64,000 nt of DNA from NCBI GenBank assembly GCA_903822005.1, contig CAIJNL010000036.1:1-64000 (forward strand). Reading direction: 5' to 3'. The position numbers were made by a program, and so were the translations under genes. This document shows positions 1 to 64,000 of this stretch, one piece after another. The stretch is from an uncultured Nitrospiraceae bacterium. GTDB taxonomy: Bacteria > Nitrospirota > Thermodesulfovibrionia > Thermodesulfovibrionales > Dissulfurispiraceae. The notes under the pieces are model-generated. The model searched no databases, was not told the origin of the DNA, and saw only the letters and a program-made list of their open reading frames with translations. Every line of letters starts with the position of its first letter. The stretch's first letter is position 1.

Positions 1-20
1 ATGGTTTCCACTATCAGCAT
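1..20 (-). CDS. Possible first codons of an IS21-type transposase (istA), partial
   Basis: Reading inward from the insertion-sequence end on the minus strand, an AAAGGAG sits directly before an ATG at 20, and the first codons read MLIVET. IS21 IstA proteins commonly start with a similar short leader. The Shine-Dalgarno touches the start codon, which is unusually close. A start ten bases upstream, in another frame, cannot be excluded. Only six codons are in the window, so this is a pointer and not a firm gene call. Confidence 0.3.
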
Positions 21-140
21 CTCCTTTCATCTGCTCCTCTCTCTGTTTGGCTACAGAGAGAATAGAGGATATGCCGAGGTGGGTCAATTTTGGACGCCGA
101 TTATGGCCTCAAGTGGGTCAATTTTGCACGCCGATTAACA
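1..140 (-). mobile_element. Terminal end of an IS21-like insertion sequence (cut by window edge)
   Basis: Two direct copies of a 25-base unit, at 79-103 and 113-137, begin GTGGGTCAATTTTG and end ACGCCGATTA. They differ at one base. The outer end read on the minus strand begins TGTTAATCGG at position 140, which fits the 5'-TG ends and multiple internal transposase-binding repeats known for IS21-family elements. The element interrupts flbT: the flbT reading frame runs straight into this repeat. Only the end is visible; the rest would lie left of the window. Family assignment rests on the repeat pattern and remembered IS21 ends, so it is likely but not proven. Confidence 0.65.
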
Positions 141-469
141 GCCTGGTAATATTTATGACCCATTATATACCAGCTGATCTGATCTATCAGCCCCGTTGTG
201 CTTGGTGCAGCCTCAATCACGTCTTTTACCAGTTCCCAATAAGTCTTGTGATGCACGGAGAGATTTTTTTCATCAATATACATCAGTTGTATTACAAAAT
301 AGATCCGGCGGCAGGGCGAGTCGGCTTCGTTTACGCTCAAAATGTCCTTTTCCCTCAGGATCGGGACATTGTTTTCTATCGTAAATTCGCTTCGGTTGCC
401 GCCATTTTCGATGACGGCATTTCCGATGATAAGGCGTTCGTGCGGACGCAGACTAATTTTTAGTGCCAT
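101..469 (-). pseudogene. flbT: Flagellin regulator FlbT, 3' end truncated by insertion sequence
   Basis: The product begins MALKISLRPHERLIIGNAVI, the typical N-terminus of FlbT, the post-transcriptional regulator that in Caulobacter binds the flagellin mRNA 5' leader. The family-like sequence runs to about residue 109 (HKYYQA). The remaining residues (VNRRAKLTHLRP) are encoded by the insertion-sequence end at 1-140, so the native C-terminal helix is lost and replaced by about a dozen foreign residues. The gene is last in a leftward unit after the flagellin gene and an unknown gene. It starts at ATG 469, 27 bases after the unknown gene. Whether the truncated protein still works cannot be told from sequence; most of the domain remains. 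Confidence 0.75.
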
Positions 470-495
470 TTCATACCACCCTGTCAGGCCGGATA

Positions 496-987
496 TTAAA
501 CATTTATACTGACGATCTTGGTCGTCTGACCATTTCCTGTTGACTGGGAAGGGGCAGGAGAATGCTCTTCCTTAAACTGCCGAACGCCTTTAAGCGCCGC
601 AGAAATGTCCTTGTCTGTTGATGCAGCTGTCAGCTCTTGCCCTGTCAGTTTCTCTTTCACGCCGGTCGGCAGAGGGGAACTCTTTATCTCCTCCTGGACT
701 CCCTGGATGCCCTTTATGAGGTCAAGACGCTGCGGCGTCCCTGCGGGGAAGAACGGCGGAAAGTCATACATTATTGAATGAATCTGTTCTTTGATGTAGT
801 TGCTGTCTATCAGGCTTGTATGCACATGCGACGCGAGAGCGCTGTCTGCCTGACTGCTGCCGGCACCCGCTGAGTCAGCGAGGGTTGATCGTCTGCTCTT
901 CAGTGCGCCGGCGGTATCTTCATTCGTAGCAAGCAATGGAGAACTCCCAGACTTCGCAACTTGTATGTTTATGCCGTTGATATCCAT
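496..987 (-). CDS. Hypothetical protein in flagellin operon
   Basis: I do not recognise this 163-residue protein. The start at 987 has AGGAG six bases upstream; an ATG at 993 is also in frame but touches the Shine-Dalgarno. The product is hydrophilic, without signal peptide or membrane segment. The N-terminal third is rich in Ser, Ala and Gly and looks disordered. A more structured middle (around residues 60-125) contains an aromatic/proline patch YDFPPFFPAG. The C-terminus is again low complexity. It lies between the flagellin gene and flbT in the same orientation, so it is probably co-transcribed. A flagellin chaperone or secretion-related role is possible from position only. It does not resemble FlaF or FlaG. 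Confidence 0.6.
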   Translation of the reverse strand: MDINGINIQVAKSGSSPLLATNEDTAGALKSRRSTLADSAGAGSSQADSALASHVHTSLIDSNYIKEQIHSIMYDFPPFFPAGTPQRLDLIKGIQGVQEEIKSSPLPTGVKEKLTGQELTAASTDKDISAALKGVRQFKEEHSPAPSQSTGNGQTTKIVSINV

Positions 988-1064
988 GACCATCTCCTCT
1001 GCAAGTTTGGAATTAGAAGTTGATGGGAGGCGATATGCCTCCCATCGCTATCCTACTCCATTTA

Positions 1065-2225
1065 CTAACCGAACAGTTTCAGAACCGCCTGCGCTGCCTG
1101 CGAAGAGAGGCTCAGTGCCGTTGTGCTCAATGACTGCCTGGTCTGCAGCATCAGCATGTTGGCGCCTTCCTCGTTGGTGTCGGCCGCGGTCAGATTGTCC
1201 GCTCCAGTAGTCAGCAGATTGATCTTGGTGGTCGAAAAATCCTGCTGGATGTTGATAACGCTCAGTGACGAAGACAGGTTTGAAGCCTCCTGCTTCAGTT
1301 TCGCATTACCCTTGTCGAGGTTTACAAGATCAGACTTGATGTCAGCCACGACTGCCCACTTGTTCTTGGCATATGTGTCTTCATTTGCAAGTCCGGTGGT
1401 GTTGATGGTGAGGTCGCTGGCATACGCGTTAAAGCCCTGGATGCTCAGTGATCCGCCCTCAAAATTCACGCTTAGCGTGTCTTTGGTAAGCAGGTTGGTT
1501 CCCTTGTATCCGGCCGTGCCTGCCAGTGTGTCGATCTGGGTCAGGAGATTCTCGTACTGGAGGGCAAGTGCCTTGCGCTCTGACGTTAACTCTGTATCGA
1601 TATCTAAAGAGGAGCCCTTGACAACCGCAACACCGGTGATTGCCTTGTCAACAGCAGATGAGTGGAGGGTGACCCGGTTGCCGCTGTTAACTGCCTTTAT
1701 ATCGCCGCCAACTCCATTTTCCACATGCGCGTTGATCTTAAGGGTAAGGTTTGCTGCAATTTCATCGGTGCTGAGGGCATTGCCGTCTTTGTCCTGAACG
1801 TTGAATGTGGTGCTGTTGGAAGAGCCGGTATTGACAGCCTTGAATGCTGTTCCGCCGACTGTGATGACAGCATCTTTTAGTGTGGCATTGACCGTGAAGC
1901 CAACTGAGTTCGGGTTGGCCGAGATAGCGGACTGGCCGAGCGACCTTGCGGCCTCGATCAGTGACTGTATGGACTTGATACCCGAGTTGGCAGTCTGGAT
2001 GGTCTGAACGGCTTCAGACATGCCGTCTTTGTACTGGGCAATGTCAGAGGCGCGGCTTAAGTGAGACTGGGCTGAAAAATAGTTGATAGGATTGTCAAGA
2101 GGCGTGTTAACCTTCTTGCCCGATGACAGCCTTCCCTGTGTGCGGTTAAGCAGGGTTACTGTTGACTGCAGCTGGGTAAGGTTTGTCCTCATTCCCGCGG
2201 TTAAACTGATATCGTTGATAGCCAT
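1065..2225 (-). CDS. fliC: Flagellin
   Basis: Structural subunit of the flagellar filament, exported through the flagellar type III system. The 386-residue protein has the conserved N-terminal flagellin domain (about residues 1-140, with the coiled-coil region LNRTQGRLSSGKKVNTPLDN) and the C-terminal domain (about 300-386, ending in the helical TRQSLSTTALSLSSQAAQAV region). A variable middle of about 150 residues is surface exposed in the family. No signal peptide is present, as expected. GGAG lies eight bases before ATG 2225. A sigma-28-type promoter sits about 140 bases upstream, and the long leader can form several hairpins. The gene heads the operon with the unknown gene and truncated flbT. 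The symbol fliC is a generic flagellin name. Confidence 0.95.
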   Translation of the reverse strand: MAINDISLTAGMRTNLTQLQSTVTLLNRTQGRLSSGKKVNTPLDNPINYFSAQSHLSRASDIAQYKDGMSEAVQTIQTANSGIKSIQSLIEAARSLGQSAISANPNSVGFTVNATLKDAVITVGGTAFKAVNTGSSNSTTFNVQDKDGNALSTDEIAANLTLKINAHVENGVGGDIKAVNSGNRVTLHSSAVDKAITGVAVVKGSSLDIDTELTSERKALALQYENLLTQIDTLAGTAGYKGTNLLTKDTLSVNFEGGSLSIQGFNAYASDLTINTTGLANEDTYAKNKWAVVADIKSDLVNLDKGNAKLKQEASNLSSSLSVINIQQDFSTTKINLLTTGADNLTAADTNEEGANMLMLQTRQSLSTTALSLSSQAAQAVLKLFG

Positions 2226-2243
2226 GATAATTCTCCTTTTCTA

Positions 2244-2305
2244 GGAAGTGTACTTCCGGCATTCTTGCCGGAGGTTAGATGTTTTTACCACTGCCGCTGA
2301 GCGGC
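2244..2305 (-). promoter_or_regulatory. Structured 5' leader of flagellin mRNA
   Basis: The leader between the sigma-28-type promoter and the flagellin start holds three short inverted repeats. GCCGC/GCGGC lies at 2293-2305. An eight-base-pair stem at 2253-2274 has the core TCCGGC-ATTCTT-GCCGGA. GGAAGT/ACTTCC lies at 2244-2257 and overlaps the second, so those two would be alternative folds. None is followed by a U-run, so they look like mRNA structure and not terminators. In Caulobacter FlbT acts on the flagellin leader; a link here is inference. Confidence 0.5.
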
Positions 2306-2361
2306 CCCTTTTACTTTCCCTTCCTCCTTCCGATTTTTGTTCTGCTGCTTTGTCAATTACT

Positions 2362-2388
2362 ATATCGGCGGTATCGGCAGGAACTTTA
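2362..2388 (-). promoter_or_regulatory. Sigma-28 (FliA) promoter of flagellin operon
   Basis: On the minus strand the sequence TAAA-N15-GCCGATAT occurs, with TAAA at 2388-2385 and GCCGATAT at 2369-2362. This matches the flagellar sigma-28 consensus (TAAA-N15-GCCGATAA) at 11 of 12 fixed positions with the exact spacing. It places the transcript start roughly 130 bases upstream of the flagellin start codon. Confidence 0.75.
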
Positions 2389-2519
2389 GCGCTCAGAGAA
2401 TAATTATTTCGTCTCCCAAATGTCTCAGTCTTTGAAAAAAAGGCGGTAAAAGTGTTAATTTAGAAAGTGTTAGGCATTCATATATTCAATTTCGATTATT
2501 TACGGAGGATTTGAGCCTT

Positions 2520-2993
2520 ATGACGCGCGTACCTATGACTCCCGAGGGCCATCAGAAGATGAAGGAGGAGATTGAGAGGCTTTTAAAGGTCGAAAGACCT
2601 AAGAATATCAAGGATATTGCAGAGGCAAGATCACATGGCGACCTCTCGGAGAACGCTGAATATCATGCTGCAAGGGAAAAACAGTCTTTTCTCGAAGGGC
2701 GGATACAGGAACTGCAGTCAAAGATGTCCATGGCTGAAATAATAGATGTTTCGATGATTAACCAGTCAAGGGTGGCTTTCGGTGCAAAGGTCAAGGTTGT
2801 TGACATTGAAGCTGACGAGGAATATGTTTTCCATCTTGTCGGCTCTGAGGAGGCTGATGTGAAGAGCGGCAAGATATCGGTCACATCGCCTGTGGGACGC
2901 GCACTTATAGGAAAAGAGGTGGGCGATGTGGCTGTTGTCAAGGCCCCTGCACGGACCATAGAATACGAAGTAACAGGGATAAGTTTTGAGTAG
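2520..2993 (+). CDS. greA: Transcription elongation factor GreA
   Basis: GreA rescues backtracked RNA polymerase by stimulating transcript cleavage. The 157-residue product has the N-terminal antiparallel coiled coil (about residues 1-75, with the family segment GDLSENAEYHAAREKQ, whose acidic D and E tip residues support cleavage) and the C-terminal FKBP-like domain (about 80-157, ending GRALIGKEVGDVAVVKAPA). ATG 2520 is chosen because it gives MTRVPMTPEG, which aligns with the usual GreA start. GGAGG lies 11 bases upstream. A TTG at 2511 is in frame but too close to that site. The stop overlaps the start of pyrK. Confidence 0.95.
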   Translation: MTRVPMTPEGHQKMKEEIERLLKVERPKNIKDIAEARSHGDLSENAEYHAAREKQSFLEGRIQELQSKMSMAEIIDVSMINQSRVAFGAKVKVVDIEADEEYVFHLVGSEEADVKSGKISVTSPVGRALIGKEVGDVAVVKAPARTIEYEVTGISFE

Positions 2994-3753
2994 ATTGTTT
3001 GATGCCAGGGTAGCAGACAATTTAAAGATCTCCGGTCTATTCGGTCTCATTTCACTATTTCCGCTTTCAGATATCTGCGCGCCTCAGGCAGGGCAGTTTT
3101 TCATGCTTGAAGCAGCGAAAGGTTATGATCCGCTTCTGAAGAGACCTTTAAGCATATTCAGATATAATGATGGAATCATTCAGTTTCTATACCGCATAAG
3201 GGGCAAGGGCACTAAATGCATCTCGGAACTCAGAAAAGATGATGTGGTGCAGCTCCTTGGCCCGCTGGGCAACTGCTACCCCCAACCGTCCGGAGATTTC
3301 ATAGTACTGGCCGGCGGCATTGGCATAGCTTCTGTATTTTCGTTGTTTGAAAAGTATCCGGGCAGGGCTTATGTTTATTGCGGATCGCGCAATTGCGAAG
3401 AGCTTCTTATGCTCGAAGATATAAAAAGACTTGCCAAGGAAGTCTGCGTTACGACCGACGACGGCTCAGTTTGCCGCGCTGGGCTAATAACTGAACCATT
3501 CAGGGAATTTATTGAATCAGCGGCCTTTTCTAATAACCCTTTACCTATATATGCATGTGGACCGAATCCAATGCTGCAAGTGCTTTCCACCATTATATCG
3601 GATAAAAAACTTGAATGCCATGTTTCTCTTGAAGAGGTTATGGCGTGCGGCGTAGGCGCCTGTCTTGGGTGCGTATGCAAGACGAAATCGGGGTACAGCC
3701 GTATATGCAAGGAAGGCCCAGTGTTCAAGATAGAGGACATAGTATGGGATTAG
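2986..3753 (+). CDS. pyrK: Dihydroorotate dehydrogenase electron transfer subunit PyrK
   Basis: PyrK carries electrons from the PyrD flavin through FAD and a [2Fe-2S] cluster to NAD+ in de novo pyrimidine synthesis. The 255-residue protein has a ferredoxin-reductase-like FAD domain, an NAD-binding domain (GGIGIASVFSL near residue 107), and a C-terminal cluster loop with cysteines at 221, 226, 229 and 241 (spacing C-x4-C-x2-C-x11-C), the PyrK signature. The TTG start at 2986 overlaps the greA stop by eight bases; a TTG at 2995 is the alternative. It overlaps pyrD by ten bases, so the two subunits are translationally coupled. Confidence 0.92.
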   Translation: MSRLFDARVADNLKISGLFGLISLFPLSDICAPQAGQFFMLEAAKGYDPLLKRPLSIFRYNDGIIQFLYRIRGKGTKCISELRKDDVVQLLGPLGNCYPQPSGDFIVLAGGIGIASVFSLFEKYPGRAYVYCGSRNCEELLMLEDIKRLAKEVCVTTDDGSVCRAGLITEPFREFIESAAFSNNPLPIYACGPNPMLQVLSTIISDKKLECHVSLEEVMACGVGACLGCVCKTKSGYSRICKEGPVFKIEDIVWD

Positions 3754-4700
3754 AGAAAAAGAATGGAGTCAGTAAGTCCGGAGCGGGCAAGCCAAATCTT
3801 TCAGTTCAGATTGGCGGTCTGAAGCTGAAGAATCCTGTTATGACAGCTTCCGGCACCTTTGGATATGGTGAGGAGTATGCAGAATTTATCGACCTGAACA
3901 GGCTTGGCGCTATAGTCGTAAAAGGACTTTCGCCGCTTCCACGGCAGGGTAATCCGGTACCGCGCATTATAGAGACTCCTTCCGGAATGCTGAATGCCAT
4001 CGGGCTGCAGAATATCGGTGTGAGGGCATTTATCAGCGAAAAGATGCCGTTTTTAAGGCAGTTTAATACGCCGGTAATTGTGAATTTCTTCGGTGATAAC
4101 GTCTGCGAATTCGAACAGGCAGCCGAGGAGCTCAGCAGCACTAACGGCATCCATGGTCTCGAGATGAACATCTCCTGCCCGAATAAGCAGGCGGGGTGGT
4201 CGGTTTTCGGCACTGATCCAAAAATCATGAACGAGGTAGTTACAGCTGTAAGGAAAAAGACCAATCTTCCGCTGATCGTCAAGCTGTCTCCGAATGTGAC
4301 CAGCATTGCTACGATGGCCAAAGTCGCAGAGGATTCCGGCGCTGACGCAATCTCGCTGATAAACACACTGACCGGTATGGTTATTGATGTCAGAAGCCGT
4401 AAACCTGTACTTGCCAACAAGATAGGAGGTCTTTCCGGACCGGCTGTCAGGCCTATTGCAGTCCGAATGGTTTGGGAAGCATGCAGGGCAGTAAAGATCC
4501 CTGTGATAGGACTTGGCGGCATCATGGAAACTGACGATGCACTCGAATTTATTATCGCCGGCGCAAGCGGAATACAGATAGGCACAGCCAACTTCATTAA
4601 TCCTCTTGCTACCATACAGATTATCGAAGGCATTGAAAACTTCATGATAGATGAAGGAATAGGCGACATAAATGAACTCATAGGAAGTATCAGGGCATAA
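3744..4700 (+). CDS. pyrD: Dihydroorotate dehydrogenase catalytic subunit, class 1B
   Basis: This enzyme oxidises dihydroorotate to orotate in UMP synthesis, using FMN and, in class 1B, the PyrK partner just upstream. The 318-residue TIM barrel has the family segments KNPVMTASGTFGYG near residue 31, NISCPN in the middle and GLGGI near the phosphate-binding end. ATG 3744 is preferred over the upstream in-frame start because AGAGGA lies at proper distance and family proteins begin close to here. A further 33 upstream codons would overlap the conserved cluster loop of pyrK. Confidence 0.93.
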   Translation: MGLEKKNGVSKSGAGKPNLSVQIGGLKLKNPVMTASGTFGYGEEYAEFIDLNRLGAIVVKGLSPLPRQGNPVPRIIETPSGMLNAIGLQNIGVRAFISEKMPFLRQFNTPVIVNFFGDNVCEFEQAAEELSSTNGIHGLEMNISCPNKQAGWSVFGTDPKIMNEVVTAVRKKTNLPLIVKLSPNVTSIATMAKVAEDSGADAISLINTLTGMVIDVRSRKPVLANKIGGLSGPAVRPIAVRMVWEACRAVKIPVIGLGGIMETDDALEFIIAGASGIQIGTANFINPLATIQIIEGIENFMIDEGIGDINELIGSIRA

Positions 4701-4761
4701 AATTAGTTATAACGCATCCCTTCGCCTATGGTAAGTATTGCTAATTTATGAATTCCGCCTG

Positions 4762-4770
4762 TGCTATAAT
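4762..4770 (+). promoter_or_regulatory. Extended -10 promoter for mla operon
   Basis: TGCTATAAT is an extended -10 element with a perfect TATAAT hexamer, 35 bases before the mlaE start codon. No good -35 hexamer is seen at 16-18 bases; this is tolerated by extended -10 promoters. The following leader is very AT-rich. Confidence 0.5.
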
Positions 4771-4804
4771 TAGACATATTTCTTATTGATATATATAAAT
4801 AACC

Positions 4805-5584
4805 ATGAAAAATCCTGTCAGGATACTAGGCGAACATACCATAGAAACAGTAAAGAGCATGGGGAGGATTTTCCTCTTCCTTCTCGATGCGCTGATTATT
4901 ATGTTTGTTCCGCCTTTTAAATTCTACAGGTTCCTGAAGCAGGTAAGTTTCATCGGCGCCAAGTCATTGACCGTAATTGTTTTGACAGGCGCCTTTGCCG
5001 GCATGGTGCTTGCGCTTCAGCTTTATTATACCTTGAGAAAGTTCGGCGCCGATGCAATGCTCGGGCCTGCTATCGCCATAAGCCTCATCAGGGAGTTGGG
5101 GCCTGTTCTTGCCGCACTTATGATTACTGGGAGAGCCGGGTCTGCCATAACGGCAGAGATTGGGATAATGAGGATTTCAGAGCAGATCGACGCCCTTGCC
5201 TCAATGGCGCTGAATCCATTTCGTTATCTGGTAGTGCCTAAAATCGCTGCCTCGATTGTTGTTTTCCCTCTGCTCTCAGCTATTTTTGACGTTGTTGGGA
5301 TATTTGGAGGATATGCGGTAGCGGTAAAGATGCTTGGGATTGGTTCGGGCACATATTTCTCGCAGATGGAACAGTTTGTCCTTATGGAGGATGTCCTTAC
5401 CGGCATATACAAATCGATCTGTTTTGGGCTGATAGTATCATGGGTCTGCTGTTATAAGGGATATACTACTGATGAAAGCGGGTATGGCGCCGAGGGTGTC
5501 AGTAAAGCTACTACAGAGGCAGTCGTCATGTCATCCATTCTTATCCTGGTCTCCGACTATTTATTGGGGGCTTTTTTGCTTTAG
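4805..5584 (+). CDS. mlaE: Mla phospholipid ABC transporter permease MlaE
   Basis: Inner-membrane permease of the Mla complex, which moves phospholipids between the inner and outer membranes. The 259-residue protein is hydrophobic, with an interfacial N-terminal helix and about five membrane segments. The family hallmark RELGPVLAALMITGRAGSA starts at residue 96. It is first of four adjacent genes, mlaE-mlaF-mlaD-mlaC, the usual transporter set without an mlaB STAS partner. No clear Shine-Dalgarno precedes ATG 4805. Confidence 0.93.
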   Translation: MKNPVRILGEHTIETVKSMGRIFLFLLDALIIMFVPPFKFYRFLKQVSFIGAKSLTVIVLTGAFAGMVLALQLYYTLRKFGADAMLGPAIAISLIRELGPVLAALMITGRAGSAITAEIGIMRISEQIDALASMALNPFRYLVVPKIAASIVVFPLLSAIFDVVGIFGGYAVAVKMLGIGSGTYFSQMEQFVLMEDVLTGIYKSICFGLIVSWVCCYKGYTTDESGYGAEGVSKATTEAVVMSSILILVSDYLLGAFLL

Positions 5585-5605
5585 GAAAAGCCTGACAGGC
5601 AAATA

Positions 5606-6343
5606 ATGATAGAAATTATAAATCTAAAAAAATCATTCGGAAATCAGCAGGTGCTTAAGGGAGTTAACCTCAAGGTTGAGACTGGAGAGGTTATGGCCAT
5701 CCTCGGTAAAAGCGGCTCCGGAAAGAGTGTGCTTTTGCGTCATATTCTGGGTTTGATAAAGCCCGACAGCGGGCGGGTGCTTATAGATGAAGAGGACATA
5801 ACCCAGATCAGTTCACGTGCATTGGACAGGGTAAGAGAGAAATTTGCGGTTGTATTCCAGTTTGGCGCCCTTTTTGATTCCATGACAATATTTGAGAACG
5901 TGGCTTTTCAGGTCAAGGAAAAAAAGAGGTTTGCGGGTGCGGCGCTCGAGGCGCGGGTAAAACATGTGCTTGATGATGTTGGGCTGCATGGCGTTGAGGA
6001 TAAATATCCAGGGGAGATAAGCGGTGGTATGAACAAGAGGGCGGCCCTTGCGCGTGCACTCATAATGGAACCGAAGATCATACTTTTCGATGAACCGACG
6101 ACAGGACTTGATCCAGTGCTGTTGCAACAGATACATTCATTTATTAAGACTACTCATTTGAAGTATGGTTTTACCGGGCTGATAATCAGCCATGAAGTGC
6201 CTGAGATTTTTGACATAGCCGACAAGGTTGCGGTACTCGACGAAGGCGTTATTATCGAAACAGGCACTCCTGATTCGATTCAGAATTCGGTTAATCCTGT
6301 AGTTCATAGTTTTGTTTCGAGCAGATTTGCCAAGCCGGAGTGA
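5606..6343 (+). CDS. mlaF: Mla phospholipid ABC transporter ATPase MlaF
   Basis: Cytoplasmic ATPase that powers MlaE. The 245-residue protein has Walker A GKSGSGKS (residues 34-41), the MlaF-type signature ISGGMNKR in place of the usual LSGGQ, Walker B IILFDEPTTGLDP and the switch histidine in ISHE. It lies 21 bases after mlaE and shortly before mlaD. All ATPase residues look intact. Confidence 0.94.
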   Translation: MIEIINLKKSFGNQQVLKGVNLKVETGEVMAILGKSGSGKSVLLRHILGLIKPDSGRVLIDEEDITQISSRALDRVREKFAVVFQFGALFDSMTIFENVAFQVKEKKRFAGAALEARVKHVLDDVGLHGVEDKYPGEISGGMNKRAALARALIMEPKIILFDEPTTGLDPVLLQQIHSFIKTTHLKYGFTGLIISHEVPEIFDIADKVAVLDEGVIIETGTPDSIQNSVNPVVHSFVSSRFAKPE

Positions 6344-6376
6344 AACTGACATGTATAAAGCGGGAGGATTATATTA

Positions 6377-6820
6377 ATGAATAAAAAATATGATGTAGAG
6401 CTTATGGTCGGAATATTTGTCCTTTTGGGGGTTCTTGCGCTCGGTTTTCTGTCGATAAGACTCGGTAAGCTTGATGTGGTTGGCAAGGCGGGATATACTG
6501 TATATGCGGAGTTTACCAACGCGGGTGGCATCAAGACGGGAGACAATGTAGAGATCGCCGGAGTTGAGATCGGCAAGGTGAAAAGCATTTTACTGGTGAA
6601 TTACACGGCAAGGACCGAGTTGTGGATTAAAAAAGGTGTCAATTTGCAGGACGATGTTATTGCTACAATCAAGACTAAGGGCCTGATTGGTGAAAAATTC
6701 ATACAGGTTACGCCCGGTGGCTCTGAGAGACTTCTGACTGACGGTGGAAAGATAAGGGACACACAATCTGCCATTGATATAGAAGAGCTGCTCTCAAAAT
6801 ATGTCTTCGGCAAGGTTTAG
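6377..6820 (+). CDS. mlaD: Mla transporter MCE-domain subunit MlaD
   Basis: Membrane-anchored periplasmic subunit that forms the hexameric lipid channel on MlaE. The 147-residue protein has one N-terminal membrane helix (about residues 9-27) and an MCE domain (about 38-115, with the ITT/KTKGLIGEKFIQ stretch). It is shorter than E. coli MlaD (183 residues), ending soon after the MCE fold, with a short C-terminal helix. GGGAGG lies before ATG 6377. It is third in the mla operon. Confidence 0.92.
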   Translation: MNKKYDVELMVGIFVLLGVLALGFLSIRLGKLDVVGKAGYTVYAEFTNAGGIKTGDNVEIAGVEIGKVKSILLVNYTARTELWIKKGVNLQDDVIATIKTKGLIGEKFIQVTPGGSERLLTDGGKIRDTQSAIDIEELLSKYVFGKV

Positions 6821-6893
6821 CCATTTTATCCGGTCCGGGGCGCAACGTCAGTTGCGTGCATGTGGCGGACGGTCTACAAGGGGGGCAATTACA

Positions 6894-7520
6894 ATGACCT
6901 TAAAACTGCCAGGCATTATAGCTTGTGTTGTTATGTTATTTACGTTATCTGTCTCTTTCAATGCCGGCGCTGCTGAAGGTCCCAAAGAGCAGGTTAAAGA
7001 GACAATTGATAAGGTATTGACTATATTAAAGGATAAGGAACTGAATAAAAATTCGCGTATGGCAGAACGCAGGACCCTTATTCGTAAGGAAGTCGGCGAC
7101 AGATTCGACTTTGCCGAAATGTCCAAGCGTGCACTCGGCGTGAATTGGCAGAAGAGAACTCCCGAAGAGAAAAAAGAGTTTATTTCGCTTTTCAGTGATC
7201 TTCTCGAGAAAGCTTACATTAACAGGATAGAAAGCTATTCGAATGAGAAGTTAATGTATGATGATCAGATTCTGGACGGCGACTACGCAATTGTAAAGAC
7301 AAGAATAATTACGACCAAAAATGTCGAAGTACCGCTGGTATACCGCATGCTAAGGACCGGCAGCAAGTGGTCTGTCTACGACGTGGTGATAGAAGAGGTC
7401 AGTCTTATCAGCAACTACAGGACCCAGTTCAACAAGATCCTCAGCGCAAAGTCTTATGAAGATCTCGTACGGGAGCTGAAAAATAAACGGGTCAACTACA
7501 AGGCGCGGGATGGAGGATAG
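6894..7520 (+). CDS. mlaC: Periplasmic phospholipid-binding protein MlaC
   Basis: Soluble carrier that shuttles phospholipid between the MlaA outer-membrane complex and MlaFED. The 208-residue product has a signal peptide (about residues 1-25, ending FNAGAA) and the MlaC/Ttg2D domain (DRFDFAEMSKRALGVNWQ, then IEEVSLISNYRTQFNKIL). ATG 6894 is chosen because it gives a proper signal peptide and has a GGGGGG stretch upstream. The reading frame stays open back to 6801, but those residues are basic and non-family. It is the last gene of the mla operon. A second family member, hpnM, occurs at 35254-35898. Confidence 0.9.
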   Translation: MTLKLPGIIACVVMLFTLSVSFNAGAAEGPKEQVKETIDKVLTILKDKELNKNSRMAERRTLIRKEVGDRFDFAEMSKRALGVNWQKRTPEEKKEFISLFSDLLEKAYINRIESYSNEKLMYDDQILDGDYAIVKTRIITTKNVEVPLVYRMLRTGSKWSVYDVVIEEVSLISNYRTQFNKILSAKSYEDLVRELKNKRVNYKARDGG

Positions 7521-7565
7521 CTGTCCGCAGGTGCCCCTCTTGCGAACAGTTCATTACAGGCAGTC

Positions 7566-7594
7566 TTGACAAAAAACAGCGTGAACTCTAAACT
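7566..7594 (+). promoter_or_regulatory. Sigma-70 promoter before response regulator gene
   Basis: TTGACA (7566-7571), a 17-base spacer, then TAAACT (7589-7594). The -35 is perfect and the -10 matches at four of six positions. It lies 37 bases before the start codon at 7631 and separates the mla operon from the next unit. Confidence 0.5.
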
Positions 7595-7630
7595 TTTACG
7601 GAGCAGTCATATGTGCGAAAGGTATGGATA

Positions 7631-8578
7631 ATGGCCAAAAAATTGCTGCTGGCGGATGACAGTCAGACCATACAGAAGGTTGTGGAACTCGTACTCGGGC
7701 CGGAGGGTTTTGTAATCGAATCTTATGGTAACGGTACTGAGGCGCTTAAGGCGATAGAGTCCATGATGCCTGATTTAATACTTGCCGATATTGAAATGCC
7801 TGGCTTGAACGGATACCAATTGTGCGAAAAGGTCAGGGGTAATGTGCGCACTCAACATATACCATTAATACTCCTTGCAGGTGCTTTTGAACCATTTGAC
7901 GAGGATTATATGAAGTCGGTGGGTGCTGATGACTCTATAATCAAACCCTTCGAGTCCCATGAACTGCTTAGCAAGGTAAAATCTCTCCTCGTACAGACTG
8001 ATGCGGATGAGCCTGTTGCTGTTATTCCCGAGCCGCCTGAAATCAAACCCGCCGGGCAGAATGAATGGTTTGAACCTCCTCATTTCCCGGCAGCCGGCGA
8101 AATGAAAGCAGAAGTAAGGGATTTTGAGGAAGAACTCAAGGAGAGCATAAGGATACTCGAACAGGAGTGGAAGGAAGAATTACCGACTGAGCCCGAGCCC
8201 ATGTCAATTGAAGAGATATCAAAAATGGTCAAGGATGCAGTTGGCGTTCCGCCTGCTTTCAAATCTGAAGAGTTGCGGGTTGAATCTCCGGTCAGGAAGG
8301 AGATCCCGGTTGTCGATAGCGGCAAGGTTGAGGATATCATCCGGGATTCTGTACAATATCTGACACAGTCCATGAAGCCGGTGATTGAGGAAACGGTAAG
8401 GACTCAAATTGCCGGCATGCTGCCCGGCATTCTGGAAGAGGTACTGAAAAAAAGTCTGATGGAAATGGCAGGTCCTCTGCAGGGCCTGATCAATGCTGAA
8501 ATAAAACGGGTAGTACCCGAGCTTGCTGAGCGGATTATCAGGCGGGAGATAGAAAAGATTACCTCCGAACTCGCTTAG
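7631..8578 (+). CDS. Response regulator with long acidic linker and helical C-terminal tail
   Basis: The 315-residue protein has an N-terminal receiver domain (about residues 1-120) with the acidic pair D9-D10, the predicted phosphorylation site D53 and the conserved Lys in IIKPFE. A Pro/Glu-rich linker follows (about 125-215). The C-terminus is a helical amphipathic region (about 230-315, ending PELAERIIRREIEKITSELA). No DNA-binding or enzymatic output domain is seen. The tail superficially resembles the C-terminal oligomerisation regions of PopZ-like polar proteins; this is a resemblance only. ATG 7631 has AAAGG at good spacing. It is followed 72 bases later by valS. No histidine kinase is adjacent. 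Confidence 0.8.
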   Translation: MAKKLLLADDSQTIQKVVELVLGPEGFVIESYGNGTEALKAIESMMPDLILADIEMPGLNGYQLCEKVRGNVRTQHIPLILLAGAFEPFDEDYMKSVGADDSIIKPFESHELLSKVKSLLVQTDADEPVAVIPEPPEIKPAGQNEWFEPPHFPAAGEMKAEVRDFEEELKESIRILEQEWKEELPTEPEPMSIEEISKMVKDAVGVPPAFKSEELRVESPVRKEIPVVDSGKVEDIIRDSVQYLTQSMKPVIEETVRTQIAGMLPGILEEVLKKSLMEMAGPLQGLINAEIKRVVPELAERIIRREIEKITSELA

Positions 8579-8650
8579 CGAGTATCTCGAGACATTCGAT
8601 TGCACTTTAGCTACCTTCCTGGTTTAAGGCTAATAAATAATGGGAGCGGC

Positions 8651-11464
8651 ATGGAATTAAAAAAGAGTTATAATCCTGAAGAGATCGAAAACAGCTGGTA
8701 TGAACTGTGGGAAAAGGAGGGATATTTTGCCCCTGATCCTGCTGCTACCGGACCGGCTTTCTGTATAGTTATTCCGCCTCCGAACGTTACCGGTTCACTG
8801 CATATGGGACACGCCCTGAATGCTACGCTCCAGGATGTTCTGTCCAGGTGGAAGCGTATGAATGGTTTCAGGGTACTGTGGCTTCCGGGAACCGATCATG
8901 CCGGTATCGCAACGCAGAATGTAGTTGAGCGTGAGTTGTCCAAAGAAAAGATTGACCGTCACCATCTGGGCAGGGATGAGTTTGTGGCCCGTGTCTGGAA
9001 GTGGAAGGCCGAGTATGGCGGAAAAATTATTCATCAGCTTAAGAAACTTGGCGCATCATGCGACTGGTCGAGAGAAAGATTTACTCTTGACGAGGGCCTA
9101 TCCACTGCAGTCAGGGAAGTTTTTGTGAAACTTTTTGAAGAGGGGCTCATATATCGCGACGGCAGGCTTATTAACTGGTGTCCGCGCTGCCATACAGCCC
9201 TGTCCGACCTCGAAGTTGAGCATGAAGAGGTTGACGGCAAATTGTATTACATTAAATACCCTGTCTCCGGCGGGAACGTACATATCACGGTTGCCACCAC
9301 AAGGCCTGAAACCATGCTTGGGGACACTGCGATAGCCGTGCATCCCGGGGACGAAAGACATAGACAACTGATAGGCAGTACCGTGGATGTTCCGCTTACG
9401 GGAAGGAAGATACCGGTTATAGCTGATGATACGGTAGACCAGGCCTTCGGCACAGGTGCTGTAAAAGTTACTCCTGCACACGATTTTAACGATGAAGCTA
9501 CCGGTAAGCGACACAATCTGCCTTCTATCAATGTTATTGCCGAAGACGGATGCATGACTCCTGAGGCTGGAGCGTGTTATGCCGGTCTTGACAGGGATTC
9601 ATGCCGGAAAACCATAATCGATGACCTTAAGGAACTTGACCTTCTCGAGAATGAAGAAAAGCACCGTCATTCAGTCGGACATTGTTACCGCTGCAGGACT
9701 GTTATCGAGCCTTTGCTCACAATACAGTGGTATGTCCGAATTGAGCCACTGGCTGCTGAAGCAGTAAAGGCGGTCAATGAAAAGAGGGTCAATATTGTTC
9801 CAGAAACCTGGGAGAACAATTATAACGCGTGGATGCGGGAAATTAAGGACTGGTGTATCTCGAGGCAGATATGGTGGGGTCACAGGATACCGGTCTGGTA
9901 CTGCACTGACTGCAGGCTTGCTGATGGTACCGTACAGGGCGATCTGATTGAGCATACTTTCTTTGAACCTTTAAAACTTCCGGACGGCAGTTCGCTCATA
10001 TCCGGAACATACGCGGAACTTATAAGGGCCGGTTTCTCAAAGGAAGAGATATTAAAGAACTCCAAGACAATAAGGGTGGCGAAGAACGTGGCTGCAATAT
10101 GCAGCAGGGAAGACCTGGATAAATGTCCGAATTGCGGAGGAGCGCTGCTGCGTGATCCGGATGTTCTTGATACATGGTTTTCATCAGCTCTTTGGCCTTT
10201 TTCTACGCTCGGCTGGCCCAACAAAACAGGCGACCTTGCCACCTTCTATCCGACCAGCGTGCTTGTTACCGGTTTTGACATTCTCTTCTTCTGGGTAGCC
10301 CGTATGATAATGATGGGACTTAAATTCATGGGAGATGTTCCGTTCCGGGACGTCTATATCCATGCGCTTGTCCGTGATGCCAAAGGACAGAAGATGAGCA
10401 AGTCCAAGGGTAATGTCATCGACCCGCTGGTTATGATAGACAAGTTTGGTGCCGACGCGTTCAGATTTTCTCTTGCGGCATTTGCAGCGCAGGGAAGGGA
10501 CGTGAGATTTTCTGAAGAACGACTTGAAGGATACCGCCATTTCATCAATAAATTATGGAATGCGTCCAAATTCATAAATACATACAGGGAAGCCTGGTCA
10601 GGGCGGCCGCTGAATATAAAGAATGCGAAGGGGCTTGGGAATAGGTGGATATTAAGCAGGCTTGCGTTTATTTCCGAAGAAGTCCATAAAAATCTTGCCG
10701 GCTATCGTTTTAATGACGCAGCGAGCCACATATATCAGTTTCTCTGGCATGAGTTCTGCGACTGGTATCTGGAAATGTCGAAGCCTGCGCTATACAGCGA
10801 GGCAAGCGATGACAGGACTGAGGTGGTTGACTGTCTTTATACTGTCCTGGAGGAAGTACTGCAGCTGCTTCATCCTTTCACCCCTTTTGTTACCGAAGAA
10901 CTATGGAATGCCGTACTCGAAAAGAAGGGGAGTATAATGATGTCACGTTATGGCGAGGGTCTCGCCCGTGACCTGGATGCCGAGGAAAAAATAGGCTATC
11001 TGATCAGCACTGTAACAGGCGTGCGCAGCATCCGGGGAGAGTTGAACATTTCGCCGTCACTTGAGGTGAAGGCCGAGATAAGGACGGATGTAGCTGGGGT
11101 CGAGGCCGTCATAAGAGAAAATATCGAAGTCCTGAAAAAGATGGCCAGATGTTCTGCGATAAATGCGGGCAGGGATATCAAAAGACCTAAGGCCTCTGCT
11201 GTTTCTGTTCAGGGCCTGATGGAAATATATATTCCGATGGAAGGGCTGCTGGATGTCTCAGCTGAAATTGCGCGTCTAAAAAAAGAAATCGGAAAAACAG
11301 AAAGCTCTCTCGACATGCTGCACAAAAAGCTGAGGAACGGAGATTTTGTCAACAATGCCCCTGCAGAGGTAGTCGAAAAAGAAAGGGCAAAGTTCGAAGA
11401 TCTCAGGCAGAAGAGGCGCAAGATAGAAGACAATATGAACATCCTCATGTCTATTGACAGATAA
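8651..11464 (+). CDS. valS: Valyl-tRNA synthetase
   Basis: Charges tRNA-Val with valine. The 937-residue class I synthetase has the HIGH-type motif HMGH (residues 51-54), the KMSKS motif (in KGQKMSKSKGN), an editing domain between them (TTRPETMLGDTA, then TDHAG-type and zinc-like CPRC/CYRC segments), an anticodon-binding domain, and the C-terminal coiled-coil arm (about 865-937). Length agrees with the family. ATG 8651 has GGGAG at good spacing and begins at the normal N-terminus MELKKSYNPEEIE. The next gene follows by 15 bases. Confidence 0.97.
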   Translation: MELKKSYNPEEIENSWYELWEKEGYFAPDPAATGPAFCIVIPPPNVTGSLHMGHALNATLQDVLSRWKRMNGFRVLWLPGTDHAGIATQNVVERELSKEKIDRHHLGRDEFVARVWKWKAEYGGKIIHQLKKLGASCDWSRERFTLDEGLSTAVREVFVKLFEEGLIYRDGRLINWCPRCHTALSDLEVEHEEVDGKLYYIKYPVSGGNVHITVATTRPETMLGDTAIAVHPGDERHRQLIGSTVDVPLTGRKIPVIADDTVDQAFGTGAVKVTPAHDFNDEATGKRHNLPSINVIAEDGCMTPEAGACYAGLDRDSCRKTIIDDLKELDLLENEEKHRHSVGHCYRCRTVIEPLLTIQWYVRIEPLAAEAVKAVNEKRVNIVPETWENNYNAWMREIKDWCISRQIWWGHRIPVWYCTDCRLADGTVQGDLIEHTFFEPLKLPDGSSLISGTYAELIRAGFSKEEILKNSKTIRVAKNVAAICSREDLDKCPNCGGALLRDPDVLDTWFSSALWPFSTLGWPNKTGDLATFYPTSVLVTGFDILFFWVARMIMMGLKFMGDVPFRDVYIHALVRDAKGQKMSKSKGNVIDPLVMIDKFGADAFRFSLAAFAAQGRDVRFSEERLEGYRHFINKLWNASKFINTYREAWSGRPLNIKNAKGLGNRWILSRLAFISEEVHKNLAGYRFNDAASHIYQFLWHEFCDWYLEMSKPALYSEASDDRTEVVDCLYTVLEEVLQLLHPFTPFVTEELWNAVLEKKGSIMMSRYGEGLARDLDAEEKIGYLISTVTGVRSIRGELNISPSLEVKAEIRTDVAGVEAVIRENIEVLKKMARCSAINAGRDIKRPKASAVSVQGLMEIYIPMEGLLDVSAEIARLKKEIGKTESSLDMLHKKLRNGDFVNNAPAEVVEKERAKFEDLRQKRRKIEDNMNILMSIDR

Positions 11465-11479
11465 AAAGGAGGACATAAC

Positions 11480-11962
11480 ATGGAAAAGAATGTACTGGAT
11501 ATCGAAAGTATGAACCTGGACATAGTCGAGGCCGAATTTATTAATATCCGGCAGAGCACAGTCAGGGCAGTGGAGGGCGGACATGTAGAACTGCAGCAGG
11601 TGGGGTCCCTAAGCATAGAAGGTGAACGTGTCGAAGTTACCCAGGGGGCGGCTGTCATAATGAGAGGTGAGAACCTTTCGCTGAACCAGTGCGCAGGCTG
11701 TGTCGCAATCGGCGGTGTGACGCACCTCAATTTTTCCTGTGCGCCTGTATACGTGTCACTCGAGGATGCAAATGTTGACAAGAGTGCTGTCGGCATAATG
11801 GCAGCAAGGAATATTACCTCTAACAACAGCACTTCACTGCTTATGATTGGTCAGAATATTAACGGAAACGTTACTACGCTTATCGACTGGCGTTCGGCAT
11901 TGGCTATAGGAGCAGTCGCCGGCGGCATTTTTGGGCTCTTTTCGCTTTTTAAGAAGAGATAA
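11480..11962 (+). CDS. Hypothetical repetitive protein with C-terminal membrane anchor
   Basis: I do not recognise this 160-residue protein. Residues about 5-130 show a short repeating pattern of alternating hydrophobic and polar residues (V-E-L-Q-x-V-G-S-L-S-I-E and so on), suggesting a beta-solenoid like that of bactofilins. A single hydrophobic segment near the end (about 139-156) is followed by KKR. It has no signal peptide, so it would be a tail-anchored cytoplasmic protein. AAAGGAGG precedes ATG 11480. It sits in line between valS and nadC and is probably co-transcribed. Function unknown. Confidence 0.7.
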   Translation: MEKNVLDIESMNLDIVEAEFINIRQSTVRAVEGGHVELQQVGSLSIEGERVEVTQGAAVIMRGENLSLNQCAGCVAIGGVTHLNFSCAPVYVSLEDANVDKSAVGIMAARNITSNNSTSLLMIGQNINGNVTTLIDWRSALAIGAVAGGIFGLFSLFKKR

Positions 11963-11992
11963 AAACGTTGTCCATGCGATGAGGGATTTTTG

Positions 11993-12826
11993 ATGATGAA
12001 TAGCAGCATCAGGGAATTTCTTAAAGCGTCCCTGTCCGAAGATATAGGCCATGGTGATGTGACTTCCGAACTTATAGTCGGAGCTGTGATGTCTGGCGCC
12101 GATATAATTGCAAAAGAGAACTTTGTGCTTGCGGGTATGCCTTTTGTAAAGGATTTATTCGATATCCTGGGCGGCGGAACAGGGATCAGTATTTTTATAG
12201 AAGAAGGCGTTAAAGTTAACAAAGGGGACGTAATAGCTAGCGTTACCGGAAGCGCGAAGGTGCTTCTTGCCGGTGAAAGGACAGCTCTCAATATTCTTCA
12301 GCATTTGTCTGGTATAGCAACTGCTACCGCCGGTTTTGTAGAAAAAGTCAGAGGATTGCCTGTAAAAGTAGTCGACACAAGGAAAACCGTTCCCGGAATG
12401 AGAGTGCTCGAGAAATATGCCGTGACTGTCGGCGGCGGTTCGAATCACAGGTTCGGACTTTTTGACGGTGTCTTAATCAAGGACAATCATATCAGCATAG
12501 CTGGCGGCGTGAGAGAGGCTATAAGTCTTGCAAAAAAAGCCCCCCATCTATTGAAGATCGAGATTGAGGTTAAGGACATGGATGAGCTGATTCAGGCGGT
12601 TGACGCCGGAGCTGACGTTATTATGCTTGATAACATGGCTGTAGCGGAGATGAAAAAAGCTGTTGCAGCAGCGCGTTCCCGCAATAGCAGGATTGTTCTT
12701 GAGGCGTCAGGAAACGTAAATCTTGATAATATCAGGGATATTGCCGAAACGGGTGTTGATTTAATCTCGGTTGGCGCAATCACCCATTCAGCCCGGGCTG
12801 TTGACATCAGCATGAAAATAAGTTAG
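11993..12826 (+). CDS. nadC: Nicotinate-nucleotide pyrophosphorylase (carboxylating)
   Basis: Converts quinolinate and PRPP to nicotinate mononucleotide, CO2 and pyrophosphate in NAD synthesis. The 277-residue protein shows the family segments EDIGHGDVTSEL at the N-terminus, GERTALNILQHLSGIAT, VDTRKTVPGMR and KDNHI, plus the C-terminal EASGNVNLDNI and SVGAITHSA motifs. Two adjacent ATGs and a TTG precede SSIREF; ATG 11993 has GAGGG at good spacing. No nadA or nadB is in the window. Confidence 0.95.
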   Translation: MMNSSIREFLKASLSEDIGHGDVTSELIVGAVMSGADIIAKENFVLAGMPFVKDLFDILGGGTGISIFIEEGVKVNKGDVIASVTGSAKVLLAGERTALNILQHLSGIATATAGFVEKVRGLPVKVVDTRKTVPGMRVLEKYAVTVGGGSNHRFGLFDGVLIKDNHISIAGGVREAISLAKKAPHLLKIEIEVKDMDELIQAVDAGADVIMLDNMAVAEMKKAVAAARSRNSRIVLEASGNVNLDNIRDIAETGVDLISVGAITHSARAVDISMKIS

Positions 12827-12941
12827 GGTTACAGACCGTCTTTCTACTGAAAAAAAAGGCAGTTATCGTATTAAAGTCTTCAAATGTGACTGCGGTCACC
12901 CGGATTTACCATCGTATAGGTTATATTGGTGAGGAGACGTA

Positions 12942-13970
12942 ATGGAAAGATTGACATATAAAAAGTCGGGTGTTGATATTGCTGAAGGCGACCGTTTTGT
13001 GCGTCTCATATCGCCCATGCTCAAAAAGACATTCAGGCCCGAGGTGATGACCGATATAGGCTCTTTTGGAGGTCTCTTTGCTTTGGGAAAATATAAATCG
13101 CCTGTGCTTGTCAGCGGTACTGACGGGGTAGGCACAAAGCTTAAAATAGCTTTTATGACCGGCCGGCATAATACGGTAGGTATTGATCTGGTTGCCATGT
13201 GCGTAAATGACATTATTACGTCCGGGGCCGAGCCGCTTTTTTTCCTCGATTATTTCGCTACCGGCAGACTCTCGGCAAAAAAAGCCAGGGATGTTGTAAG
13301 TGGGATAGCAAAGGGATGCAGAGAGGCCGGTTGTGCGCTGATTGGCGGAGAGACCGCTGAGATGCCCGGTTTTTATAAAGAGGAAGAATATGACCTGGCC
13401 GGTTTTGCCGTGGGCGTTGTCGAAAAGAAGGAGATAATTGACGGCTCGGGAATCAGGGCCGGGGATGCGATAATAGGCCTGGCATCGAGCGGTTTGCACA
13501 GCAATGGATATTCGCTTGTGCGCAAGGTTCTCTTTGACAGCGCAAAGATGGGGATTGACAGCTATGTCACTGATCTTAAAAGTACTATAGGTGAGGAACT
13601 TATCAGACCTACCCGGATATATGCGAAGGCCGTTGAAGAATTAAGGAAAAAAGTAAAGGTGGCGGGTATGGCCCATATAACCGGGGGGGGTATCCCGGGT
13701 AACCTGCCGAGGATATTCAGCAGGGATTTGACCGCTGTTATAGAGAAAGACTCATGGCCCGTGCCGCCTGTTTTTGAGCTGATCGGGGCTCTGGGGGGGG
13801 TGCCGGCAGCGGACATGAAAAAAACCTTCAATATGGGTATAGGATATGTTATAGTAATTGGTCAGGGTAAGGTATCTGCTGCCCTTGCCTTATTAAAGAA
13901 GTGTGGCTATCCGGCTTATCTTATCGGATTTATGGAGAAGGGAGGCAAAGGAAACGTCCGCTATGTATAA
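12942..13970 (+). CDS. purM: Phosphoribosylformylglycinamidine cyclo-ligase
   Basis: Forms aminoimidazole ribonucleotide (AIR) from FGAM with ATP in purine synthesis. The 342-residue protein contains the N-terminal TYKKSGVDI, GTDGVGTKLK, the metal/ATP region GAEPLFFLDYFATG, GGETAEMPGFY and the C-terminal HITGGGIPGN. GAGGAG precedes ATG 12942. Two runs of eight G lie in the gene, at about 13683-13690 and 13793-13800; the frame is intact through both. The last codons overlap the start of the M23 peptidase gene. Confidence 0.95.
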   Translation: MERLTYKKSGVDIAEGDRFVRLISPMLKKTFRPEVMTDIGSFGGLFALGKYKSPVLVSGTDGVGTKLKIAFMTGRHNTVGIDLVAMCVNDIITSGAEPLFFLDYFATGRLSAKKARDVVSGIAKGCREAGCALIGGETAEMPGFYKEEEYDLAGFAVGVVEKKEIIDGSGIRAGDAIIGLASSGLHSNGYSLVRKVLFDSAKMGIDSYVTDLKSTIGEELIRPTRIYAKAVEELRKKVKVAGMAHITGGGIPGNLPRIFSRDLTAVIEKDSWPVPPVFELIGALGGVPAADMKKTFNMGIGYVIVIGQGKVSAALALLKKCGYPAYLIGFMEKGGKGNVRYV

Positions 13971-14838
13971 GGTAAAGAGACTTATCAAAAAGCTGTTCTC
14001 ACCTGTTTCTATTATGCTCATTCCGCATGACGGCAAGAAGACCATAAACATCAAGGTGCCATCCATTGGAATCTTCATCTCAATGTTCCTGTGGTGTGTC
14101 GGATCTGTTTACCTGATTTCCATCGCCATAGACGCCTTTGAGTACCAGCGCATGAAGCACATGGTCGAGTATTATAATGCGCAGTTTACCGAACTGAAGC
14201 CTACCATATTGATGCTAAAGAAGGCTGAGACCGAATTCAGGAGCCTGCTGTCAACAGGCGGCAAGAAAGAGGTGCTTGAGAATGTAGATTCAAAGGCGGC
14301 CTCAATTGATTCGGGTTCGATCGATATGGAGGCGCTGAAGGAGCAGATCAAAAAGACCGCGGAGTCGGTCGCTTCAGTCAAGGATTATCTGAGGGAGCAG
14401 AGGGACATATATCTCTCGACTCCCAGCGGCTGGCCTGTTCGCGGAACTGTAACGTCGCCGTTTGGCCATAGAGATGCCCCGCGTGGCGGCGGCCCGCAGT
14501 TTCATACCGGCATGGATATTTCCGTTCCGACAGGCACACCGATCAAGGCAACGGCTGACGGTGTGGTAAGCTTTTCCGGCTGGAACTCAGGAAGCGGGAA
14601 CCTGGTAGTTCTGGAGCATGGATTTGGATATTCAACGTTTTTTGCCCATGCCAGGTCTACAAACGTGCAGGTCGGTCAAAGGGTGAAACGCGGCGATGTG
14701 ATCGCATATTCAGGTTCTACCGGCAATTCGACGGGACCACACCTGCATTACGAAGTCTGGAAGAGCGGCAAAGCGATAAACCCAAGAGGATTTCTGGAGG
14801 TTGCGAGGAATGGGGATGTTCAAAAAACAAGGCGATAA
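13963..14838 (+). CDS. Membrane-anchored M23 family peptidoglycan endopeptidase
   Basis: Cleaves peptide cross-links in the cell wall. The 291-residue protein has a short basic cytoplasmic N-terminus, one membrane helix (about residues 34-56), a coiled-coil stretch (about 65-150) and a C-terminal LytM domain (about 175-280). The domain keeps the zinc-site motifs HTGMD and HLHYE and the typical SGSTGNSTGPHLH segment, so it should be active. ATG 13963 overlaps the end of purM. An upstream in-frame region lies within conserved purM sequence and is rejected. It overlaps the bactofilin gene downstream; M23 peptidases paired with bactofilins are known to shape the cell wall locally. Confidence 0.9.
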   Translation: MYKVKRLIKKLFSPVSIMLIPHDGKKTINIKVPSIGIFISMFLWCVGSVYLISIAIDAFEYQRMKHMVEYYNAQFTELKPTILMLKKAETEFRSLLSTGGKKEVLENVDSKAASIDSGSIDMEALKEQIKKTAESVASVKDYLREQRDIYLSTPSGWPVRGTVTSPFGHRDAPRGGGPQFHTGMDISVPTGTPIKATADGVVSFSGWNSGSGNLVVLEHGFGYSTFFAHARSTNVQVGQRVKRGDVIAYSGSTGNSTGPHLHYEVWKSGKAINPRGFLEVARNGDVQKTRR

Positions 14839-15196
14839 ACTGGAGTCTTTAATAGGAACCAATTCTGATTTTAAGGGAGAGGTATGCGTATCCGGGACTT
14901 TGCGAATTGACGGCAAGTTCTCGGGCAATGCCACTGCCGGATGGATTGTTGTTGGAGAGGATGCCCTGGTAAAGGGAGATCTTCATGCGACCGGAGTGGT
15001 TGTTGGCGGCAAGGTTGAAGGTAATATCAAGGCCGATGACGTTGTGGAACTCAGGCCGACAGCTCATCTTTTCGGTGATATATACTCCAAAAAGCTGGTG
15101 ATTGCCGAGGGCGGAATATTCATGGGCCGTTCAATCAGCCAGGGCAGTGAAACCAGGCTTATCGATTTTTCTGGTGAAGAGGTGTCTGTAAAATAG
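14810..15196 (+). CDS. Bactofilin (polymer-forming cytoskeletal protein)
   Basis: Bactofilins assemble nucleotide-free filaments that position cell-wall enzymes. The 128-residue protein has the DUF583 right-handed beta-helix (about residues 15-105), with the repeating Gly-hydrophobic pattern SGTLRIDGKFSG and VGGKVEGNIKADD, and short flexible ends. ATG 14810 has TGGAGG nine bases upstream; ATG 14816 is the alternative. It overlaps the M23 peptidase gene by 29 bases, so the two are likely made together. Confidence 0.92.
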   Translation: MGMFKKQGDKLESLIGTNSDFKGEVCVSGTLRIDGKFSGNATAGWIVVGEDALVKGDLHATGVVVGGKVEGNIKADDVVELRPTAHLFGDIYSKKLVIAEGGIFMGRSISQGSETRLIDFSGEEVSVK

Positions 15197-15212
15197 ATCG
15201 GCACTGTTGACA

Positions 15213-17141
15213 ATGAACAGGGGTTTCCTCGACAGCAGTTCCCTCGACGAGGCACTGAACCTTTTGTGCGGAAGACTTGAAGCCGCCGGCTTCACGCGTC
15301 TTGCCGGAGAAAGACTCGCCACATCGAATGCAGCAGGCAGAGTAACTGCCACGGCTGTATTTGCGAAATATTCCTCTCCCGCCTACCACTCTTGTGCCAT
15401 GGATGGCTTCGCAGTGCGTTTTATTGACACGCTCCAGGCCACCGAAAACAGCCCTGTATTATTGAGACTTAAAGAACAGGCAGTCCCTGTAGATACCGGT
15501 GACCCGTTGCCAGCGGGATTCGACTCCGTCATAATGATCGAGGACACTAATCGCTCCGGAGAATCAATCGAAATCTATTCTTCCTCAGCCCCCTATCAAC
15601 ACGTCCGAAGCACCGGGGAGGATATCATCGCAACGGAGATGATATTGCCCGAGAATCATCAGATCCGACCGGTTGATATGGGCGCATTGCTTGCGTCTGG
15701 TCACGCTGAGGTGGCTGTTGTCAGGAGACCTATTGTCGGCATAATACCTTCCGGCAGCGAACTTGTAGAACCAGAAAAGGTCAGAGACAGGCCCCCTGTA
15801 GCCCCCGAGATTATTGATTACAACTCCACAATGCTTGCAGCGCTTGCGGTGGAATGCGGGGCAGAGGCTATAAAATATCCGATAATCAGGGATGAGCTGG
15901 AGCTTATAAGACAGGCCATACTCGACGCAGCACGCAACTGCGATATAGTGATAGTAAATGCCGGCTCGGGACGAGGTTCTGAGGACTACACGGCATCGGC
16001 AATAGCCGGCGCAGGGGATATGATATTCAATAGCGTCTCTATCAGGCCGGGGAAGCCTGTTATGGCAGGGATTGTTAATAATAGACCGGTGCTGGGGATT
16101 CCCGGATATCCGGTATCGGCTTTTCTGACCTTCAGGCTTTTTGCCGCGCCGCTTATTGCGAGACTCCTTGGCGTATCTGTAAAAAAGAATGATGTCGTAA
16201 AAGCGGTACTTTCCAGACAGCTGGCATCACCTGCCGGAATAGATGAATTTGTAAGGATGAATGTCGGACTGGTCGGCAAAAAGTATATTGCTACCCCTGC
16301 CGGAAGGGGCGCAGGTCTTTTGATGTCGGTAGTACGCGCTGATGGAATGATAAAGATTCCTGCAGACTCGGAAGGTATAGCCCCGGGCACAGAGGTGGAC
16401 GTTGAGATATTCAGGGAAAAGGATGAGCTCAGTAATACAATCGTATGCATAGGCAGTCATGATAACGCGCTCGATATACTGGCTAATTTTATAAAGAAAA
16501 GAGGTCCCGGAGTCGCGCTTTCTTCATCTCATGTAGGGTCCATGGGAGGAATCATGGCACTGAAAAGGGGAGAGGCGCATATGGCCGGCATGCATTTGCT
16601 TGATTCAGATACCGGAGAATATAATGTGCCGTTTCTAAGACGTTATCTTGCAGATAAGCGTATTGTGCTGATAAATTTCGTTTACCGCGTTCAGGGCCTT
16701 TTGGTAAAAAAAGGGAATCCTCTTAAAATAGGCGGTCTTTCAGATATTGCGCGTAAAGACGTTATTTTTATCAACCGGCAGGCCGGATCAGGCACAAGGC
16801 TGCTGCTCGACAAGTGTCTTGCTGATATGGGCATGAGCGGAAAGGACATAACTGGATATGAACGGGATGAATATACTCATATGGCTGTTGCTTCTTCAGT
16901 ACTTACCGGACTTGCTGATACGGGGCTTGCTGTTTATTCCGCAGCCAAGGCCCTCGATCTGGATTTTATACCTGTCGCCGAGGAGCGTTACGATCTGGCA
17001 GTGCCCAAGGAGTTTATCGACTCGGAAAAGGTCTCCATCCTTATCGATACTGTCAGAAAGAGTATTGAATTCAGGGAATGCGTCAAAGCCATGGGCGGAT
17101 ATGACATGAAAGATGCCGGCAATATTCTATATGAAAGCTGA
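15213..17141 (+). CDS. moeA: MoeA-type molybdopterin molybdenumtransferase fused to a PBP-like domain
   Basis: The N-terminal part (about residues 1-405) is MoeA, which inserts molybdate into adenylylated molybdopterin. It has the segments SPAYHSCAMDGFAV, GDPLPAGFDSVIMIED, NAGSGRGSEDYT and PGYPVSAFLTF. The C-terminal part (about 410-642) is a periplasmic-binding-protein-like domain, with NPLKIGGLSDIARKDVIFIN and QAGSGTR, as found in MoeA-LysR-type fusions, where it may sense molybdate or a ligand in the cytoplasm. No signal peptide is present. ATG 15213 is chosen; it follows the bactofilin gene by 16 bases. The total length of 642 matches the fused form. Confidence 0.92.
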   Translation: MNRGFLDSSSLDEALNLLCGRLEAAGFTRLAGERLATSNAAGRVTATAVFAKYSSPAYHSCAMDGFAVRFIDTLQATENSPVLLRLKEQAVPVDTGDPLPAGFDSVIMIEDTNRSGESIEIYSSSAPYQHVRSTGEDIIATEMILPENHQIRPVDMGALLASGHAEVAVVRRPIVGIIPSGSELVEPEKVRDRPPVAPEIIDYNSTMLAALAVECGAEAIKYPIIRDELELIRQAILDAARNCDIVIVNAGSGRGSEDYTASAIAGAGDMIFNSVSIRPGKPVMAGIVNNRPVLGIPGYPVSAFLTFRLFAAPLIARLLGVSVKKNDVVKAVLSRQLASPAGIDEFVRMNVGLVGKKYIATPAGRGAGLLMSVVRADGMIKIPADSEGIAPGTEVDVEIFREKDELSNTIVCIGSHDNALDILANFIKKRGPGVALSSSHVGSMGGIMALKRGEAHMAGMHLLDSDTGEYNVPFLRRYLADKRIVLINFVYRVQGLLVKKGNPLKIGGLSDIARKDVIFINRQAGSGTRLLLDKCLADMGMSGKDITGYERDEYTHMAVASSVLTGLADTGLAVYSAAKALDLDFIPVAEERYDLAVPKEFIDSEKVSILIDTVRKSIEFRECVKAMGGYDMKDAGNILYES

Positions 17142-17190
17142 CCTGAAATATTCAACCGGCTGTTTAATGCCATAACTGAATCATCACGCC

Positions 17191-17241
17191 AGCAGATAAT
17201 AAACAATCTGCTGAAAAGCACATTACAACGTAATGCTTTTC
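17191..17241. terminator. Convergent terminator region between moeA and LysM-NlpC gene
   Basis: Two stems lie between the convergent genes. AGCAGAT/ATCTGCT occupies 17191-17212. A longer one at 17213-17241 pairs GAAAAG-CA-CATTAC with GTAATG-CTTTTC and has a two-base bulge. The A-rich left arm and T-rich right arm suit termination in both directions, although no long U-run follows. Confidence 0.45.
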
Positions 17242-18270
17242 CTATTGTCTGGCCGGATCAGTCAGTATTCTTACAGCCGCAGGCTCGTCGATCGACTTTA
17301 TTTCGTCAAGTATCCTTTTTGCGCCTATATAACGCTTAACATAGTAGGGGCGGTCAAGGCTGTCTATTTTGACTTTTTTCGACAGTGACGACGCATGGAT
17401 AAACATATTGTCGCCGATGTAGATGCCGACATGTGAAGGGAAACGCGCGTATGTACGAAAGAAAAGCAGGTCACCGGATTTGAGTTCGTCTTTTGCTACC
17501 TTTTCTCCGAACTTGAATTGCTCTCTGGCGCTTCTGGGCAGTTGCATATCGACCAGGCTGTAAACGGTCTGGACGAATGAAGAACAGTCCAGGCCTATAA
17601 CGCCATTGGCGCCGAACTTATAAGGAAGATCGAGCATCTTTTCCGCAAACAGCAGAAGCCGCTCTTTTGGAGACCTGGAAGAGAGTTCGGGCGATTCGGA
17701 AAGAGCCTTAACCTGATCAATCTTGCCGGAGATGTCTATTCTCTGTATCTTGCGGGTCTTGGAACTTTTATCCCCGTCATTTTCAAAAGTGTTTCCTACG
17801 ATAAGGTTCTGGCCAATTGCCATTTTCTTGCGTTTCAGGTCATTAATAGATCTTAGTTCACGCACTGTCAGTCCATATTTTTTAGCGATGGATGCAAGGG
17901 TTTCGCCGGGCTGGAAGCGGTGATAGATATAACCGATTTCCGTTTCCTCATTCCCGTGATATTTGCGAGCAGTTATTTCACTTTCCGCTGCTGCAAAGGT
18001 TCTTTTTTTGGCGGGTACCGGTGCGGCAACCGCTTTATCTTTTGCAGGCAGTACCAGTTTTTTGCCAATTGAAAGTTTGTCCGAGTCAAGGTTGTTGGCA
18101 TCCCGGATATCATCAGCGCTTATTCCGAACTTCTTTGCGATCCTGGAGACGGTGTCTCCTTTCCTTACGGTATAGCTGCTGTCTGCATAGGTATTGTCAA
18201 ATGCGGTCAGTGAAAACAACAGCAACACTGATGCAGTTAATAAGCATTTAGCGATATTGCATACTTTCAT
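17242..18270 (-). CDS. LysM and NlpC/P60 domain cell-wall hydrolase
   Basis: Secreted peptidoglycan hydrolase. The 342-residue precursor has a signal peptide (about residues 1-30), two LysM wall-binding repeats (about 33-76 and 116-160) and a C-terminal NlpC/P60 cysteine peptidase domain (about 205-320). The catalytic residues are visible as Cys in GLDCSSF, His in SHVGIY and a further His in FIHASS. ATG 18270 has GGGGGAA upstream and starts a clean signal peptide. The open frame continues upstream to 18372 but lacks those features. It lies 52 bases after scpB, in the same direction. Confidence 0.93.
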   Translation of the reverse strand: MKVCNIAKCLLTASVLLLFSLTAFDNTYADSSYTVRKGDTVSRIAKKFGISADDIRDANNLDSDKLSIGKKLVLPAKDKAVAAPVPAKKRTFAAAESEITARKYHGNEETEIGYIYHRFQPGETLASIAKKYGLTVRELRSINDLKRKKMAIGQNLIVGNTFENDGDKSSKTRKIQRIDISGKIDQVKALSESPELSSRSPKERLLLFAEKMLDLPYKFGANGVIGLDCSSFVQTVYSLVDMQLPRSAREQFKFGEKVAKDELKSGDLLFFRTYARFPSHVGIYIGDNMFIHASSLSKKVKIDSLDRPYYVKRYIGAKRILDEIKSIDEPAAVRILTDPARQ

Positions 18271-18322
18271 CAATTTCCCCCGCAACTTTTTAGTATGCCC
18301 GGCTGTTATGCCAGGCATTGCC

Positions 18323-18928
18323 TCAGGCCACTTCAGCATTGAAAAAGTCATGCACAGCCGGTAATTCTCCAAGGTTTTTGAGGCCGAAGTACTGCAAAAA
18401 TTCCTTTGTGGTGGAATATAGGTACGGACGTCCCGGTGTCTCTTTCTTCCCGACTATCTTGATCAGTCTTTTGTCCAGAAGACTTTTCACGGCAGCATCT
18501 GAATTTACACCCCTCAACTGGTCTACTTCCAGCTTTGTTATAGGCTGTTTATATGCGATTATAGACAATGTCTCAAGAGAAGGCTGGGACAGTTTCCCGG
18601 TGCTGCTGATATTCTTCATCTTTCTGATCCATGCAGCAAGTTCAGGGTCGGTAAGAATTTCATATCCTTCGGCTATCTCCACAATAATCAGCCCGGAATT
18701 GCGGTCTCTGTATTCGGTCATCAATTTGGCAAGGATGCTTCTTATCTCGTGTTCAGCCAGGCCGGTAGCCTTTGTGACCGCAGCAATTGTAAGCGGTTCT
18801 CCGCTCGCAAAGAGCAGGGCCTCAAGTATCGCCCTGTTTTTGACGGTCTCTACAGGCGTTTCAGTAATTTGAGCGGTCCCTGCTGAATCGTCGGTCAATT
18901 CAACACTGGATAAATCGGCAATTTCCAT
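18323..18928 (-). CDS. scpB: Segregation and condensation protein B
   Basis: Kleisin-partner subunit of the SMC-ScpAB condensin. The 201-residue protein has the two winged-helix domains of ScpB: ILEALLFASGEPLT and the helix set after it, then LETLSIIAYKQPITKLEVDQ and GRPYLYSTTKEFL. Length and order agree with the family. The start at 18928 has no strong Shine-Dalgarno. scpA is not adjacent in this window. It is divergent from the DsbC-like gene. Confidence 0.94.
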   Translation of the reverse strand: MEIADLSSVELTDDSAGTAQITETPVETVKNRAILEALLFASGEPLTIAAVTKATGLAEHEIRSILAKLMTEYRDRNSGLIIVEIAEGYEILTDPELAAWIRKMKNISSTGKLSQPSLETLSIIAYKQPITKLEVDQLRGVNSDAAVKSLLDKRLIKIVGKKETPGRPYLYSTTKEFLQYFGLKNLGELPAVHDFFNAEVA

Positions 18929-19015
18929 ATCGGAACATTATACCAGAAGAGGCAATAAAATGTAAAAAAATGTTATATTTACAAAGGCATACCACTAACA
19001 ACAAAGGAGCATATA

Positions 19016-19867
19016 ATGACTCGAAATGTGACTTTTCAGGAGAACAAAACATTATTAACCCGGAAAATCAGACGCGCAATTCTGCTAGTGCTGTTTGTTA
19101 TTGCCCCGCTAAGCATTATGAATCCGGGCAAGATAATGGCATTCAGCGATACAGGCTGCGAGGGAGACTGTAACAAATGCCATTCGCTGACTAAAGCCGA
19201 GGCGTCTGAAGTAATAAAGAAAGTGAAGAACGCTGACGCCGAAGTGCTGGATGTGAAGATAAGCCCGATTAAGGGCCTTTGGGAGATATCTATACAGGGC
19301 CAGGGAAAGGAAACCCCCGTGTACCTGGACTTTTCCAAAAAATACGTTGTACGCGGCCCGATTACTGAGATATCTACCGGCGCGGACAAGACAAAGGAGC
19401 AGTATAATAAAAAGAAGGTTTATAAGGGAGTCGATGTGTCAAAGATATCGCTCAAGGGGGCTCTCTTGCTTGGCAGCAGGAGCGCCGGGAAAAAGGTGAT
19501 AGTCTTTACCGACCCTGAGTGTCCTTATTGCGGCGTTCTTCACGAAGAGATGAAGAAGGTCATAAAGCAGAGAAAGGACATTGCTTTCTATATTCGTCTG
19601 TTCCCGCTGAAGATGCACCCGGATGCCTACTGGAAGTCTAAGAGTATTATCTGCAATAACTCCATGCAGATGCTCGATGACAATTTCAGCAAGAAACCTA
19701 TCGCCCGCACGGAATGCAAGACCACTGTGGTTGATAATACAATAAAGGCTGCCGAGAGGCTCAAGATAACAGGCACGCCGACCCTGATTTTTGGAAACGG
19801 AGTGATTCAGGCAGGGGCCATGAGTGCTGAAGATCTTATCAGGCTGGTAGATGCCAACGCGGAATAG
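19016..19867 (+). CDS. DsbC-like thiol-disulfide protein with N-terminal CxxCH motif
   Basis: Periplasmic thioredoxin-fold protein of the DsbC/DsbG type, which isomerises or reduces disulfides. The 283-residue precursor has a signal or anchor segment (about residues 19-42), then C52-N-K-C55-H56, a perfect heme c attachment motif. A DsbC-like dimerisation region follows (about 60-130), then the thioredoxin domain with active site CPYC (C169, C172) and the cis-proline segment TGTPTLIF. Two more cysteines (IICNN, TECKTT) resemble the structural disulfide of DsbC. AAAGGAG precedes ATG 19016. The CxxCH addition is the odd feature; it may bind heme or be a redox pair. Confidence 0.85.
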   Translation: MTRNVTFQENKTLLTRKIRRAILLVLFVIAPLSIMNPGKIMAFSDTGCEGDCNKCHSLTKAEASEVIKKVKNADAEVLDVKISPIKGLWEISIQGQGKETPVYLDFSKKYVVRGPITEISTGADKTKEQYNKKKVYKGVDVSKISLKGALLLGSRSAGKKVIVFTDPECPYCGVLHEEMKKVIKQRKDIAFYIRLFPLKMHPDAYWKSKSIICNNSMQMLDDNFSKKPIARTECKTTVVDNTIKAAERLKITGTPTLIFGNGVIQAGAMSAEDLIRLVDANAE

Positions 19868-19918
19868 GGTTTGCGCTTTTAATGACTGCGCATTTGTGAA
19901 TGATGCTGGAGAGGGCCT

Positions 19919-20761
19919 GTGCTGAACCATCAATCATCAATACTTATTTACGTTCTTATCTTTCTGGTGATTCTTCTCGTTGCCTTCATTATTTACCTTC
20001 CAAGGCTGCTCAGGCAGAAAGACTATATAGCCTCGACCAGAAGCGATTCCGATGTTATAGCGGAATCATTTAACATGCTCGGACATGAGATGAAATCGCT
20101 CAGGGAACAGCTGATAATGAAAGAGAAGCTTGCTAACCTTGGCGAGCTTTCGGCTGGTATAGCGCACGAATTAAGGAACCCTATGTCTGTCATCATGGGC
20201 TACTCGAAACTGCTGCTGAAGAGTTTTGATGAAACTGACAACAGGCGGCAGGCGGTGCAGGCTATTATAACCGAGATAGATACCATGAACGGCGTAATGG
20301 AGGAATTGCTTAAGTTTTCTAAATCCGAGGCGCTGAATAAAACGCGTGTCGATCTTGCGAGGATGATAGACAGGGCAGTGCGAGAGTCAATTAAACCGGA
20401 CGCCGTAAATTTTGTGAGTGCCGGGGGAATTAAAGTTGAATGCGATGAAACCCTGCTCAGGCAGGCCCTCAAGAACCTTATTAATAATGCGCTTGAAGCG
20501 GATGGTGCGGCCCGGATTGACATAAGAGAGGGATGCCCTTCCGGCAAGAAAGGGATCTTTATAGAGGTGTCCGACAATGGCAAGGGCATATCGCAGGACG
20601 AGATAAAAAAAATATTCTCACCTTTTTATTCCACAAAGGAGAGCGGGCTTGGTATAGGGCTTTCGCTTGTACAGAAGATAGCGCTTGCGCATGGCGCCCC
20701 GGCTGAAGTATCAAGTATTGAGGGGAAAGGAAGCACGTTCAGGATATTCCTGGCATACTAA
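19919..20761 (+). CDS. Sensor histidine kinase (NtrB/PilS-like)
   Basis: The 280-residue kinase has one membrane segment at the start (about residues 8-28) and no recognisable sensor domain. It then has the dimerisation/phosphoacceptor domain with H83 in IAHELRNPMS and the ATPase domain with N-box LINNALEADG, G1 box DNGKGIS and G2 GLGIGLSLV. GTG 19919 follows GAGAGG. The gene for an NtrC-type regulator starts 12 bases later, so the two form a two-component pair. Pilin genes directly downstream make a PilS-like role plausible, but this protein lacks the six membrane helices of PilS. Confidence 0.88.
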   Translation: MLNHQSSILIYVLIFLVILLVAFIIYLPRLLRQKDYIASTRSDSDVIAESFNMLGHEMKSLREQLIMKEKLANLGELSAGIAHELRNPMSVIMGYSKLLLKSFDETDNRRQAVQAIITEIDTMNGVMEELLKFSKSEALNKTRVDLARMIDRAVRESIKPDAVNFVSAGGIKVECDETLLRQALKNLINNALEADGAARIDIREGCPSGKKGIFIEVSDNGKGISQDEIKKIFSPFYSTKESGLGIGLSLVQKIALAHGAPAEVSSIEGKGSTFRIFLAY

Positions 20762-20773
20762 TTAACGGCCAAA

Positions 20774-22135
20774 ATGGATACGATACTTATTGTCGATGAC
20801 AAAAAGAGCATGCTGGACATGCTCTCAAAGACCTTTCGTCCCGAGGGGTTCCGGGTATTCACTGCAAGTAATGTGGCTGATGCCGGGAAGTTTATAGACC
20901 AGGGTGAAATCGAGATTGTTATTACCGATCTCAGGCTGCCGGATGGTGACGGCCTCGATGTGCTTCGTGCTGTAAGAGAGAGGTTTCCGCTGCTTCCGGT
21001 AGTTCTTATGACGGCCCACGGAAGCATAGAGCTTGCGGTCCGGGCTGTGAAGGAAGGGGCCTACGATTTCGTGTCCAAACCTTTTGATCCGGAGCATCTG
21101 CTGATAATAGTCAGACGCGCACTTTCCGAAGGTATGTCTAAAAAAGAGAATATCATACTCAAAAAGGAGTTTTCGAGGTTCCTTGAGATGCCCGAGGTTG
21201 TGGGTGTCAGCTGGCCATGGGAGCAGGTGATGGAAAAGGTGCGCAAGGTCGCACCGATGAAGACGACAGTCCTTATACTCGGCGAGAGCGGCACAGGCAA
21301 GGAACTGGTGGCAAGGGCCGTGCATCATTACAGCCCAAGGGCCGGGGCCGCCTTTGTCGCGATAAACTGCGCGGCAATACCAAAAGACCTTATTGAAAGC
21401 GAACTTTTCGGTCATGAGAAGGGTGCTTTTACCGGGGCTTTGGAGATAAAGCCCGGCAGGTTCGAGCTTGCGAGTGGAGGCACCATATTCCTTGATGAGA
21501 TTGGTGACATGGACATGAACCTGCAGTCCAAGCTTCTCAGGGTGCTCCAGGAGCGCGAAATAGAACGCGTCGGGGGAACAAAGCCGATTTCTGTTGATCT
21601 GCGGATCATCGCTGCCAGCAACAAAGACCTGCAGAAAGAAGTGTCCGAAGGCCGTTTCAGGGAAGACCTGTTTTACAGGTTGAATGTATTTCAGATTGTA
21701 GTGCCGCCGCTCAGGGAAAGGGCAGAAGACATTTTACCCCTTGCAGATCATTTCATCGAAATGTTTTCGAGAGATATGAATAAGATCAAACCAGTCATGA
21801 CGGATAATGTCAAAGGGCTTCTTAAGGGATACGACTGGAAAGGCAATGTGCGCGAGCTTAAGAATGTAATTGAGCGTGCCGTAATAATGTGTGATAGCGG
21901 AGAATTAGACACCAAACATATAAATATCGGCGATAGATTCCCGGATCGTCTTGATCCCGATGCCTCTCTCCACGCAGTCTCGGATGCAGCAGTAAGAGGA
22001 GCTGAAAAAGTCCGCATCGAGGACGCGCTCAGAAAGGCAGGGGGCAATAAAAGCAGGGCAGCAGAGATGCTGCAGGTCAGCTATAAGACGCTTCTTACAA
22101 AGATCAGGGATTACGGAATAGAGGGACGGATTTGA
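20774..22135 (+). CDS. Sigma-54-dependent response regulator (NtrC/PilR family)
   Basis: Transcription activator that opens sigma-54 promoters. The 453-residue protein has a receiver domain (acidic pair D8-D9, phosphorylation site D52), an AAA+ domain with Walker A GESGTGKE, the sigma-54 contact loop GAFTGA and Walker B GGTIFLDEIGDMD, and a Fis-type helix-turn-helix at the C-terminus (GGNKSRAAEMLQVSYKTL). It is the last gene before the first pilin cluster, whose upstream region carries a sigma-54-like element. Confidence 0.93.
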   Translation: MDTILIVDDKKSMLDMLSKTFRPEGFRVFTASNVADAGKFIDQGEIEIVITDLRLPDGDGLDVLRAVRERFPLLPVVLMTAHGSIELAVRAVKEGAYDFVSKPFDPEHLLIIVRRALSEGMSKKENIILKKEFSRFLEMPEVVGVSWPWEQVMEKVRKVAPMKTTVLILGESGTGKELVARAVHHYSPRAGAAFVAINCAAIPKDLIESELFGHEKGAFTGALEIKPGRFELASGGTIFLDEIGDMDMNLQSKLLRVLQEREIERVGGTKPISVDLRIIAASNKDLQKEVSEGRFREDLFYRLNVFQIVVPPLRERAEDILPLADHFIEMFSRDMNKIKPVMTDNVKGLLKGYDWKGNVRELKNVIERAVIMCDSGELDTKHINIGDRFPDRLDPDASLHAVSDAAVRGAEKVRIEDALRKAGGNKSRAAEMLQVSYKTLLTKIRDYGIEGRI

Positions 22136-22252
22136 CGTTGGTTTGCGGAAAGAGGTTTTGATTGTGTAATCGGTTTCCGACAGATATGTAAACTGCTTCT
22201 CACTCCTGAACTTTCTCGCAAAAAAAACAATAAAAATCAATGATAACTCGAG

Positions 22253-22280
22253 TAGCAATGCTCTGGCATGGGCATTGCTA
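22253..22280. repeat. Perfect inverted repeat upstream of first pilin cluster
   Basis: TAGCAATGC at 22253-22261 and its complement GCATTGCTA at 22272-22280 form a nine-base-pair inverted repeat with a ten-base spacer. The right arm overlaps the candidate sigma-54 promoter. It could be an activator or repressor site. If transcribed it would form a hairpin, but there is no U-run. Confidence 0.5.
22264..22279 (+). promoter_or_regulatory. Candidate sigma-54 (RpoN) promoter for pilin cluster 1
   Basis: TGGCAT-N5-TTGCT matches the -24/-12 consensus TGGCAC-N5-TTGCW at all but one fixed base. The key GG and GC are exactly ten bases apart. It lies immediately downstream of the NtrC-type activator gene and before the fimT-like gene. 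The predicted start of transcription falls at about 22289-22290, touching the proposed ATG at 22291. Confidence 0.5.
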
Positions 22281-22290
22281 TTGTCATTGC

Positions 22291-22800
22291 ATGAGATTGC
22301 GGAAAATATCAGAAGGCCAACGCGGGTTCAGCCTGATCGAAGTGTTAATAGCAATGGCAATAGTGGCCATAATGGCAGCTGTTGCTATACCTTTTTTTGG
22401 CGGCTTTATTGACAACAGGAACCTGAAATCGGCTGCCAGGGACATAGCAGGAGACATATTCGAATACAGGGAAAGGGCGATAGCTGAGAACAGAATCTAT
22501 CAGATAACCTTTAATCAGGCTGGAAACAGTTACACGGTACGTCAGTGTACTGATACTGCCTTGCCATGTGCGGGAACTGATTTCCCTGCAAAATCTCCCG
22601 GTGCATTTGGAAGCGGCATTACAATAGTTGCAGGGGTTAATTTTAATGGGGGCTCGGTTTTGCAGCTGCTGCCCAGAGGCATTGCGATGCCCGTAACAGG
22701 CGGTAATCTCTCAGTCCGAAACAGCAGGACATCAACGGCCACTATATCGGTAGGACTAACAGGGAGGACTAACGTTGACTGGACAGGGACTTTGCACTAA
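22291..22800 (+). CDS. fimT: Type IV minor pseudopilin, GspH/FimT type (cluster 1)
   Basis: Minor pilin-like protein, probably part of the pilus-initiation complex with the next three pseudopilins and PilY1. The 169-residue precursor has a short basic leader ending RG, then the processed N-terminus FSLIEVLIAMAIVAIMAAVA with the Glu at +5 needed for assembly. The FimT-like N-terminal segment follows (FGGFIDNRNLKSAARDIAGD), then a beta-rich domain. ATG 22291 is the likely start, but no Shine-Dalgarno is seen and it abuts the predicted transcript start. A paralogue is at 33815-34354. Confidence 0.88.
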   Translation: MRLRKISEGQRGFSLIEVLIAMAIVAIMAAVAIPFFGGFIDNRNLKSAARDIAGDIFEYRERAIAENRIYQITFNQAGNSYTVRQCTDTALPCAGTDFPAKSPGAFGSGITIVAGVNFNGGSVLQLLPRGIAMPVTGGNLSVRNSRTSTATISVGLTGRTNVDWTGTLH

Positions 22801-23266
22801 CAGAGGCTTTAGCATGATCGACTCGGTTATGGCTCTATGCATGCTCATGATCGGCGTCTGCGCGCTGCTTACTATCCTGCCTCTCGGATGGAGAAATGCC
22901 GGTGATACCGATCTGCGCAGCCGTGCTGCTGATGTTATGCATGCCCAGCTGGAGAGGGCCCAGCAACTGTTGATGAATCCATGCAATACTGTAGATACTG
23001 TCACTTCTACTAAAACGGTCTATTCCGAAGACTTTACTGCTATCAGGACAAATGCGGGAGATAAGCCTTTCCAACTGACAACCCAGATCAGTTCGAATGG
23101 CTCGCCCCCGGTCTTTACTGTTATTGTTACCGTTACCTGGCCAGGAAATAGTACAGGGATTGCGACCCGGCGAAACGTCATGTGGCAGGAAAGTGCCAGA
23201 TATCCGGTTTCACCAGATACGTTTACATGTTCAGCAGGGACAACCAATGTTAGCGTGTTATTGTAG
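22775..23266 (+). CDS. pilV: Type IV minor pseudopilin, PilV-like (cluster 1)
   Basis: The 163-residue precursor has leader MTGQGLCTNRG, then FSMIDSVMALCMLMIGVCAL. Residue +5 is Asp, in place of the usual Glu. The TTG start at 22775 is required to keep the leader peptide; the first ATG lies after the cleavage site. It overlaps fimT by 26 bases. A Cys pair in the C-terminal half suggests a disulfide. A close paralogue with the same features (FGMIDALMAL, NPCN segment) is at 28943-29437. Confidence 0.82.
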   Translation: MTGQGLCTNRGFSMIDSVMALCMLMIGVCALLTILPLGWRNAGDTDLRSRAADVMHAQLERAQQLLMNPCNTVDTVTSTKTVYSEDFTAIRTNAGDKPFQLTTQISSNGSPPVFTVIVTVTWPGNSTGIATRRNVMWQESARYPVSPDTFTCSAGTTNVSVLL

Positions 23267-23295
23267 TCAAGGCAGCACGGGATGGGGCAATTATT

Positions 23296-24042
23296 ATGGC
23301 ACTAATAATAAATAAACAAAAGTCGGGGACAAAGGGATTTACGCTTATTGAGATATTGCTGGCAATGGCCATTGGAGTGATCGTGCTTGCTGCCATATAT
23401 GCCGCGATAACAGCAGGTCAAAGGGCATCTACCGGCATAGAGCAGAAGATATCTCTTCAGCAGGATGTCAGGGCTGCGCTCGATATCATGTCGACCGAGA
23501 TAGCCATGGCGTCTTACAATGGCGCCTCATCAACTGATACTAACCCTGATGTGATTTGGCGCGATCCGACGTCGGTGAACTGCATGGCCGCCGCGGCAAA
23601 CAGTACTTTTAAAGGAATACAGATTGCTACAGCCGCCCAATTATCTGTCCAAATGGACCTGAATGAAAATAAAAGCATAAGCATGAATGATCCGAATGAA
23701 ATAATCACGTATACCTATTCTGATGATACTGTAAATCAGAGGATCACTCGAAGGGTTAACTGCGCCAATGTTGATTCACCCTTTTTAGGAGATGTGCCGG
23801 CTGCATCTGCTACTGCAAGAAACGTGGCAGTTATCAACAAATCGCTCAACCTTTCCATGTTCAGATATTATGATGGCAAAGGGGTTGAGTTGGTCCCTCC
23901 AATCGCGAATATTCAGGACATAAGAAAAATAAAAATAACTATAGCAGTGGAAGCAACAAATCCGGATATCCAGGGGCAGAAACGCAGGGCGATCTATTCA
24001 TCTGAGGTCATAACTCGCAACCATGTAGCCAAATTACCATAG
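23296..24042 (+). CDS. pilW: Type IV minor pseudopilin, PilW-like (cluster 1)
   Basis: The 248-residue precursor has leader MALIINKQKSGTKG, then FTLIEILLAMAIGVIVLAAI, with Glu at +5. Next comes the PilW-type segment (IEQKISLQQDVRAALDIMSTEIAMASYN) and a Ca-loop-like stretch MDLNENKSISMND. It is third of the pseudopilin genes. The paralogue at 29488-30162 shares QQDVRAALDIMS and the same order. Confidence 0.87.
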   Translation: MALIINKQKSGTKGFTLIEILLAMAIGVIVLAAIYAAITAGQRASTGIEQKISLQQDVRAALDIMSTEIAMASYNGASSTDTNPDVIWRDPTSVNCMAAAANSTFKGIQIATAAQLSVQMDLNENKSISMNDPNEIITYTYSDDTVNQRITRRVNCANVDSPFLGDVPAASATARNVAVINKSLNLSMFRYYDGKGVELVPPIANIQDIRKIKITIAVEATNPDIQGQKRRAIYSSEVITRNHVAKLP

Positions 24043-24052
24043 TGAGGAAGAT

Positions 24053-24529
24053 ATGCATATTGGCATGAAGATAAAACTTGGGGATGAAAAAGGTTTTGCA
24101 TTTGTTGCGGCCTTGCTGGCGACTCTTATAATGGTATCTTTGGGAATACTTATTTTCGCCTTGACTACAAGGGATATAAGGACGAGTATAAAGTCTACAG
24201 GTGAAAAAGTTGCAGAATCTGCCGTTGAATCGGGCATTTATAGGCTGATTCTGGACGCAAATGCTCTGAACGGCAATATCTCAACGTATACTAACGCATC
24301 TACAACAGGAACGACTACATACTCAATTGGGGACCCACCCGCGGCTGCACTCGCAACAAAGCCTACAGTAAGAATAGTTGGGGCTTCATCTCTTGAATCG
24401 GGTTCATATACAAATAACATTTATAACAAAAGAATCTCCGGTTCAGACTCGCGCTACGGCAGCCAGGTAAGTGTTGATGTTGGAGTAGAATATTATAATC
24501 CGTCATTTGCCGGCACGGGGTATCGATAG
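24053..24529 (+). CDS. pilX: Type IV minor pilin-like protein, PilX-type (cluster 1)
   Basis: The 158-residue precursor has a charged leader ending EKG, then FAFVAALLATLIMVSLGILIF and a long amphipathic helix (TGEKVAESAVESGIYRLILDA), typical of PilX/PilX-N proteins. Residue +5 is Ala in place of Glu, as in GspK-like tip subunits. GAGG precedes ATG 24053. It stands directly before pilY1. Confidence 0.8.
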   Translation: MHIGMKIKLGDEKGFAFVAALLATLIMVSLGILIFALTTRDIRTSIKSTGEKVAESAVESGIYRLILDANALNGNISTYTNASTTGTTTYSIGDPPAAALATKPTVRIVGASSLESGSYTNNIYNKRISGSDSRYGSQVSVDVGVEYYNPSFAGTGYR

Positions 24530-24562
24530 TATGAAGGATCAGTATTCAAGAGGAGGAAGTTC

Positions 24563-27500
24563 ATGAAAATTAAAAAAATGATATACTCGGGTCTGGTAAC
24601 GGCTTTTTTGCTTCTGCAGATAAGCGCCGCATACGCTGCTGACGAGTCAGTCCTGTTTTCGAATGTTGCACCTAATGCACTGATTGTACTGGATCTTTCC
24701 GGCAGTATGAACTGGACGGCTTATGGTGACACCTTGTACAGTTCAACAACGCAGACTAACTGCACCGACACTTCAGTTGCGTATTATCCGACTTCAAGTT
24801 CAAGTCATAATGATGCTTGTACTGCACAAACTACCGGCACAATGCCGATATACGGAGACAGTACCTGTTTGGGCCCTTTCTATACCAGCCCTACTGGTCG
24901 CACGGATTGTTCCAGGGCTGCTATTGCTAAGGCGGCCATATTTAAACTGCTGGATAATGATCACAGGAGTAGCAGCTTAAATACGATCTTGAGCACTGGT
25001 ACGGCTACTGATGATGGGAAGCTGAATGTCCAGATGGGTTTTTTCAGGTTTTATAATGCGAGCGGTGAAGACGCCAATACGACATGGACAACTGGGAATG
25101 AAAAACTAATAGCCGGTTTTGGCACCAAATACAGCGGTATATATTGCGGCAGCAGTTCGTCATGTGTTCAGACTACCACCGGGTCGGGATCTGTTAATGA
25201 TACCATGTCGCCTGTGGCCACCGGAGGGACACCGCTGGCGCATTCAATATCAAAAGTAAAAGCGTATATTGAAAGTTATAATGCCAATACCGACAATGCC
25301 AAGTCTTGCCGCCAGAATTTTGTTATACTAATTACTGACGGCGCTGATACATATGCATGCCCGAACTGGCCTACTTCCGGCTGCGGTACGCAAGGCTGCG
25401 GCAAGGGTGGTGAATATCCTGTCTCTGATTATCCGAGAAGAAAAATGTCGGTTAAAAATGCATACGCGCTTGCCAATGCAACCCTTGCAAGCGGCAATAC
25501 CTCCAAGGTCAAGATATTTGTGATCGGCTTTGGCACATCTCTTCCGACTGAACAGCAAAACACCCTGAACTGGATGGCCTATTTCGGGGGCACATCAAAC
25601 ACCTCGGTTTCACAGTCAGGAAGTACGACTGCCGTTTCCATTTCAGCGAATCCCTGTTCCGAAGGTTCCACCAATGACCCGGGAAACTCTTCACTGACAG
25701 GATATGCATTCTTTGCGCAGACCCCGGCGGCCCTCAGTTCAGCGCTGACACAGGCCATAAATCTTATAAAAGCCGGTACATACTCTTTTTCGACTACTTC
25801 AATTGCTACATCACGTATTACAAGTGAGAATAATCTGTTTGAAGCTTCTTTCGAGCCTATAGATGATGAGCCATTCTGGAAGGGACATCTTAAGAAATTC
25901 AGCATTTGCGGGGTCACTGGCGGCTGTTCCTGCGGCGGCACCGCATGCCTCTGGGGCGCTGCCGGCGTTACAGTACCCAGCGGGTCTATAGCAACCTCCT
26001 CTGATTGGGATACCGGAACCAGGCTTCAAACTCAGACATCGTCTTCAAGGTCAATGTATACATTAAGCGGCGGGGGACTCGCATCTTTTTCAACCAGCCT
26101 GTCACCTGTGAAATTTGGCCTGATTAGCACCAATACGGACGGAAGGGATGCTGCGGTCGGATATTTCCGCGGTGATTCGACATATAATCTGGACAACTGG
26201 AAGCTTGGAGATATCTTTCATACAAATCCGATAACAATATCCAGTCCAAATGCAAATTTTGTTGACGCAAATGATTTGAACAATGCCTTCACAACATTCA
26301 GAAATAACCATCCGCGAGCATCCGGTTCCGGCAGGGTAGTTCTTATAGGAGCTAATGATGGCCAGATTCGCACAATTGCGGCTGATACAGGATATGAACA
26401 ATTCAGTTTTATCGCCCCCAATTTATTGCCAAAATTGCCCGAGGTATCGCACTCATCTCATCCGACAGCTCTTGTGCATCAATATTTTGTTGACGGACCG
26501 ATGAGCGTGTCGGATATCTGGCTTGGAACAGGGGATTATACCCACAAGTCAGCTTCTGACTGGCATACTTTTATGATATTCGGTCTGGGACGCGGAGCGG
26601 AAGATCAAAACTCCGGTTATACCTCAGGCTATCTGTGGAGCAAGTCCGCATCGTGCGACTGCACAACCAGCGCCACTGCCGGCGACTGCGGTTTTTCGCC
26701 GACTTATAGTGCGACATATCCTTATTATTGCGGATATTATGCACTTGATTTTACCGATACAGCCAATCCTGCATTCAGGTGGATCCTGCAGCCCTCAGCC
26801 GCCTTGGCCCCATATTTGGCCGGTCCCTGGAGTAAAATGGCTATTGGAAAAGTCCTTATAAACGGCTCCGAGAAATGGGTCGGTTTTATTGGTGGCGGAG
26901 GGTTCAGCTATTCGTGCCAGGCGGGCGTTTATACAGCACCGACACCAGAGAATTCCCCTGGGGCACTGCCCACGACTGCAGGACGCGGATTCTTTGTGGT
27001 AGATCTCTCAAATGGGAATATTCTTTGGAGCTATACGAGCGCAAGCAATTCGAACATGTCATCCATGCCTGCTCCGCCTTCTGCAGTAGATACTGATAAT
27101 GATGGGTTTATAGATACTGCATATGTGGGCGACCTGGCCGGGAATGTCTGGCGTTTTAAATTCTGCAAGAAAGGGCAAACGTCTTGCAATACCGGAAACT
27201 GGACAGGATCGCTTTTTTTTCAGCATGATTCGAACATTAGACCGATTTATACTGCGCCAACCGTTTCACGCGACACAGCGGGCAATATCTGGGTATACTG
27301 GGGTACCGGAGACAAGCAGTGTCCTGCCATCCTGAATTCAACTGACCGTTTTTATGCTTTGATAGATGATGGGTCAACCTCTTACACCGTCTCAAACCTT
27401 AAGTCGACCAATAGCGCGACCTATAGTCCGACAACAGATACTACTTATAAGGGATGGTACTACCAGCTGGCTGCCAGTGAAAAAATGCTGGCAGATCCAA

Positions 27501-27838
27501 TAGTTTTTCTGGGAGTTACGTTATTCACCACTTTTACTCCTTATTCAGGAAGTGACATGTGTCAAACCGGCGGCACCGCTACGCTATATGGCCTGAACTA
27601 TGTATCAGCGGGAGGGGCTTTTACGGGTGGGACCAAGTCTGTTAGCCTTGGAGTAGGGCTGCCTCAGGCACCGCTCATCTCGATGAACCCGAATACCAAC
27701 ACGGCTGACCTTTATGTAACAGTAGGCGGCGCTTTGGGAAACAGCAGGGCTTCATTTACTAAAAAGGTTTCCCCCCCTTTCTCATATCCTCCTAACAGGG
27801 CAAACACCATGTACTGGAAAGACCTGAGATTACAATAG
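24563..27838 (+). CDS. pilY1: PilY1-like pilus tip adhesin (cluster 1)
   Basis: Large secreted protein thought to sit at the pilus tip with the minor pilins and to mediate adhesion and mechanosensing. The 1091-residue precursor has a signal peptide (about residues 1-25) and an N-terminal von Willebrand A-like domain. Its MIDAS motif DLSGS is at 44-48, followed by ILITDGADTY and IFVIGFGTSLP. The C-terminal PilY1 beta-propeller contains the calcium loop DTDNDGFID followed by TAYVGDLAGNVWRF. Many Cys residues suggest disulfides. GAGGAGG precedes ATG 24563. A paralogue is at 30697-33714. Confidence 0.93.
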   Translation: MKIKKMIYSGLVTAFLLLQISAAYAADESVLFSNVAPNALIVLDLSGSMNWTAYGDTLYSSTTQTNCTDTSVAYYPTSSSSHNDACTAQTTGTMPIYGDSTCLGPFYTSPTGRTDCSRAAIAKAAIFKLLDNDHRSSSLNTILSTGTATDDGKLNVQMGFFRFYNASGEDANTTWTTGNEKLIAGFGTKYSGIYCGSSSSCVQTTTGSGSVNDTMSPVATGGTPLAHSISKVKAYIESYNANTDNAKSCRQNFVILITDGADTYACPNWPTSGCGTQGCGKGGEYPVSDYPRRKMSVKNAYALANATLASGNTSKVKIFVIGFGTSLPTEQQNTLNWMAYFGGTSNTSVSQSGSTTAVSISANPCSEGSTNDPGNSSLTGYAFFAQTPAALSSALTQAINLIKAGTYSFSTTSIATSRITSENNLFEASFEPIDDEPFWKGHLKKFSICGVTGGCSCGGTACLWGAAGVTVPSGSIATSSDWDTGTRLQTQTSSSRSMYTLSGGGLASFSTSLSPVKFGLISTNTDGRDAAVGYFRGDSTYNLDNWKLGDIFHTNPITISSPNANFVDANDLNNAFTTFRNNHPRASGSGRVVLIGANDGQIRTIAADTGYEQFSFIAPNLLPKLPEVSHSSHPTALVHQYFVDGPMSVSDIWLGTGDYTHKSASDWHTFMIFGLGRGAEDQNSGYTSGYLWSKSASCDCTTSATAGDCGFSPTYSATYPYYCGYYALDFTDTANPAFRWILQPSAALAPYLAGPWSKMAIGKVLINGSEKWVGFIGGGGFSYSCQAGVYTAPTPENSPGALPTTAGRGFFVVDLSNGNILWSYTSASNSNMSSMPAPPSAVDTDNDGFIDTAYVGDLAGNVWRFKFCKKGQTSCNTGNWTGSLFFQHDSNIRPIYTAPTVSRDTAGNIWVYWGTGDKQCPAILNSTDRFYALIDDGSTSYTVSNLKSTNSATYSPTTDTTYKGWYYQLAASEKMLADPIVFLGVTLFTTFTPYSGSDMCQTGGTATLYGLNYVSAGGAFTGGTKSVSLGVGLPQAPLISMNPNTNTADLYVTVGGALGNSRASFTKKVSPPFSYPPNRANTMYWKDLRLQ

Positions 27839-27849
27839 GAATAATATAA

Positions 27850-28587
27850 ATGTTCCAGGGAAGGATTCTAATATGCGTGCTGGTATTGCTCTTTGGAGCC
27901 AGCATTGCTTTGCTGCAGTTGCAATATAAGCCCGATGTTTTAACAAGGGTCATTGTTTCAGGGCAATCGGCGTTCAGGGAGGCATTGACAGGCAAACAGG
28001 AGCGTATGCCTTCAATGCCCGTTGCAATAACGGATTGCCCAGCCTGTCCTGTTATTGGGAAGATAACATTATCACCGAAAGAACCTACTGTTTTAGATAA
28101 TATAAACGCAACAATGGAATTGGATCGTGAAGTCTCCGACATCAGGTTTGAATACAGGTGGTTCGTCAATGACAAACCGGTGGAGAATATTACTGGTGAC
28201 CTTTTGCCTGCGGGATCCTTTAAGAAAAGAGACGCTGTTTCAGTAAAGATAACTCCTTATCTCAATTTGAATAGGGGTAATATTGCTCAAAGTAATGTGA
28301 TTGTGATATATAGCGCGCCTCCTTCATTGACCCTGAAAGAGGGATCCGCTAAAGTGGGCGATATTATTGAACTTCAGGTTGTTGGTATTGATCCGGATGG
28401 GGACAAGATTACATATGCACTTGAAGAGCCCAGGCTGGACGGCATGTCCGTTGATTCTGCGACGGGTAAAATTATTTGGAGCCCTTCAAAAAAAGAGGCA
28501 GGAATCTATAAGTTTGGCGCATCTGCAACGGATGTGGATGGAGCGAAGGTCACTCATGTGTTTGAATTCAGACTTGGTCCGCAATAA
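27850..28587 (+). CDS. Secreted protein with Ig/cadherin-like domain
   Basis: I do not recognise a named family for the whole 245-residue protein. It has an N-terminal hydrophobic signal or anchor (about residues 5-22), a linker containing CPAC, and two beta-sandwich-like regions. The last (about 155-245) has the putative-Ig motif VGIDPDGDKITYAL followed by SVDSATGKIIWSPS, seen in cadherin-like bacterial surface proteins. It follows pilY1 by 11 bases and probably belongs to the same transcript. It has no counterpart in cluster 2. Confidence 0.72.
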   Translation: MFQGRILICVLVLLFGASIALLQLQYKPDVLTRVIVSGQSAFREALTGKQERMPSMPVAITDCPACPVIGKITLSPKEPTVLDNINATMELDREVSDIRFEYRWFVNDKPVENITGDLLPAGSFKKRDAVSVKITPYLNLNRGNIAQSNVIVIYSAPPSLTLKEGSAKVGDIIELQVVGIDPDGDKITYALEEPRLDGMSVDSATGKIIWSPSKKEAGIYKFGASATDVDGAKVTHVFEFRLGPQ

Positions 28588-28942
28588 TTAGAACTAAAGA
28601 AGCAATTCCGCAGCTTTATTACCGGCATTAAAGCCTATAATTCCATGTATTTATCCGAAGGAATATAACTCTGGACCCCTGATGCTTGCCCGGCTTGACA
28701 ATCCTTAAAAAACATGCTATAGTTGTACAGTTATAACGAGTGCAACTGTTAAATGTTTTAATATGATATCTACTAACGGGTATGCAGTAGCGGAAAAGAT
28801 TTTGCCTGCCCGCTTGCATTCAGCCGAACAGAGTAATTTATTGTTTCTGCCGTTCTAAGTTACAGTCATGACGTTCCGCGCCTTTTTTTAGATATGCGGT
28901 GATCTGTATCATCTTTTACCATCAACCTGGATGGGAGAAAAA
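28588..28942. other. Intergenic region between pilin clusters
   Basis: This stretch of about 355 bases has no convincing gene. It holds a sigma-70-like promoter (28695-28723), a six-base inverted repeat ACAGTT/AACTGT around 28726-28749 near the expected transcript start, and then a leader of about 210 bases before pilV of cluster 2. No cyclic-di-GMP riboswitch core was recognised. Confidence 0.6.
28695..28723 (+). promoter_or_regulatory. Sigma-70 promoter of pilin cluster 2
   Basis: TTGACA (28695-28700), a 17-base spacer and TATAGT (28718-28723): a perfect -35 and five of six -10 bases. It lies about 220 bases before the first gene of cluster 2, so that cluster can be transcribed independently of the sigma-54-like promoter of cluster 1. 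Confidence 0.65.
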
Positions 28943-29437
28943 ATGGCATTCAATCAATGCAATAACAAGGGCTTTGGTATGATCGATGCGCTAATGGCAC
29001 TCGTAATAACTGTCTTTGGTGTGCTGGCTATGCTCGCCTTAATGCCGCAGGGATGGTTGTCATCCAGAACCTCGGACGAACGCAGCCGTGCTGCCATGAT
29101 AATGCACAGTGAATTTGAGAATGCTCAGGCGCTGCTCTCCAATCCCTGTAATGCGGCGCCTGGACCCGCATATTTGAAAAATATTAGTTCAAGCTTGCTT
29201 GCGACTGTCACGACCGGGGCCGAGACATTATTTACGGTTACTAAGACTTTCGCCTTGTCGGGAGTATCGGGGACATCTAATATCTGGACGGTTACGGTTC
29301 AGGTTGTCTGGCCAGGTACTTCCACTGGAGTAAGCGGCACTCATCAGGTTATTCAGCAGGTGGATTATACATTCCCTGGTCAGACTTCATCTCCGACAAC
29401 GTGTGTTACTACTAATAACCCCGTTGTTTATAACTGA
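28943..29437 (+). CDS. pilV: Type IV minor pseudopilin, PilV-like (cluster 2)
   Basis: The 164-residue precursor has leader MAFNQCNNKG, then FGMIDALMALVITVFGVLAM, with Asp at +5 like its paralogue in cluster 1. Shared segments include the SRAA-MHxE region and LSNPCNA. ATG 28943 follows GGGAG by five bases; an in-frame ATG at 28931 has no Shine-Dalgarno. It heads cluster 2. Confidence 0.82.
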   Translation: MAFNQCNNKGFGMIDALMALVITVFGVLAMLALMPQGWLSSRTSDERSRAAMIMHSEFENAQALLSNPCNAAPGPAYLKNISSSLLATVTTGAETLFTVTKTFALSGVSGTSNIWTVTVQVVWPGTSTGVSGTHQVIQQVDYTFPGQTSSPTTCVTTNNPVVYN

Positions 29438-29487
29438 TTAAGGATATGACCCTGGTAATAATCTGAAAAGGCTAAAGTGACTAAATT

Positions 29488-30162
29488 ATGGGTAGAAAAA
29501 TAAAAGCGATTATTCTGGATAATTCGAACGGCTTCACTCTTGTTGAGGTATTGATTGCCATGGTTATCGGCACTATTATTATCGGCGCGGTGTTTATGGC
29601 ATCTCTGGCCGGTCAGCAGTCCGCCTCCGGCATCGAACAGAAAATCGATATGCAGCAGGATGTGAGGGCTGCACTGGATATAATGTCACTCGAAATCAGC
29701 ATGGCTTCTTATAATCCAAGTTTTGATAAATCGGCGATTCAGTGGCTCGATACAAGTTGCAATGTTGCAGGAGCCAATACATTAAATAAAGGCATTCAGC
29801 AGGCAAATGCTTCAAACCTGACTGTTGAGATGGACCTTAATGGAAATGGATCATTGGCAGATTCAAATGAAATTATTTCGTATAGTTATGCCGGCAATCG
29901 GATCACGCGGCGTACTGGTTGTGAAGGAGGAGCACAGACATTAATCGGCGGCACTAATGTGCAAGTGATCAATAATGTGGACACTCCTGTATTTCAGTAT
30001 TTCGATGGCAATAATAATGTGACTGCCAGGATACCGGATATACGCCGGATTAATATTACACTGGTTGTTCGGGCTATTGCGCCTGACATGAAGGGACAGA
30101 CCAGAACTATGGTCTACTCAACGAGTGTCATTCCGCGAAATCACGTTATTTCCATCCAGTAG
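29488..30162 (+). CDS. pilW: Type IV minor pseudopilin, PilW-like (cluster 2)
   Basis: The 224-residue precursor has a leader ending SNG, then FTLVEVLIAMVIGTIIIGAV, with Glu at +5. The segment IEQKIDMQQDVRAALDIMSL is nearly identical to that of cluster 1 PilW, and the loop MDLNGNGSLADSNEI resembles an EF-type calcium loop. The C-terminus (VYSTSVIPRNHV) also matches its paralogue. Confidence 0.87.
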   Translation: MGRKIKAIILDNSNGFTLVEVLIAMVIGTIIIGAVFMASLAGQQSASGIEQKIDMQQDVRAALDIMSLEISMASYNPSFDKSAIQWLDTSCNVAGANTLNKGIQQANASNLTVEMDLNGNGSLADSNEIISYSYAGNRITRRTGCEGGAQTLIGGTNVQVINNVDTPVFQYFDGNNNVTARIPDIRRINITLVVRAIAPDMKGQTRTMVYSTSVIPRNHVISIQ

Positions 30163-30173
30163 GGAGTATTGCA

Positions 30174-30674
30174 ATGGATACGAATTTGAATTTGCCGCCA
30201 ACACCGGGTACTGATAGTGAAAAAGGGTTTGCATTTATTATGGCTCTCCTGTCTATGCTTCTTTTGACTTCGCTGGGTCTGCTGGTTTTTTCATTAACCG
30301 TCAAGGATCAAATTATAAGCGCAAGGCTTGCCGCTGAAAAAAAAGCGTTTTCTGCGGCAGAAAACGGTGTTGCTCAGGTCCTTTTAAATTTCGTACCCGG
30401 GCGATCGAATTCAGATGTTCCGGATGATCCAGCACAATGGCCGGCGGTAAACGCCAATACCGACGCCAATACGCGTTTTTATTATGCGATTCCGGCCAGG
30501 CCTGTTCTCGTCGGATGTCCGCCGCCTCCGGGGTGTAATCTCGATAACTGTACGGGAGCATGCTACGAAGTGGATGTGCGCGGGGCAAATATCAATTTTA
30601 CCAGTCAGCAGCAGCTTTTTGTTGGCATAAGAACAGGCGTGGCAGGCAGTACATCTGATTCATCACAGAAATGA
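30174..30674 (+). CDS. pilX: Type IV minor pilin-like protein, PilX-type (cluster 2)
   Basis: The 166-residue precursor has a leader ending EKG, then FAFIMALLSMLLLTSLGLLVF and an amphipathic helix (ARLAAEKKAFSAAENGVAQV). Residue +5 is Met, in place of Glu, as expected for PilX/GspK-type tip proteins. A CPPPPGC-x5-C cluster near residue 115 is specific to this copy. GGGAG precedes ATG 30174. Confidence 0.8.
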   Translation: MDTNLNLPPTPGTDSEKGFAFIMALLSMLLLTSLGLLVFSLTVKDQIISARLAAEKKAFSAAENGVAQVLLNFVPGRSNSDVPDDPAQWPAVNANTDANTRFYYAIPARPVLVGCPPPPGCNLDNCTGACYEVDVRGANINFTSQQQLFVGIRTGVAGSTSDSSQK

Positions 30675-30696
30675 AAGCATGTATCAGGAGGGTTAT

Positions 30697-33600
30697 ATGG
30701 TCAGGCTTTTGATCGTGTTCGGGTTGGCCGTCTTCTTGATTGTCGGCGCATTTACCGTTCCTGTGTCGGCCGATGATACGGCGCTTTTCACAACTGCGGT
30801 CCCACCGGATCTATTGATTATCCTCGATCTGTCGAATAGCATGAATGACAGACCTAATGGTCAGAGCCCGACGCGGAGCGGTGACAGTTGTCTGACGAGC
30901 CCTGATGATGACTGCAGCAAATTAGATATTGCAAGGACGGCTATATTCAAGGTGCTGGACAACAACAATGACGGCAAGATCGATTCAAGTGACATGGCCG
31001 GTCTGAATATTAGAATTGGCTATATGCGTTATCGTGGAAGCAGTTGTGAGGAAGCCGGAGAGGCAGCCTATACGTCGCGCGGCAACATTCACCCCCAAGT
31101 GTACCCTGTATATGATTATACAACCGGATGCAATCAGCTTATTTATGGAATCGACAACGGCACTAATAACGGCACAACTTATTCCAAAATTTATTGTGGC
31201 GGAGATACAAATTGCCCCAGTATAACAGCTTCAGGCTCGGGCAGTTCGGTTAAGTCTTCTACTGCAATCGGAGGAACTCCGCTCGCAGCCTCTCTTACAG
31301 AAGCGTTGTTATACATGAATGCTAATAAGGCTTCTGACTCTTTGGCTAATAGTTGCAGGAAAAAGTACGTGCTTCTGATAACAGATGGTGAGGATACATA
31401 TGCATGCTTTGGTGACGGGACAGAGACTCAAAACGATATGAATTTGAGGCGCGCCGCGGTCGTTACGCGGGCCAAGGCGCTAAATGATGCTGGATACAGC
31501 GTGTTTGTAATCGGGTTTGGTTCAAATCAAAGCATGAATCTCAAGAATACCCTCAACTGGGCCGCCTATTTTGGCGGTACAGATAATCCAAATGTCGTTG
31601 ACAGCTGGAAAACCGGAAATACAGGCGGTTATACACCGCCTGCGCCGGGCAATGAATGTTCTTCTACTGGTGACCCGGGGGCTGTTGCTCTGTCTGGATA
31701 TGCGTTCATAGCGGCAAGTACGGCAGATTTGAAGGCCGGCTTGCAAGCCGCAATCAACAAGATTCTCGTAGGACCGTATTCGTTCTCTCAACCTTACATA
31801 GCGTCGTCCCGTGCGTCGGATGAAAATTATATTTATCAGGCGTCATTTGAACCGCAGATACTGCCTAATGATCCATTTTGGATAGGGCATCTCAAACGAT
31901 ACAATGTGAGCCCCAGCGGCACAGTTGATTTAAGCACATACTGGGATGCCGGCGATCGGCTCCAAAATATGTCGGCTGCGTCAAGGATCATCAAAACATA
32001 TGTTGGCGGCGCGCTGGTCGATTTCTATTCTTCAGCTTCAATTACTCCTTCCATCCTCGGGCTTGCATCCGGCGATACTGGCAACCTCACAATGATCCGT
32101 GACTTCATCAGGGGAGGAGACAGTAACGCAGGTAATAACCGGCTTGGAGATATCTTTGATTCAAATCTCGCGGTACTCGGAACGCCGGCCGCGTCATTTA
32201 CAGACATACTGGACATGAACAATGCCTTTGAGGCCTTTCGCGCCAACCATCCAAGGACAACTCAAAATAATACCCGCATTATCATTGGCGGGGCAAATGA
32301 TGGACAACTGCATGCGATCAAGACCGGGACAGGAGATGAGGCGTGGAGCTTTATTCCACCCAACGCATTACAGAGCCTGAAGCTGATCGCTCATGCGACA
32401 CATCCGACTTCTCTTTTGCATACCTATATAGTGGACGGACCCGTTACAACTTCAGATGCATGGTTATGTTCAGGAAGTTGTGATTATACCCTTAAAAGAG
32501 CAGCTGACTGGCATTCTCTTATAGTTTTCGGTCTCGGCAAAGGCAGTTCTAACCAACTATGGAGTTCGGCAATAAAATGCGACGGCAACTCAGGTTTCAG
32601 TCCGACCTATGACGCAACATATAAATACTACTGCGGCTATTATGCGCTGGATGCTACTTCAAGTCCTTCTTCACAAATTGACTCGCTGAAGTGGACAATT
32701 GGAACAGATAGCGCATCGAGCATGGGGCAGTCCGCATCCAGCTTCGCGCCTTACCTTGGACAGCCATGGAGTAAGATGTCGATAGGGCGGGTCAAGATCA
32801 GCGGCAAAGAAAGATGGGCCGGGTTTATTGGCGGCGGATATAATTCCGCAAATTGCACCGGCGGCAGCTGTGATACGCGGGGCAAGGGTATATTCGTGAT
32901 TGACCAGGCAAATGGCAATATCATAAGGGCCTTCACAAAAGGGTCCTATCCCGATATGAAATACAGCTTTCCGGCGCCGCCAGCCAAGGCTGATACGGAT
33001 TATGATGGATTTATAGATGTTGTCTACATTGGAGATATGGGCGGCAATATTTGGCGCCTTAAGCTCTGCAATAAGAAGGACGAATCATGTAAAGAGACTG
33101 ATTGGACTTTAGACAGGCTTTATGATGCATCCGGGGAGACGCCTGCGAGACCGATCTATACGAAGCCGGTCCTTTCAAGAGACCCATTGGGCAATTTATG
33201 GGTTTATTGGGGGACAGGTGACACTCAGAGCCCGACTGATCCGACCCTGAGTGGACAGTTTTATGGACTGAAGGATGGCGGCAGCAGATATTCATTTGCA
33301 GATCTAAAGGCACTCAGCAGCGGAGTGACAAATATTGGCATTGCTCAGGGGTGGAGGCTTCCGTTGTCCGGAACAGGCGAAAAGATATTAGGCGATCCTG
33401 ACATATATGGTGGTTTCGTATATTTTACGAGTTTTACCCCGGCAGGATCAGACCTATGCTCCAAGTCGGGTACCGCTAAATTATATTCTGTCGGTTATCT
33501 TGGTGGCCAGTCCAGTTCAAGTACCCTGTCAGCAGCAGGTATTGCGTCTGGAGTGATGATTTCAACAGGACCGGGCGAGCCTGGAGTGACGAGTATCCTT

Positions 33601-33714
33601 GTCGGTGTCAGCGGTGCAGGCACCACAAGTGCGGTGGTATTGAATGCCGGTAATCTCCCTTCAACTTTGAAACGGCCGGATCTCAGGTACTGGAGAGACC
33701 GACGCGTTCAATAG
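30697..33714 (+). CDS. pilY1: PilY1-like pilus tip adhesin (cluster 2)
   Basis: The 1005-residue precursor has a signal peptide (about residues 1-25) and a von Willebrand A-like domain with MIDAS variant DLSNS at 44-48 and LLITDGEDTYAC. An extra EF-hand-like loop, DNNNDGKIDSSD, follows the MIDAS region and is absent from cluster 1. The C-terminal propeller has the calcium loop DTDYDGFID and VVYIGDMGGNIWRL. ATG 30697 is chosen because AGGAGGG lies six bases upstream and the signal peptide begins there; ATG 30679 is in frame upstream. Confidence 0.93.
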   Translation: MVRLLIVFGLAVFLIVGAFTVPVSADDTALFTTAVPPDLLIILDLSNSMNDRPNGQSPTRSGDSCLTSPDDDCSKLDIARTAIFKVLDNNNDGKIDSSDMAGLNIRIGYMRYRGSSCEEAGEAAYTSRGNIHPQVYPVYDYTTGCNQLIYGIDNGTNNGTTYSKIYCGGDTNCPSITASGSGSSVKSSTAIGGTPLAASLTEALLYMNANKASDSLANSCRKKYVLLITDGEDTYACFGDGTETQNDMNLRRAAVVTRAKALNDAGYSVFVIGFGSNQSMNLKNTLNWAAYFGGTDNPNVVDSWKTGNTGGYTPPAPGNECSSTGDPGAVALSGYAFIAASTADLKAGLQAAINKILVGPYSFSQPYIASSRASDENYIYQASFEPQILPNDPFWIGHLKRYNVSPSGTVDLSTYWDAGDRLQNMSAASRIIKTYVGGALVDFYSSASITPSILGLASGDTGNLTMIRDFIRGGDSNAGNNRLGDIFDSNLAVLGTPAASFTDILDMNNAFEAFRANHPRTTQNNTRIIIGGANDGQLHAIKTGTGDEAWSFIPPNALQSLKLIAHATHPTSLLHTYIVDGPVTTSDAWLCSGSCDYTLKRAADWHSLIVFGLGKGSSNQLWSSAIKCDGNSGFSPTYDATYKYYCGYYALDATSSPSSQIDSLKWTIGTDSASSMGQSASSFAPYLGQPWSKMSIGRVKISGKERWAGFIGGGYNSANCTGGSCDTRGKGIFVIDQANGNIIRAFTKGSYPDMKYSFPAPPAKADTDYDGFIDVVYIGDMGGNIWRLKLCNKKDESCKETDWTLDRLYDASGETPARPIYTKPVLSRDPLGNLWVYWGTGDTQSPTDPTLSGQFYGLKDGGSRYSFADLKALSSGVTNIGIAQGWRLPLSGTGEKILGDPDIYGGFVYFTSFTPAGSDLCSKSGTAKLYSVGYLGGQSSSSTLSAAGIASGVMISTGPGEPGVTSILVGVSGAGTTSAVVLNAGNLPSTLKRPDLRYWRDRRVQ

Positions 33715-33814
33715 GAGTATGTCCGAATGATGCAAGATTCCCAAAGCTTTGCAGGGAAAATTCAATTCGGGGTTAGGGCAACGAATTCGGATAATGAGAG
33801 GTCAATAACTGCCT

Positions 33815-34354
33815 ATGGTATTGTCATGGCTGAAAGGCTTGCCCCCCTTCTCAATCAATTTGTCAGCACCTGAATCGGGCAATGCCAGGGGATTCAGCCT
33901 GATAGAGATCATTATTGTTGTCATGATTATCGCGATAATAAGTGCTGTTTCTGTTCCCAGTCTCATGCCTTATATCATTAACAGGGATCTTAAGACGGCG
34001 GCCCAAGATATAGCCGGCGATTTTTTTGAGCTTAAACATTCGGCAATTAGCACCGGAAGGGTACATAGGATTGATTTTAATGTCACAGGCAACAGTTACT
34101 CTGTTTCCCGGTGTGATGCTAATGGTCACAATTGTGCAGTGATGTATCTCAAATCTCCGGCAGCATTCGGGCGCGATATCGTGTTTGATCCCGTCGATCC
34201 ACCCGCTTACAGCGGAGGGCTACCAAGGATCACTTTTTTGCCTCGGGGAACGGCGTTAATGGGCAGTCTGCATCTGATCAACAGTCGGGGCTCTACGGTA
34301 AAAATAACCACTCAAATAACAGGACGAACGTATCTCGAATGGACGCTTAAATAA
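33815..34354 (+). CDS. fimT: Type IV minor pseudopilin, GspH/FimT type (cluster 2)
   Basis: The 179-residue precursor has a long leader of about 26 residues ending ARG, then FSLIEIIIVVMIIAIISAVS with Glu at +5. The body is clearly paralogous to cluster 1 FimT: NRDLKTAAQDIAGDFFE here, NRNLKSAARDIAGD there, and both end in a GRT-x4-W-T motif. In this cluster the gene stands last, in cluster 1 first. The leader is longer than usual, so the start is uncertain. It is 100 bases after pilY1 and converges on mlaA. Confidence 0.83.
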   Translation: MVLSWLKGLPPFSINLSAPESGNARGFSLIEIIIVVMIIAIISAVSVPSLMPYIINRDLKTAAQDIAGDFFELKHSAISTGRVHRIDFNVTGNSYSVSRCDANGHNCAVMYLKSPAAFGRDIVFDPVDPPAYSGGLPRITFLPRGTALMGSLHLINSRGSTVKITTQITGRTYLEWTLK

Positions 34355-34393
34355 AGATAAGAACGCTATCCGACGCAAGTTTCAATAAAAAAA

Positions 34394-35254
34394 CTATTTA
34401 ATCTTTCCCTTTCTGTACTGTATATAAGCGTCTTTTATCGCAACATAAGGGTCTATGGATGCATTCTTCAGGTCTTCATACTCACCCACCTGCAATGAGG
34501 CCCTGTTTATATAGTTGGCCGCCGAGATCGCTATGGGCACATAAAACGGATTGAGATAGCTGGTGGGCGTAAGGTAGCCGTCAGCAACAGCGCCGACCCC
34601 GTCCCTTAACGAAGATGGCCCTAAAAACGGCAACACAAGGTAAAAGCCATCCCCAATGCCGTAGTGCGCCATTGCGAGGCCCATATCGGCATCCTGAGGC
34701 TTAAGGTTGATTTTTTCCGAGGCTGCTGTATCGAACAAACCGGCCATCCCGATAGTGCTGTTTATCCCGAAACGTGCGATCTCGATGCCCGCGCACTGTA
34801 TTCTTATCTGAACCAGGCAGCTTACGAAGCGGACAGGCATCGCAATATTATCAAAAAAGTTACGGCCTGCGATCCGAATTCCCTCCGGAAGCGCGGCATT
34901 ATATACACTGAAAAAGGGTTTCATAGCCCAGAAGTACAGTTTATCATTGAATCCGAACATGAGCCGGTTAACCGGTTCTAACGGGTCGGCAACAATTTCC
35001 TTATCAGCGTCATCGGTATCTTTGGTGGTCGCAGGGGCTTTTGTATCGACAGGTGAGATTTCGGCCTTGTCTGTTTCCTTTGAGGCCAATAGAACAGGCC
35101 CTGCTGCATTAGACGCAGTATGTATACGTTCAGAGTTAATTGCCTGGACCGCATCGGGCAAAACACTAGTGCAGAACGCGGAGGAAGGCATAAACAGAAC
35201 TGCCAATGCTATCACTATGAGAAAGTTTCCCGAAACAATGAGGTTCTTATACAT
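34394..35254 (-). CDS. mlaA: MlaA/VacJ-type outer-membrane lipid asymmetry protein
   Basis: MlaA is the outer-membrane component that removes phospholipid from the outer leaflet and passes it to MlaC. The 286-residue precursor has a signal peptide (about residues 1-28), a linker rich in Lys, Asp and Thr (about 30-85), and the MlaA domain starting DPLEPVNRLMFGFND with AGRNFFDNIAMPVRF, DADMGLAMAHYGIGDGFYLVLPFLGPSSLRDGVG and LNPFY. A lipobox is not clear (SAFCTS near 26). It overlaps the hpnM stop (TAATG), forming an hpnM-mlaA pair divergent from the hopanoid operon, so it may serve hopanoid or lipid transfer. Confidence 0.92.
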   Translation of the reverse strand: MYKNLIVSGNFLIVIALAVLFMPSSAFCTSVLPDAVQAINSERIHTASNAAGPVLLASKETDKAEISPVDTKAPATTKDTDDADKEIVADPLEPVNRLMFGFNDKLYFWAMKPFFSVYNAALPEGIRIAGRNFFDNIAMPVRFVSCLVQIRIQCAGIEIARFGINSTIGMAGLFDTAASEKINLKPQDADMGLAMAHYGIGDGFYLVLPFLGPSSLRDGVGAVADGYLTPTSYLNPFYVPIAISAANYINRASLQVGEYEDLKNASIDPYVAIKDAYIQYRKGKIK

Positions 35255-35898
35255 TATTTTCCCTTCCCTTTGCCGGCAAATGCCATGGTCTTTTCCTTGA
35301 GCATCGAGATCAGACTGTCGAAGCCCTCTTTATTCATTACACTAACAAATTGAGCCCTTGTCAATGCCAGCTGGCTTACCTCAACTATTCTTATGTCTAT
35401 TATCCGCCATTCGCCCGACATGCGGCGCAACAAGTATTTGAAATCTACTATCCTCTCCCCGCCAGGCTTCAATATGCTGCTTTTTACAGCAACTGTGTCC
35501 TGATCGACCGGCGCACTCCTTGATATATCAAAACTTTCGCCGGAGTATCCGTCAAAACGTCCGGCATAGGTGGCAACGGTCCAGTCTGTATAGGTCTTCA
35601 GGTATATTTCCCGCTGTTTTGGGGTCAGTTTTTTCCAGTGGCTGCCCATTGCTTTGCTCGCCATGAAAGAAAGTGCGAAAACATCAGAAATGACTGGCTC
35701 AAGGAGTTGATATCGTCCCTTGTAGCCGAGTTCATCGGCCCCTTTCATAGTGTCGAGCAATGCAGCATTTAACCTGCCAATTGTGTGTTCCGGTGTCGGG
35801 CCATCTGCCGCAGAAAGAACAGGCGACAATAAAAAAATTGCGGCAAGCAGCAAACAGGGAATGAAAATAATGTATGTCGCTATTCTTGAATGGTTCAT
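35254..35898 (-). CDS. hpnM: HpnM, MlaC-like hopanoid-associated periplasmic protein
   Basis: HpnM belongs to the MlaC/Ttg2D family and is found in hopanoid loci; a role in periplasmic carriage of hopanoid or phospholipid is suspected. The 214-residue precursor has a signal peptide (about residues 1-32, ending VLSAADG) and the domain with YQLLEPVISDVFALSFMASKAM and LRRMSGEWRIIDIRIVEVSQL. ATG 35898 is chosen for the signal peptide; ATG 35934 is also in frame. Neither has a good Shine-Dalgarno. It is the first gene leftward from the divergent promoter region. Confidence 0.85.
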   Translation of the reverse strand: MNHSRIATYIIFIPCLLLAAIFLLSPVLSAADGPTPEHTIGRLNAALLDTMKGADELGYKGRYQLLEPVISDVFALSFMASKAMGSHWKKLTPKQREIYLKTYTDWTVATYAGRFDGYSGESFDISRSAPVDQDTVAVKSSILKPGGERIVDFKYLLRRMSGEWRIIDIRIVEVSQLALTRAQFVSVMNKEGFDSLISMLKEKTMAFAGKGKGK

Positions 35899-35913
35899 AA
35901 TTATGTCGGACTG

Positions 35914-35945
35914 ATATAGGCTGCGGAGAATCATACAGCCTATAT
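35914..35945. promoter_or_regulatory. Inverted repeat in the divergent hopanoid promoter region
   Basis: ATATAGGCTG (35914-35923) and CAGCCTATAT (35936-35945) form a perfect ten-base-pair inverted repeat with a 12-base spacer. It lies between the divergent starts of hpnM and hpnN, about 15-50 bases from each. Position and symmetry suit an operator controlling both directions. No regulator gene is adjacent. Confidence 0.5.
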
Positions 35946-35996
35946 GTTATATTAGTCAAAAGAGGGCCCTTTTGCAAATGGGCCTGACTGACCGGT

Positions 35997-38615
35997 ATGA
36001 AATCCAGACATTATTACATAAGATTCCTTCAGTGGTGCGTTCGGAGCATTGTACGCTATTATGCCGCAGTAATTGCGAGTACCCTGGTATGCACGGCATT
36101 CGTTATGTTTTATTGCGCAGGCAATTTCAGGATCAATACTGACCTCTCAGGCATGATATCTGACAAACTGCATTTTCGCCAGCTCGAAAAAAAACTCTTC
36201 TCGGCATTCCCTGATCTCACCGATACAATAGTTGTTGTCATAAACGCAGAAACATCAGGCAAGGCAATCGGTGCGCGCGATATTCTGTATGACCGTCTCC
36301 GGAAAGATGGGAAACTCTTCAGGAATATCTATCTGCCCGGAGGAGGTATTTTTTTTGAGAAAAACGGTCTGCTCTATCTCGATGTAGAAGATCTTGAAAA
36401 ATTATCCGGGCATCTTGCCGAGGCGCAGCCTCTAATGGGACTTTTGTCCCGGGATTTTAGTCTCAGGGGGCTTTTCGGTGTCCTCGAAACTGCGCTTAAA
36501 CATCAGGGAGATGGTAATACATCTGACAAGCGGCTTTTGTTCCTGATCGACCGCATGGGGGACGCTTTTGACAGCGCGGCCCGAAACCGGGAATACAATA
36601 TGCCATGGGAGAGCATGATATTAGATGAAAAGACTGCTGCTTCCCAGCAACGACAGTTCATTATAATTAAACCATATTTCAATCCTGACGATCCCGCATC
36701 AGGAGAAAACGCTCTTCAGGCTGTCCGTAACGCGGTTTCGGGGGCCGGCATTGATAAGTCGGTCAGTGTGCGCATTACCGGCGATATAGCCCTTGCATAT
36801 GATGATTACATGACGGTCAGGAACAGTGTCGGCATGGCAACATTCCTCTCGATTGCTCTTGTAGGAGTGATACTTTTCATAGGCCTTGGATCAGGCCGTC
36901 TTGTCTTTTCAAGTCTTTTGGCGCTTTTAACAGGACTTGTCTGGACTACAGGGTTTGCAATATTTGCGATTGGTAGTCTGAACCTGATTTCGGTCACTTT
37001 TGCGGTGCTATTTGTCGGGCTTGGGATCGATTATAGTATCCAGTTTTGTCTCCGCTATAGGGAACTCGTTGAAAGTGGAGCGGATCATGGCGAGGCAATA
37101 ATGACCACGGCCCAGGGGGTTGGAAGAGGGCTGTTGCTCAGTTGTATAACTACTGCAATCGGGTTTTATGCCTTTTTACCGACACCTTATGAGGGGGTGG
37201 CTGAGCTTGGACTGATATCAGGAACCGGCATGTTTATAAGCTTTTTTATCAACATGACCCTGTTGCCCGCGCTGTTGACTGTCATGCCGCTCAAGAAGTC
37301 GGGGCGCGGATACATGCAAATTTTGCCGCGTTTGACCTTCCCTTATAAAAAGGCCAGGGCCATATGCACTATGTCTCTTGCCATTGGGCTGGGGGCAGCC
37401 TGTTTTTTACCAAAGGTCTATTTTGATTATAATCCGCTGAATCTATATGATCAGTCTTCCGAATCGATCATAGCGATTAAACAGATGTTTGATAATACGG
37501 AAATCCCTCCGTGGACTATTTCCATTCTGGCCAAAAGCGAGTCTGACGCCAAAAGCCTGGCAGAAAAGCTGTCTGCCATAAAGGAGGTGAAGGCTGCAGC
37601 GGTAATTTCGGATTTTGTCCCTGTCAGGCAGACGGAAAAAATGAGTATCATTTCAGATATTGCCCTGTTTATGCAAAAGCCGGGCGATATGAAGATCAGG
37701 CAGACAGACTATAACCAGAAGATGACTGCCCTTGACCGTTTTGAGCGAAGCCTGGAAAAGATGCGTGGATTAAAGACTGCATCTGACGGACACATAGGCA
37801 GGCTGCTTGAAGCAATCCGTTCTTTCAGCACCGGGCTTGAAACCTCTGATGCGGGAATGAACTCGTTCAGCCTGCTCGAAAGAGGTTTGCTGTCGGGGCT
37901 TCCGGGGCTGCTTAAAAGGCTCGACGGTTCACTGCATCCATCCCGTATTAGAAGAACGGACATCCCTGACGACATCATGAGACAGTACGTATCATCCGAA
38001 GGATTATACAGGGTGCAGGTTTTTCCCGGGGAAAATCTGCTCAAAATCGATTCGCTGACTCACTTCGTGGATGCCGTAAGGTCTGTAGCTCCTGATGCTA
38101 CTGACGCACCTGTGACTATCTACGAGACAGGCAGGGCCGTTACCTCATCCTTCAGGCTGGCAACTCTACTTGCCTTGGTCTCAGTTGTCATTGTTCTCCT
38201 TGCAGAATTGCGTAATGTGATGGTGACAGCCATGATACTTATGCCGCTCGCATTGGCAATTCTTTTAACAGCAGCGTTTTCTGTCATTTGCTCGATACCG
38301 CTGAATTACGCCAATGTTATAGTTTTGCCGCTGCTTGTCGGGATTGGAGTGCATAGCGGGATTATGTTCATGATCAGGTATTTGAGCGAACCGCCAGCTG
38401 ATGGTAATATGCTTGGCACCAGCACGGCACAGGCCATTTTCCTGAGTTCCGTAACCATGATGATCAGCACGGGATCACTGGTTTTGTCTTCTCACAACGG
38501 CATATCAGGTATGGGTGCGCTCCTTACTGTCTGTTTCGCTTTTTTACTCGTTTCCATACTAATACTGCTGCCCGCCCTGACCAGACTCTTTCAAAGGGAT
38601 GGCATGCGGAAATGA
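35997..38615 (+). CDS. hpnN: HpnN, RND-family hopanoid transporter
   Basis: HpnN is an inner-membrane RND (MMPL-type) transporter that moves hopanoids toward the outer membrane. The 872-residue protein has two halves, each with one membrane helix (about residues 20-40), a large periplasmic region, and then a bundle of membrane helices (about 285-450 and 715-865). The first bundle includes VLFVGLGIDYSIQFCLRYRE, a typical RND segment; the second has the matching LPLLVGIGVHSGIMFMIRY. Start ATG 35997. The stop overlaps hpnK by four bases (ATGA). Confidence 0.92.
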   Translation: MKSRHYYIRFLQWCVRSIVRYYAAVIASTLVCTAFVMFYCAGNFRINTDLSGMISDKLHFRQLEKKLFSAFPDLTDTIVVVINAETSGKAIGARDILYDRLRKDGKLFRNIYLPGGGIFFEKNGLLYLDVEDLEKLSGHLAEAQPLMGLLSRDFSLRGLFGVLETALKHQGDGNTSDKRLLFLIDRMGDAFDSAARNREYNMPWESMILDEKTAASQQRQFIIIKPYFNPDDPASGENALQAVRNAVSGAGIDKSVSVRITGDIALAYDDYMTVRNSVGMATFLSIALVGVILFIGLGSGRLVFSSLLALLTGLVWTTGFAIFAIGSLNLISVTFAVLFVGLGIDYSIQFCLRYRELVESGADHGEAIMTTAQGVGRGLLLSCITTAIGFYAFLPTPYEGVAELGLISGTGMFISFFINMTLLPALLTVMPLKKSGRGYMQILPRLTFPYKKARAICTMSLAIGLGAACFLPKVYFDYNPLNLYDQSSESIIAIKQMFDNTEIPPWTISILAKSESDAKSLAEKLSAIKEVKAAAVISDFVPVRQTEKMSIISDIALFMQKPGDMKIRQTDYNQKMTALDRFERSLEKMRGLKTASDGHIGRLLEAIRSFSTGLETSDAGMNSFSLLERGLLSGLPGLLKRLDGSLHPSRIRRTDIPDDIMRQYVSSEGLYRVQVFPGENLLKIDSLTHFVDAVRSVAPDATDAPVTIYETGRAVTSSFRLATLLALVSVVIVLLAELRNVMVTAMILMPLALAILLTAAFSVICSIPLNYANVIVLPLLVGIGVHSGIMFMIRYLSEPPADGNMLGTSTAQAIFLSSVTMMISTGSLVLSSHNGISGMGALLTVCFAFLLVSILILLPALTRLFQRDGMRK

Positions 38616-39469
38616 CGATGTTGCGCGAGGAATCGAAATATGTGGTTTTTGCGGCGGATGATCTGGGACGAAGCAAATCTGTCAACGAAGCTATTATCGA
38701 TGCTCACCGGAATGGTATTTTAACTGCCGCAAGCATGATGGCAGGCGGAGAGGCTTTTTCTCATGCCGTAGAACTGTTCCGTGACATAAAGGGTGTTTCC
38801 CTGGGGTTACACATTACACTTTGCGACGGGAAAGCTGTGTTGCCGCATTCAGCCATTCCGGATCTGATATGGACCGATGGCCGTTTTTCTCTGGGGCCGG
38901 CTGCTGCATGGATCAGAATGGGACAGAAGAAGATTTTAAAGCAGGCAGAGAGGGAGATTGAAGCCCAATTTGATGTGCTTGAAGCAGCTGGTGTCTTTCC
39001 AAGTTATGCCGATAGTCACCATCACCTGCATATGCATCCGGCTTTGTTCAGACTGACCTGCCGAATTGCTGCCGGCAGGGGGGTAGGATGGATAAGGGTA
39101 CCAAATGAACCGCTGTCGGTCATGTTCAGATTCGGGACGCAGGGGCGGGGGGTAATGCCTTTTGCGGAGAAGGCGGTTTTTGGAATGCTCAAAGCTTCTA
39201 ACATGAGAATGGCGGAGAAATATGGTCTTCGCTGCGCCAGGAATGTGTATGGGCTTTCACGCTCAGGAAGTCTGGACGAAGAATACCTGCTTTCTCTTTT
39301 TGAACACATGTCTGTTTCTCGAGGCCCTTTTGTGAGTGAAATATTTTGCCACCCTGATATGGCTACTTGTACTGGATTGCGCGAATTGAGCGCTTTGAAA
39401 TCCCGGGCAGTTATTGAAAAACTGGACTCTTTTCGGATAAAACGAATAGGATATAAAGATGTCGATTGA
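38612..39469 (+). CDS. hpnK: HpnK, YdjC/ChbG-family hopanoid deacetylase
   Basis: HpnK removes acetyl from N-acetylglucosaminyl-bacteriohopanetetrol made by HpnI. The 285-residue protein has the YdjC-fold motifs: FAADDLGRS near residue 11, LGLHITLCDG, and the metal-binding YADSHHHLHMHP near 132. The conserved C-terminal EIFCHPD is also present. It overlaps hpnN and precedes a small transporter gene. hpnI lies about 6.3 kb downstream in the same orientation. Confidence 0.92.
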   Translation: MTMLREESKYVVFAADDLGRSKSVNEAIIDAHRNGILTAASMMAGGEAFSHAVELFRDIKGVSLGLHITLCDGKAVLPHSAIPDLIWTDGRFSLGPAAAWIRMGQKKILKQAEREIEAQFDVLEAAGVFPSYADSHHHLHMHPALFRLTCRIAAGRGVGWIRVPNEPLSVMFRFGTQGRGVMPFAEKAVFGMLKASNMRMAEKYGLRCARNVYGLSRSGSLDEEYLLSLFEHMSVSRGPFVSEIFCHPDMATCTGLRELSALKSRAVIEKLDSFRIKRIGYKDVD

Positions 39470-39505
39470 CATAATAATTAGGGTTTGTGAGTGCCAGGAG
39501 ACTTT

Positions 39506-39952
39506 ATGAAGACATTTGTCGTAATTTTTATAGCGACATTAAGCGCAGCCATAGGCGAAGTGTTGCTTAGTTATGGGATGAGGCGAAATGGAGAAGTAGA
39601 TCTTTCCGAGCCGTCGCAGTGGCTCGACCTGATAACTTCGGTAGTAAGAAATCCTTATGTTTTTGCAGGCGTTATTCTGCTGGGAGTATTCTTTTTCCTT
39701 TATCTGGCGGCTCTTTCGTGGGGCGATATAAGCTATGTGATGCCGTTAACAGCCATGTCTTTCATATTCGTAGCTCTTATGGCCAAATTTTTGCTTAATG
39801 AAGACGTTTCCGTGTACCGCTGGGCAGGAACTGTACTTATTGTAATCGGCATAGCATTTGTAGTTCTTGACAACGGCAGTGTCAAAACTGGTGAATTTGC
39901 CGGTAATAGTGAAGGACAACGAGTCATTGATCATGTTGACAAGGATAACTGA
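39506..39952 (+). CDS. EmrE/EamA-type small membrane transporter
   Basis: A 148-residue protein with four predicted membrane helices and the half-size drug/metabolite transporter pattern (SYVMPLTAMSFIFVALMAKFLLNEDVS, then WAGTVLIVIGIAFVV). The family includes ArnE/ArnF-like flippases for polyprenyl-linked sugars. ATG 39506 has AGGAGA upstream. It lies between hpnK and shc in the hopanoid operon. It is not HpnL, which is a larger and different membrane protein. A role in moving a hopanoid or a lipid-linked sugar is inference from context. Confidence 0.8.
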   Translation: MKTFVVIFIATLSAAIGEVLLSYGMRRNGEVDLSEPSQWLDLITSVVRNPYVFAGVILLGVFFFLYLAALSWGDISYVMPLTAMSFIFVALMAKFLLNEDVSVYRWAGTVLIVIGIAFVVLDNGSVKTGEFAGNSEGQRVIDHVDKDN

Positions 39953-40022
39953 TAAGGGTTGAAATATAAGGGTTGCAATTCGCAGAAGACCGGGGAATTG
40001 CGGTGAAGCTATTGGACCAAAA

Positions 40023-42041
40023 ATGGATGAGATAATAAGAAATACCGTTAACAGGATTTTTACCCAGGCAACCAGATCTGATTCGCCCGGTTCTGCAGCG
40101 GGACAGCGGCAGAAGCAGATGCCATGCCCTGATATAAATGCGATAAAAGCCATGCTGGATGGGGCAATCTGCAAAACCCACGCTTACTATTTTGAACAGC
40201 AGTATGGCGACGGGTATTGGTGGTATGAGCTTGAGTCCAATGTAACTATAACGGCCGAATACCTGATGCTTCTTCATTTCCTCGGCTTGAACACCAGGGA
40301 AAAGGACCGGAAGATTGCCAATTACATTCTGAATAAACAGAGGCCGGATGGTACCTGGGCGATTCACTACGGGGCACGGGGTGATCTCAATACGACAGTT
40401 GAGGCCTATTTTGCCCTCAAACTTGCCGGACATTCTGCCGACTCGTTGCCGTTGTGCAAGGCGCGGAATTTTATACTCGAAAATGGCGGAGTTGAAGGCA
40501 CGAGGGTATTTACACGGATATTCCTCGCTCTTTTTGGCGAGTTCAGCTGGAGGGCCATTCCGTCCATCCCGGTTGAGTTGAATCTCTTGCCATCTTGGTT
40601 TCCGATAAACATATATATATTTTCGAGCTGGGCCAGGTCTACGATAGTTCCTCTATCTGTAGTTCTAGACCTCAGGCCCGTGAAGCCTCTTCTGGACGGC
40701 AAAGGTGTCAGGGAACTCTACAGGGAGCCTGGCCGGCTGCCTCATTTAACCGTAAAAAAACTGCCTGTTTTTTCTCTCAAGCATTTTTTTGTTGTCCTCG
40801 ACCATATCTTTAAAGTATGGGAGAAGTTTAAATTAAGGCCGCTCAGGCGGCTTGCTCTCAAAAAGACCGAGAGATGGATACGAGACCATCAGGAGTCGTC
40901 AGGAGACTGGGGAGGGATTCAGCCTGCCATGATTAACTCCATCCTGGCTCTTGTTGCGCGAGAATATAATGTTTCTCACGGCACCATAAAGAGAGGCTTG
41001 AAGGCAATCGAAAGGTTTACTATTGAAACGGATGATGAGCTGGTGTTGCAGTCCTGCATTTCTCCAATATGGGACACGGCCCTGACTGCGCTCGCCCTTG
41101 AATATTCCGGCGTTAATAAAGACCATTTCTCGGTCTTGCAGGCCTCGAAATGGCTCGCAACCAAGCAGATATTCCGCAAGGGTGACTGGAGCGTGAAACT
41201 GCCTGATCTGACTCCCGGTGGCTGGGCATTCGAATTCGACAACAGCTGGTATCCTGATGTTGACGATACTGCCGTTGTGCTGATGCTGCTTTACAGACAC
41301 ATGGACAAGGAATTTATCAGTCCCGAAAATCTCGAGACCGGGCTGCGCTGGATAATCGGTATGCAGGGCAATGATGGAGGCTGGGGAGCTTTTGATGTGA
41401 ACAATAACATGAGATTGCTGAACCAGCTGCCATTTGGCGATCTTGAGGCCATGATTGACCCGAGTACTTCCGATCTGACCGGCAGGGCGCTCGAGATTCT
41501 GGGACTTGCCGGATACAATCTTTCCCACAGGGTTGTAAAGAAAGGGCTGGTCTTCATTAAAAAGTACCAGGAGACTGATGGCTCTTGGTGGGGAAGATGG
41601 GGAGTTAATTATATTTATGGCACATGGTCAGTGCTTTCCGGTATTGCCTCTGTAGGAGAAGACATGTCGAAACCTTATGTCAGACTTGCGGTAAGATGGC
41701 TAAGGACGACGCAGAATCCGGATGGAGGGTGGGGCGAATGCTGCGGGTCTTACGAAGACTCTTCTCTTAAATGCAGCGGACAGAGCACACCTTCGCAGAC
41801 AGCATGGGCCATGCTTGCATTAATGGCGGCAGGCGAGGGCCTTTCTGTTGAAGTTCTAAGGGGGGCGGAGTTTCTGCTGAACAGGCAGAGGACTGACGGC
41901 ACCTGGGATGAAGAGGAATTTACGGGCACCGGTTTTCCCAAATACTTCATGATAAGGTATCACAATTACCGGAACTGCTTTCCGTTGATGGCTTTGGGAA
42001 GAATCCAGTCTCTGATAGGGCAACAGGGCGCCAAACATTGA
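40023..42041 (+). CDS. shc: Squalene-hopene cyclase
   Basis: Cyclises squalene to hopene and hopanol, the first dedicated hopanoid step, as a monotopic membrane enzyme. The 672-residue protein has the catalytic DxDD motif as D412-V-D414-D415 (WYPDVDDTAV). It carries several QW repeats (QRPDGTW, QESSGDW, QGNDGGWGAFD, QETDGSWWGRWGVNY, QNPDGGWGE, QRTDGTW). Length is slightly above the bacterial norm, with an N-terminal extension of about 40 residues. Squalene-forming genes (hpnCDE) are not in the window. The stop overlaps the TTG start of hpnA. Confidence 0.96.
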   Translation: MDEIIRNTVNRIFTQATRSDSPGSAAGQRQKQMPCPDINAIKAMLDGAICKTHAYYFEQQYGDGYWWYELESNVTITAEYLMLLHFLGLNTREKDRKIANYILNKQRPDGTWAIHYGARGDLNTTVEAYFALKLAGHSADSLPLCKARNFILENGGVEGTRVFTRIFLALFGEFSWRAIPSIPVELNLLPSWFPINIYIFSSWARSTIVPLSVVLDLRPVKPLLDGKGVRELYREPGRLPHLTVKKLPVFSLKHFFVVLDHIFKVWEKFKLRPLRRLALKKTERWIRDHQESSGDWGGIQPAMINSILALVAREYNVSHGTIKRGLKAIERFTIETDDELVLQSCISPIWDTALTALALEYSGVNKDHFSVLQASKWLATKQIFRKGDWSVKLPDLTPGGWAFEFDNSWYPDVDDTAVVLMLLYRHMDKEFISPENLETGLRWIIGMQGNDGGWGAFDVNNNMRLLNQLPFGDLEAMIDPSTSDLTGRALEILGLAGYNLSHRVVKKGLVFIKKYQETDGSWWGRWGVNYIYGTWSVLSGIASVGEDMSKPYVRLAVRWLRTTQNPDGGWGECCGSYEDSSLKCSGQSTPSQTAWAMLALMAAGEGLSVEVLRGAEFLLNRQRTDGTWDEEEFTGTGFPKYFMIRYHNYRNCFPLMALGRIQSLIGQQGAKH

Positions 42042-43042
42042 AGGCACTCGTGACCGGTGCAACCGGGTTTATCGGATTTCATGTAGCACGATTTCTGAGA
42101 AGCAAAGGCATTGGGGTAAGGGCGCTTGTTCGGCCCGGAGGCGATACTTCCGCGCTCAGGGCGGTCGGTGTTGAGATCAGCCCGGGAGATGTCAGGGATT
42201 ATTTGTCCATAGAGAAGGCGCTCCGGGGGTGTAGCGTAGTTTATCATCTCGCTGCAGATTACCGTCTCTGGGTGCCTGAGCCGGATACCATGTATGATAT
42301 TAACGTTCGGGGTACAAAAAATATAATGTCCGCAGCGATGGCGGCCGGTCTGGACAAGGTCATCTATACCAGTACCGTAGGCGCTTTGGCGACGAGTCAG
42401 TACGGCAGGCCCGCTGATGAAGACACCCCTGTAAACTTAAGTGATATGACGGGACATTACAAGAAGTCAAAGTTTTTGGCAGAGAAGGAAGTATACGGTT
42501 TCATTGAAAAAGGTCTGCCTGTTGTAATAGTGAGTCCGGCAACTCCCGTGGGTTCTATGGACACAAAGCCAACGCCGACCGGCAAGATTATAGTTGATTT
42601 TCTGAACGGCAGGATGCCGGCATATCTCGATACGGGGCTGAACTTTGTGGATGTGGAAGATGTGGCATGCGGGCACTGGCTTGCGTATCTTCATGGCAGG
42701 ATTGGTGAGAAATATATACTCGGAAACAGCAATATGAGCCTTGGCGATTTTCTCGCACTGCTTGCAGCAATTGCCGGGAAAAGACCTCCTGCTGTTCGCT
42801 TGCCATATTTCCCGGTACTTTTCGCAGCTTATATTAATGAGTTAATTTCGAGAGTGACTAAAAAGCCCCCTCTGATTCCTCTGTCCGGAGTTCGGATGGC
42901 ACGCAAGTATATGTATTTTGATTCATCAAAGGCTGTAAGGGAATTGAAATTACCGCAAAGTCCGATAGACGGCGCTCTCCGGAAGGCGGTTGCGTGGTTC
43001 GGCGACAACGGATATCTGCTGGAAGGGAAGATTGCCTTATGA
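42038..43042 (+). CDS. hpnA: HpnA, NAD-dependent sugar epimerase/dehydratase family protein
   Basis: A hopanoid-locus short-chain dehydrogenase of extended type; its exact reaction is not settled. The 334-residue protein has the nucleotide-binding TGATGFIGFHVA near the N-terminus, the DVRD segment, and the catalytic pair in YKKSK. The start is TTG 42038, which overlaps the shc TGA by four bases and gives the normal N-terminus. It overlaps hpnH by ATGA. Confidence 0.93.
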   Translation: MKALVTGATGFIGFHVARFLRSKGIGVRALVRPGGDTSALRAVGVEISPGDVRDYLSIEKALRGCSVVYHLAADYRLWVPEPDTMYDINVRGTKNIMSAAMAAGLDKVIYTSTVGALATSQYGRPADEDTPVNLSDMTGHYKKSKFLAEKEVYGFIEKGLPVVIVSPATPVGSMDTKPTPTGKIIVDFLNGRMPAYLDTGLNFVDVEDVACGHWLAYLHGRIGEKYILGNSNMSLGDFLALLAAIAGKRPPAVRLPYFPVLFAAYINELISRVTKKPPLIPLSGVRMARKYMYFDSSKAVRELKLPQSPIDGALRKAVAWFGDNGYLLEGKIAL

Positions 43043-44043
43043 GATTTCCACTTGCTCTTCATGCGGCAATGACGAGATCCTTTATAAAAAACGCCATAGA
43101 GGGAAGAAAGATATTCCCTCTTGTGCTGATGCTTGAGCCTACGCACCGCTGTAATCTCGTCTGTGCGGGTTGCGACAGGATAAGACTGCACAAGGATGAC
43201 AGGCCGATTGACCTTTCGCTGGATGAATGCATGCAGGCGGTTGTTGAGTCCGGCGCCCCCGTAATTACTATTACCGGCGGCGAGCCTCTCATGTACCCTG
43301 ATCTCAAACCGCTTATCGAAAAAGTTCTTGCGCTAAAGAGGCATATCTATTTGTGCTCAAATGGCTTGCTTATGGATAGTTTTCTGGATACGATAGAACC
43401 GAGTTCTTCGCTGACCCTGAATATTCATCTCGACGGCATGGAAGAGACCCATGACCGCATAGTATGCAGGCAGGGAACTTTCAAGACGGCTGTTGCGGCG
43501 ATAAAAAAAGCCCGCCGTCTTGGCTTCAGGGTAAGCACCAATACATCAGTATATAAAAACACTGACATCGGTGAGCTTGAGGAGTTGTTCGGAATGCTAA
43601 AAGACGCGGATGTTACCGGCATATTAATAGCCCCAGCGTTCAGTTATGAGAGTGTCGATGAGGATATCTTTCTCGAGAAGGAGGAGATTGCCGAAAAATT
43701 CGGCCGCATGGGACCACTTTTCAAAAAGTATCCGTTGATCAATTCACCGATTTATCTCGATTTTCTTATGGGCAAGAGAGATATGAAATGCACGCCCTGG
43801 GGCAATCCTACCCGGAATCCGCTTGGCTGGAAATCGCCCTGCTATCTGATCACTGACGGCTACTATAAAACATATTCCGAACTCATCGGAAAAACCGACT
43901 GGTCGCGTTATGAAAACGGTCTTGACCCCAGATGCAGTAATTGCATGGTCCATAGCGGATTTGAGGCTACAGTTGTAAGAAACGCCTTTTCTCATCCAGG
44001 TGATCTGCTGAGACTGGCGCTCTGGAACCTGCGAAAAAATTGA
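43039..44043 (+). CDS. hpnH: HpnH, radical SAM adenosylhopane synthase
   Basis: HpnH joins 5'-deoxyadenosine to hopene to give adenosylhopane, the first step of the extended side chain. The 334-residue protein has the radical SAM cluster C38-x3-C42-x2-C45 (HRCNLVCAGC) followed by GGEPLMYPDL, and a C-terminal Cys region (DPRCSNCMVHSGFE). ATG 43039 overlaps the hpnA stop. The next gene (CruF-like) starts on the hpnH stop codon (TGATG). Confidence 0.95.
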   Translation: MRFPLALHAAMTRSFIKNAIEGRKIFPLVLMLEPTHRCNLVCAGCDRIRLHKDDRPIDLSLDECMQAVVESGAPVITITGGEPLMYPDLKPLIEKVLALKRHIYLCSNGLLMDSFLDTIEPSSSLTLNIHLDGMEETHDRIVCRQGTFKTAVAAIKKARRLGFRVSTNTSVYKNTDIGELEELFGMLKDADVTGILIAPAFSYESVDEDIFLEKEEIAEKFGRMGPLFKKYPLINSPIYLDFLMGKRDMKCTPWGNPTRNPLGWKSPCYLITDGYYKTYSELIGKTDWSRYENGLDPRCSNCMVHSGFEATVVRNAFSHPGDLLRLALWNLRKN

Positions 44044-44942
44044 TGGATACTATACTCCAACAGCTGCTAAATACGATCATGTTAAGGCCATATGTTTTTG
44101 TTTTCCTTGCCGCCTATATTGCCGGCTGTTCCATGCATCTGGGTCTCAAGAGGGCCATTGCATTCGGTGTTGCGGGATATCTTATCACCTGGGCATCTGA
44201 ATTCAGCTCAATCCATACCGGCATACCCTATGGTTATTATTATTATATTGAACAAACAAAGGGTTATGAGCTTTGGATCTTCGGCGTTCCTTTCATGGAC
44301 TCTTTGAGTTATATCTTTCTCACTTATGCAAGTTATTCCATGGCGCTATTCACAGTGTCGCCGTTGATATGTTCCAGCGGTATGTTTTATCTTCTCGAGA
44401 CGAAAAAGCTAAGGAATTCATTATTCACAACGCTTCTTGGAGCTATGTACCTTGTTTACCTGGATATCATAATTGATCCGGTCGCGTTGCGCGGCAGCAG
44501 ATGGTTTCTCGGACAAATATACGGTTATCCCTTTGGCGGCGTTTATTTTGGTGTCCCTATCGCCAATTTCATCGGATGGCTAGTTGTGGGATTTATTCTG
44601 GTGTTTGTTCTTCAGCGGGTCGATGAGCTCTTGGGCCGCAGGGGCACAAGAGATTATATTGCTTTTGATTCCGGGCTGCGGCACATGATCGGCCCAGGAT
44701 TATATGCGGGCATAGTTGTTTTTAATATCTTCATGACATTCTTTATCGGAGAGTATAATATTGGATGGGTGGATATATTTATTGTTGTTATGCCTTTATT
44801 TCTGTTGTGGGCAATTTCACATATCAAGAACACAATGGGCGATACAGTAGCATGCCTTGATGCGCATGTAAGGGATTTCCCTGGTGCGGCCAGACTGGCA
44901 TGCGATATTGCCAGAGCAGCGTCCGTCCGGAGAGCATCATGA
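44043..44942 (+). CDS. CruF-like (DUF422) integral membrane protein
   Basis: The 299-residue protein has about eight membrane helices and the conserved segments of the carotenoid-biosynthesis DUF422/CruF family: TGIPYGYYYY, FGVPFMDSLSY, YLDIIIDPVA and YFGVPIANFIGW. CruF members are carotenoid 1',2'-hydratases, acting on isoprenoid chains. No carotenoid genes are nearby. It is translationally coupled to hpnH before it and hpnG after it, so it may act on a hopanoid or another lipid. Substrate unknown. Confidence 0.8.
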   Translation: MDTILQQLLNTIMLRPYVFVFLAAYIAGCSMHLGLKRAIAFGVAGYLITWASEFSSIHTGIPYGYYYYIEQTKGYELWIFGVPFMDSLSYIFLTYASYSMALFTVSPLICSSGMFYLLETKKLRNSLFTTLLGAMYLVYLDIIIDPVALRGSRWFLGQIYGYPFGGVYFGVPIANFIGWLVVGFILVFVLQRVDELLGRRGTRDYIAFDSGLRHMIGPGLYAGIVVFNIFMTFFIGEYNIGWVDIFIVVMPLFLLWAISHIKNTMGDTVACLDAHVRDFPGAARLACDIARAASVRRAS

Positions 44943-45679
44943 GATTCGCTATATTTGCAGCACTCCCGCAGGAACTGGAGTTGATTATTCAGGACCTTGA
45001 TGCCCTTAAAGGAGGCTCAAGAAATTCCTATGAAGTTTATTATACGTCCAATAAGTCAGTAGAGATCGCCTTGGTGATAACCTCTGTAGGAAGCGCAAAT
45101 GCCCTTGCAGCACTTCAGTCGATATACATGGAATTTAGTCCTGATATAGTCCTGTCGACAGGTTATGGCGGCGCCCTGTACATGGGTGCGGCAGCCGGCG
45201 ACCTTGTCTGGTCTTCACAGGTTATCTATCTTTCTGAATCCGGGGCATCTGTTTTATTGAATGTTCCTGCGGAAGACGCTTTTTTCGAAAAAATATCCTC
45301 TTCTGTTCCCGTCACAAAAGGCACTATAGTTACTATTGATGAAATAACTCCCAAAAAAGACATTCTCTGCAGATTGCCTGACGGTATTCAGAATCCTGTC
45401 TGCGATATGGAGACATTTGCCCTGGCAAAATATTGTCTCGAAAAAGGAATTCGTTTTTTCGCTCTTCGCGCAATTTCGGATTTGGCGGATGAGGACATAC
45501 CAGGGGAGATAGCTCATATCATGGATACTTCCGGCAGGCCTGATATATGGCGTGCTGTTAGGCTGATACTTCGCAAGCCGTCATTGCTGACCCTGCTTGT
45601 CCGTCTCGGGCTGAATTCACGCAAGGCGTCGCAAAATCTGCGACTGGCGGTTACCACGCTGATCAAGGAATTCCGCTGA
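44939..45679 (+). CDS. hpnG: HpnG, adenosylhopane nucleosidase/phosphorylase
   Basis: HpnG removes adenine from adenosylhopane to yield a ribosylhopane product. The 246-residue protein has the nucleoside-phosphorylase fold with AALPQELELII at the start, LSTGYGGALYMGAAAGDLVWS and VCDMETFALAKYCLEKGI, where the Glu binds the ribose. ATG 44939 overlaps the preceding stop by ATGA. Its role follows HpnH directly. Confidence 0.9.
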   Translation: MRFAIFAALPQELELIIQDLDALKGGSRNSYEVYYTSNKSVEIALVITSVGSANALAALQSIYMEFSPDIVLSTGYGGALYMGAAAGDLVWSSQVIYLSESGASVLLNVPAEDAFFEKISSSVPVTKGTIVTIDEITPKKDILCRLPDGIQNPVCDMETFALAKYCLEKGIRFFALRAISDLADEDIPGEIAHIMDTSGRPDIWRAVRLILRKPSLLTLLVRLGLNSRKASQNLRLAVTTLIKEFR

Positions 45680-45725
45680 TTCTCAAAACCTGTACCACGT
45701 GGCATATGCATTAAAAGTGTGAGAG

Positions 45726-46874
45726 ATGACGGTTATAGAATTCATAGAAATATGCCTGGCTCTGCTCATTATTTCCGGCAGTGCATATTGGATAATTGCC
45801 ATATATTCGGTCAATCGTTTTTTCAAAAAAACTGTGCACGTCGCTGTTTCGACTGAACCTGTCTCGATTCTCAAACCACTGAAGGGAATCGACCCGGGGC
45901 TGGAAGAAAACATCCGGAGTTTTTGCCGTCAGGAATATCCTGAATATGAGGTAATCCTCGGATTCAACGGGCCTGATGAAAAAGAGCTGTATGAGGCCGG
46001 GCAGATAGCTGAATCAATCCCCTTCAGGAATTTAAGCGTGATATCTTCATATAACGAACTCGGCTCAAACCAGAAGGTATCTAACCTGCAAGGTATTGTG
46101 GAATCGGCCTGCAGTCAGCTTGTCGTTTTAAGCGATAGCGACATGAGAGTCGGAACTGAATATCTTAAGACCATAGTCAGCGAGTATAAGTCGGACAAGG
46201 CTGTCGGAATGGTAACTTGTCTGTATAAAATAAGCGATCCGGGAAGTATTGGTGCTGCCTTTGAATCCCTGACCATTGCTCTGGATTTTCTGCCCTCTGT
46301 TCTCGTTGCAGAGAGACTGGAAGGCGTTACTTTCGGGCTCGGGGCTTCCATGATTCTTTCGAAAAAAACTCTTGACGAAATCGGTGGGTTTTCGGCGGTA
46401 GCCGATTTTCTGGCCGATGACTACCAGATCGGCAACAGGATTTCTGCAAAAGGTTTACGGATAGTCATCTCACAGTATGTTGTGGAAAACATTGCAGGGC
46501 AAATGAACTTTACCGAATATTTTCGACATCAGTTAAGATGGGCGAAGACTGTACGGGCCAGCAGGCCAATGGGTTTTTTTGGCAGTGGCATAACTCATGT
46601 ATTCCCTTTCGCATTAATATTAATTTTCGTGCGTGGGGTAGATATCGTTTCGATGTCTTTGCTTGGGCTGACCCTTTCGTTGAGATGCTTGATGTCTGTC
46701 GTGGTATACAGAAAGGTAATCGGATCTTTATCCTGGTTCAAATGGCTTATTATCCTCCCTGTCAAGGATGTTACTGCATTTGGAATATGGCTCTGCGCTT
46801 TTGCTGGTTCAAGGATATCATGGAGGGGCGCAAAATATGAGATACTGAGAAGCGGCAAGATGAGAAAGGTCTGA
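45726..46874 (+). CDS. hpnI: HpnI, hopanoid glycosyltransferase
   Basis: HpnI adds N-acetylglucosamine to bacteriohopanetetrol. The 382-residue GT21-type protein has an N-terminal membrane helix, SILKPLKGIDPGLEENI, the nucleotide-sugar motif DSDMRV, the catalytic LADDYQIG, the HQLRWAK acceptor motif and C-terminal membrane helices. ATG 45726 follows GAGAGATG at short distance. It lies 46 bases after hpnG. The expected partner HpnK is upstream in the same operon. Confidence 0.92.
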   Translation: MTVIEFIEICLALLIISGSAYWIIAIYSVNRFFKKTVHVAVSTEPVSILKPLKGIDPGLEENIRSFCRQEYPEYEVILGFNGPDEKELYEAGQIAESIPFRNLSVISSYNELGSNQKVSNLQGIVESACSQLVVLSDSDMRVGTEYLKTIVSEYKSDKAVGMVTCLYKISDPGSIGAAFESLTIALDFLPSVLVAERLEGVTFGLGASMILSKKTLDEIGGFSAVADFLADDYQIGNRISAKGLRIVISQYVVENIAGQMNFTEYFRHQLRWAKTVRASRPMGFFGSGITHVFPFALILIFVRGVDIVSMSLLGLTLSLRCLMSVVVYRKVIGSLSWFKWLIILPVKDVTAFGIWLCAFAGSRISWRGAKYEILRSGKMRKV

Positions 46875-46940
46875 TTTCAAGAAATAAACGAGCTGGGAAT
46901 ATAAGGAGCCGCATTTCTTCGGATTTGGTAAATTTTGGGT

Positions 46941-47153
46941 ATGAAACTTAATATTATACAGCCTACACATTATACTGACCCGGTCAAACGCCGTTTATTC
47001 AAAATAAATAAGCTTTCAGTATCATCTCTCACAATGCCGTATCTGGCAGCGCTATTGCCCAGGTATGTCGACCTGCGTCTTATGGATGAGAGGACCGGTG
47101 GGCGGGATCGTTCAATACCGTCGGCGCAGAGGACTTTGATGACTTCTGAGTAA
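46941..47153 (+). pseudogene. Truncated B12-binding radical SAM protein, N-terminal fragment
   Basis: Residues 1 to about 55 (MKLNIIQPTHYTDPVKRRLF, then SLTMPYLAALLPRYVDLRLMDERTGG) match the start of the cobalamin-binding domain of B12-type radical SAM proteins. The similarity stops at about 47105, and the frame ends soon after in unrelated residues. A full member has about 450-600 residues and a CxxxCxxC motif, which is missing. Placed right after hpnI, the lost gene may have been hopanoid-related (HpnJ, HpnP or HpnR class), but the N-terminus does not identify which. The break marks the left edge of the accessory island. Confidence 0.65.
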
Positions 47154-47484
47154 TATTAAATACATGCAAAAAAGGCAGGCCGGACCAGATGAAGTTGCCA
47201 GATCAAATATACGAAAGATTCTTGACACTATCCATGTTTAAAAAAAGGCGACTGCGGAAACTGCAAAATATCGCAGCGTAAGAACCAGACATTTCTACTT
47301 TACTTGACATTGCAATTAGATGACTTGACAAACGGTAAGTATTAATTGTATAGATATATATACAATAATTCATTGAGCGCCGGCCCCGCGGAACCCAGTC
47401 CGCTAAATTTCAGGGCGAGCGTTCAAAGCGTTATCATCCGGCCTGAGCGCTGGACGAAACGCTCACAGATGAAACAAGGGAGAA
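47154..47484. other. Non-coding left flank of the metabolic island
   Basis: No gene is seen. In another frame the first bases read NTVGAEDFDDF and stop near 47147, which may be the tail of an unrelated broken gene joined at the breakpoint. A second TTGACA-like box lies at about 47304. From 47323 the stretch is copy 1 of the duplicated promoter-leader. Confidence 0.5.
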
Positions 47485-47521
47485 ATGACTATGGCATATC
47501 CCGCTGGAATGAGGGCCTCGA
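47323..47521 (+). repeat. Duplicated promoter-leader, copy 1
   Basis: This region of about 199 bases is an imperfect direct copy of 55677-55874. Matching parts include the promoter, the palindrome, the leader core (CCCAGTCCG, then TTTCAGGGCGA, then AAAGCGTTATCATCC) and the first codons of the gene behind it up to GAGGGCCTCGA. By eye about four of five bases agree. The copy drives the operon that begins with the first flavoprotein. Confidence 0.85.
47325..47366 (+). promoter_or_regulatory. Promoter with overlapping palindromic operator (copy 1)
   Basis: TTGACA at 47325-47330, an 18-base spacer and TATAGA at 47349-47354 form the promoter. A palindrome ATTGTATA-N6-TATACAAT (47345-47366) covers the -10 box, so a bound repressor would block polymerase. 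The same arrangement recurs at 55679-55720, and a degenerate half-site version lies at the gntR promoter. The HutC-type GntR protein at 53053-53814 is the likely binder. Confidence 0.7.
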
Positions 47522-49140
47522 TCGAAAAGGTTGAGCAGCGCAGAAAAGACCGTCTGAATAAATATGAGTTCCCCCGACTCAGTCCGGAGGACAAGGCGGC
47601 GCTTCTTAAGGATTATCACCCGGATTTTCGGGACGGGGACAAGGTTAACCTGCAGTTCGGGGTCAACAAAGGGGAGCGCGTCCCCAAGGTGCTTGGGGAG
47701 GTAATAGAGTCTCAAAGCCGGCTGAATCTGACTTCAGTGGATTTAAGCAGACCGGACCATAAAACCGACGTTCTGGTCATTGGGGGCGGAGGCGGTGGTG
47801 TCGCAGCAGCGCTGACGGCCCATGAAAACGGCGCGAAGGTCATTCTTGCTACAAAGTTGAGATTGGGAGATTCAAATACCATCATGGCGGAAGGCGGGAT
47901 CGCGGCAGCCTCCCTGCCGGAAGATTCCCCCGCTGCCCACTATATAGACACCATGGTCGGCGGCCGGTTCAAAAATATCCCTGATGTTGTTGAAGCGCTG
48001 GTAAACGAAGCTCCATCGATCCTGGAATGGCTGACGTCGTTAGGGGCCTGTTTTGACAGGACGAAAGATGGAAGTTATTTCAATCATATGCCGGCCGGGC
48101 ATGCCTTTAAACGGTCGCATTCGATCAAGGACCTGACGGGCCTCGAACTGATGCGCGTCCTCGGTGATGAGATACGCAATAAGGATATTCAAGTCCTGGA
48201 ATTCAGTCCAGCGGTCGAGTTGATTTTGGACGCAGATGGGCAGTGTGCCGGTGCAATCCTGGAAGATCTGGATACAGGCAGGAACATTGTTGTTGAAGCG
48301 GGAGCAGTAATTATGGCGACAGGCGGTATGGGGCGCCTGCATCCGAATGGATTTCCTACTTCCAATCATTACGGCGCTACCGCCGACGGAATCGTCATGG
48401 CCAGCCGGGCCAGGGCGAAACTGTTGTACATGGAATACATTCAATACCACCCTACGGGAGTTGCGTGGCCGGAACAAATGCTCGGTCTGCTTCTTTCCGA
48501 AGCGCTGAGAGCCGAAGGAGCACATGTGGTCAATTGTGATGGCGAGCCATTCGTCAATCGCCTGGAAACACGAGATGCGCTCTCCGCTACGATTCTCCGC
48601 GAATGCGGGCCCCGGAGAAAGGGTGTCGAGACTCCCACCGGTACGATGGGGGCATGGCTGGACACGCCGATGATCGATTTGATGGGAGGCAAAGGCACCT
48701 TCATGCGCCGGTTTGCCGGGATTCATCACCGCTTTGTAAAATTTGGAATTGATCCAACCCAGGAGCCTCTTCTGGTCTATCCCACCCAGCATTATCAGAA
48801 TGGAGGCGTTGCCATCAATATCTATGGCCAATCCAACGTTCCCTTTCTTTATATGGCTGGTGAAGTCGCCGGAGGGGTACATGGTCATAACCGGCTTGGG
48901 GCAAATTCATTGGTTGATATTTTCGTTTTCGGCCGCCGGGCCGGCAGACACGCGGCGGAACATTTCCGGAAAACGGCCGCAACAGGTTTGACTCTTGAGC
49001 ATGTCAAGGCCCACAACGAGGAAATTGCGGCGCTCGGAATCTCGTCGCAGCGTAAGTCACCCATGCTTTTGCCGGACTACCGGTTTGAAAAAGCATTAAC
49101 CAGCACACAATACGTTAGCGAAATTGTCGAGGCGGAATAA
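47491..49140 (+). CDS. Fumarate reductase/succinate dehydrogenase-type flavoprotein
   Basis: The 549-residue FAD protein resembles FrdA/SdhA. An N-terminal extension of about 85 residues precedes the FAD-binding VIGGGGGGVAAAL. Next come MAEGGIAAA, the active-site HPTG, SEALRAEGA (the Arg that donates a proton in FrdA) and HYQNGG-x-GEVAGGVHGHNRLGANSL. The His that binds FAD covalently in SdhA/FrdA is absent (SNTIMAEGG), so FAD is noncovalent. The substrate could be fumarate or a related unsaturated acid. ATG 47491 has AAGGGAG at eight bases; ATG 47485 is too close. It overlaps the Fe-S gene by one base (TAATG). Confidence 0.88.
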   Translation: MAYPAGMRASIEKVEQRRKDRLNKYEFPRLSPEDKAALLKDYHPDFRDGDKVNLQFGVNKGERVPKVLGEVIESQSRLNLTSVDLSRPDHKTDVLVIGGGGGGVAAALTAHENGAKVILATKLRLGDSNTIMAEGGIAAASLPEDSPAAHYIDTMVGGRFKNIPDVVEALVNEAPSILEWLTSLGACFDRTKDGSYFNHMPAGHAFKRSHSIKDLTGLELMRVLGDEIRNKDIQVLEFSPAVELILDADGQCAGAILEDLDTGRNIVVEAGAVIMATGGMGRLHPNGFPTSNHYGATADGIVMASRARAKLLYMEYIQYHPTGVAWPEQMLGLLLSEALRAEGAHVVNCDGEPFVNRLETRDALSATILRECGPRRKGVETPTGTMGAWLDTPMIDLMGGKGTFMRRFAGIHHRFVKFGIDPTQEPLLVYPTQHYQNGGVAINIYGQSNVPFLYMAGEVAGGVHGHNRLGANSLVDIFVFGRRAGRHAAEHFRKTAATGLTLEHVKAHNEEIAALGISSQRKSPMLLPDYRFEKALTSTQYVSEIVEAE

Positions 49141-49838
49141 TGGACAAAAAAAACGTGAAAATGATACCGATCTACGTAATGGGGAAAAAGTTTGAGGTAC
49201 CCGAAGAACTGACCATATTGAAGGCACTCGAGTTTTCCGGTTTTACAATTACTCGAGGCTGCGGCTGCCGGGGCGGCGTCTGCGGGGCCTGTGCCACAGT
49301 ATACCGGAGAAAAGGCGATTATCGCGTTATCCCTGGTCTCGCATGTCAGACCGTCGTGGAGCCGGAGATGAGCCTTGTTCAACTGCCATATATTTCCTCG
49401 CGGAGATCGTCCTACGTCGTATCGGAGGTTGATCCGGACAGCATGGACATCGTAAAGACGTATCCGGAGCTCATGCGCTGCATGGGCTGTAATACCTGCA
49501 CCAAGTCCTGTCCCGTGAACATCCAGGTCATGAACTATATTTCCGCGACCATCCAGGGCGACCTGAAGCAGGTAGTGGAATTGTCGATCGAGTGCGTGAT
49601 GTGCGGGATGTGCGCGGCGCGTTGTCCGGCTGAATTGTCGCCTTACAATATCGCTCTGTTCGTGCGGCGGCTGTACGGCGCGCATAAACTGCCGAAGTCC
49701 CCTGAATTGGAAAAACGCGTTTCGGACATCGCAAATGGCGTTTATAATGCCGAGATAGCAGAGCTAAAGATAACCGATACAAAAAAGCTCCAGGGCATCT
49801 TCAATGAAATGCAGGCAAAGAAGGGCGCTTCTGTATGA
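49140..49838 (+). CDS. Iron-sulfur subunit with 2Fe-2S and two 4Fe-4S centres
   Basis: Electron-transfer partner of the flavoprotein. The 232-residue protein has an N-terminal ferredoxin-like domain with CGCRGGVCGAC plus a later Cys (GLACQ), then two cluster motifs CMGCNTCTKSCP and CVMCGMCAARCP. The second domain has two 4Fe-4S-type motifs, as in ferredoxins, and not the 4Fe-4S/3Fe-4S pair of SdhB. It is coupled on both sides, overlapping the flavoprotein and the hydratase beta genes. Confidence 0.88.
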   Translation: MDKKNVKMIPIYVMGKKFEVPEELTILKALEFSGFTITRGCGCRGGVCGACATVYRRKGDYRVIPGLACQTVVEPEMSLVQLPYISSRRSSYVVSEVDPDSMDIVKTYPELMRCMGCNTCTKSCPVNIQVMNYISATIQGDLKQVVELSIECVMCGMCAARCPAELSPYNIALFVRRLYGAHKLPKSPELEKRVSDIANGVYNAEIAELKITDTKKLQGIFNEMQAKKGASV

Positions 49839-50389
49839 GAAACGAAAAGGACGATACCGGGACAGGCCAGACAAAGCCGATTCAGATCAATATTCCCATC
49901 TCAGAAGAGGTCATTCGAGGCCTCAAGGTCGGTGATTTTGTGGAAATCAACGGCACGATTCTCTGCGGCAGAGATGCGGTACTGCCGAAGATGGTCAAGA
50001 TGGCTGAAGCCGGAAATGACAAGACGCTGATGACGATGCTTAGAGGTTCCGTGATCTTTCATACCGCCGTCAGCATTGCCGGAATCGGACCGACCTCCAG
50101 CAATAAAGTGGAAATAGAGGGCAGCATACCGGGTCTGTCCAAAGCCGGCGTGAAAATTCATTTGGGCAAGGGAGCCCTGAGTGCGGACACGATGGCAGCG
50201 CTCCAGACTTATAATTCGGTCTTCGCTATCACGCCTCCCACGACGGCGTATTTCTCGTCAAAGATTATCTCGCAGAAAGTCGCCATGTTTCCGGAAGAGG
50301 GCATGGAGGCGCTTTATGAGGTTACAGTCGAAGGGTTTCCCGCCATTATCGCCATTGCTCACGGGGAATCAATTTTTACCAATACATAG
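49835..50389 (+). CDS. Class I fumarase-type hydro-lyase, beta subunit (TtdB/FumA C-terminal-like)
   Basis: The 184-residue protein matches the small subunit of two-part class I hydratases (fumarase, L-tartrate dehydratase, mesaconase). Visible segments are GDFVEINGTILCGRDAVLPKM, FHTAVSIAGIGPTSSNKVE and TTAYFSSKIISQKVAMFPEEGMEALYEV. It swivels to close the active site formed with the alpha subunit. It lies before the alpha gene, the reverse of the usual order. Substrate not known. Confidence 0.87.
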   Translation: MRNEKDDTGTGQTKPIQINIPISEEVIRGLKVGDFVEINGTILCGRDAVLPKMVKMAEAGNDKTLMTMLRGSVIFHTAVSIAGIGPTSSNKVEIEGSIPGLSKAGVKIHLGKGALSADTMAALQTYNSVFAITPPTTAYFSSKIISQKVAMFPEEGMEALYEVTVEGFPAIIAIAHGESIFTNT

Positions 50390-50404
50390 AACGCAGAGGA
50401 TGAC

Positions 50405-51286
50405 ATGCTAACCATAGAAAAAATCCGAGAAGGTGTTGGTAAGTGTCTTGTAAAATCCGGAACGACATACCGGGCTGACCAGTTTGAGATTTACAAGAAC
50501 GCCATAGCAAAAGAGACAAATAAAAACGCCAAATGGGTCCTTGAACGCCTGGTGGAAAACGCGGAAGTCGCCGGGAAGCGGGGTTTCCCGCTGTGCGATG
50601 ACACCGGCATTCCGCATTTGTACCTTGAAGTCGGTGACGACCTTGATCTGCCGAAGGGCTGGCTTTCCGCCATCCACGAGGGAGTGGCGCAGGGGCTTAA
50701 GACTATGCCGGGGCGGCCCATGGCTGTCAAAGGCAATGACATCGAACGGGTGGAGCAGTCCGTCGGCCTCTCTGATGACCCGGCGGATGTTCTGCCAGTC
50801 CCGGCAATCACAAAACCGGTGCCGGGAAACCGGTTGTCTGTCACGGTCCTGCTGTTCGGCGGAGGACCTGAGATCCGGGCAAAAACCTACAGAGTTTATC
50901 ATAAACGAAGTATTAAAACAGTCCTGGAAGAAGGCGCCAGTTGGATGGCTGCAGAAGTTAAAAACTTGGGGTGCACACCCTGCACGATTGCAATGGGAGT
51001 TGGGAGGTCGCATACCGAGGCCAGCATGCGAATGGTTGAGGCAATGAGACACGGTGACTTGAGGAAACAATCCGAATGGGAACGGAAGATCACAGATATT
51101 GTCAATGCCGGGAAGGTCGGCCCTCTCGGGCTTGGGGGGGATTATTCTGTCATGGGCACGTTTCTCAAGATCGGGCCCCTGCGTGCCAGCGGCATCAGGG
51201 TGGTGTGCGCGAGGCCATGCTGTTGCGTGGAGCCGAGGCGTGCGACAGTTTCATTCGATCCGGCCGGGGCAATTACGTTTGATTAA
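50405..51286 (+). CDS. Class I fumarase-type hydro-lyase, alpha subunit (4Fe-4S)
   Basis: The 293-residue protein is the cluster-bearing subunit. Candidate cluster cysteines occur in PLCDDTG, GCTPCTIAMGVGR and ARPCCCVEPRR; the usual forms are CQDTG and CPP followed by a Gly-rich GG stretch. The second and third motifs are thus unusual, pointing to a substrate other than fumarate. GCAGAGGATG precedes ATG 50405. It follows the beta gene by 15 bases, within the flavoprotein operon. Confidence 0.85.
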   Translation: MLTIEKIREGVGKCLVKSGTTYRADQFEIYKNAIAKETNKNAKWVLERLVENAEVAGKRGFPLCDDTGIPHLYLEVGDDLDLPKGWLSAIHEGVAQGLKTMPGRPMAVKGNDIERVEQSVGLSDDPADVLPVPAITKPVPGNRLSVTVLLFGGGPEIRAKTYRVYHKRSIKTVLEEGASWMAAEVKNLGCTPCTIAMGVGRSHTEASMRMVEAMRHGDLRKQSEWERKITDIVNAGKVGPLGLGGDYSVMGTFLKIGPLRASGIRVVCARPCCCVEPRRATVSFDPAGAITFD

Positions 51287-51332
51287 CGGATGCTATCTTA
51301 ATTTTATGGCACATAAAAGGTGAGGTTCCGCG

Positions 51333-52268
51333 ATGGATGACGATTTAAAACTCAATATGCTGCACAAACAACATATACTTGATGATCCATGGAGTCCTGT
51401 GGCGCGCTTCCGCCTGCTCTCCAGGGGCGTGAATGAAAATGTGCGTTTGATGGAGTCCTCCCTGGTCGCAGGTGATTGCGCTTGTCTCGCATGCGGGAAT
51501 TGCGTCGACGCCTGCCCAGTATTCAAAATCAATGCCGGGATGATGTTCGATCAGAACCAGAGGTCCTCCATGTCTTTGGAGAACCACGTGCAGGACGAAT
51601 GCCGTCGCTGTTACCGATGTGTCCAGTCCTGTCCGCAGGTCGGGAAGGACAGGAAAGAATACACCGCTGGGTTCAGAAGAACTGAGAAAATCGTTCATCT
51701 CCTGGCGGCCTTCACGATCGTTGCACTTGCAGGTACAGGAGTAAGCCATCATCATTACGGCGCTGTTCTGGGTGCGACCGATGCGAATATACTTAAATAC
51801 GCTCACAGAACGATCGGTATCTTATCTCTCGGTGTTCCGTTTCTCTATTATAAATTTGATGTCGTCCATTTCAGGAGAACGATAAAAAAGATTTTCAGCT
51901 GGGAAAGCAGCGACCGGGAATGGATGAAAAATAAGTTTGCCAATATCTTTAAAAAGAGCAGCGATAAGAAAATCCCGAGAAATGAATTCAATCCGTGGCA
52001 GAAGATATGGTATCTGTTCATCATCTCCTTTTTCCCCGTGCTATATTTGTCGGGCCTGAGTGCCATTGTTTTCGGCGGCTCCATGAACAGTACAAGTCTG
52101 TTCAAACTGAACGTATTCCATATGGCGTTTGCGCTTCCCTTTGATATCATGCTGTTTATACATATTTATATGAAATATATCCGGGAGTGGGTGCGAGACA
52201 GCTTAAGACTATTTAAAAACTACAGGGAAACAAAATCACTTGTTTACACAAAGAACATGCCTTATTAA
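51333..52268 (+). CDS. Membrane Fe-S and cytochrome b-type protein (TcuB/CitB-like architecture)
   Basis: The 311-residue protein has an N-terminal soluble part with two 4Fe-4S motifs, CLACGNCVDACP and CRRCYRCVQSCP. About four membrane helices follow (about residues 128-290) with conserved His candidates for heme b (SHHH, YAHRT, VFHMAF, FIHIYMKY). The layout resembles TcuB, the quinone-linked partner of tricarballylate dehydrogenase, and formate dehydrogenase gamma-type subunits. It probably connects the flavoprotein/Fe-S pair to the quinone pool. GGTGAGG precedes ATG 51333. Confidence 0.8.
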   Translation: MDDDLKLNMLHKQHILDDPWSPVARFRLLSRGVNENVRLMESSLVAGDCACLACGNCVDACPVFKINAGMMFDQNQRSSMSLENHVQDECRRCYRCVQSCPQVGKDRKEYTAGFRRTEKIVHLLAAFTIVALAGTGVSHHHYGAVLGATDANILKYAHRTIGILSLGVPFLYYKFDVVHFRRTIKKIFSWESSDREWMKNKFANIFKKSSDKKIPRNEFNPWQKIWYLFIISFFPVLYLSGLSAIVFGGSMNSTSLFKLNVFHMAFALPFDIMLFIHIYMKYIREWVRDSLRLFKNYRETKSLVYTKNMPY

Positions 52269-52303
52269 AACCAATAGCATTAATGGTGTGAGCGTTGAGC
52301 GCT

Positions 52304-53044
52304 ATGTTTAAGGTGCATGACCGCGAAATATCTGCAGAGATCTATGTGCTGGCTGCCGGGGCTGTTGAGGCTGTCGTCCGTGATTTGGTCGGGAGCTTCG
52401 AGAAGGAAAGCGGCCATACAGTAAAGATCACCTATGCGCCAGTGGGTGCGCTCCGTGACAAGGCATTTGAGGGTGAACCCGCTGACGTTATCATTGTTAC
52501 TCCGGCAATTATTGAGAAACTTCAAGCGCGGGGTCTTGTGCGGTCTGGAACCCGGACAGATCTCGGGCGGTTAGGCGGGGGCATAGCCGTCAGGAAAGGC
52601 GCCCAACGTCCGGCAATCGCAACGCCCGAAGAACTCAAACTTGCGCTTTTGACGGCTCAGGTCATCTATTACGCTGATCCGAAAATCGCCACTGCTGGTG
52701 CACATCTCCTGAGCGTCGCTGATCGCCTCGGTATCGGCGGTGAAGTGCGCCAAAAAGGCCGGACAGCCGGCGGCGGCAAGGCTGCGATGGAGCTCTTGGC
52801 CCGGTCCTCAGGGGATACGATCGGATTGGCCCAGATCAGCGAAATATTGTCAGTTCCGGAAGTCGAATTGGTCGGTCCGTACCCTGACGAACTGCAGAAC
52901 ATGACAACATATAGCGGGATACTGCTTGAGCGAACGATGCAATCTGAGCCTGCTATGGCGTTTTTGAAATTTCTGACCAGCCTGCCGGTACAGATGAGGT
53001 TTGTAAAGCAGGGCTACGAGTTATTGGACCGCGACGGGAAATAA
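52304..53044 (+). CDS. ModA-like substrate-binding fold protein without signal peptide; possible aconitate isomerase
   Basis: The 246-residue protein has the periplasmic molybdate-binding (ModA) fold: VLAAGAVEAVVRDLVGSFEKESG at the start, YADPKIATAGAHLL, GQKGR-type loop and GPYPDELQNMTTYSGILL near the end. No signal peptide is present, so it should stay in the cytoplasm, and no modB or modC is nearby. The known aconitate isomerase of Pseudomonas belongs to this fold family, and the operon encodes other carboxylic-acid enzymes; the isomerase role is inference. The start may be ATG 52304 or TTG 52295. Confidence 0.72.
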   Translation: MFKVHDREISAEIYVLAAGAVEAVVRDLVGSFEKESGHTVKITYAPVGALRDKAFEGEPADVIIVTPAIIEKLQARGLVRSGTRTDLGRLGGGIAVRKGAQRPAIATPEELKLALLTAQVIYYADPKIATAGAHLLSVADRLGIGGEVRQKGRTAGGGKAAMELLARSSGDTIGLAQISEILSVPEVELVGPYPDELQNMTTYSGILLERTMQSEPAMAFLKFLTSLPVQMRFVKQGYELLDRDGK

Positions 53045-53052
53045 ACGACTGG

Positions 53053-53814
53053 CTACGATGCGTGCTGGATCCAGCGCCTTCCCTTGGTTGATTTATCACT
53101 TTTTAACCTGACTACGTATTTATAGTGATCGCTGTTATACGACGTTTGAACCAATTCGATCGGTTTTTTGTTTTTTGCATACATTATTCTTTCAACAAAA
53201 AGTATGGGCGAACCAGGTGCAATTTTCAATTTGTCTGCCGTCTCCGGGTCTGCAAAAGACGCCTCGATGGTTTGTAAGGCTTCCTCCACGACAATGCCGA
53301 TATCCTGCTCTATAATTTTCAGTAAAGGTTTTTTCAACAGCTCCTTTTCGGTGATTTTGAGCCCAATTTCGAGCGGAAGATAATTGATGGTATATGCAAA
53401 TATTTTATCATGCAACAACCGGACTCTTTTTATGCGAATTACCTCATCATTCTCCAGCTCCAGTTTTTCTTTGACTGATCTCGTGCTATTGATTTTATCT
53501 ATAATGGCAGATTGGGTTGTTGTTCTGGATACTTCATAGAAAAGACCATCTATAAATCCGGTAAAGTCGAGGCCAAGGCTTCTGATAAGGTTTTCGTCTT
53601 TCGTAACAAAAGTTCCTTCGCCCCGTTTCCTTACGAGAAGGCCTTCCTGCACTAAAAGAGAGAGACCCTGACGAACGGTCAATCGGGTAACTTTAAAAAG
53701 CTCGGCCAACTCGTTTTCAGACGGGATTTTATCACCGTAGCTATATTCCTTATTGGCTATCCAGTCTTTAACGGTATTTCTGATTTGATAATAAACAGGA
53801 ATTCCAGTGGTCAT
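53053..53814 (-). CDS. GntR-family transcriptional regulator, HutC subfamily
   Basis: The 253-residue protein has an N-terminal winged helix-turn-helix (about residues 5-72: GDKIPSENELAELFKVTRLTVRQGLSLLVQEGLLVRKRG split across helix 2 and 3) and a C-terminal UTRA ligand domain (about 90-240). It is convergent with the operon on its left and divergent from the second flavoprotein gene. Its own promoter resembles those of the two island operons, so it probably controls all three and itself, responding to an island metabolite. Confidence 0.9.
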   Translation of the reverse strand: MTTGIPVYYQIRNTVKDWIANKEYSYGDKIPSENELAELFKVTRLTVRQGLSLLVQEGLLVRKRGEGTFVTKDENLIRSLGLDFTGFIDGLFYEVSRTTTQSAIIDKINSTRSVKEKLELENDEVIRIKRVRLLHDKIFAYTINYLPLEIGLKITEKELLKKPLLKIIEQDIGIVVEEALQTIEASFADPETADKLKIAPGSPILFVERIMYAKNKKPIELVQTSYNSDHYKYVVRLKSDKSTKGRRWIQHAS

Positions 53815-53842
53815 TCAGATGTCCTTCAAGATTCTGATTTAG

Positions 53843-53891
53843 TTGTATATATGTATATATATGGTATATTAAGTAAACATTCACTTGTCAA
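53843..53891 (-). promoter_or_regulatory. gntR promoter with related operator-like sequence
   Basis: On the minus strand TTGACA (53891-53886), a 17-base spacer and TATACC (53868-53863) precede an AT-repeat tract, 49 bases or more before the gntR start at 53814. The tract holds TTGTATA at 53843-53849 on the plus strand, the same half-site as in the two duplicated promoters, followed by a degenerate second half (TATATAT). This suggests autoregulation and shared control of the divergent flavoprotein gene. Confidence 0.55.
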
Positions 53892-53964
53892 GGGGAAAAT
53901 TGCTCGTAACAGCAGAGTGCTTTCTACCGTGGGACAAGAATCTCGGGATTCCAAGGGAGGGGAC

Positions 53965-55605
53965 ATGGACTACCCTGCTCAGTCCGTGGTCTGTGACATT
54001 GCAGTGATTGGCGGAAGCTCTGCTGCGCTGGTTGCCGCGCTGGAGGCACGAAAAGCGGGCATGAGAGTCCTGGTGGTCACGAAAGGACTCGTCGGCCGTG
54101 GTGGAAATACCATTGTGTCGGGTGCCGGGTTCGCCGCCGTTCTTCCGGGAGCAAACCAGAAGGATTCATGCGAACAATTCCAGGCCGATATCCTTGCAAG
54201 CGGCAAAGGAATCAATCATGAACACCTGGTGCATGAGCTGGTCGAGCATTCAGGGACCGCCATTTTAGATCTCGAACACTATGGCGTCAATTTTTTTAAA
54301 AGTAACGGTGACTTTGTCCGGAGGAAACCGCCTGGGCATTCTTACCCGCGCCAGATTCCAACTGTGAACGATGCTGGGAGCTACCATACCCGGGGGCTTA
54401 CCATAACCATCCCGCTTCGTGAGGCGGCAGAACGGGCCGGCGTCGATTTTCTGGAGAAGACAGCTGTAATTGAGTTATTATGTGACTCAGAAAGAGGAGT
54501 TTACGGTGCTGTTGGCATCAACACCCGAATGACGGAACTGATACGTATCAGCGCCAAATCGGTCATACTGGCCACGGGCGGTGCGGGCATGATCTATGAG
54601 CGTACCAACAACACAACAGATGTTACGGGTGACGGATACGGCTTGGCTCTGGAAGCGGGCGCCCGGCTGGTTGACATGGAATTTGTGCAGTTTTATCCGA
54701 CCATGGCGTTCAAGCCGGTAAAAGTTCCGATATCAAGCCCCCTATTCGGAGACGGAGCGGTCCTGCGCAATAAAAACCTGGACCGCTTCATGACCAAGTA
54801 TGATCCTGCCGGCGACATGGCGACAAGGGATATCATGTCCCGGGCCATCTTCTCTGAAGTAAGCTCTGGCAACGGGGTAGAGAATGGAGTTTACATAGAC
54901 TGCTCCGCTGTTCCTGCCGAGCTTTTCGAAAAAAAGCACAAGGCCATGCTGAAATATCTCCTGGCGAACAACATAAATCCTCAAAAAGATTTGTTGCTGA
55001 TCTCACCTTCGACCCATTTTTTTATGGGCGGGATTAAGCTCGACGGCTCTTTAAGTACGGGCGTTCCCGGCCTGTTCGCGGCGGGTGAAGTGGTCGGCGG
55101 CCTGCATGGTGCAAACCGCATTTCCGGTAATGCCCTGACCGAGACGGCAGTATTCGGCAAAATTGCCGGGCAAATGGCGGCAGAACACGCATCAACGATC
55201 CGCAGCATCAAGCTGTCGGATAAAAAAAGTGCTCATGCGCCGGGCAGGCGCGAGGGAGACCTGCGTGAAATAAAATCGGCCCTGCGACGAACGATGTGGC
55301 AAAATGTTTCGGTGCAGCGGTCGCGCGATTCGCTGGAACGCGCCCTTTGTGAAATCGAAGATTATCGCCGGGAGCTTCTTGGACTTGCCGCGGACGGACT
55401 GCGAAATCTCGCGGCCTGGGTTGAACTCAAAAGAATGCTGACCGTGTCCGAAGCCGTGACTCGCTCGGCGCTTCTGCGCGACGAGAGCAGGGGCAGCCAT
55501 TTCCGTACTGATTTCCCGGATTCGGATGATTCGAGATGGATCGGAAATATTGAAGTCGGGCAACATGAGAATGAACTGCGCCTTGCCGTGAATCCGAAGA
55601 AATAA
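53965..55605 (+). CDS. Second FAD-dependent fumarate reductase/aspartate oxidase-like flavoprotein
   Basis: The 546-residue protein has the FAD_binding_2 fold and the helical C-terminal domain of SdhA/NadB proteins. The dinucleotide motif is altered (VIGGSSAALVAA), and the position of the active-site HPTG reads FYPTMA, so the catalytic His is missing. The SE-x2-R-x-EG motif is replaced by FGDGAVLRN. HFFMGGI and GEVVGGLHGANRISGNALTE are kept. No covalent-FAD His is seen (GNTIVSGAGF). It may be a dehydrogenase for another acid. ATG 53965 has GGGAGGGG upstream; the frame is open to 53785 without support. Confidence 0.85.
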   Translation: MDYPAQSVVCDIAVIGGSSAALVAALEARKAGMRVLVVTKGLVGRGGNTIVSGAGFAAVLPGANQKDSCEQFQADILASGKGINHEHLVHELVEHSGTAILDLEHYGVNFFKSNGDFVRRKPPGHSYPRQIPTVNDAGSYHTRGLTITIPLREAAERAGVDFLEKTAVIELLCDSERGVYGAVGINTRMTELIRISAKSVILATGGAGMIYERTNNTTDVTGDGYGLALEAGARLVDMEFVQFYPTMAFKPVKVPISSPLFGDGAVLRNKNLDRFMTKYDPAGDMATRDIMSRAIFSEVSSGNGVENGVYIDCSAVPAELFEKKHKAMLKYLLANNINPQKDLLLISPSTHFFMGGIKLDGSLSTGVPGLFAAGEVVGGLHGANRISGNALTETAVFGKIAGQMAAEHASTIRSIKLSDKKSAHAPGRREGDLREIKSALRRTMWQNVSVQRSRDSLERALCEIEDYRRELLGLAADGLRNLAAWVELKRMLTVSEAVTRSALLRDESRGSHFRTDFPDSDDSRWIGNIEVGQHENELRLAVNPKK

Positions 55606-55676
55606 GCGGACATTACGGCGGCCTGGACGCGCCGACGGATACTATTAATACATTTTCATATCAGACCGAATGCCGC

Positions 55677-55874
55677 ACTTGACAAACGGTATATATTAAT
55701 TGTATAGATATATATACAATAATTCATTGACTGCTGGCCGTTAAGCACCCAGTCCGTTGAATTTCAGGGCGATCGTTTAAAGCGTTATCATCCAGCCTGA
55801 GCGCAGGACGAAAAGCTGACTGCTGAAATTGGGTAGAAATCGCTATGGATATACCGATAGAGGGAGGGCCTCGA
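55677..55874 (+). repeat. Duplicated promoter-leader, copy 2
   Basis: Direct imperfect copy of 47323-47521. It contains the same TTGACA-18-TATAGA promoter, palindrome and leader core. In copy 1 the homology runs into the coding start of a flavoprotein. Here the same bases have drifted so that the matching ATG (55845) lost its Shine-Dalgarno, and a new GGAGGG precedes ATG 55875 of the MmgE/PrpD gene. Confidence 0.85.
55679..55720 (+). promoter_or_regulatory. Promoter with overlapping palindromic operator (copy 2)
   Basis: TTGACA (55679-55684), an 18-base spacer and TATAGA (55703-55708). The palindrome ATTGTATA-N6-TATACAAT at 55699-55720 is identical to copy 1. It should drive the MmgE/PrpD gene and probably the transporter and CoA genes behind it. 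Confidence 0.7.
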
Positions 55875-57254
55875 ATGGAAACTGCTAAAAAAACGGATAA
55901 CAGTATTTGCGACGCATTTGCCGAGTTTTCCGTCCAGACCAGGTACGAAAAAATTCCGTCTGAGGTTATTCATCAGGCAAAACGGTGCATCCTGGATCTT
56001 TTTGGCGTTGCACTTGCCGGAAGCGGTGTGGGGATCGCGCCCTGTCTGTCTGCTCTCTTTAGGGATATGGGCGGTACGCCGGAGGCCACCTTCTTTGGAG
56101 AGCGTGGCAAGTTTCCCGCCTTAAACGTAGCCCTTGTGAATGCGGCCAAAGGACATACCCTGGATATGGATGACGGTCACCGTTATGCCAATGCACATCC
56201 CGGTGTTCCGCTTATTCCTGCGGCTGTGGCGCTTGCCGAGCGTGATGACAGGTCCGGGAAGCAGCTGATCGAAGCGGTAGTCGTTGGTTATGAAGCGTTC
56301 ATTCGCGTGGCCCGCGCCATCAACCCGAAACATTTAGAGAGAGGGTTTCATACGACCGGTACCGTCGGATCGCTTGGAGCTGCCGCTGCCTGCGCAAAAA
56401 TATTACAACTAGGACAAAAAGAAACGGCTGATGCAATCTCCATAGCCGGTTTGCAGAGTGCAGGGTTGTTGGAAGTTTTGAAAACCGGACAAATTATGAA
56501 ACCACTTCATCCGGCAAAAGCGAGTCACGCCGGCCTCCTCTCAGCGCTCCTGGCCGGCATGGGTAATCAAGGGCCGGATCCAATGTTTGAAGGCAACAAC
56601 GGTTTCCTGAAAGCATATGCCGGGGTTTCTGCATCACCAGAAATTACTGCAGACCTGGGAAAACAATTTGAAATTATAAACGTATATTTTAAGCTTCATG
56701 CAGCATGCCGCCATGTTCATCCGGCCCTTGATGCCGTAGGAATCATCATGGGGAAACACAAGGTGCCGATCGAAAAAATCACCAGTATAAAGGTTTATAC
56801 TTATTCCATAGCAAACAAATTAACGGGACAAATTCGAAAAGTGGAAAATGAATTAGAGGCCAAATTCAGCCTGCCAATTTCTATCGGCCTGATGCTCAGA
56901 TATGGCACAGCCGGTGTCGATCAGTACGATATGACGTTCATCAAAGATAAAATGGTGCAAAATATGGCCGACAAAGTTGAGATTATCGTCGAACCAGAAC
57001 GGGATGCAATCTATCCGAAGCAAAGAGGCGCACGTATCTGCATCGAGACGCCTGACCGGATTTTTTCGGAAGATGTGCCTGTTCCCAAAGGAGATCCGGA
57101 GAACCCCTTTTCGGATGGCGAACTCAGGGAGAAATTTCTGTCGAATGCAAAAAAAACCATGTCTGAAAAAAGCGCTTTGGAACTGAGCGTGAAGATATTC
57201 GACATGGAAAAATATTCTGTTCGCGAACTGATCAGTTGCATGAGCGGCAGCTGA
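55875..57254 (+). CDS. MmgE/PrpD family protein
   Basis: The 459-residue protein has the family segments VALVNAAKGHTLDMDDGH and HPGVPLIPAAVALAE near residues 85-125, ERGFHTTGTVGSLGAAAA, KPLHPAKASHAGLLSALLA and HAACRHVHPALDA. The family includes 2-methylcitrate dehydratase, cis-aconitate decarboxylase and iminodisuccinate epimerase, all acting on polycarboxylates. The catalytic Asp/His/Lys positions look kept (DMDDGH, HPAKASHAG, CRHVHP). Next to the other genes, a role in aconitate or itaconate chemistry is plausible. ATG 55875 has GGAGGG at seven bases; ATG 55845 is in frame but weaker. Confidence 0.87.
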   Translation: METAKKTDNSICDAFAEFSVQTRYEKIPSEVIHQAKRCILDLFGVALAGSGVGIAPCLSALFRDMGGTPEATFFGERGKFPALNVALVNAAKGHTLDMDDGHRYANAHPGVPLIPAAVALAERDDRSGKQLIEAVVVGYEAFIRVARAINPKHLERGFHTTGTVGSLGAAAACAKILQLGQKETADAISIAGLQSAGLLEVLKTGQIMKPLHPAKASHAGLLSALLAGMGNQGPDPMFEGNNGFLKAYAGVSASPEITADLGKQFEIINVYFKLHAACRHVHPALDAVGIIMGKHKVPIEKITSIKVYTYSIANKLTGQIRKVENELEAKFSLPISIGLMLRYGTAGVDQYDMTFIKDKMVQNMADKVEIIVEPERDAIYPKQRGARICIETPDRIFSEDVPVPKGDPENPFSDGELREKFLSNAKKTMSEKSALELSVKIFDMEKYSVRELISCMSGS

Positions 57255-57391
57255 GCCTGTAATAGCCGCAGCAGGAGCAGGACTGGAATGTTCTGTCGGC
57301 GGGAAGGCTTACATTGTTCGTCCCTGCCGGATAAGCGCTTGGTGGTTCTAGCGTAGCTCTGATAGTACAGATAATTGAAAGGAGAGTGGTC

Positions 57392-58390
57392 ATGAGAATT
57401 CGGGATTTCATTGCGATGGCGGTTGCAGGGTTGATTGTGTTTGGAGCAGCTGGGTGTAAAGATAAAGCCGCACCGGGCGGAAAGCCTGCCCCGGGGCAGC
57501 AGACGCGCATTACGATAGCTACGGCGGGGACGACGGGTGTTTTTTATGCGTACGGCGGGGCACTGGCCGCAGTCATCAGCAAGTACGTTCCTGGAACAAC
57601 GGTGACGGCACAGGCGACCGGCGGTTCGGTTGAGAATATGAAGCTGCTGGGGAATAAGCAGGTGGATCTTGCAACGACCTCGGCCGATGTTGCCTACAAT
57701 GCATTTTACAATTACAAGGACTCCAAGTATTTTAAGGAAAAAGTTGAAGCCAGGGCGCTTTTCAACATGTATGGAGAGCCGCTTCACATTCTGGTCCGTG
57801 CAGAAAGCAGCATAAAAGGTGTATCGGATTTGAAAGGGAAGCGTGTGGTTGTGGGTTCTCCAGGCTCCGGTACAGAGATGAAGTCACGGGTCGTGCTTCA
57901 GATGATGGGAATAGAGTATAAGGACTTCAAGCCCGAGTTTTTATCGTTCGGGGAAGGGACCGAGGCGCTGAAGGACAAGACGGTTGATGCCGCTTTGCTG
58001 GGCGTACATTATCCGGCACCGGCAGTGGTTGAGCTTTCCATGCACAATTCCATCCGGCTGCTCGCCCTGTCCAATAGTGAAATTGACAAGATGGTGAAAG
58101 GCAGTTCGATTTTCGTGAAGGCGGTGATCCCCGGGCGCACCTACAAAGGGGTGGATGTGGACACGCCGACAGTCTCTGTGCAGTGTTTGGTGGTTGGCCG
58201 TGCAGATATGTCTGATGAGATGGCTTACAATATCGTGAAGACTGTATTCGAGCATAAAGACGAACTCAACCAGATGCACAGTGCATTTAAGGAAGCCATC
58301 CTGGCCGAAGCGAGCAACACCGTGATACCACTTCATCCGGGAGCGATCAAATATTACAAGGAAAAAGGAGTGTATAAGGAACGTAAATAA
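57392..58390 (+). CDS. TAXI-type TRAP transporter solute receptor, lipoprotein
   Basis: Extracytoplasmic receptor of a TRAP transporter. The 332-residue precursor has a lipoprotein signal with the lipobox ending at C22 (FGAAGC). The TAXI family pattern follows: ITIATAGTTGVFYAYGGALA, VTAQATGGSVENMKLL, DLKGKRVVVGSPGSGTE and a Tyr/Lys-rich end. GGAGAG precedes ATG 57392. Known TAXI substrates include glutamate and dicarboxylates; context suggests an organic acid here. It is followed by its membrane partner after a spacer with hairpins. Confidence 0.92.
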   Translation: MRIRDFIAMAVAGLIVFGAAGCKDKAAPGGKPAPGQQTRITIATAGTTGVFYAYGGALAAVISKYVPGTTVTAQATGGSVENMKLLGNKQVDLATTSADVAYNAFYNYKDSKYFKEKVEARALFNMYGEPLHILVRAESSIKGVSDLKGKRVVVGSPGSGTEMKSRVVLQMMGIEYKDFKPEFLSFGEGTEALKDKTVDAALLGVHYPAPAVVELSMHNSIRLLALSNSEIDKMVKGSSIFVKAVIPGRTYKGVDVDTPTVSVQCLVVGRADMSDEMAYNIVKTVFEHKDELNQMHSAFKEAILAEASNTVIPLHPGAIKYYKEKGVYKERK

Positions 58391-58499
58391 GGCCGGCATG
58401 GCCGGCAGTGTAAAAAAACCGGGCATGCAAGACCAAGCAAATAATCTGACGAGATGCCCGAATATTATTTCTAGTTTCTGTTCTGGATACTTTCCGCAG

Positions 58500-58534
58500 G
58501 GAGATCTTGTGGGTGTTGTGCCTGCAAGATCTCC
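58500..58534. promoter_or_regulatory. Intercistronic hairpin between TRAP receptor and permease genes
   Basis: GGAGATCTTG (58500-58509) pairs perfectly with CAAGATCTCC (58525-58534) around a 15-base loop. Upstream in the same 175-base spacer are CGGGCAT/ATGCCCG (58420-58460) and a GCCGGC repeat pair (58392-58406). No U-run follows, so termination is weak at best. Such hairpins commonly let the receptor be made in excess of the permease. Confidence 0.5.
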
Positions 58535-58565
58535 AGCGAAAAACATTAGTACGGGGGACGGTTAA

Positions 58566-60476
58566 ATGCAGGAAGAGATATCCGCACACAAAGGAAAATC
58601 CAAATTCAAAGAAGTAACAATGGCAATCCTCATCATATCCGTGGCATTTTCGATCTTTCAGATCTACACGTGTGCACATGGACTTATGACTGCAGTGCTT
58701 CAAAGAAGCATCCATCTGACTTTTGCAGTCGTTCTTGTTTTCCTTTTTTTTCCTGCAATAAAAAACTCTCGTGCAACGTATTTCATCGATATTCCGCTCA
58801 TGTTCATTTCCATTGCAGGCACCTCTTACCTGTATTTGACATTCGATGATCTGCTCTATCGCCTTGGTTCTCCTACCGAATGGGACCTTATATTCGGCGT
58901 AGCCACGATACTCATCCTCCTTGATGCGACACGCAGGGTTGTAGGCTGGGCTATAGCGTCGCTGGCCATTGCTTCTCTTGCGTATGCATTTTTTGGAGAC
59001 CAGCTCGGTGGAGCATTTGGGCACCAGGGGCAATCTTTTGAGCGAATAGTCTCCCAGATGTACCTGACTACAGAAGGTATCTTTGGCGTGCCCCTGGGTG
59101 TCACCGCCACCTATCTATTCCTCTTCCTGCTGTTCGGCTCGGTTCTTGAGAAATCAGGGGTAGGCGCCCTTTTCATCAACCTGGCGCAGGCCCTTGCCGG
59201 CAGATTTCAGGGAGGTCCTGCCAGAGTTGCCATTATTGCGACCGCATCTATCGGGAGTATTTCGGGCAGTCCCGTTTCCGATGCTGCAACTACAGGGGCA
59301 TTTACCATCCCCCTCATGGTAAAAATTGGCTACCGGCCGGTGATAGCAGCAGCCATCGAAGCAGCGGCCTCATGCGGCGCATCTCTGCTGCCTCCGGTGA
59401 TGGGTGCGGGAGCCTTTGTCATGGCGGATATTACCGGTGTTCCGTATAGCACGATCCTGACACATGCCGTTATACCGGGTTTTCTTTTTTACATTGCCTT
59501 GATGTTTGTTGTGGGTAACGAAGCGAGGAAGTTGAAAATCATGGGCATGCCCAAAGATCAGCTTCCGGGCCTTAAGGACGCGCTGTTGAAAAGCCTGCGT
59601 CTTCTTATCCCCATAGTCGTTCTTGTGTTCTTTCTCGCCGTAATGCATACGTCACCAGTACGCGCGGCCCTGTATTCTCTTGTCGTGATGCTTGTTACGA
59701 CTTTCGTATACAATCTTGTAAAACCGCAGGCAAAAGTGCTATTAAAAGATCTGGCAGAAGCTCTGACTGAGGCGCCCAGAAAAGTGCTGGTTGTTGCATG
59801 TGCCTGCGGAACCGCTGGTATCATCATAGGGATGCTCGGATTGACCGGATTGGGCCTAAAAATGTCAGGACTATTGGTGGAGGCTGCCGGCGGTAACCTG
59901 GCCCTGCTCATGGTATATTCCATGTGTATTTCGCTGACCCTTGGCATGGGGCTTCCACCCACCGCCTGCTACATCATCATGGCAGTTACAGTAGCGCCGA
60001 GTTTTGTACTATTGGGCGTTCCCCTTTTGGTGGCCCACTTCTTTATCTTCTACTGCTGCTGCCATGCCCCGATTGAACCACCATTGGCTTTGGCAGCGTA
60101 TACAACTGCGGGAATTGCGGGCTGCAACCCTATTACCACAGGACTGCATGCCTTCCGTATCAGCCTGTCCGGGTTTATCCTGCCCTTCATATTCATTTAC
60201 AAAAACGCACTTCTGGGTTTTGGTGAATGGTATATGATCATCGAAGCATTTTTATCGGCGCTGATAGGGGTCTGGGCCCTGTCTATCGTCGTGGTGAAAT
60301 ATTATAAGGAACCGGTGAGCTATTTCTGGCAGGCAGTCCTTACCGCGGGTGCGCTTATGCTCATGGTCAATGACGTCACGTTGAATGTTATCGGATTTGC
60401 CATGGTGGCGGCGTTTTCTGCCCTGAATACGTCGTTGTTCAGGCGGAAAACAAAGGATGCGGTTGCCCTTAGTTAA
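58566..60476 (+). CDS. TRAP transporter fused permease (small and large subunits)
   Basis: The 636-residue protein joins the small (DctQ-like, four helices, about residues 15-150) and large (DctM-like, about twelve helices) TRAP membrane parts, the form paired with TAXI receptors. Family segments include GGPARVAIIATASIGSISGSP, AAIEAAASCGASLLPPVMGAGAFVMA split over the core, and TLGMGLPPTACYIIMA. It uses an ion gradient for uptake. The gene starts at ATG 58566, 175 bases after the receptor gene. Confidence 0.93.
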   Translation: MQEEISAHKGKSKFKEVTMAILIISVAFSIFQIYTCAHGLMTAVLQRSIHLTFAVVLVFLFFPAIKNSRATYFIDIPLMFISIAGTSYLYLTFDDLLYRLGSPTEWDLIFGVATILILLDATRRVVGWAIASLAIASLAYAFFGDQLGGAFGHQGQSFERIVSQMYLTTEGIFGVPLGVTATYLFLFLLFGSVLEKSGVGALFINLAQALAGRFQGGPARVAIIATASIGSISGSPVSDAATTGAFTIPLMVKIGYRPVIAAAIEAAASCGASLLPPVMGAGAFVMADITGVPYSTILTHAVIPGFLFYIALMFVVGNEARKLKIMGMPKDQLPGLKDALLKSLRLLIPIVVLVFFLAVMHTSPVRAALYSLVVMLVTTFVYNLVKPQAKVLLKDLAEALTEAPRKVLVVACACGTAGIIIGMLGLTGLGLKMSGLLVEAAGGNLALLMVYSMCISLTLGMGLPPTACYIIMAVTVAPSFVLLGVPLLVAHFFIFYCCCHAPIEPPLALAAYTTAGIAGCNPITTGLHAFRISLSGFILPFIFIYKNALLGFGEWYMIIEAFLSALIGVWALSIVVVKYYKEPVSYFWQAVLTAGALMLMVNDVTLNVIGFAMVAAFSALNTSLFRRKTKDAVALS

Positions 60477-60521
60477 GCGCTCTGATGAGGCTGATTTAAG
60501 CATAACAATGACAAGCAGAAC

Positions 60522-60573
60522 GCGGTACCAGCAAAGGCTATGGAGCCTATGTTGGTACCGCTTAAAAAAGCGG
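60522..60573. promoter_or_regulatory. Nested hairpins between TRAP permease and hydrolase genes
   Basis: GCGGTACCA (60522-60530) pairs with TGGTACCGC (60553-60561), and an inner AGGCT/AGCCT stem (60535-60548) extends the fold. A competing small hairpin CCGCTT-AAAA-AAGCGG (60558-60573) shares the right arm, so the two are mutually exclusive. No U-run follows. It may protect or attenuate the transcript. Confidence 0.45.
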
Positions 60574-60641
60574 AAAGATAATCACTGAATCATTGCGCGG
60601 TGTCGCCGATTGTTTCTACAGAGAAAACAGGATTGAGCGAA

Positions 60642-61406
60642 ATGCAAATTGAATATAAATACATACTGTCTTCCAAAGGAAATATTGCGACTGCAATTCA
60701 TCATCCTTCTACGAGAACAGATAAACTGGCTATTCTTTGTCCGGGCTACCTCGACACAAAAGATTATGCTCACCTGGTTAAATTGTCTGATGATCTTGCG
60801 GCGTGCGGATATACAGCTGTCCGATTTGATCCCACAGGCACGTGGGAAAGTGGCGGCGATATTTCCGATTATAACGCAACTCAAACTCTATCAGATGTAA
60901 GAACAATTCTGGAACATATGATACTGGAAGGGAATTATAAGCATATTCTTCTCGGAGGCCATAGTTTGGGCGGACTCATTGCAATGGAATATGCTTCGCG
61001 AGATCCGAGAATTTCGGTTGTCCTGGCCCTCATGTCGCCATATTCCCTGAGAAGACCTATCTATAAAGACGGCATTGAAAAGTGGGAAAACAGAGGCTGT
61101 CGCATTTCAAGGAGACAAATACCCGGAAGTACTGAAAAAAAAGAATTTCGGGTTCCGTATAGCAATGCCGAAGACCGTCTGAAATATAATGCCATAGACA
61201 GCATCAGGCGTTTCCGAGGGCTCTTGATTCTTATTGGCGGAGAGCTGGATGACAGGGTTTTCACGGACGATCTCAGGCTTATTTATGATAGTGCGAATGA
61301 GCCGAAAAAACTCATCATAATAAAAGGAATTGTGCATAATTACCGTCACAACGACAGGGATATAGATATTGTCAATCAGAATATCCTGGCCCATTTGCCG
61401 GCGTGA
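60642..61406 (+). CDS. Alpha/beta hydrolase
   Basis: The 254-residue cytoplasmic protein has an alpha/beta hydrolase fold with nucleophile Ser in GGHSLGG, a likely acid Asp in GGELDDRVF and the His in KGIVHNYRHND. It resembles serine aminopeptidase-like and acyl-esterase members; no signal peptide. ATG 60642 follows GGATTGAGCG; a GTG at 60600 in frame would add 14 residues. Position before the CoA genes could suggest a thioesterase or lactonase step, but the fold is too common to say. Confidence 0.82.
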   Translation: MQIEYKYILSSKGNIATAIHHPSTRTDKLAILCPGYLDTKDYAHLVKLSDDLAACGYTAVRFDPTGTWESGGDISDYNATQTLSDVRTILEHMILEGNYKHILLGGHSLGGLIAMEYASRDPRISVVLALMSPYSLRRPIYKDGIEKWENRGCRISRRQIPGSTEKKEFRVPYSNAEDRLKYNAIDSIRRFRGLLILIGGELDDRVFTDDLRLIYDSANEPKKLIIIKGIVHNYRHNDRDIDIVNQNILAHLPA

Positions 61407-61430
61407 TAAATTTAAGGAGGTTGTACCTTT

Positions 61431-62369
61431 ATGAGAACCGACTATATAAATGAAGTAGTCCGCAGGTCACGGCTGATTATGCCCGCCAATGCCCCCAAGT
61501 TCACCGGCAAGGCCTTCTCGCGCAATGCGGACGCAGTTGTTCTCGACCTTGAAGACAGCGTTCCTGTATCAGAGAAGGCCGCCACACGCAAACTTATTAA
61601 GGAACTGATACCAAACGTTGCCAGGGGCGGCAGTGATGTCTTCGTGCGGGTAAACAATACGTCCGGGATGCTGAATGATGACATCACGGCATCGGTATGG
61701 CCGGGGCTTGCCGGGTTTATTATCCCTAAAGTCGAAAGCGCCGATGAGATTGGCCGGATAGAACAATTAATCGTGAAGCTTGAAAAAGAACGGAACATTT
61801 CGGATGGAACAATTGTTATATCGGTGCTGATAGAATCCGGAAGGGGTTATCTGAATATGGCGCATATCGCCGGCGCGAGCGACCGGGTTGATTCGCTTAC
61901 CCTCGGCAATGAGGACTTCCTCAGGGAGATGGGCATAACCGAAAGTGCTGACACATATCAAGGTTTGTTAGTCGCCAGGATGCAGCTTCTCTTCACTGCG
62001 CGCGCTTACGGGAAGATGCCGATGGGGCTTCTCGGAAGTCTTGCGAATTACGGCGACCCCGACGCATTCGAAAAGAGCGCGGTGCTGGCGTACAGGCATG
62101 GCTTTCTTGGCGCAAGCTGCATACATCCCGGCAATGTCGAAGTATTGAACATGGCATTTTCGCCAGGGGTGGAAGAGGTCGAACGCTCCGAAAAAATCGT
62201 TTTTGCGATGAATGAAGCCATCGCGGCCGGAAAAGCCTCAACTTCGTTCGAAGGCAAGATGATCGATTATGTGCACCTGGACAGGGCAAAGCAGCTGCTC
62301 TCGCGCAGTGCGAGGATAGCCGCGTTTGAACAAAAGAAGAAGCTGGCAAGAGAAGGCGCATCAAGTTGA
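61431..62369 (+). CDS. HpcH/HpaI aldolase family, CitE-like acyl-CoA lyase
   Basis: The 312-residue TIM-barrel protein has the CitE/malyl-CoA lyase pattern: RSRLIMPANAPKF near the start (an Arg that binds the substrate carboxylate), ADAVVLDLEDSVP and FVRVNN, the metal-ligand Glu in IESGRGYLNMA and LTLGNEDFLREMG, and the C-terminal CIHPGNVE. Family members cleave citramalyl-CoA, malyl-CoA or citryl-CoA. AAGGAGG precedes ATG 61431. It overlaps the ribosome-binding region of the CoA-transferase gene, so the two are likely coupled. Confidence 0.88.
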   Translation: MRTDYINEVVRRSRLIMPANAPKFTGKAFSRNADAVVLDLEDSVPVSEKAATRKLIKELIPNVARGGSDVFVRVNNTSGMLNDDITASVWPGLAGFIIPKVESADEIGRIEQLIVKLEKERNISDGTIVISVLIESGRGYLNMAHIAGASDRVDSLTLGNEDFLREMGITESADTYQGLLVARMQLLFTARAYGKMPMGLLGSLANYGDPDAFEKSAVLAYRHGFLGASCIHPGNVEVLNMAFSPGVEEVERSEKIVFAMNEAIAAGKASTSFEGKMIDYVHLDRAKQLLSRSARIAAFEQKKKLAREGASS

Positions 62370-62386
62370 GAAAAGGAGAAAATATC

Positions 62387-63610
62387 ATGGCTGACAATAA
62401 CGCAGGGAAAGTACAGGATCAGAAAAACGGATCGCAGATATCAGGGCCGCTCACAGGCGTGCGCTTGCTTGACCTGAGCGCATACATTGCGGGACCCTAC
62501 GGATGTTCGTTGCTTGCCGACATGGGCGCCGAGGTCATAAAGATCGAGCCGCCTGATGGAGACAATCTTCGCAAATATCCATCTACCCTCCCGTCCGAGA
62601 GCCGCGCGTTCCTCGGAGTAAACCGCAGCAAGTTAGGATTAGCACTTGATCTGAAGCAGCCTGACGGTCAGGCGGTCCTGATGAGGTTGATCAAAAAGGC
62701 CGATGTGCTCGTGCATAACTTCCGCCCGAGCGTGCCGCCGAGGCTCGGTATTGATTATGACAAGCTGAAGGAAGTCAATCCGCGTCTTATCTACTGCGCC
62801 GTTACAGGCTATGGCGAGACCGGCCCGCTAAAGGACAACGCGGGATTAGACCAGGTCGTGCAGACGATGACAGGCATGTGTTCGATGCAGGGCCCGGCAG
62901 GGGGGCCGCCGCAGATACTGTATGGTTCAGTAGTCGATTTTTACGCTGCCGCCCTGGTGGCCGCAGGCGTCTCGGCCGCTCTATATGAGCGCGAGCGCAG
63001 CGGGCTCGGTCAATATGTCGGAGTTTCATTGCTCAGGAGCGCGCTGACCATGCAGTCGACCCGCCTTATTTGGGCTGAAGGGGAAAGTCGCGATGCCTTT
63101 AGAGACATGCGTTCGGGCGGCGTAACCGGCATACATCCTGCAGGCGAGGGCTATCTCTACCTCTCAGCAAATACTCCGCACTTCTGGAAAGCGCTCTGCG
63201 AAAAGACAGGGCTCAAAGAGCTTCTTGAAAATGAGAGATATGATACCGTAAAAAAGCGTAACCAGCACGCAGGAGAGCTTGTGCCGAAGCTGCATCAGGC
63301 GCTTCAGGCGAAGAGCGCCCTCGAATGGGAGGCTTTATTCGGCCAGGAAGTGCCATGCGCGGCAGCAAGGACAGTGGAAGACATGTTCGACTTCCCGCAG
63401 GTGAAGGCGGAAAACATGATCAAGACATTTGAGCATCCCAAGGCGGGAAAGTACCAGGGCTTCATGTATCCAGTAAAGTTCGGCAGGACGCCCGGCCCGG
63501 AACCTTTTTCAGCGCCGGATTTCGGTCAGCATTCCTCTGACGTGCTGACGCAGGATGGATGGACCGATGAGGAGATCGCGAAGATGCGTTCGGACCGCTC
63601 CGTTCTTTGA
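62387..63610 (+). CDS. CaiB/BaiF family (class III) CoA-transferase
   Basis: Transfers CoA between carboxylic acids. The 407-residue protein has LTGVRLLDLSAYIAGPYGCS near residue 22, ADMGAEVIKIEPP, the conserved NFRPSVPPRLGIDY and the nucleophilic Asp at about 155 (NAGLDQVVQTMTG). AAGGAG precedes ATG 62387. With the CitE-like lyase just upstream, it probably activates a hydroxy- or unsaturated dicarboxylate (for example citramalate or itaconate) for cleavage; such pairs are known in itaconate and 3-hydroxypropionate pathways. Confidence 0.9.
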   Translation: MADNNAGKVQDQKNGSQISGPLTGVRLLDLSAYIAGPYGCSLLADMGAEVIKIEPPDGDNLRKYPSTLPSESRAFLGVNRSKLGLALDLKQPDGQAVLMRLIKKADVLVHNFRPSVPPRLGIDYDKLKEVNPRLIYCAVTGYGETGPLKDNAGLDQVVQTMTGMCSMQGPAGGPPQILYGSVVDFYAAALVAAGVSAALYERERSGLGQYVGVSLLRSALTMQSTRLIWAEGESRDAFRDMRSGGVTGIHPAGEGYLYLSANTPHFWKALCEKTGLKELLENERYDTVKKRNQHAGELVPKLHQALQAKSALEWEALFGQEVPCAAARTVEDMFDFPQVKAENMIKTFEHPKAGKYQGFMYPVKFGRTPGPEPFSAPDFGQHSSDVLTQDGWTDEEIAKMRSDRSVL

Positions 63611-63645
63611 TTGACTTTTTCTGAAAGTCGAGATTCAGTAAAAAA

Positions 63646-63671
63646 AGCCGACAGATTTGACTCTGTCGGCT
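63646..63671 (+). terminator. Rho-independent terminator after CoA-transferase gene
   Basis: AGCCGACAGA (63646-63655) pairs perfectly with TCTGTCGGCT (63662-63671) around a six-base loop, followed by a T-run at 63671-63676. A matching A-run on the left makes it usable in both directions, so it can also end the leftward tRNA transcript. Confidence 0.9.
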
Positions 63672-63703
63672 TTTTTGTATCCCGCGGGTTAACGGGTTTT
63701 ATA

Positions 63704-63778
<75 letters not shown>

Positions 63779-63798
63779 AACCAGGATGCGAATGTAAA

Positions 63799-63827
63799 TT
63801 TAAACTCAAAGGGCGCCCATTTGTCAA
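63799..63827 (-). promoter_or_regulatory. Promoter of the tRNA-Val gene
   Basis: On the minus strand TTGACA (63827-63822), a 17-base spacer and TTTAAA (63804-63799). It ends about 20 bases before the tRNA 5' end. Confidence 0.6.
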
Positions 63828-63890
63828 GAAGTCAATCTGCATTAAACCTGCCTTCAGGTTATCGTGGGGGCCGTTTCCGGCGATGGCAAA

Positions 63891-64000
63891 TTATTTTATT
63901 TTGCACTGGCTTAGGTATTTGTATATAGGGCCTGTCGTGGTTACAATGAAGGATATAAGCGCAAGCGATGTTGTTTGGAAGGAGATTTTGATGATCAGGA
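63891..64000 (-). CDS. C-terminal end of a membrane protein, partial
   Basis: On the minus strand an open frame enters from the right edge and stops at 63891, giving 36 residues. They are hydrophobic in the middle (LALISFIVTTTGPIY) and end in a basic tail (KYLSQCKIK), as in the last helix of an inner-membrane protein. No family can be named from this fragment. A six-base inverted repeat (AACCTG/CAGGTT, 63845-63860) follows without a T-run. Confidence 0.35.
   Translation of the reverse strand, partial: LIIKISFQTTSLALISFIVTTTGPIYKYLSQCKIK

Follow-up and report, generated by a model that had tools for sequence, protein, structure and literature searches.

The 64,000-nucleotide stretch of DNA from an uncultured Nitrospiraceae bacterium analysed here (the window) carries an apparently acquired block of about 14 genes. 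Its products probably import a small organic acid from the aconitate/itaconate family and degrade it, yielding acetyl-CoA together with a keto acid, for example pyruvate. We tentatively propose, with somewhat less than even confidence, that this two-operon island serves the anaerobic breakdown of an aconitate- or itaconate-type acid. The sequence itself shows which genes are present, that relatives nearly all lack them, which catalytic residues are kept or changed and which partner genes recur, and from these we infer the pathway steps. The enzyme families are familiar ones, but at least three enzymes have altered active sites, which points to a substrate out of the ordinary.

Extent and distribution of the island

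The gene system spans about 47.5–63.6 kb and consists of two operons flanking a GntR/UTRA regulator gene (53053..53814, reverse strand; family match), which is divergent from the second operon. All other genes described below lie on the forward strand. The system is longer than the span given in the first-pass annotation, which had proposed an aconitate/itaconate-type route from the second operon. All the genes named there are present at their positions, with family matches far beyond chance. The proposed route stood in part: CoA transfer followed by CitE-type cleavage is supported, the grouping with cis-aconitate decarboxylases is not, and the idea of a plain mesaconase is weakened. The apparently acquired island is near-absent among the sampled relatives. 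Searches with the lyase, the hydratase alpha subunit, the two flavoproteins (FAD1 and FAD2), the MmgE/PrpD protein and the ModA-like protein as queries did not turn up the complete cluster a second time. Scans for promoters and terminators gave a signal density about equal to that of shuffled sequence.

Transport and the MmgE/PrpD protein

The second operon encodes a TAXI-type TRAP solute receptor (57386..58390; TIGR02122, 314 bits against a cut-off of 84) and a fused TRAP permease (58566..60476; TIGR02123, 616 bits against 321). Both score far over their cut-offs, so the TAXI-TRAP transporter proposed earlier is confirmed. An alpha/beta hydrolase gene (60600..61406; PF12146, 3e-14) follows.

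The MmgE/PrpD protein (55875..57254; Pfam domains, alignment, tree) contains both domains of the superfamily (PF03972, E=3e-66; PF19305, E=5e-35). Its start at 55875, as first annotated, is preferred over the longer open reading frame from 55845 because the motif GAGGGAGG lies just before it. Alignment revealed that all six superfamily residues (H85, D88, H99, H150, K198 and K266) are retained. The second catalytic base, however, is Leu, whereas it is Tyr in IDS epimerase (Tyr145) and in methylsuccinate isomerase, and the alignment is gapless around the site. Thus, the published isomerase role is disfavoured, and the protein may act by decarboxylation or dehydration, although another residue could stand in for the missing Tyr. 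Methylsuccinate isomerase was dropped as the leading idea on this position, which also speaks against an IDS epimerase. Cis-aconitate decarboxylase likewise lacks the second catalytic base Tyr, and the earlier suggestion of a dehydratase or decarboxylase fits with its absence. The phylogenetic tree, in which a single decarboxylase sequence sits on a long branch, placed the island protein apart from cis-aconitate decarboxylase, contrary to the grouping that had been suggested. In other genomes, three Negativicutes loci have MmgE directly beside the genes of an Fe-S hydratase, and one Dehalococcoidales locus combines MmgE with a CoA ligase, a CitE-like lyase and a FAD1 homolog.

CitE-like lyase and CaiB transferase

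The genes for a CitE-like CoA-ester lyase (61431..62369; profile match, tree, neighbours) and a CaiB/BaiF CoA-transferase (62366..63610; profile match, alignment) overlap by 4 bases. The transferase matches CaiB/FRC-type families at about 1e-60, under the equivalog cut-offs, and retains the catalytic Asp169 of Frc, which identifies it as a type III CoA-transferase. Among curated models the lyase matches CitE best (TIGR01588, E=1.5e-48), but at 165 bits it falls below the equivalog cut-off of 443; the RipC model gave 99 bits against a cut-off of 375. Neither CitD nor CitF was found within the island, and the lyase was not accepted as a citrate lyase beta subunit. In the tree it clusters (100/100) with Negativicutes enzymes encoded beside CaiB or CitF, and its closest orthologs adjoin CitF in three genomes. 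This cluster lies apart from E. coli CitE and the host genome's own CitE/CitF pair, on the side of a methylaspartate-pathway lyase from Sinorhizobium, whose locus also has genes for methylaspartate ammonia-lyase, a CaiB transferase and a class I hydratase. The tree position and these neighbours support the earlier proposal of CoA transfer and then CitE-type cleavage, and would fit citramalyl-CoA as a candidate substrate.

Class I Fe-S hydratase

A class I Fe-S hydratase (49835–51286), which lies outside the span first annotated, is encoded as a beta subunit (49835..50389; PF05683, 1e-23) and an alpha subunit (50405..51286; PF05681, 4e-47), the latter about 30% identical to its best relatives. 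The three cluster cysteines are kept, but alignment revealed Q134D (in the CQDTG motif) and H334R in the alpha subunit and R471K in the beta subunit, changes seen in no comparator, including the probable Sinorhizobium mesaconase. The residues are numbered as in Leishmania fumarase, a numbering checked against the distances between the cluster cysteines. The first-pass annotation had suggested that a class I hydratase might form citramalate from mesaconate; the family is right, and the three changes argue against a plain class I fumarase or mesaconase.

The itaconyl-CoA hydratase already reported as missing is missing genome-wide, as no MaoC-type match exceeded the cut-off. Methylaspartate was set aside as a precursor because the best match to its ammonia-lyase in the genome reached 22 bits against a cut-off of 27. 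With neither enzyme over cut-off, the class I hydratase probably carries out the hydration, acting on the acid in its free form. To our knowledge, there is no precedent for a class I enzyme that hydrates free itaconate.

Flavoproteins, electron carriers and a solo ModA-like protein

FAD1 (47485..49140; family match, residues) is a flavoprotein of the fumarate reductase/succinate dehydrogenase type, TfrA-like, with an N-terminal extension. It retains all five FrdA catalytic residues and shares about 50% identity with proteins from Dehalococcoidia and Ilyobacter. Its partner iron-sulfur subunit (49140..49838) is 40-50% identical to other FAD1-linked Fe-S proteins. A putative membrane electron carrier (51333..52268; family match) fuses a two-cluster ferredoxin domain to a b561-type cytochrome. 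Its Fe-S part shares about 40% identity with a small protein whose gene adjoins FAD1 in Dehalococcoidia, and it had no match among the plasmids searched. FAD2 (53965..55605), a TfrA/NadB-like flavoprotein whose start is preceded by GGGAGG, carries H232Y and E245S, which the alignment places at substrate-site positions. Family assignment did not support either flavoprotein as TcuA, and alignment of the Fe-S/cytochrome b protein with TcuB was confined to the Fe-S motif (E=0.01).

The first operon also contains a solo ModA-like gene (52295..53044; PF13531, 6e-38; neighbour comparison) outside the span of the first-pass annotation, which did not mention it. Its relatives stand beside genes for the TcuC tricarballylate symporter in seven loci and in one tcuAB locus. 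The protein is nearer to this subgroup than to ModA, at about 30% identity and in a poorly supported tree, and it lacks the leader peptide that the tricarboxylate-linked relatives carry. A protein of this type reportedly has aconitate isomerase activity, and the island protein fits as a candidate aconitate isomerase. The Tcu-linked relatives thus strengthen the aconitate theme first raised from the second operon.

Proposed pathway and alternatives

The TAXI-TRAP system would take in trans-aconitate, tricarballylate or a close analogue. A saturated form would be desaturated by FAD2, and the ModA-like protein may convert trans to cis. The one-base MmgE protein would then decarboxylate cis-aconitate to itaconate, or dehydrate a related acid, and the altered hydratase would turn the free unsaturated acid into a citramalate-type hydroxy acid. 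CaiB would attach CoA to this hydroxy acid, and the CitE-like lyase would release acetyl-CoA and a 2-oxo acid; with citramalyl-CoA as the substrate, this acid would be pyruvate. Electron exchange with the quinone pool may run through FAD1 with its Fe-S subunit and through the Fe-S/cytochrome b protein.

This pathway is suggested by the clade and neighbours of the lyase, the overlapping CaiB gene with its catalytic Asp, the Leu in an MmgE that otherwise keeps the shared residues, as in the Tyr-less decarboxylase, and the MmgE/Fe-S hydratase adjacency in Negativicutes. It is also consistent with the Tcu-linked relatives of the ModA-like protein, the lack of any MaoC-type hydratase or methylaspartate ammonia-lyase match over cut-off in the genome, the substrate-site changes in both FAD2 and the hydratase, and the rarity of the island among relatives. 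Against it stand the lack of a whole-cluster ortholog that would confirm joint action of all genes, the tree position of MmgE and a possible substitute for its Tyr, the distance and missing leader of the ModA-like protein, the family of FAD2, and the unprecedented free-itaconate hydration. A specific form, in which the altered hydratase acts directly on free itaconate (or citraconate or aconitate) and, with a one-base MmgE decarboxylase and CaiB/CitE, completes an anaerobic aconitate–itaconate–citramalate–pyruvate pathway needing no itaconyl-CoA hydratase, is quite unlikely. If the proposed pathway is right, the known routes for itaconate and methylsuccinate would gain an anaerobic variant that works at the level of the free acid, and the MmgE/PrpD and class I hydratase families, which are large and for the most part uncharacterised, would gain testable members with changed catalytic residues. 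Solo ModA-like proteins would also be linked to the use of tricarboxylates in a lineage distant from the Pseudomonadota, home of the relatives found.

The two operons may instead be unrelated neighbours, an upstream fumarase/fumarate reductase module and a downstream operon for uptake and cleavage of another acid, which we consider rather unlikely. The GntR gene separates them into distinct transcription units, the upstream set resembles a conserved Dehalococcoidia fumarase–fumarate reductase operon, and FAD1 is paired with aspartase in Ilyobacter. However, the hydratase, with its unique pocket changes, reaches no more than about 30% identity with the Dehalococcoidia fumarases, versus about 50% for FAD1 and its Fe-S subunit; the MmgE/Fe-S hydratase pairing recurs in other genomes, and the Dehalococcoidales locus unites genes of both kinds.

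A free-acid methylsuccinate/mesaconate route is unlikely. MmgE would interconvert methylsuccinate stereoisomers, a flavoprotein would form mesaconate, the class I hydratase would yield (S)-citramalate, and CaiB and the lyase would finish. In pseudomonad clusters with a CoA-transferase and citramalyl-CoA lyase, the MmgE protein is a methylsuccinate isomerase (PMC12290011), class I hydratases commonly act on mesaconate (PMC4682846), and the lyase is related to one from a methylaspartate-pathway locus. Nevertheless, the isomerase's Tyr is replaced, the hydratase carries changes absent even from the probable mesaconase, no acyl-CoA dehydrogenase is encoded within the island, unlike in the published cluster, and the ModA-like gene is left without a role. 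Very unlikely is a citrate-type route, in which MmgE would convert aconitate to citrate, CaiB would form citryl-CoA, the lyase would give oxaloacetate and acetyl-CoA, and the hydratase and FAD1 would run malate–fumarate–succinate as an electron sink. It agrees with CitE as best curated match, with the orthologs adjoining CitF, and with FAD1, which keeps fumarate reductase residues and whose Dehalococcoidia counterparts have fumarases as partners, but the lyase clade is separate from E. coli CitE and from the genome's own CitE/CitF pair, and the hydratase lacks the standard fumarase residues.

Relation to known systems

The pseudomonad itaconate/methylsuccinate degradation cluster comprises Ict, Ich, Ccl, Mcd and Msi (PMC12290011). 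Like it, the island co-encodes an MmgE/PrpD protein, a CoA-transferase and a CitE-superfamily lyase, with acetyl-CoA and pyruvate as proposed products. Unlike it, the island has no MaoC-type hydratase or acyl-CoA dehydrogenase, has a free-acid Fe-S hydratase, SDH/FRD-type flavoproteins and TAXI-TRAP transport, and its MmgE lacks the isomerase Tyr. The methylaspartate/mesaconate locus on Sinorhizobium meliloti pC shares CaiB, a related CitE-like lyase (38%) and a class I hydratase, but has methylaspartate ammonia-lyase and a standard-residue hydratase, and no MmgE or TRAP. Tricarballylate/trans-aconitate utilisation systems (tcuABC with a solo ModA-like gene) have a ModA-like protein of what may be the same subgroup, and the island likewise combines a flavoprotein with an Fe-S/cytochrome b protein, although FAD1, FAD2 and the latter are not TcuA or TcuB by sequence and TRAP takes the place of TcuC. 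In the Dehalococcoidia operon the hydratase has standard residues and the small Fe-S protein is unfused to cytochrome b, but FAD1, its Fe-S subunit, the small Fe-S protein and the class I hydratase subunits are together in one operon, as in the island.

Gene content of the island

The first-pass annotation had proposed that an organic acid is taken up, acted on by an MmgE/PrpD protein, linked to CoA and cleaved by a CitE-type lyase. All genes that it named were found, namely MmgE/PrpD (best start 55875, with a GAGGGAGG motif ahead of it), a TAXI receptor, a fused TRAP permease, an alpha/beta hydrolase, a CitE-like lyase and CaiB, and the start of caiB overlaps the lyase gene by 4 bases. The TAXI receptor and the permease score far above the curated cut-offs of their families. 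The enzymes among these have clear family matches and none reaches an equivalog cut-off, so that exact reactions are not fixed by these matches. The island extends from about 47.5 to 63.6 kb. Its upstream operon encodes a fumarate-reductase-type flavoprotein (FAD1, 47485..49140), an Fe-S subunit, the beta (49835..50389) and alpha (50405..51286) subunits of a class I hydratase, an Fe-S/cytochrome b561 fusion and a solo ModA-like protein (52295-53044). A GntR gene follows on the opposite strand, and a second operon diverges from it, running from another flavoprotein (FAD2, 53965..55605) through MmgE to CaiB. Hopanoid genes border the island on one side, in a cluster directly upstream (35997-46874) with HpnI above its cut-off and, by eye, a squalene-hopene-cyclase-like protein; response regulator, FtsH, NadA and Obg genes, also read by eye, form the other flank.

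Probable CoA transfer and cleavage

The proposed frame of uptake, MmgE, CoA transfer and cleavage is well supported; the last steps of the route are probably CoA transfer to a 2-hydroxy di- or tricarboxylate and its splitting by CitE-type chemistry. Orthologs of the lyase (64-66% identity) occur in four Negativicutes genomes, including Pelosinus propionicus and UBA1444, where they adjoin a CaiB or a CitF protein; CitF was above its curated cut-off in both genomes scanned. The neighbourhoods of these orthologs showed no acyl-carrier subunit. In the tree, the window lyase groups with them (support 100/100). The next lyases outward, from Nitratireductor, Thalassospira and a Sinorhizobium plasmid, share their loci with CaiB transferase genes, while E. 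coli CitE, CLYBL and the CitE/CitF pair of the window's own genome lie on the opposite side, a deep placement that is a guide rather than proof because the branches are long. That CitE/CitF pair (contig C42, 7834-10244) has CitF above the cut-off and no acyl-carrier gene recognised alongside. CaiB retains the catalytic Asp of Frc. Also in the Sinorhizobium locus are genes for a class I hydratase and methylaspartate ammonia-lyase, a set consistent with conversion of mesaconate to citramalate and citramalyl-CoA. A Dehalococcoidales contig (2470-9050) parallels the island, with adjacent genes for MmgE, SucCD-like CoA ligase subunits instead of CaiB, ferredoxin, a CitE-like lyase (36%) and a FAD1 homolog (52%).

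Hydratase and MmgE

Neither a MaoC-type hydratase nor methylaspartate ammonia-lyase was found at cut-off in the window's genome. If citramalyl-CoA is the lyase substrate, another enzyme would have to perform hydration. The obvious candidate, working ahead of CoA transfer, is the class I hydratase of the island. Its alpha subunit shows about 30% identity or below to anything found. The cluster cysteines are retained, with CDDTG in place of CQDTG and His changed to Arg twelve residues ahead of the third cysteine; in beta, Arg is changed to Lys within GPTTSxRM. None of the three changes occurs in another aligned sequence; E. coli FumA, tartrate dehydratase and the probable mesaconase of Sinorhizobium were among those compared. 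In Leishmania fumarase numbering, checked by spacing, they are Q134D, H334R and R471K, presumably at substrate contacts. This makes a plain fumarase or mesaconase role doubtful, and the suggested supply of citramalate from mesaconate is weakened.

MmgE/PrpD proteins of pseudomonad itaconate clusters are methylsuccinate isomerases, for which a His and Tyr mechanism like that of IDS epimerase was proposed, whereas His alone was proposed as catalytic in cis-aconitate decarboxylase (PMC12290011). We compared residues in a 45-protein set and also a 20-protein set. The window MmgE retains all shared residues and has Leu at the expected Tyr position, where the pairwise alignment is gapless; Tyr is present in 28 of the 45 proteins and Leu in this one only. 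This speaks against a methylsuccinate isomerase and, as judged from sequence, leaves decarboxylation or dehydration as candidate reactions. In the tree the protein joins neither cis-aconitate decarboxylase nor PrpD. The genome's second MmgE and proteins from Negativicutes make up its sister clade (joint support 97), in which every member has Tyr. Two sister-clade genes adjoin TtdAB-type Fe-S hydratase genes, and a third such pairing involves an MmgE outside the tree set. This recurrence supports joint action of the window MmgE and Fe-S hydratase. In a Chloroflexota locus (L168, 5957-8920), an MmgE grouping with cis-aconitate decarboxylase adjoins a flavoprotein like TcuA of tricarballylate utilisation (39% over 284 residues).

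Flavoproteins

FAD1 retains five of five FrdA catalytic residues. Its module accompanies standard class I hydratases in Dehalococcoidia, and aspartase and Hdr-type genes in Ilyobacter. FAD2 retains R287, H355 and R390; the changes H232Y and E245S point to a substrate other than succinate. TcuA was absent from the best 25 curated matches of each. The fusion of Fe-S protein and b561-type cytochrome (51333-52268) adjoins FAD1 and may be an unusual membrane anchor of a fumarate-reductase-type complex; in Dehalococcoidia the Fe-S part beside FAD1 is only unfused.

A possible tricarboxylate link

The ModA-like protein, omitted from the first-pass annotation, has neither a leader nor an ABC partner. 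It is 26-33% identical to solo ModA-like proteins (E down to 4e-33), compared with 21% to E. coli ModA (E=7e-7). Seven of these relatives directly adjoin the tricarballylate symporter TcuC (656-763 bits; cut-off 445) and one further relative sits in a TcuA/TcuB locus; four others examined showed no Tcu context, one having an aconitase-family gene nearby. A link of such proteins to tricarboxylate genes is shown by context. The TcuC-adjoining genes, annotated merely as substrate-binding proteins, are plasmid-borne in Cronobacter, Salmonella, Acinetobacter, Sphingomonas, Paraburkholderia and Duffyella. Pseudomonas WU-0701 reportedly has an aconitate isomerase of the solo ModA-like type; others are described as PrpF-type. 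The window protein is a candidate aconitate isomerase, and the presence of its gene strengthens the aconitate theme. Our leading account, held tentatively, is that an aconitate-, tricarballylate- or itaconate-type acid might be converted to acetyl-CoA and pyruvate.

Distribution

With the window's own genome set aside, the lyase had a match in only 1 of 59 sampled relatives (27% identity), and MmgE had no strong match among 246 genomes of the phylum. G+C is mostly 0.50-0.54 in the island versus 0.46-0.50 upstream. Acquisition of the island fits this rarity and shift. On contig C25 of the same genome (10152-14424), the genes beside the second MmgE encode a transporter and a protein resembling adenylosuccinate lyase. 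This block recurs in Pelosinus and another Negativicutes genome (75-76% and 66% identity for these two neighbours of MmgE), which suggests a second exchange with Negativicutes.
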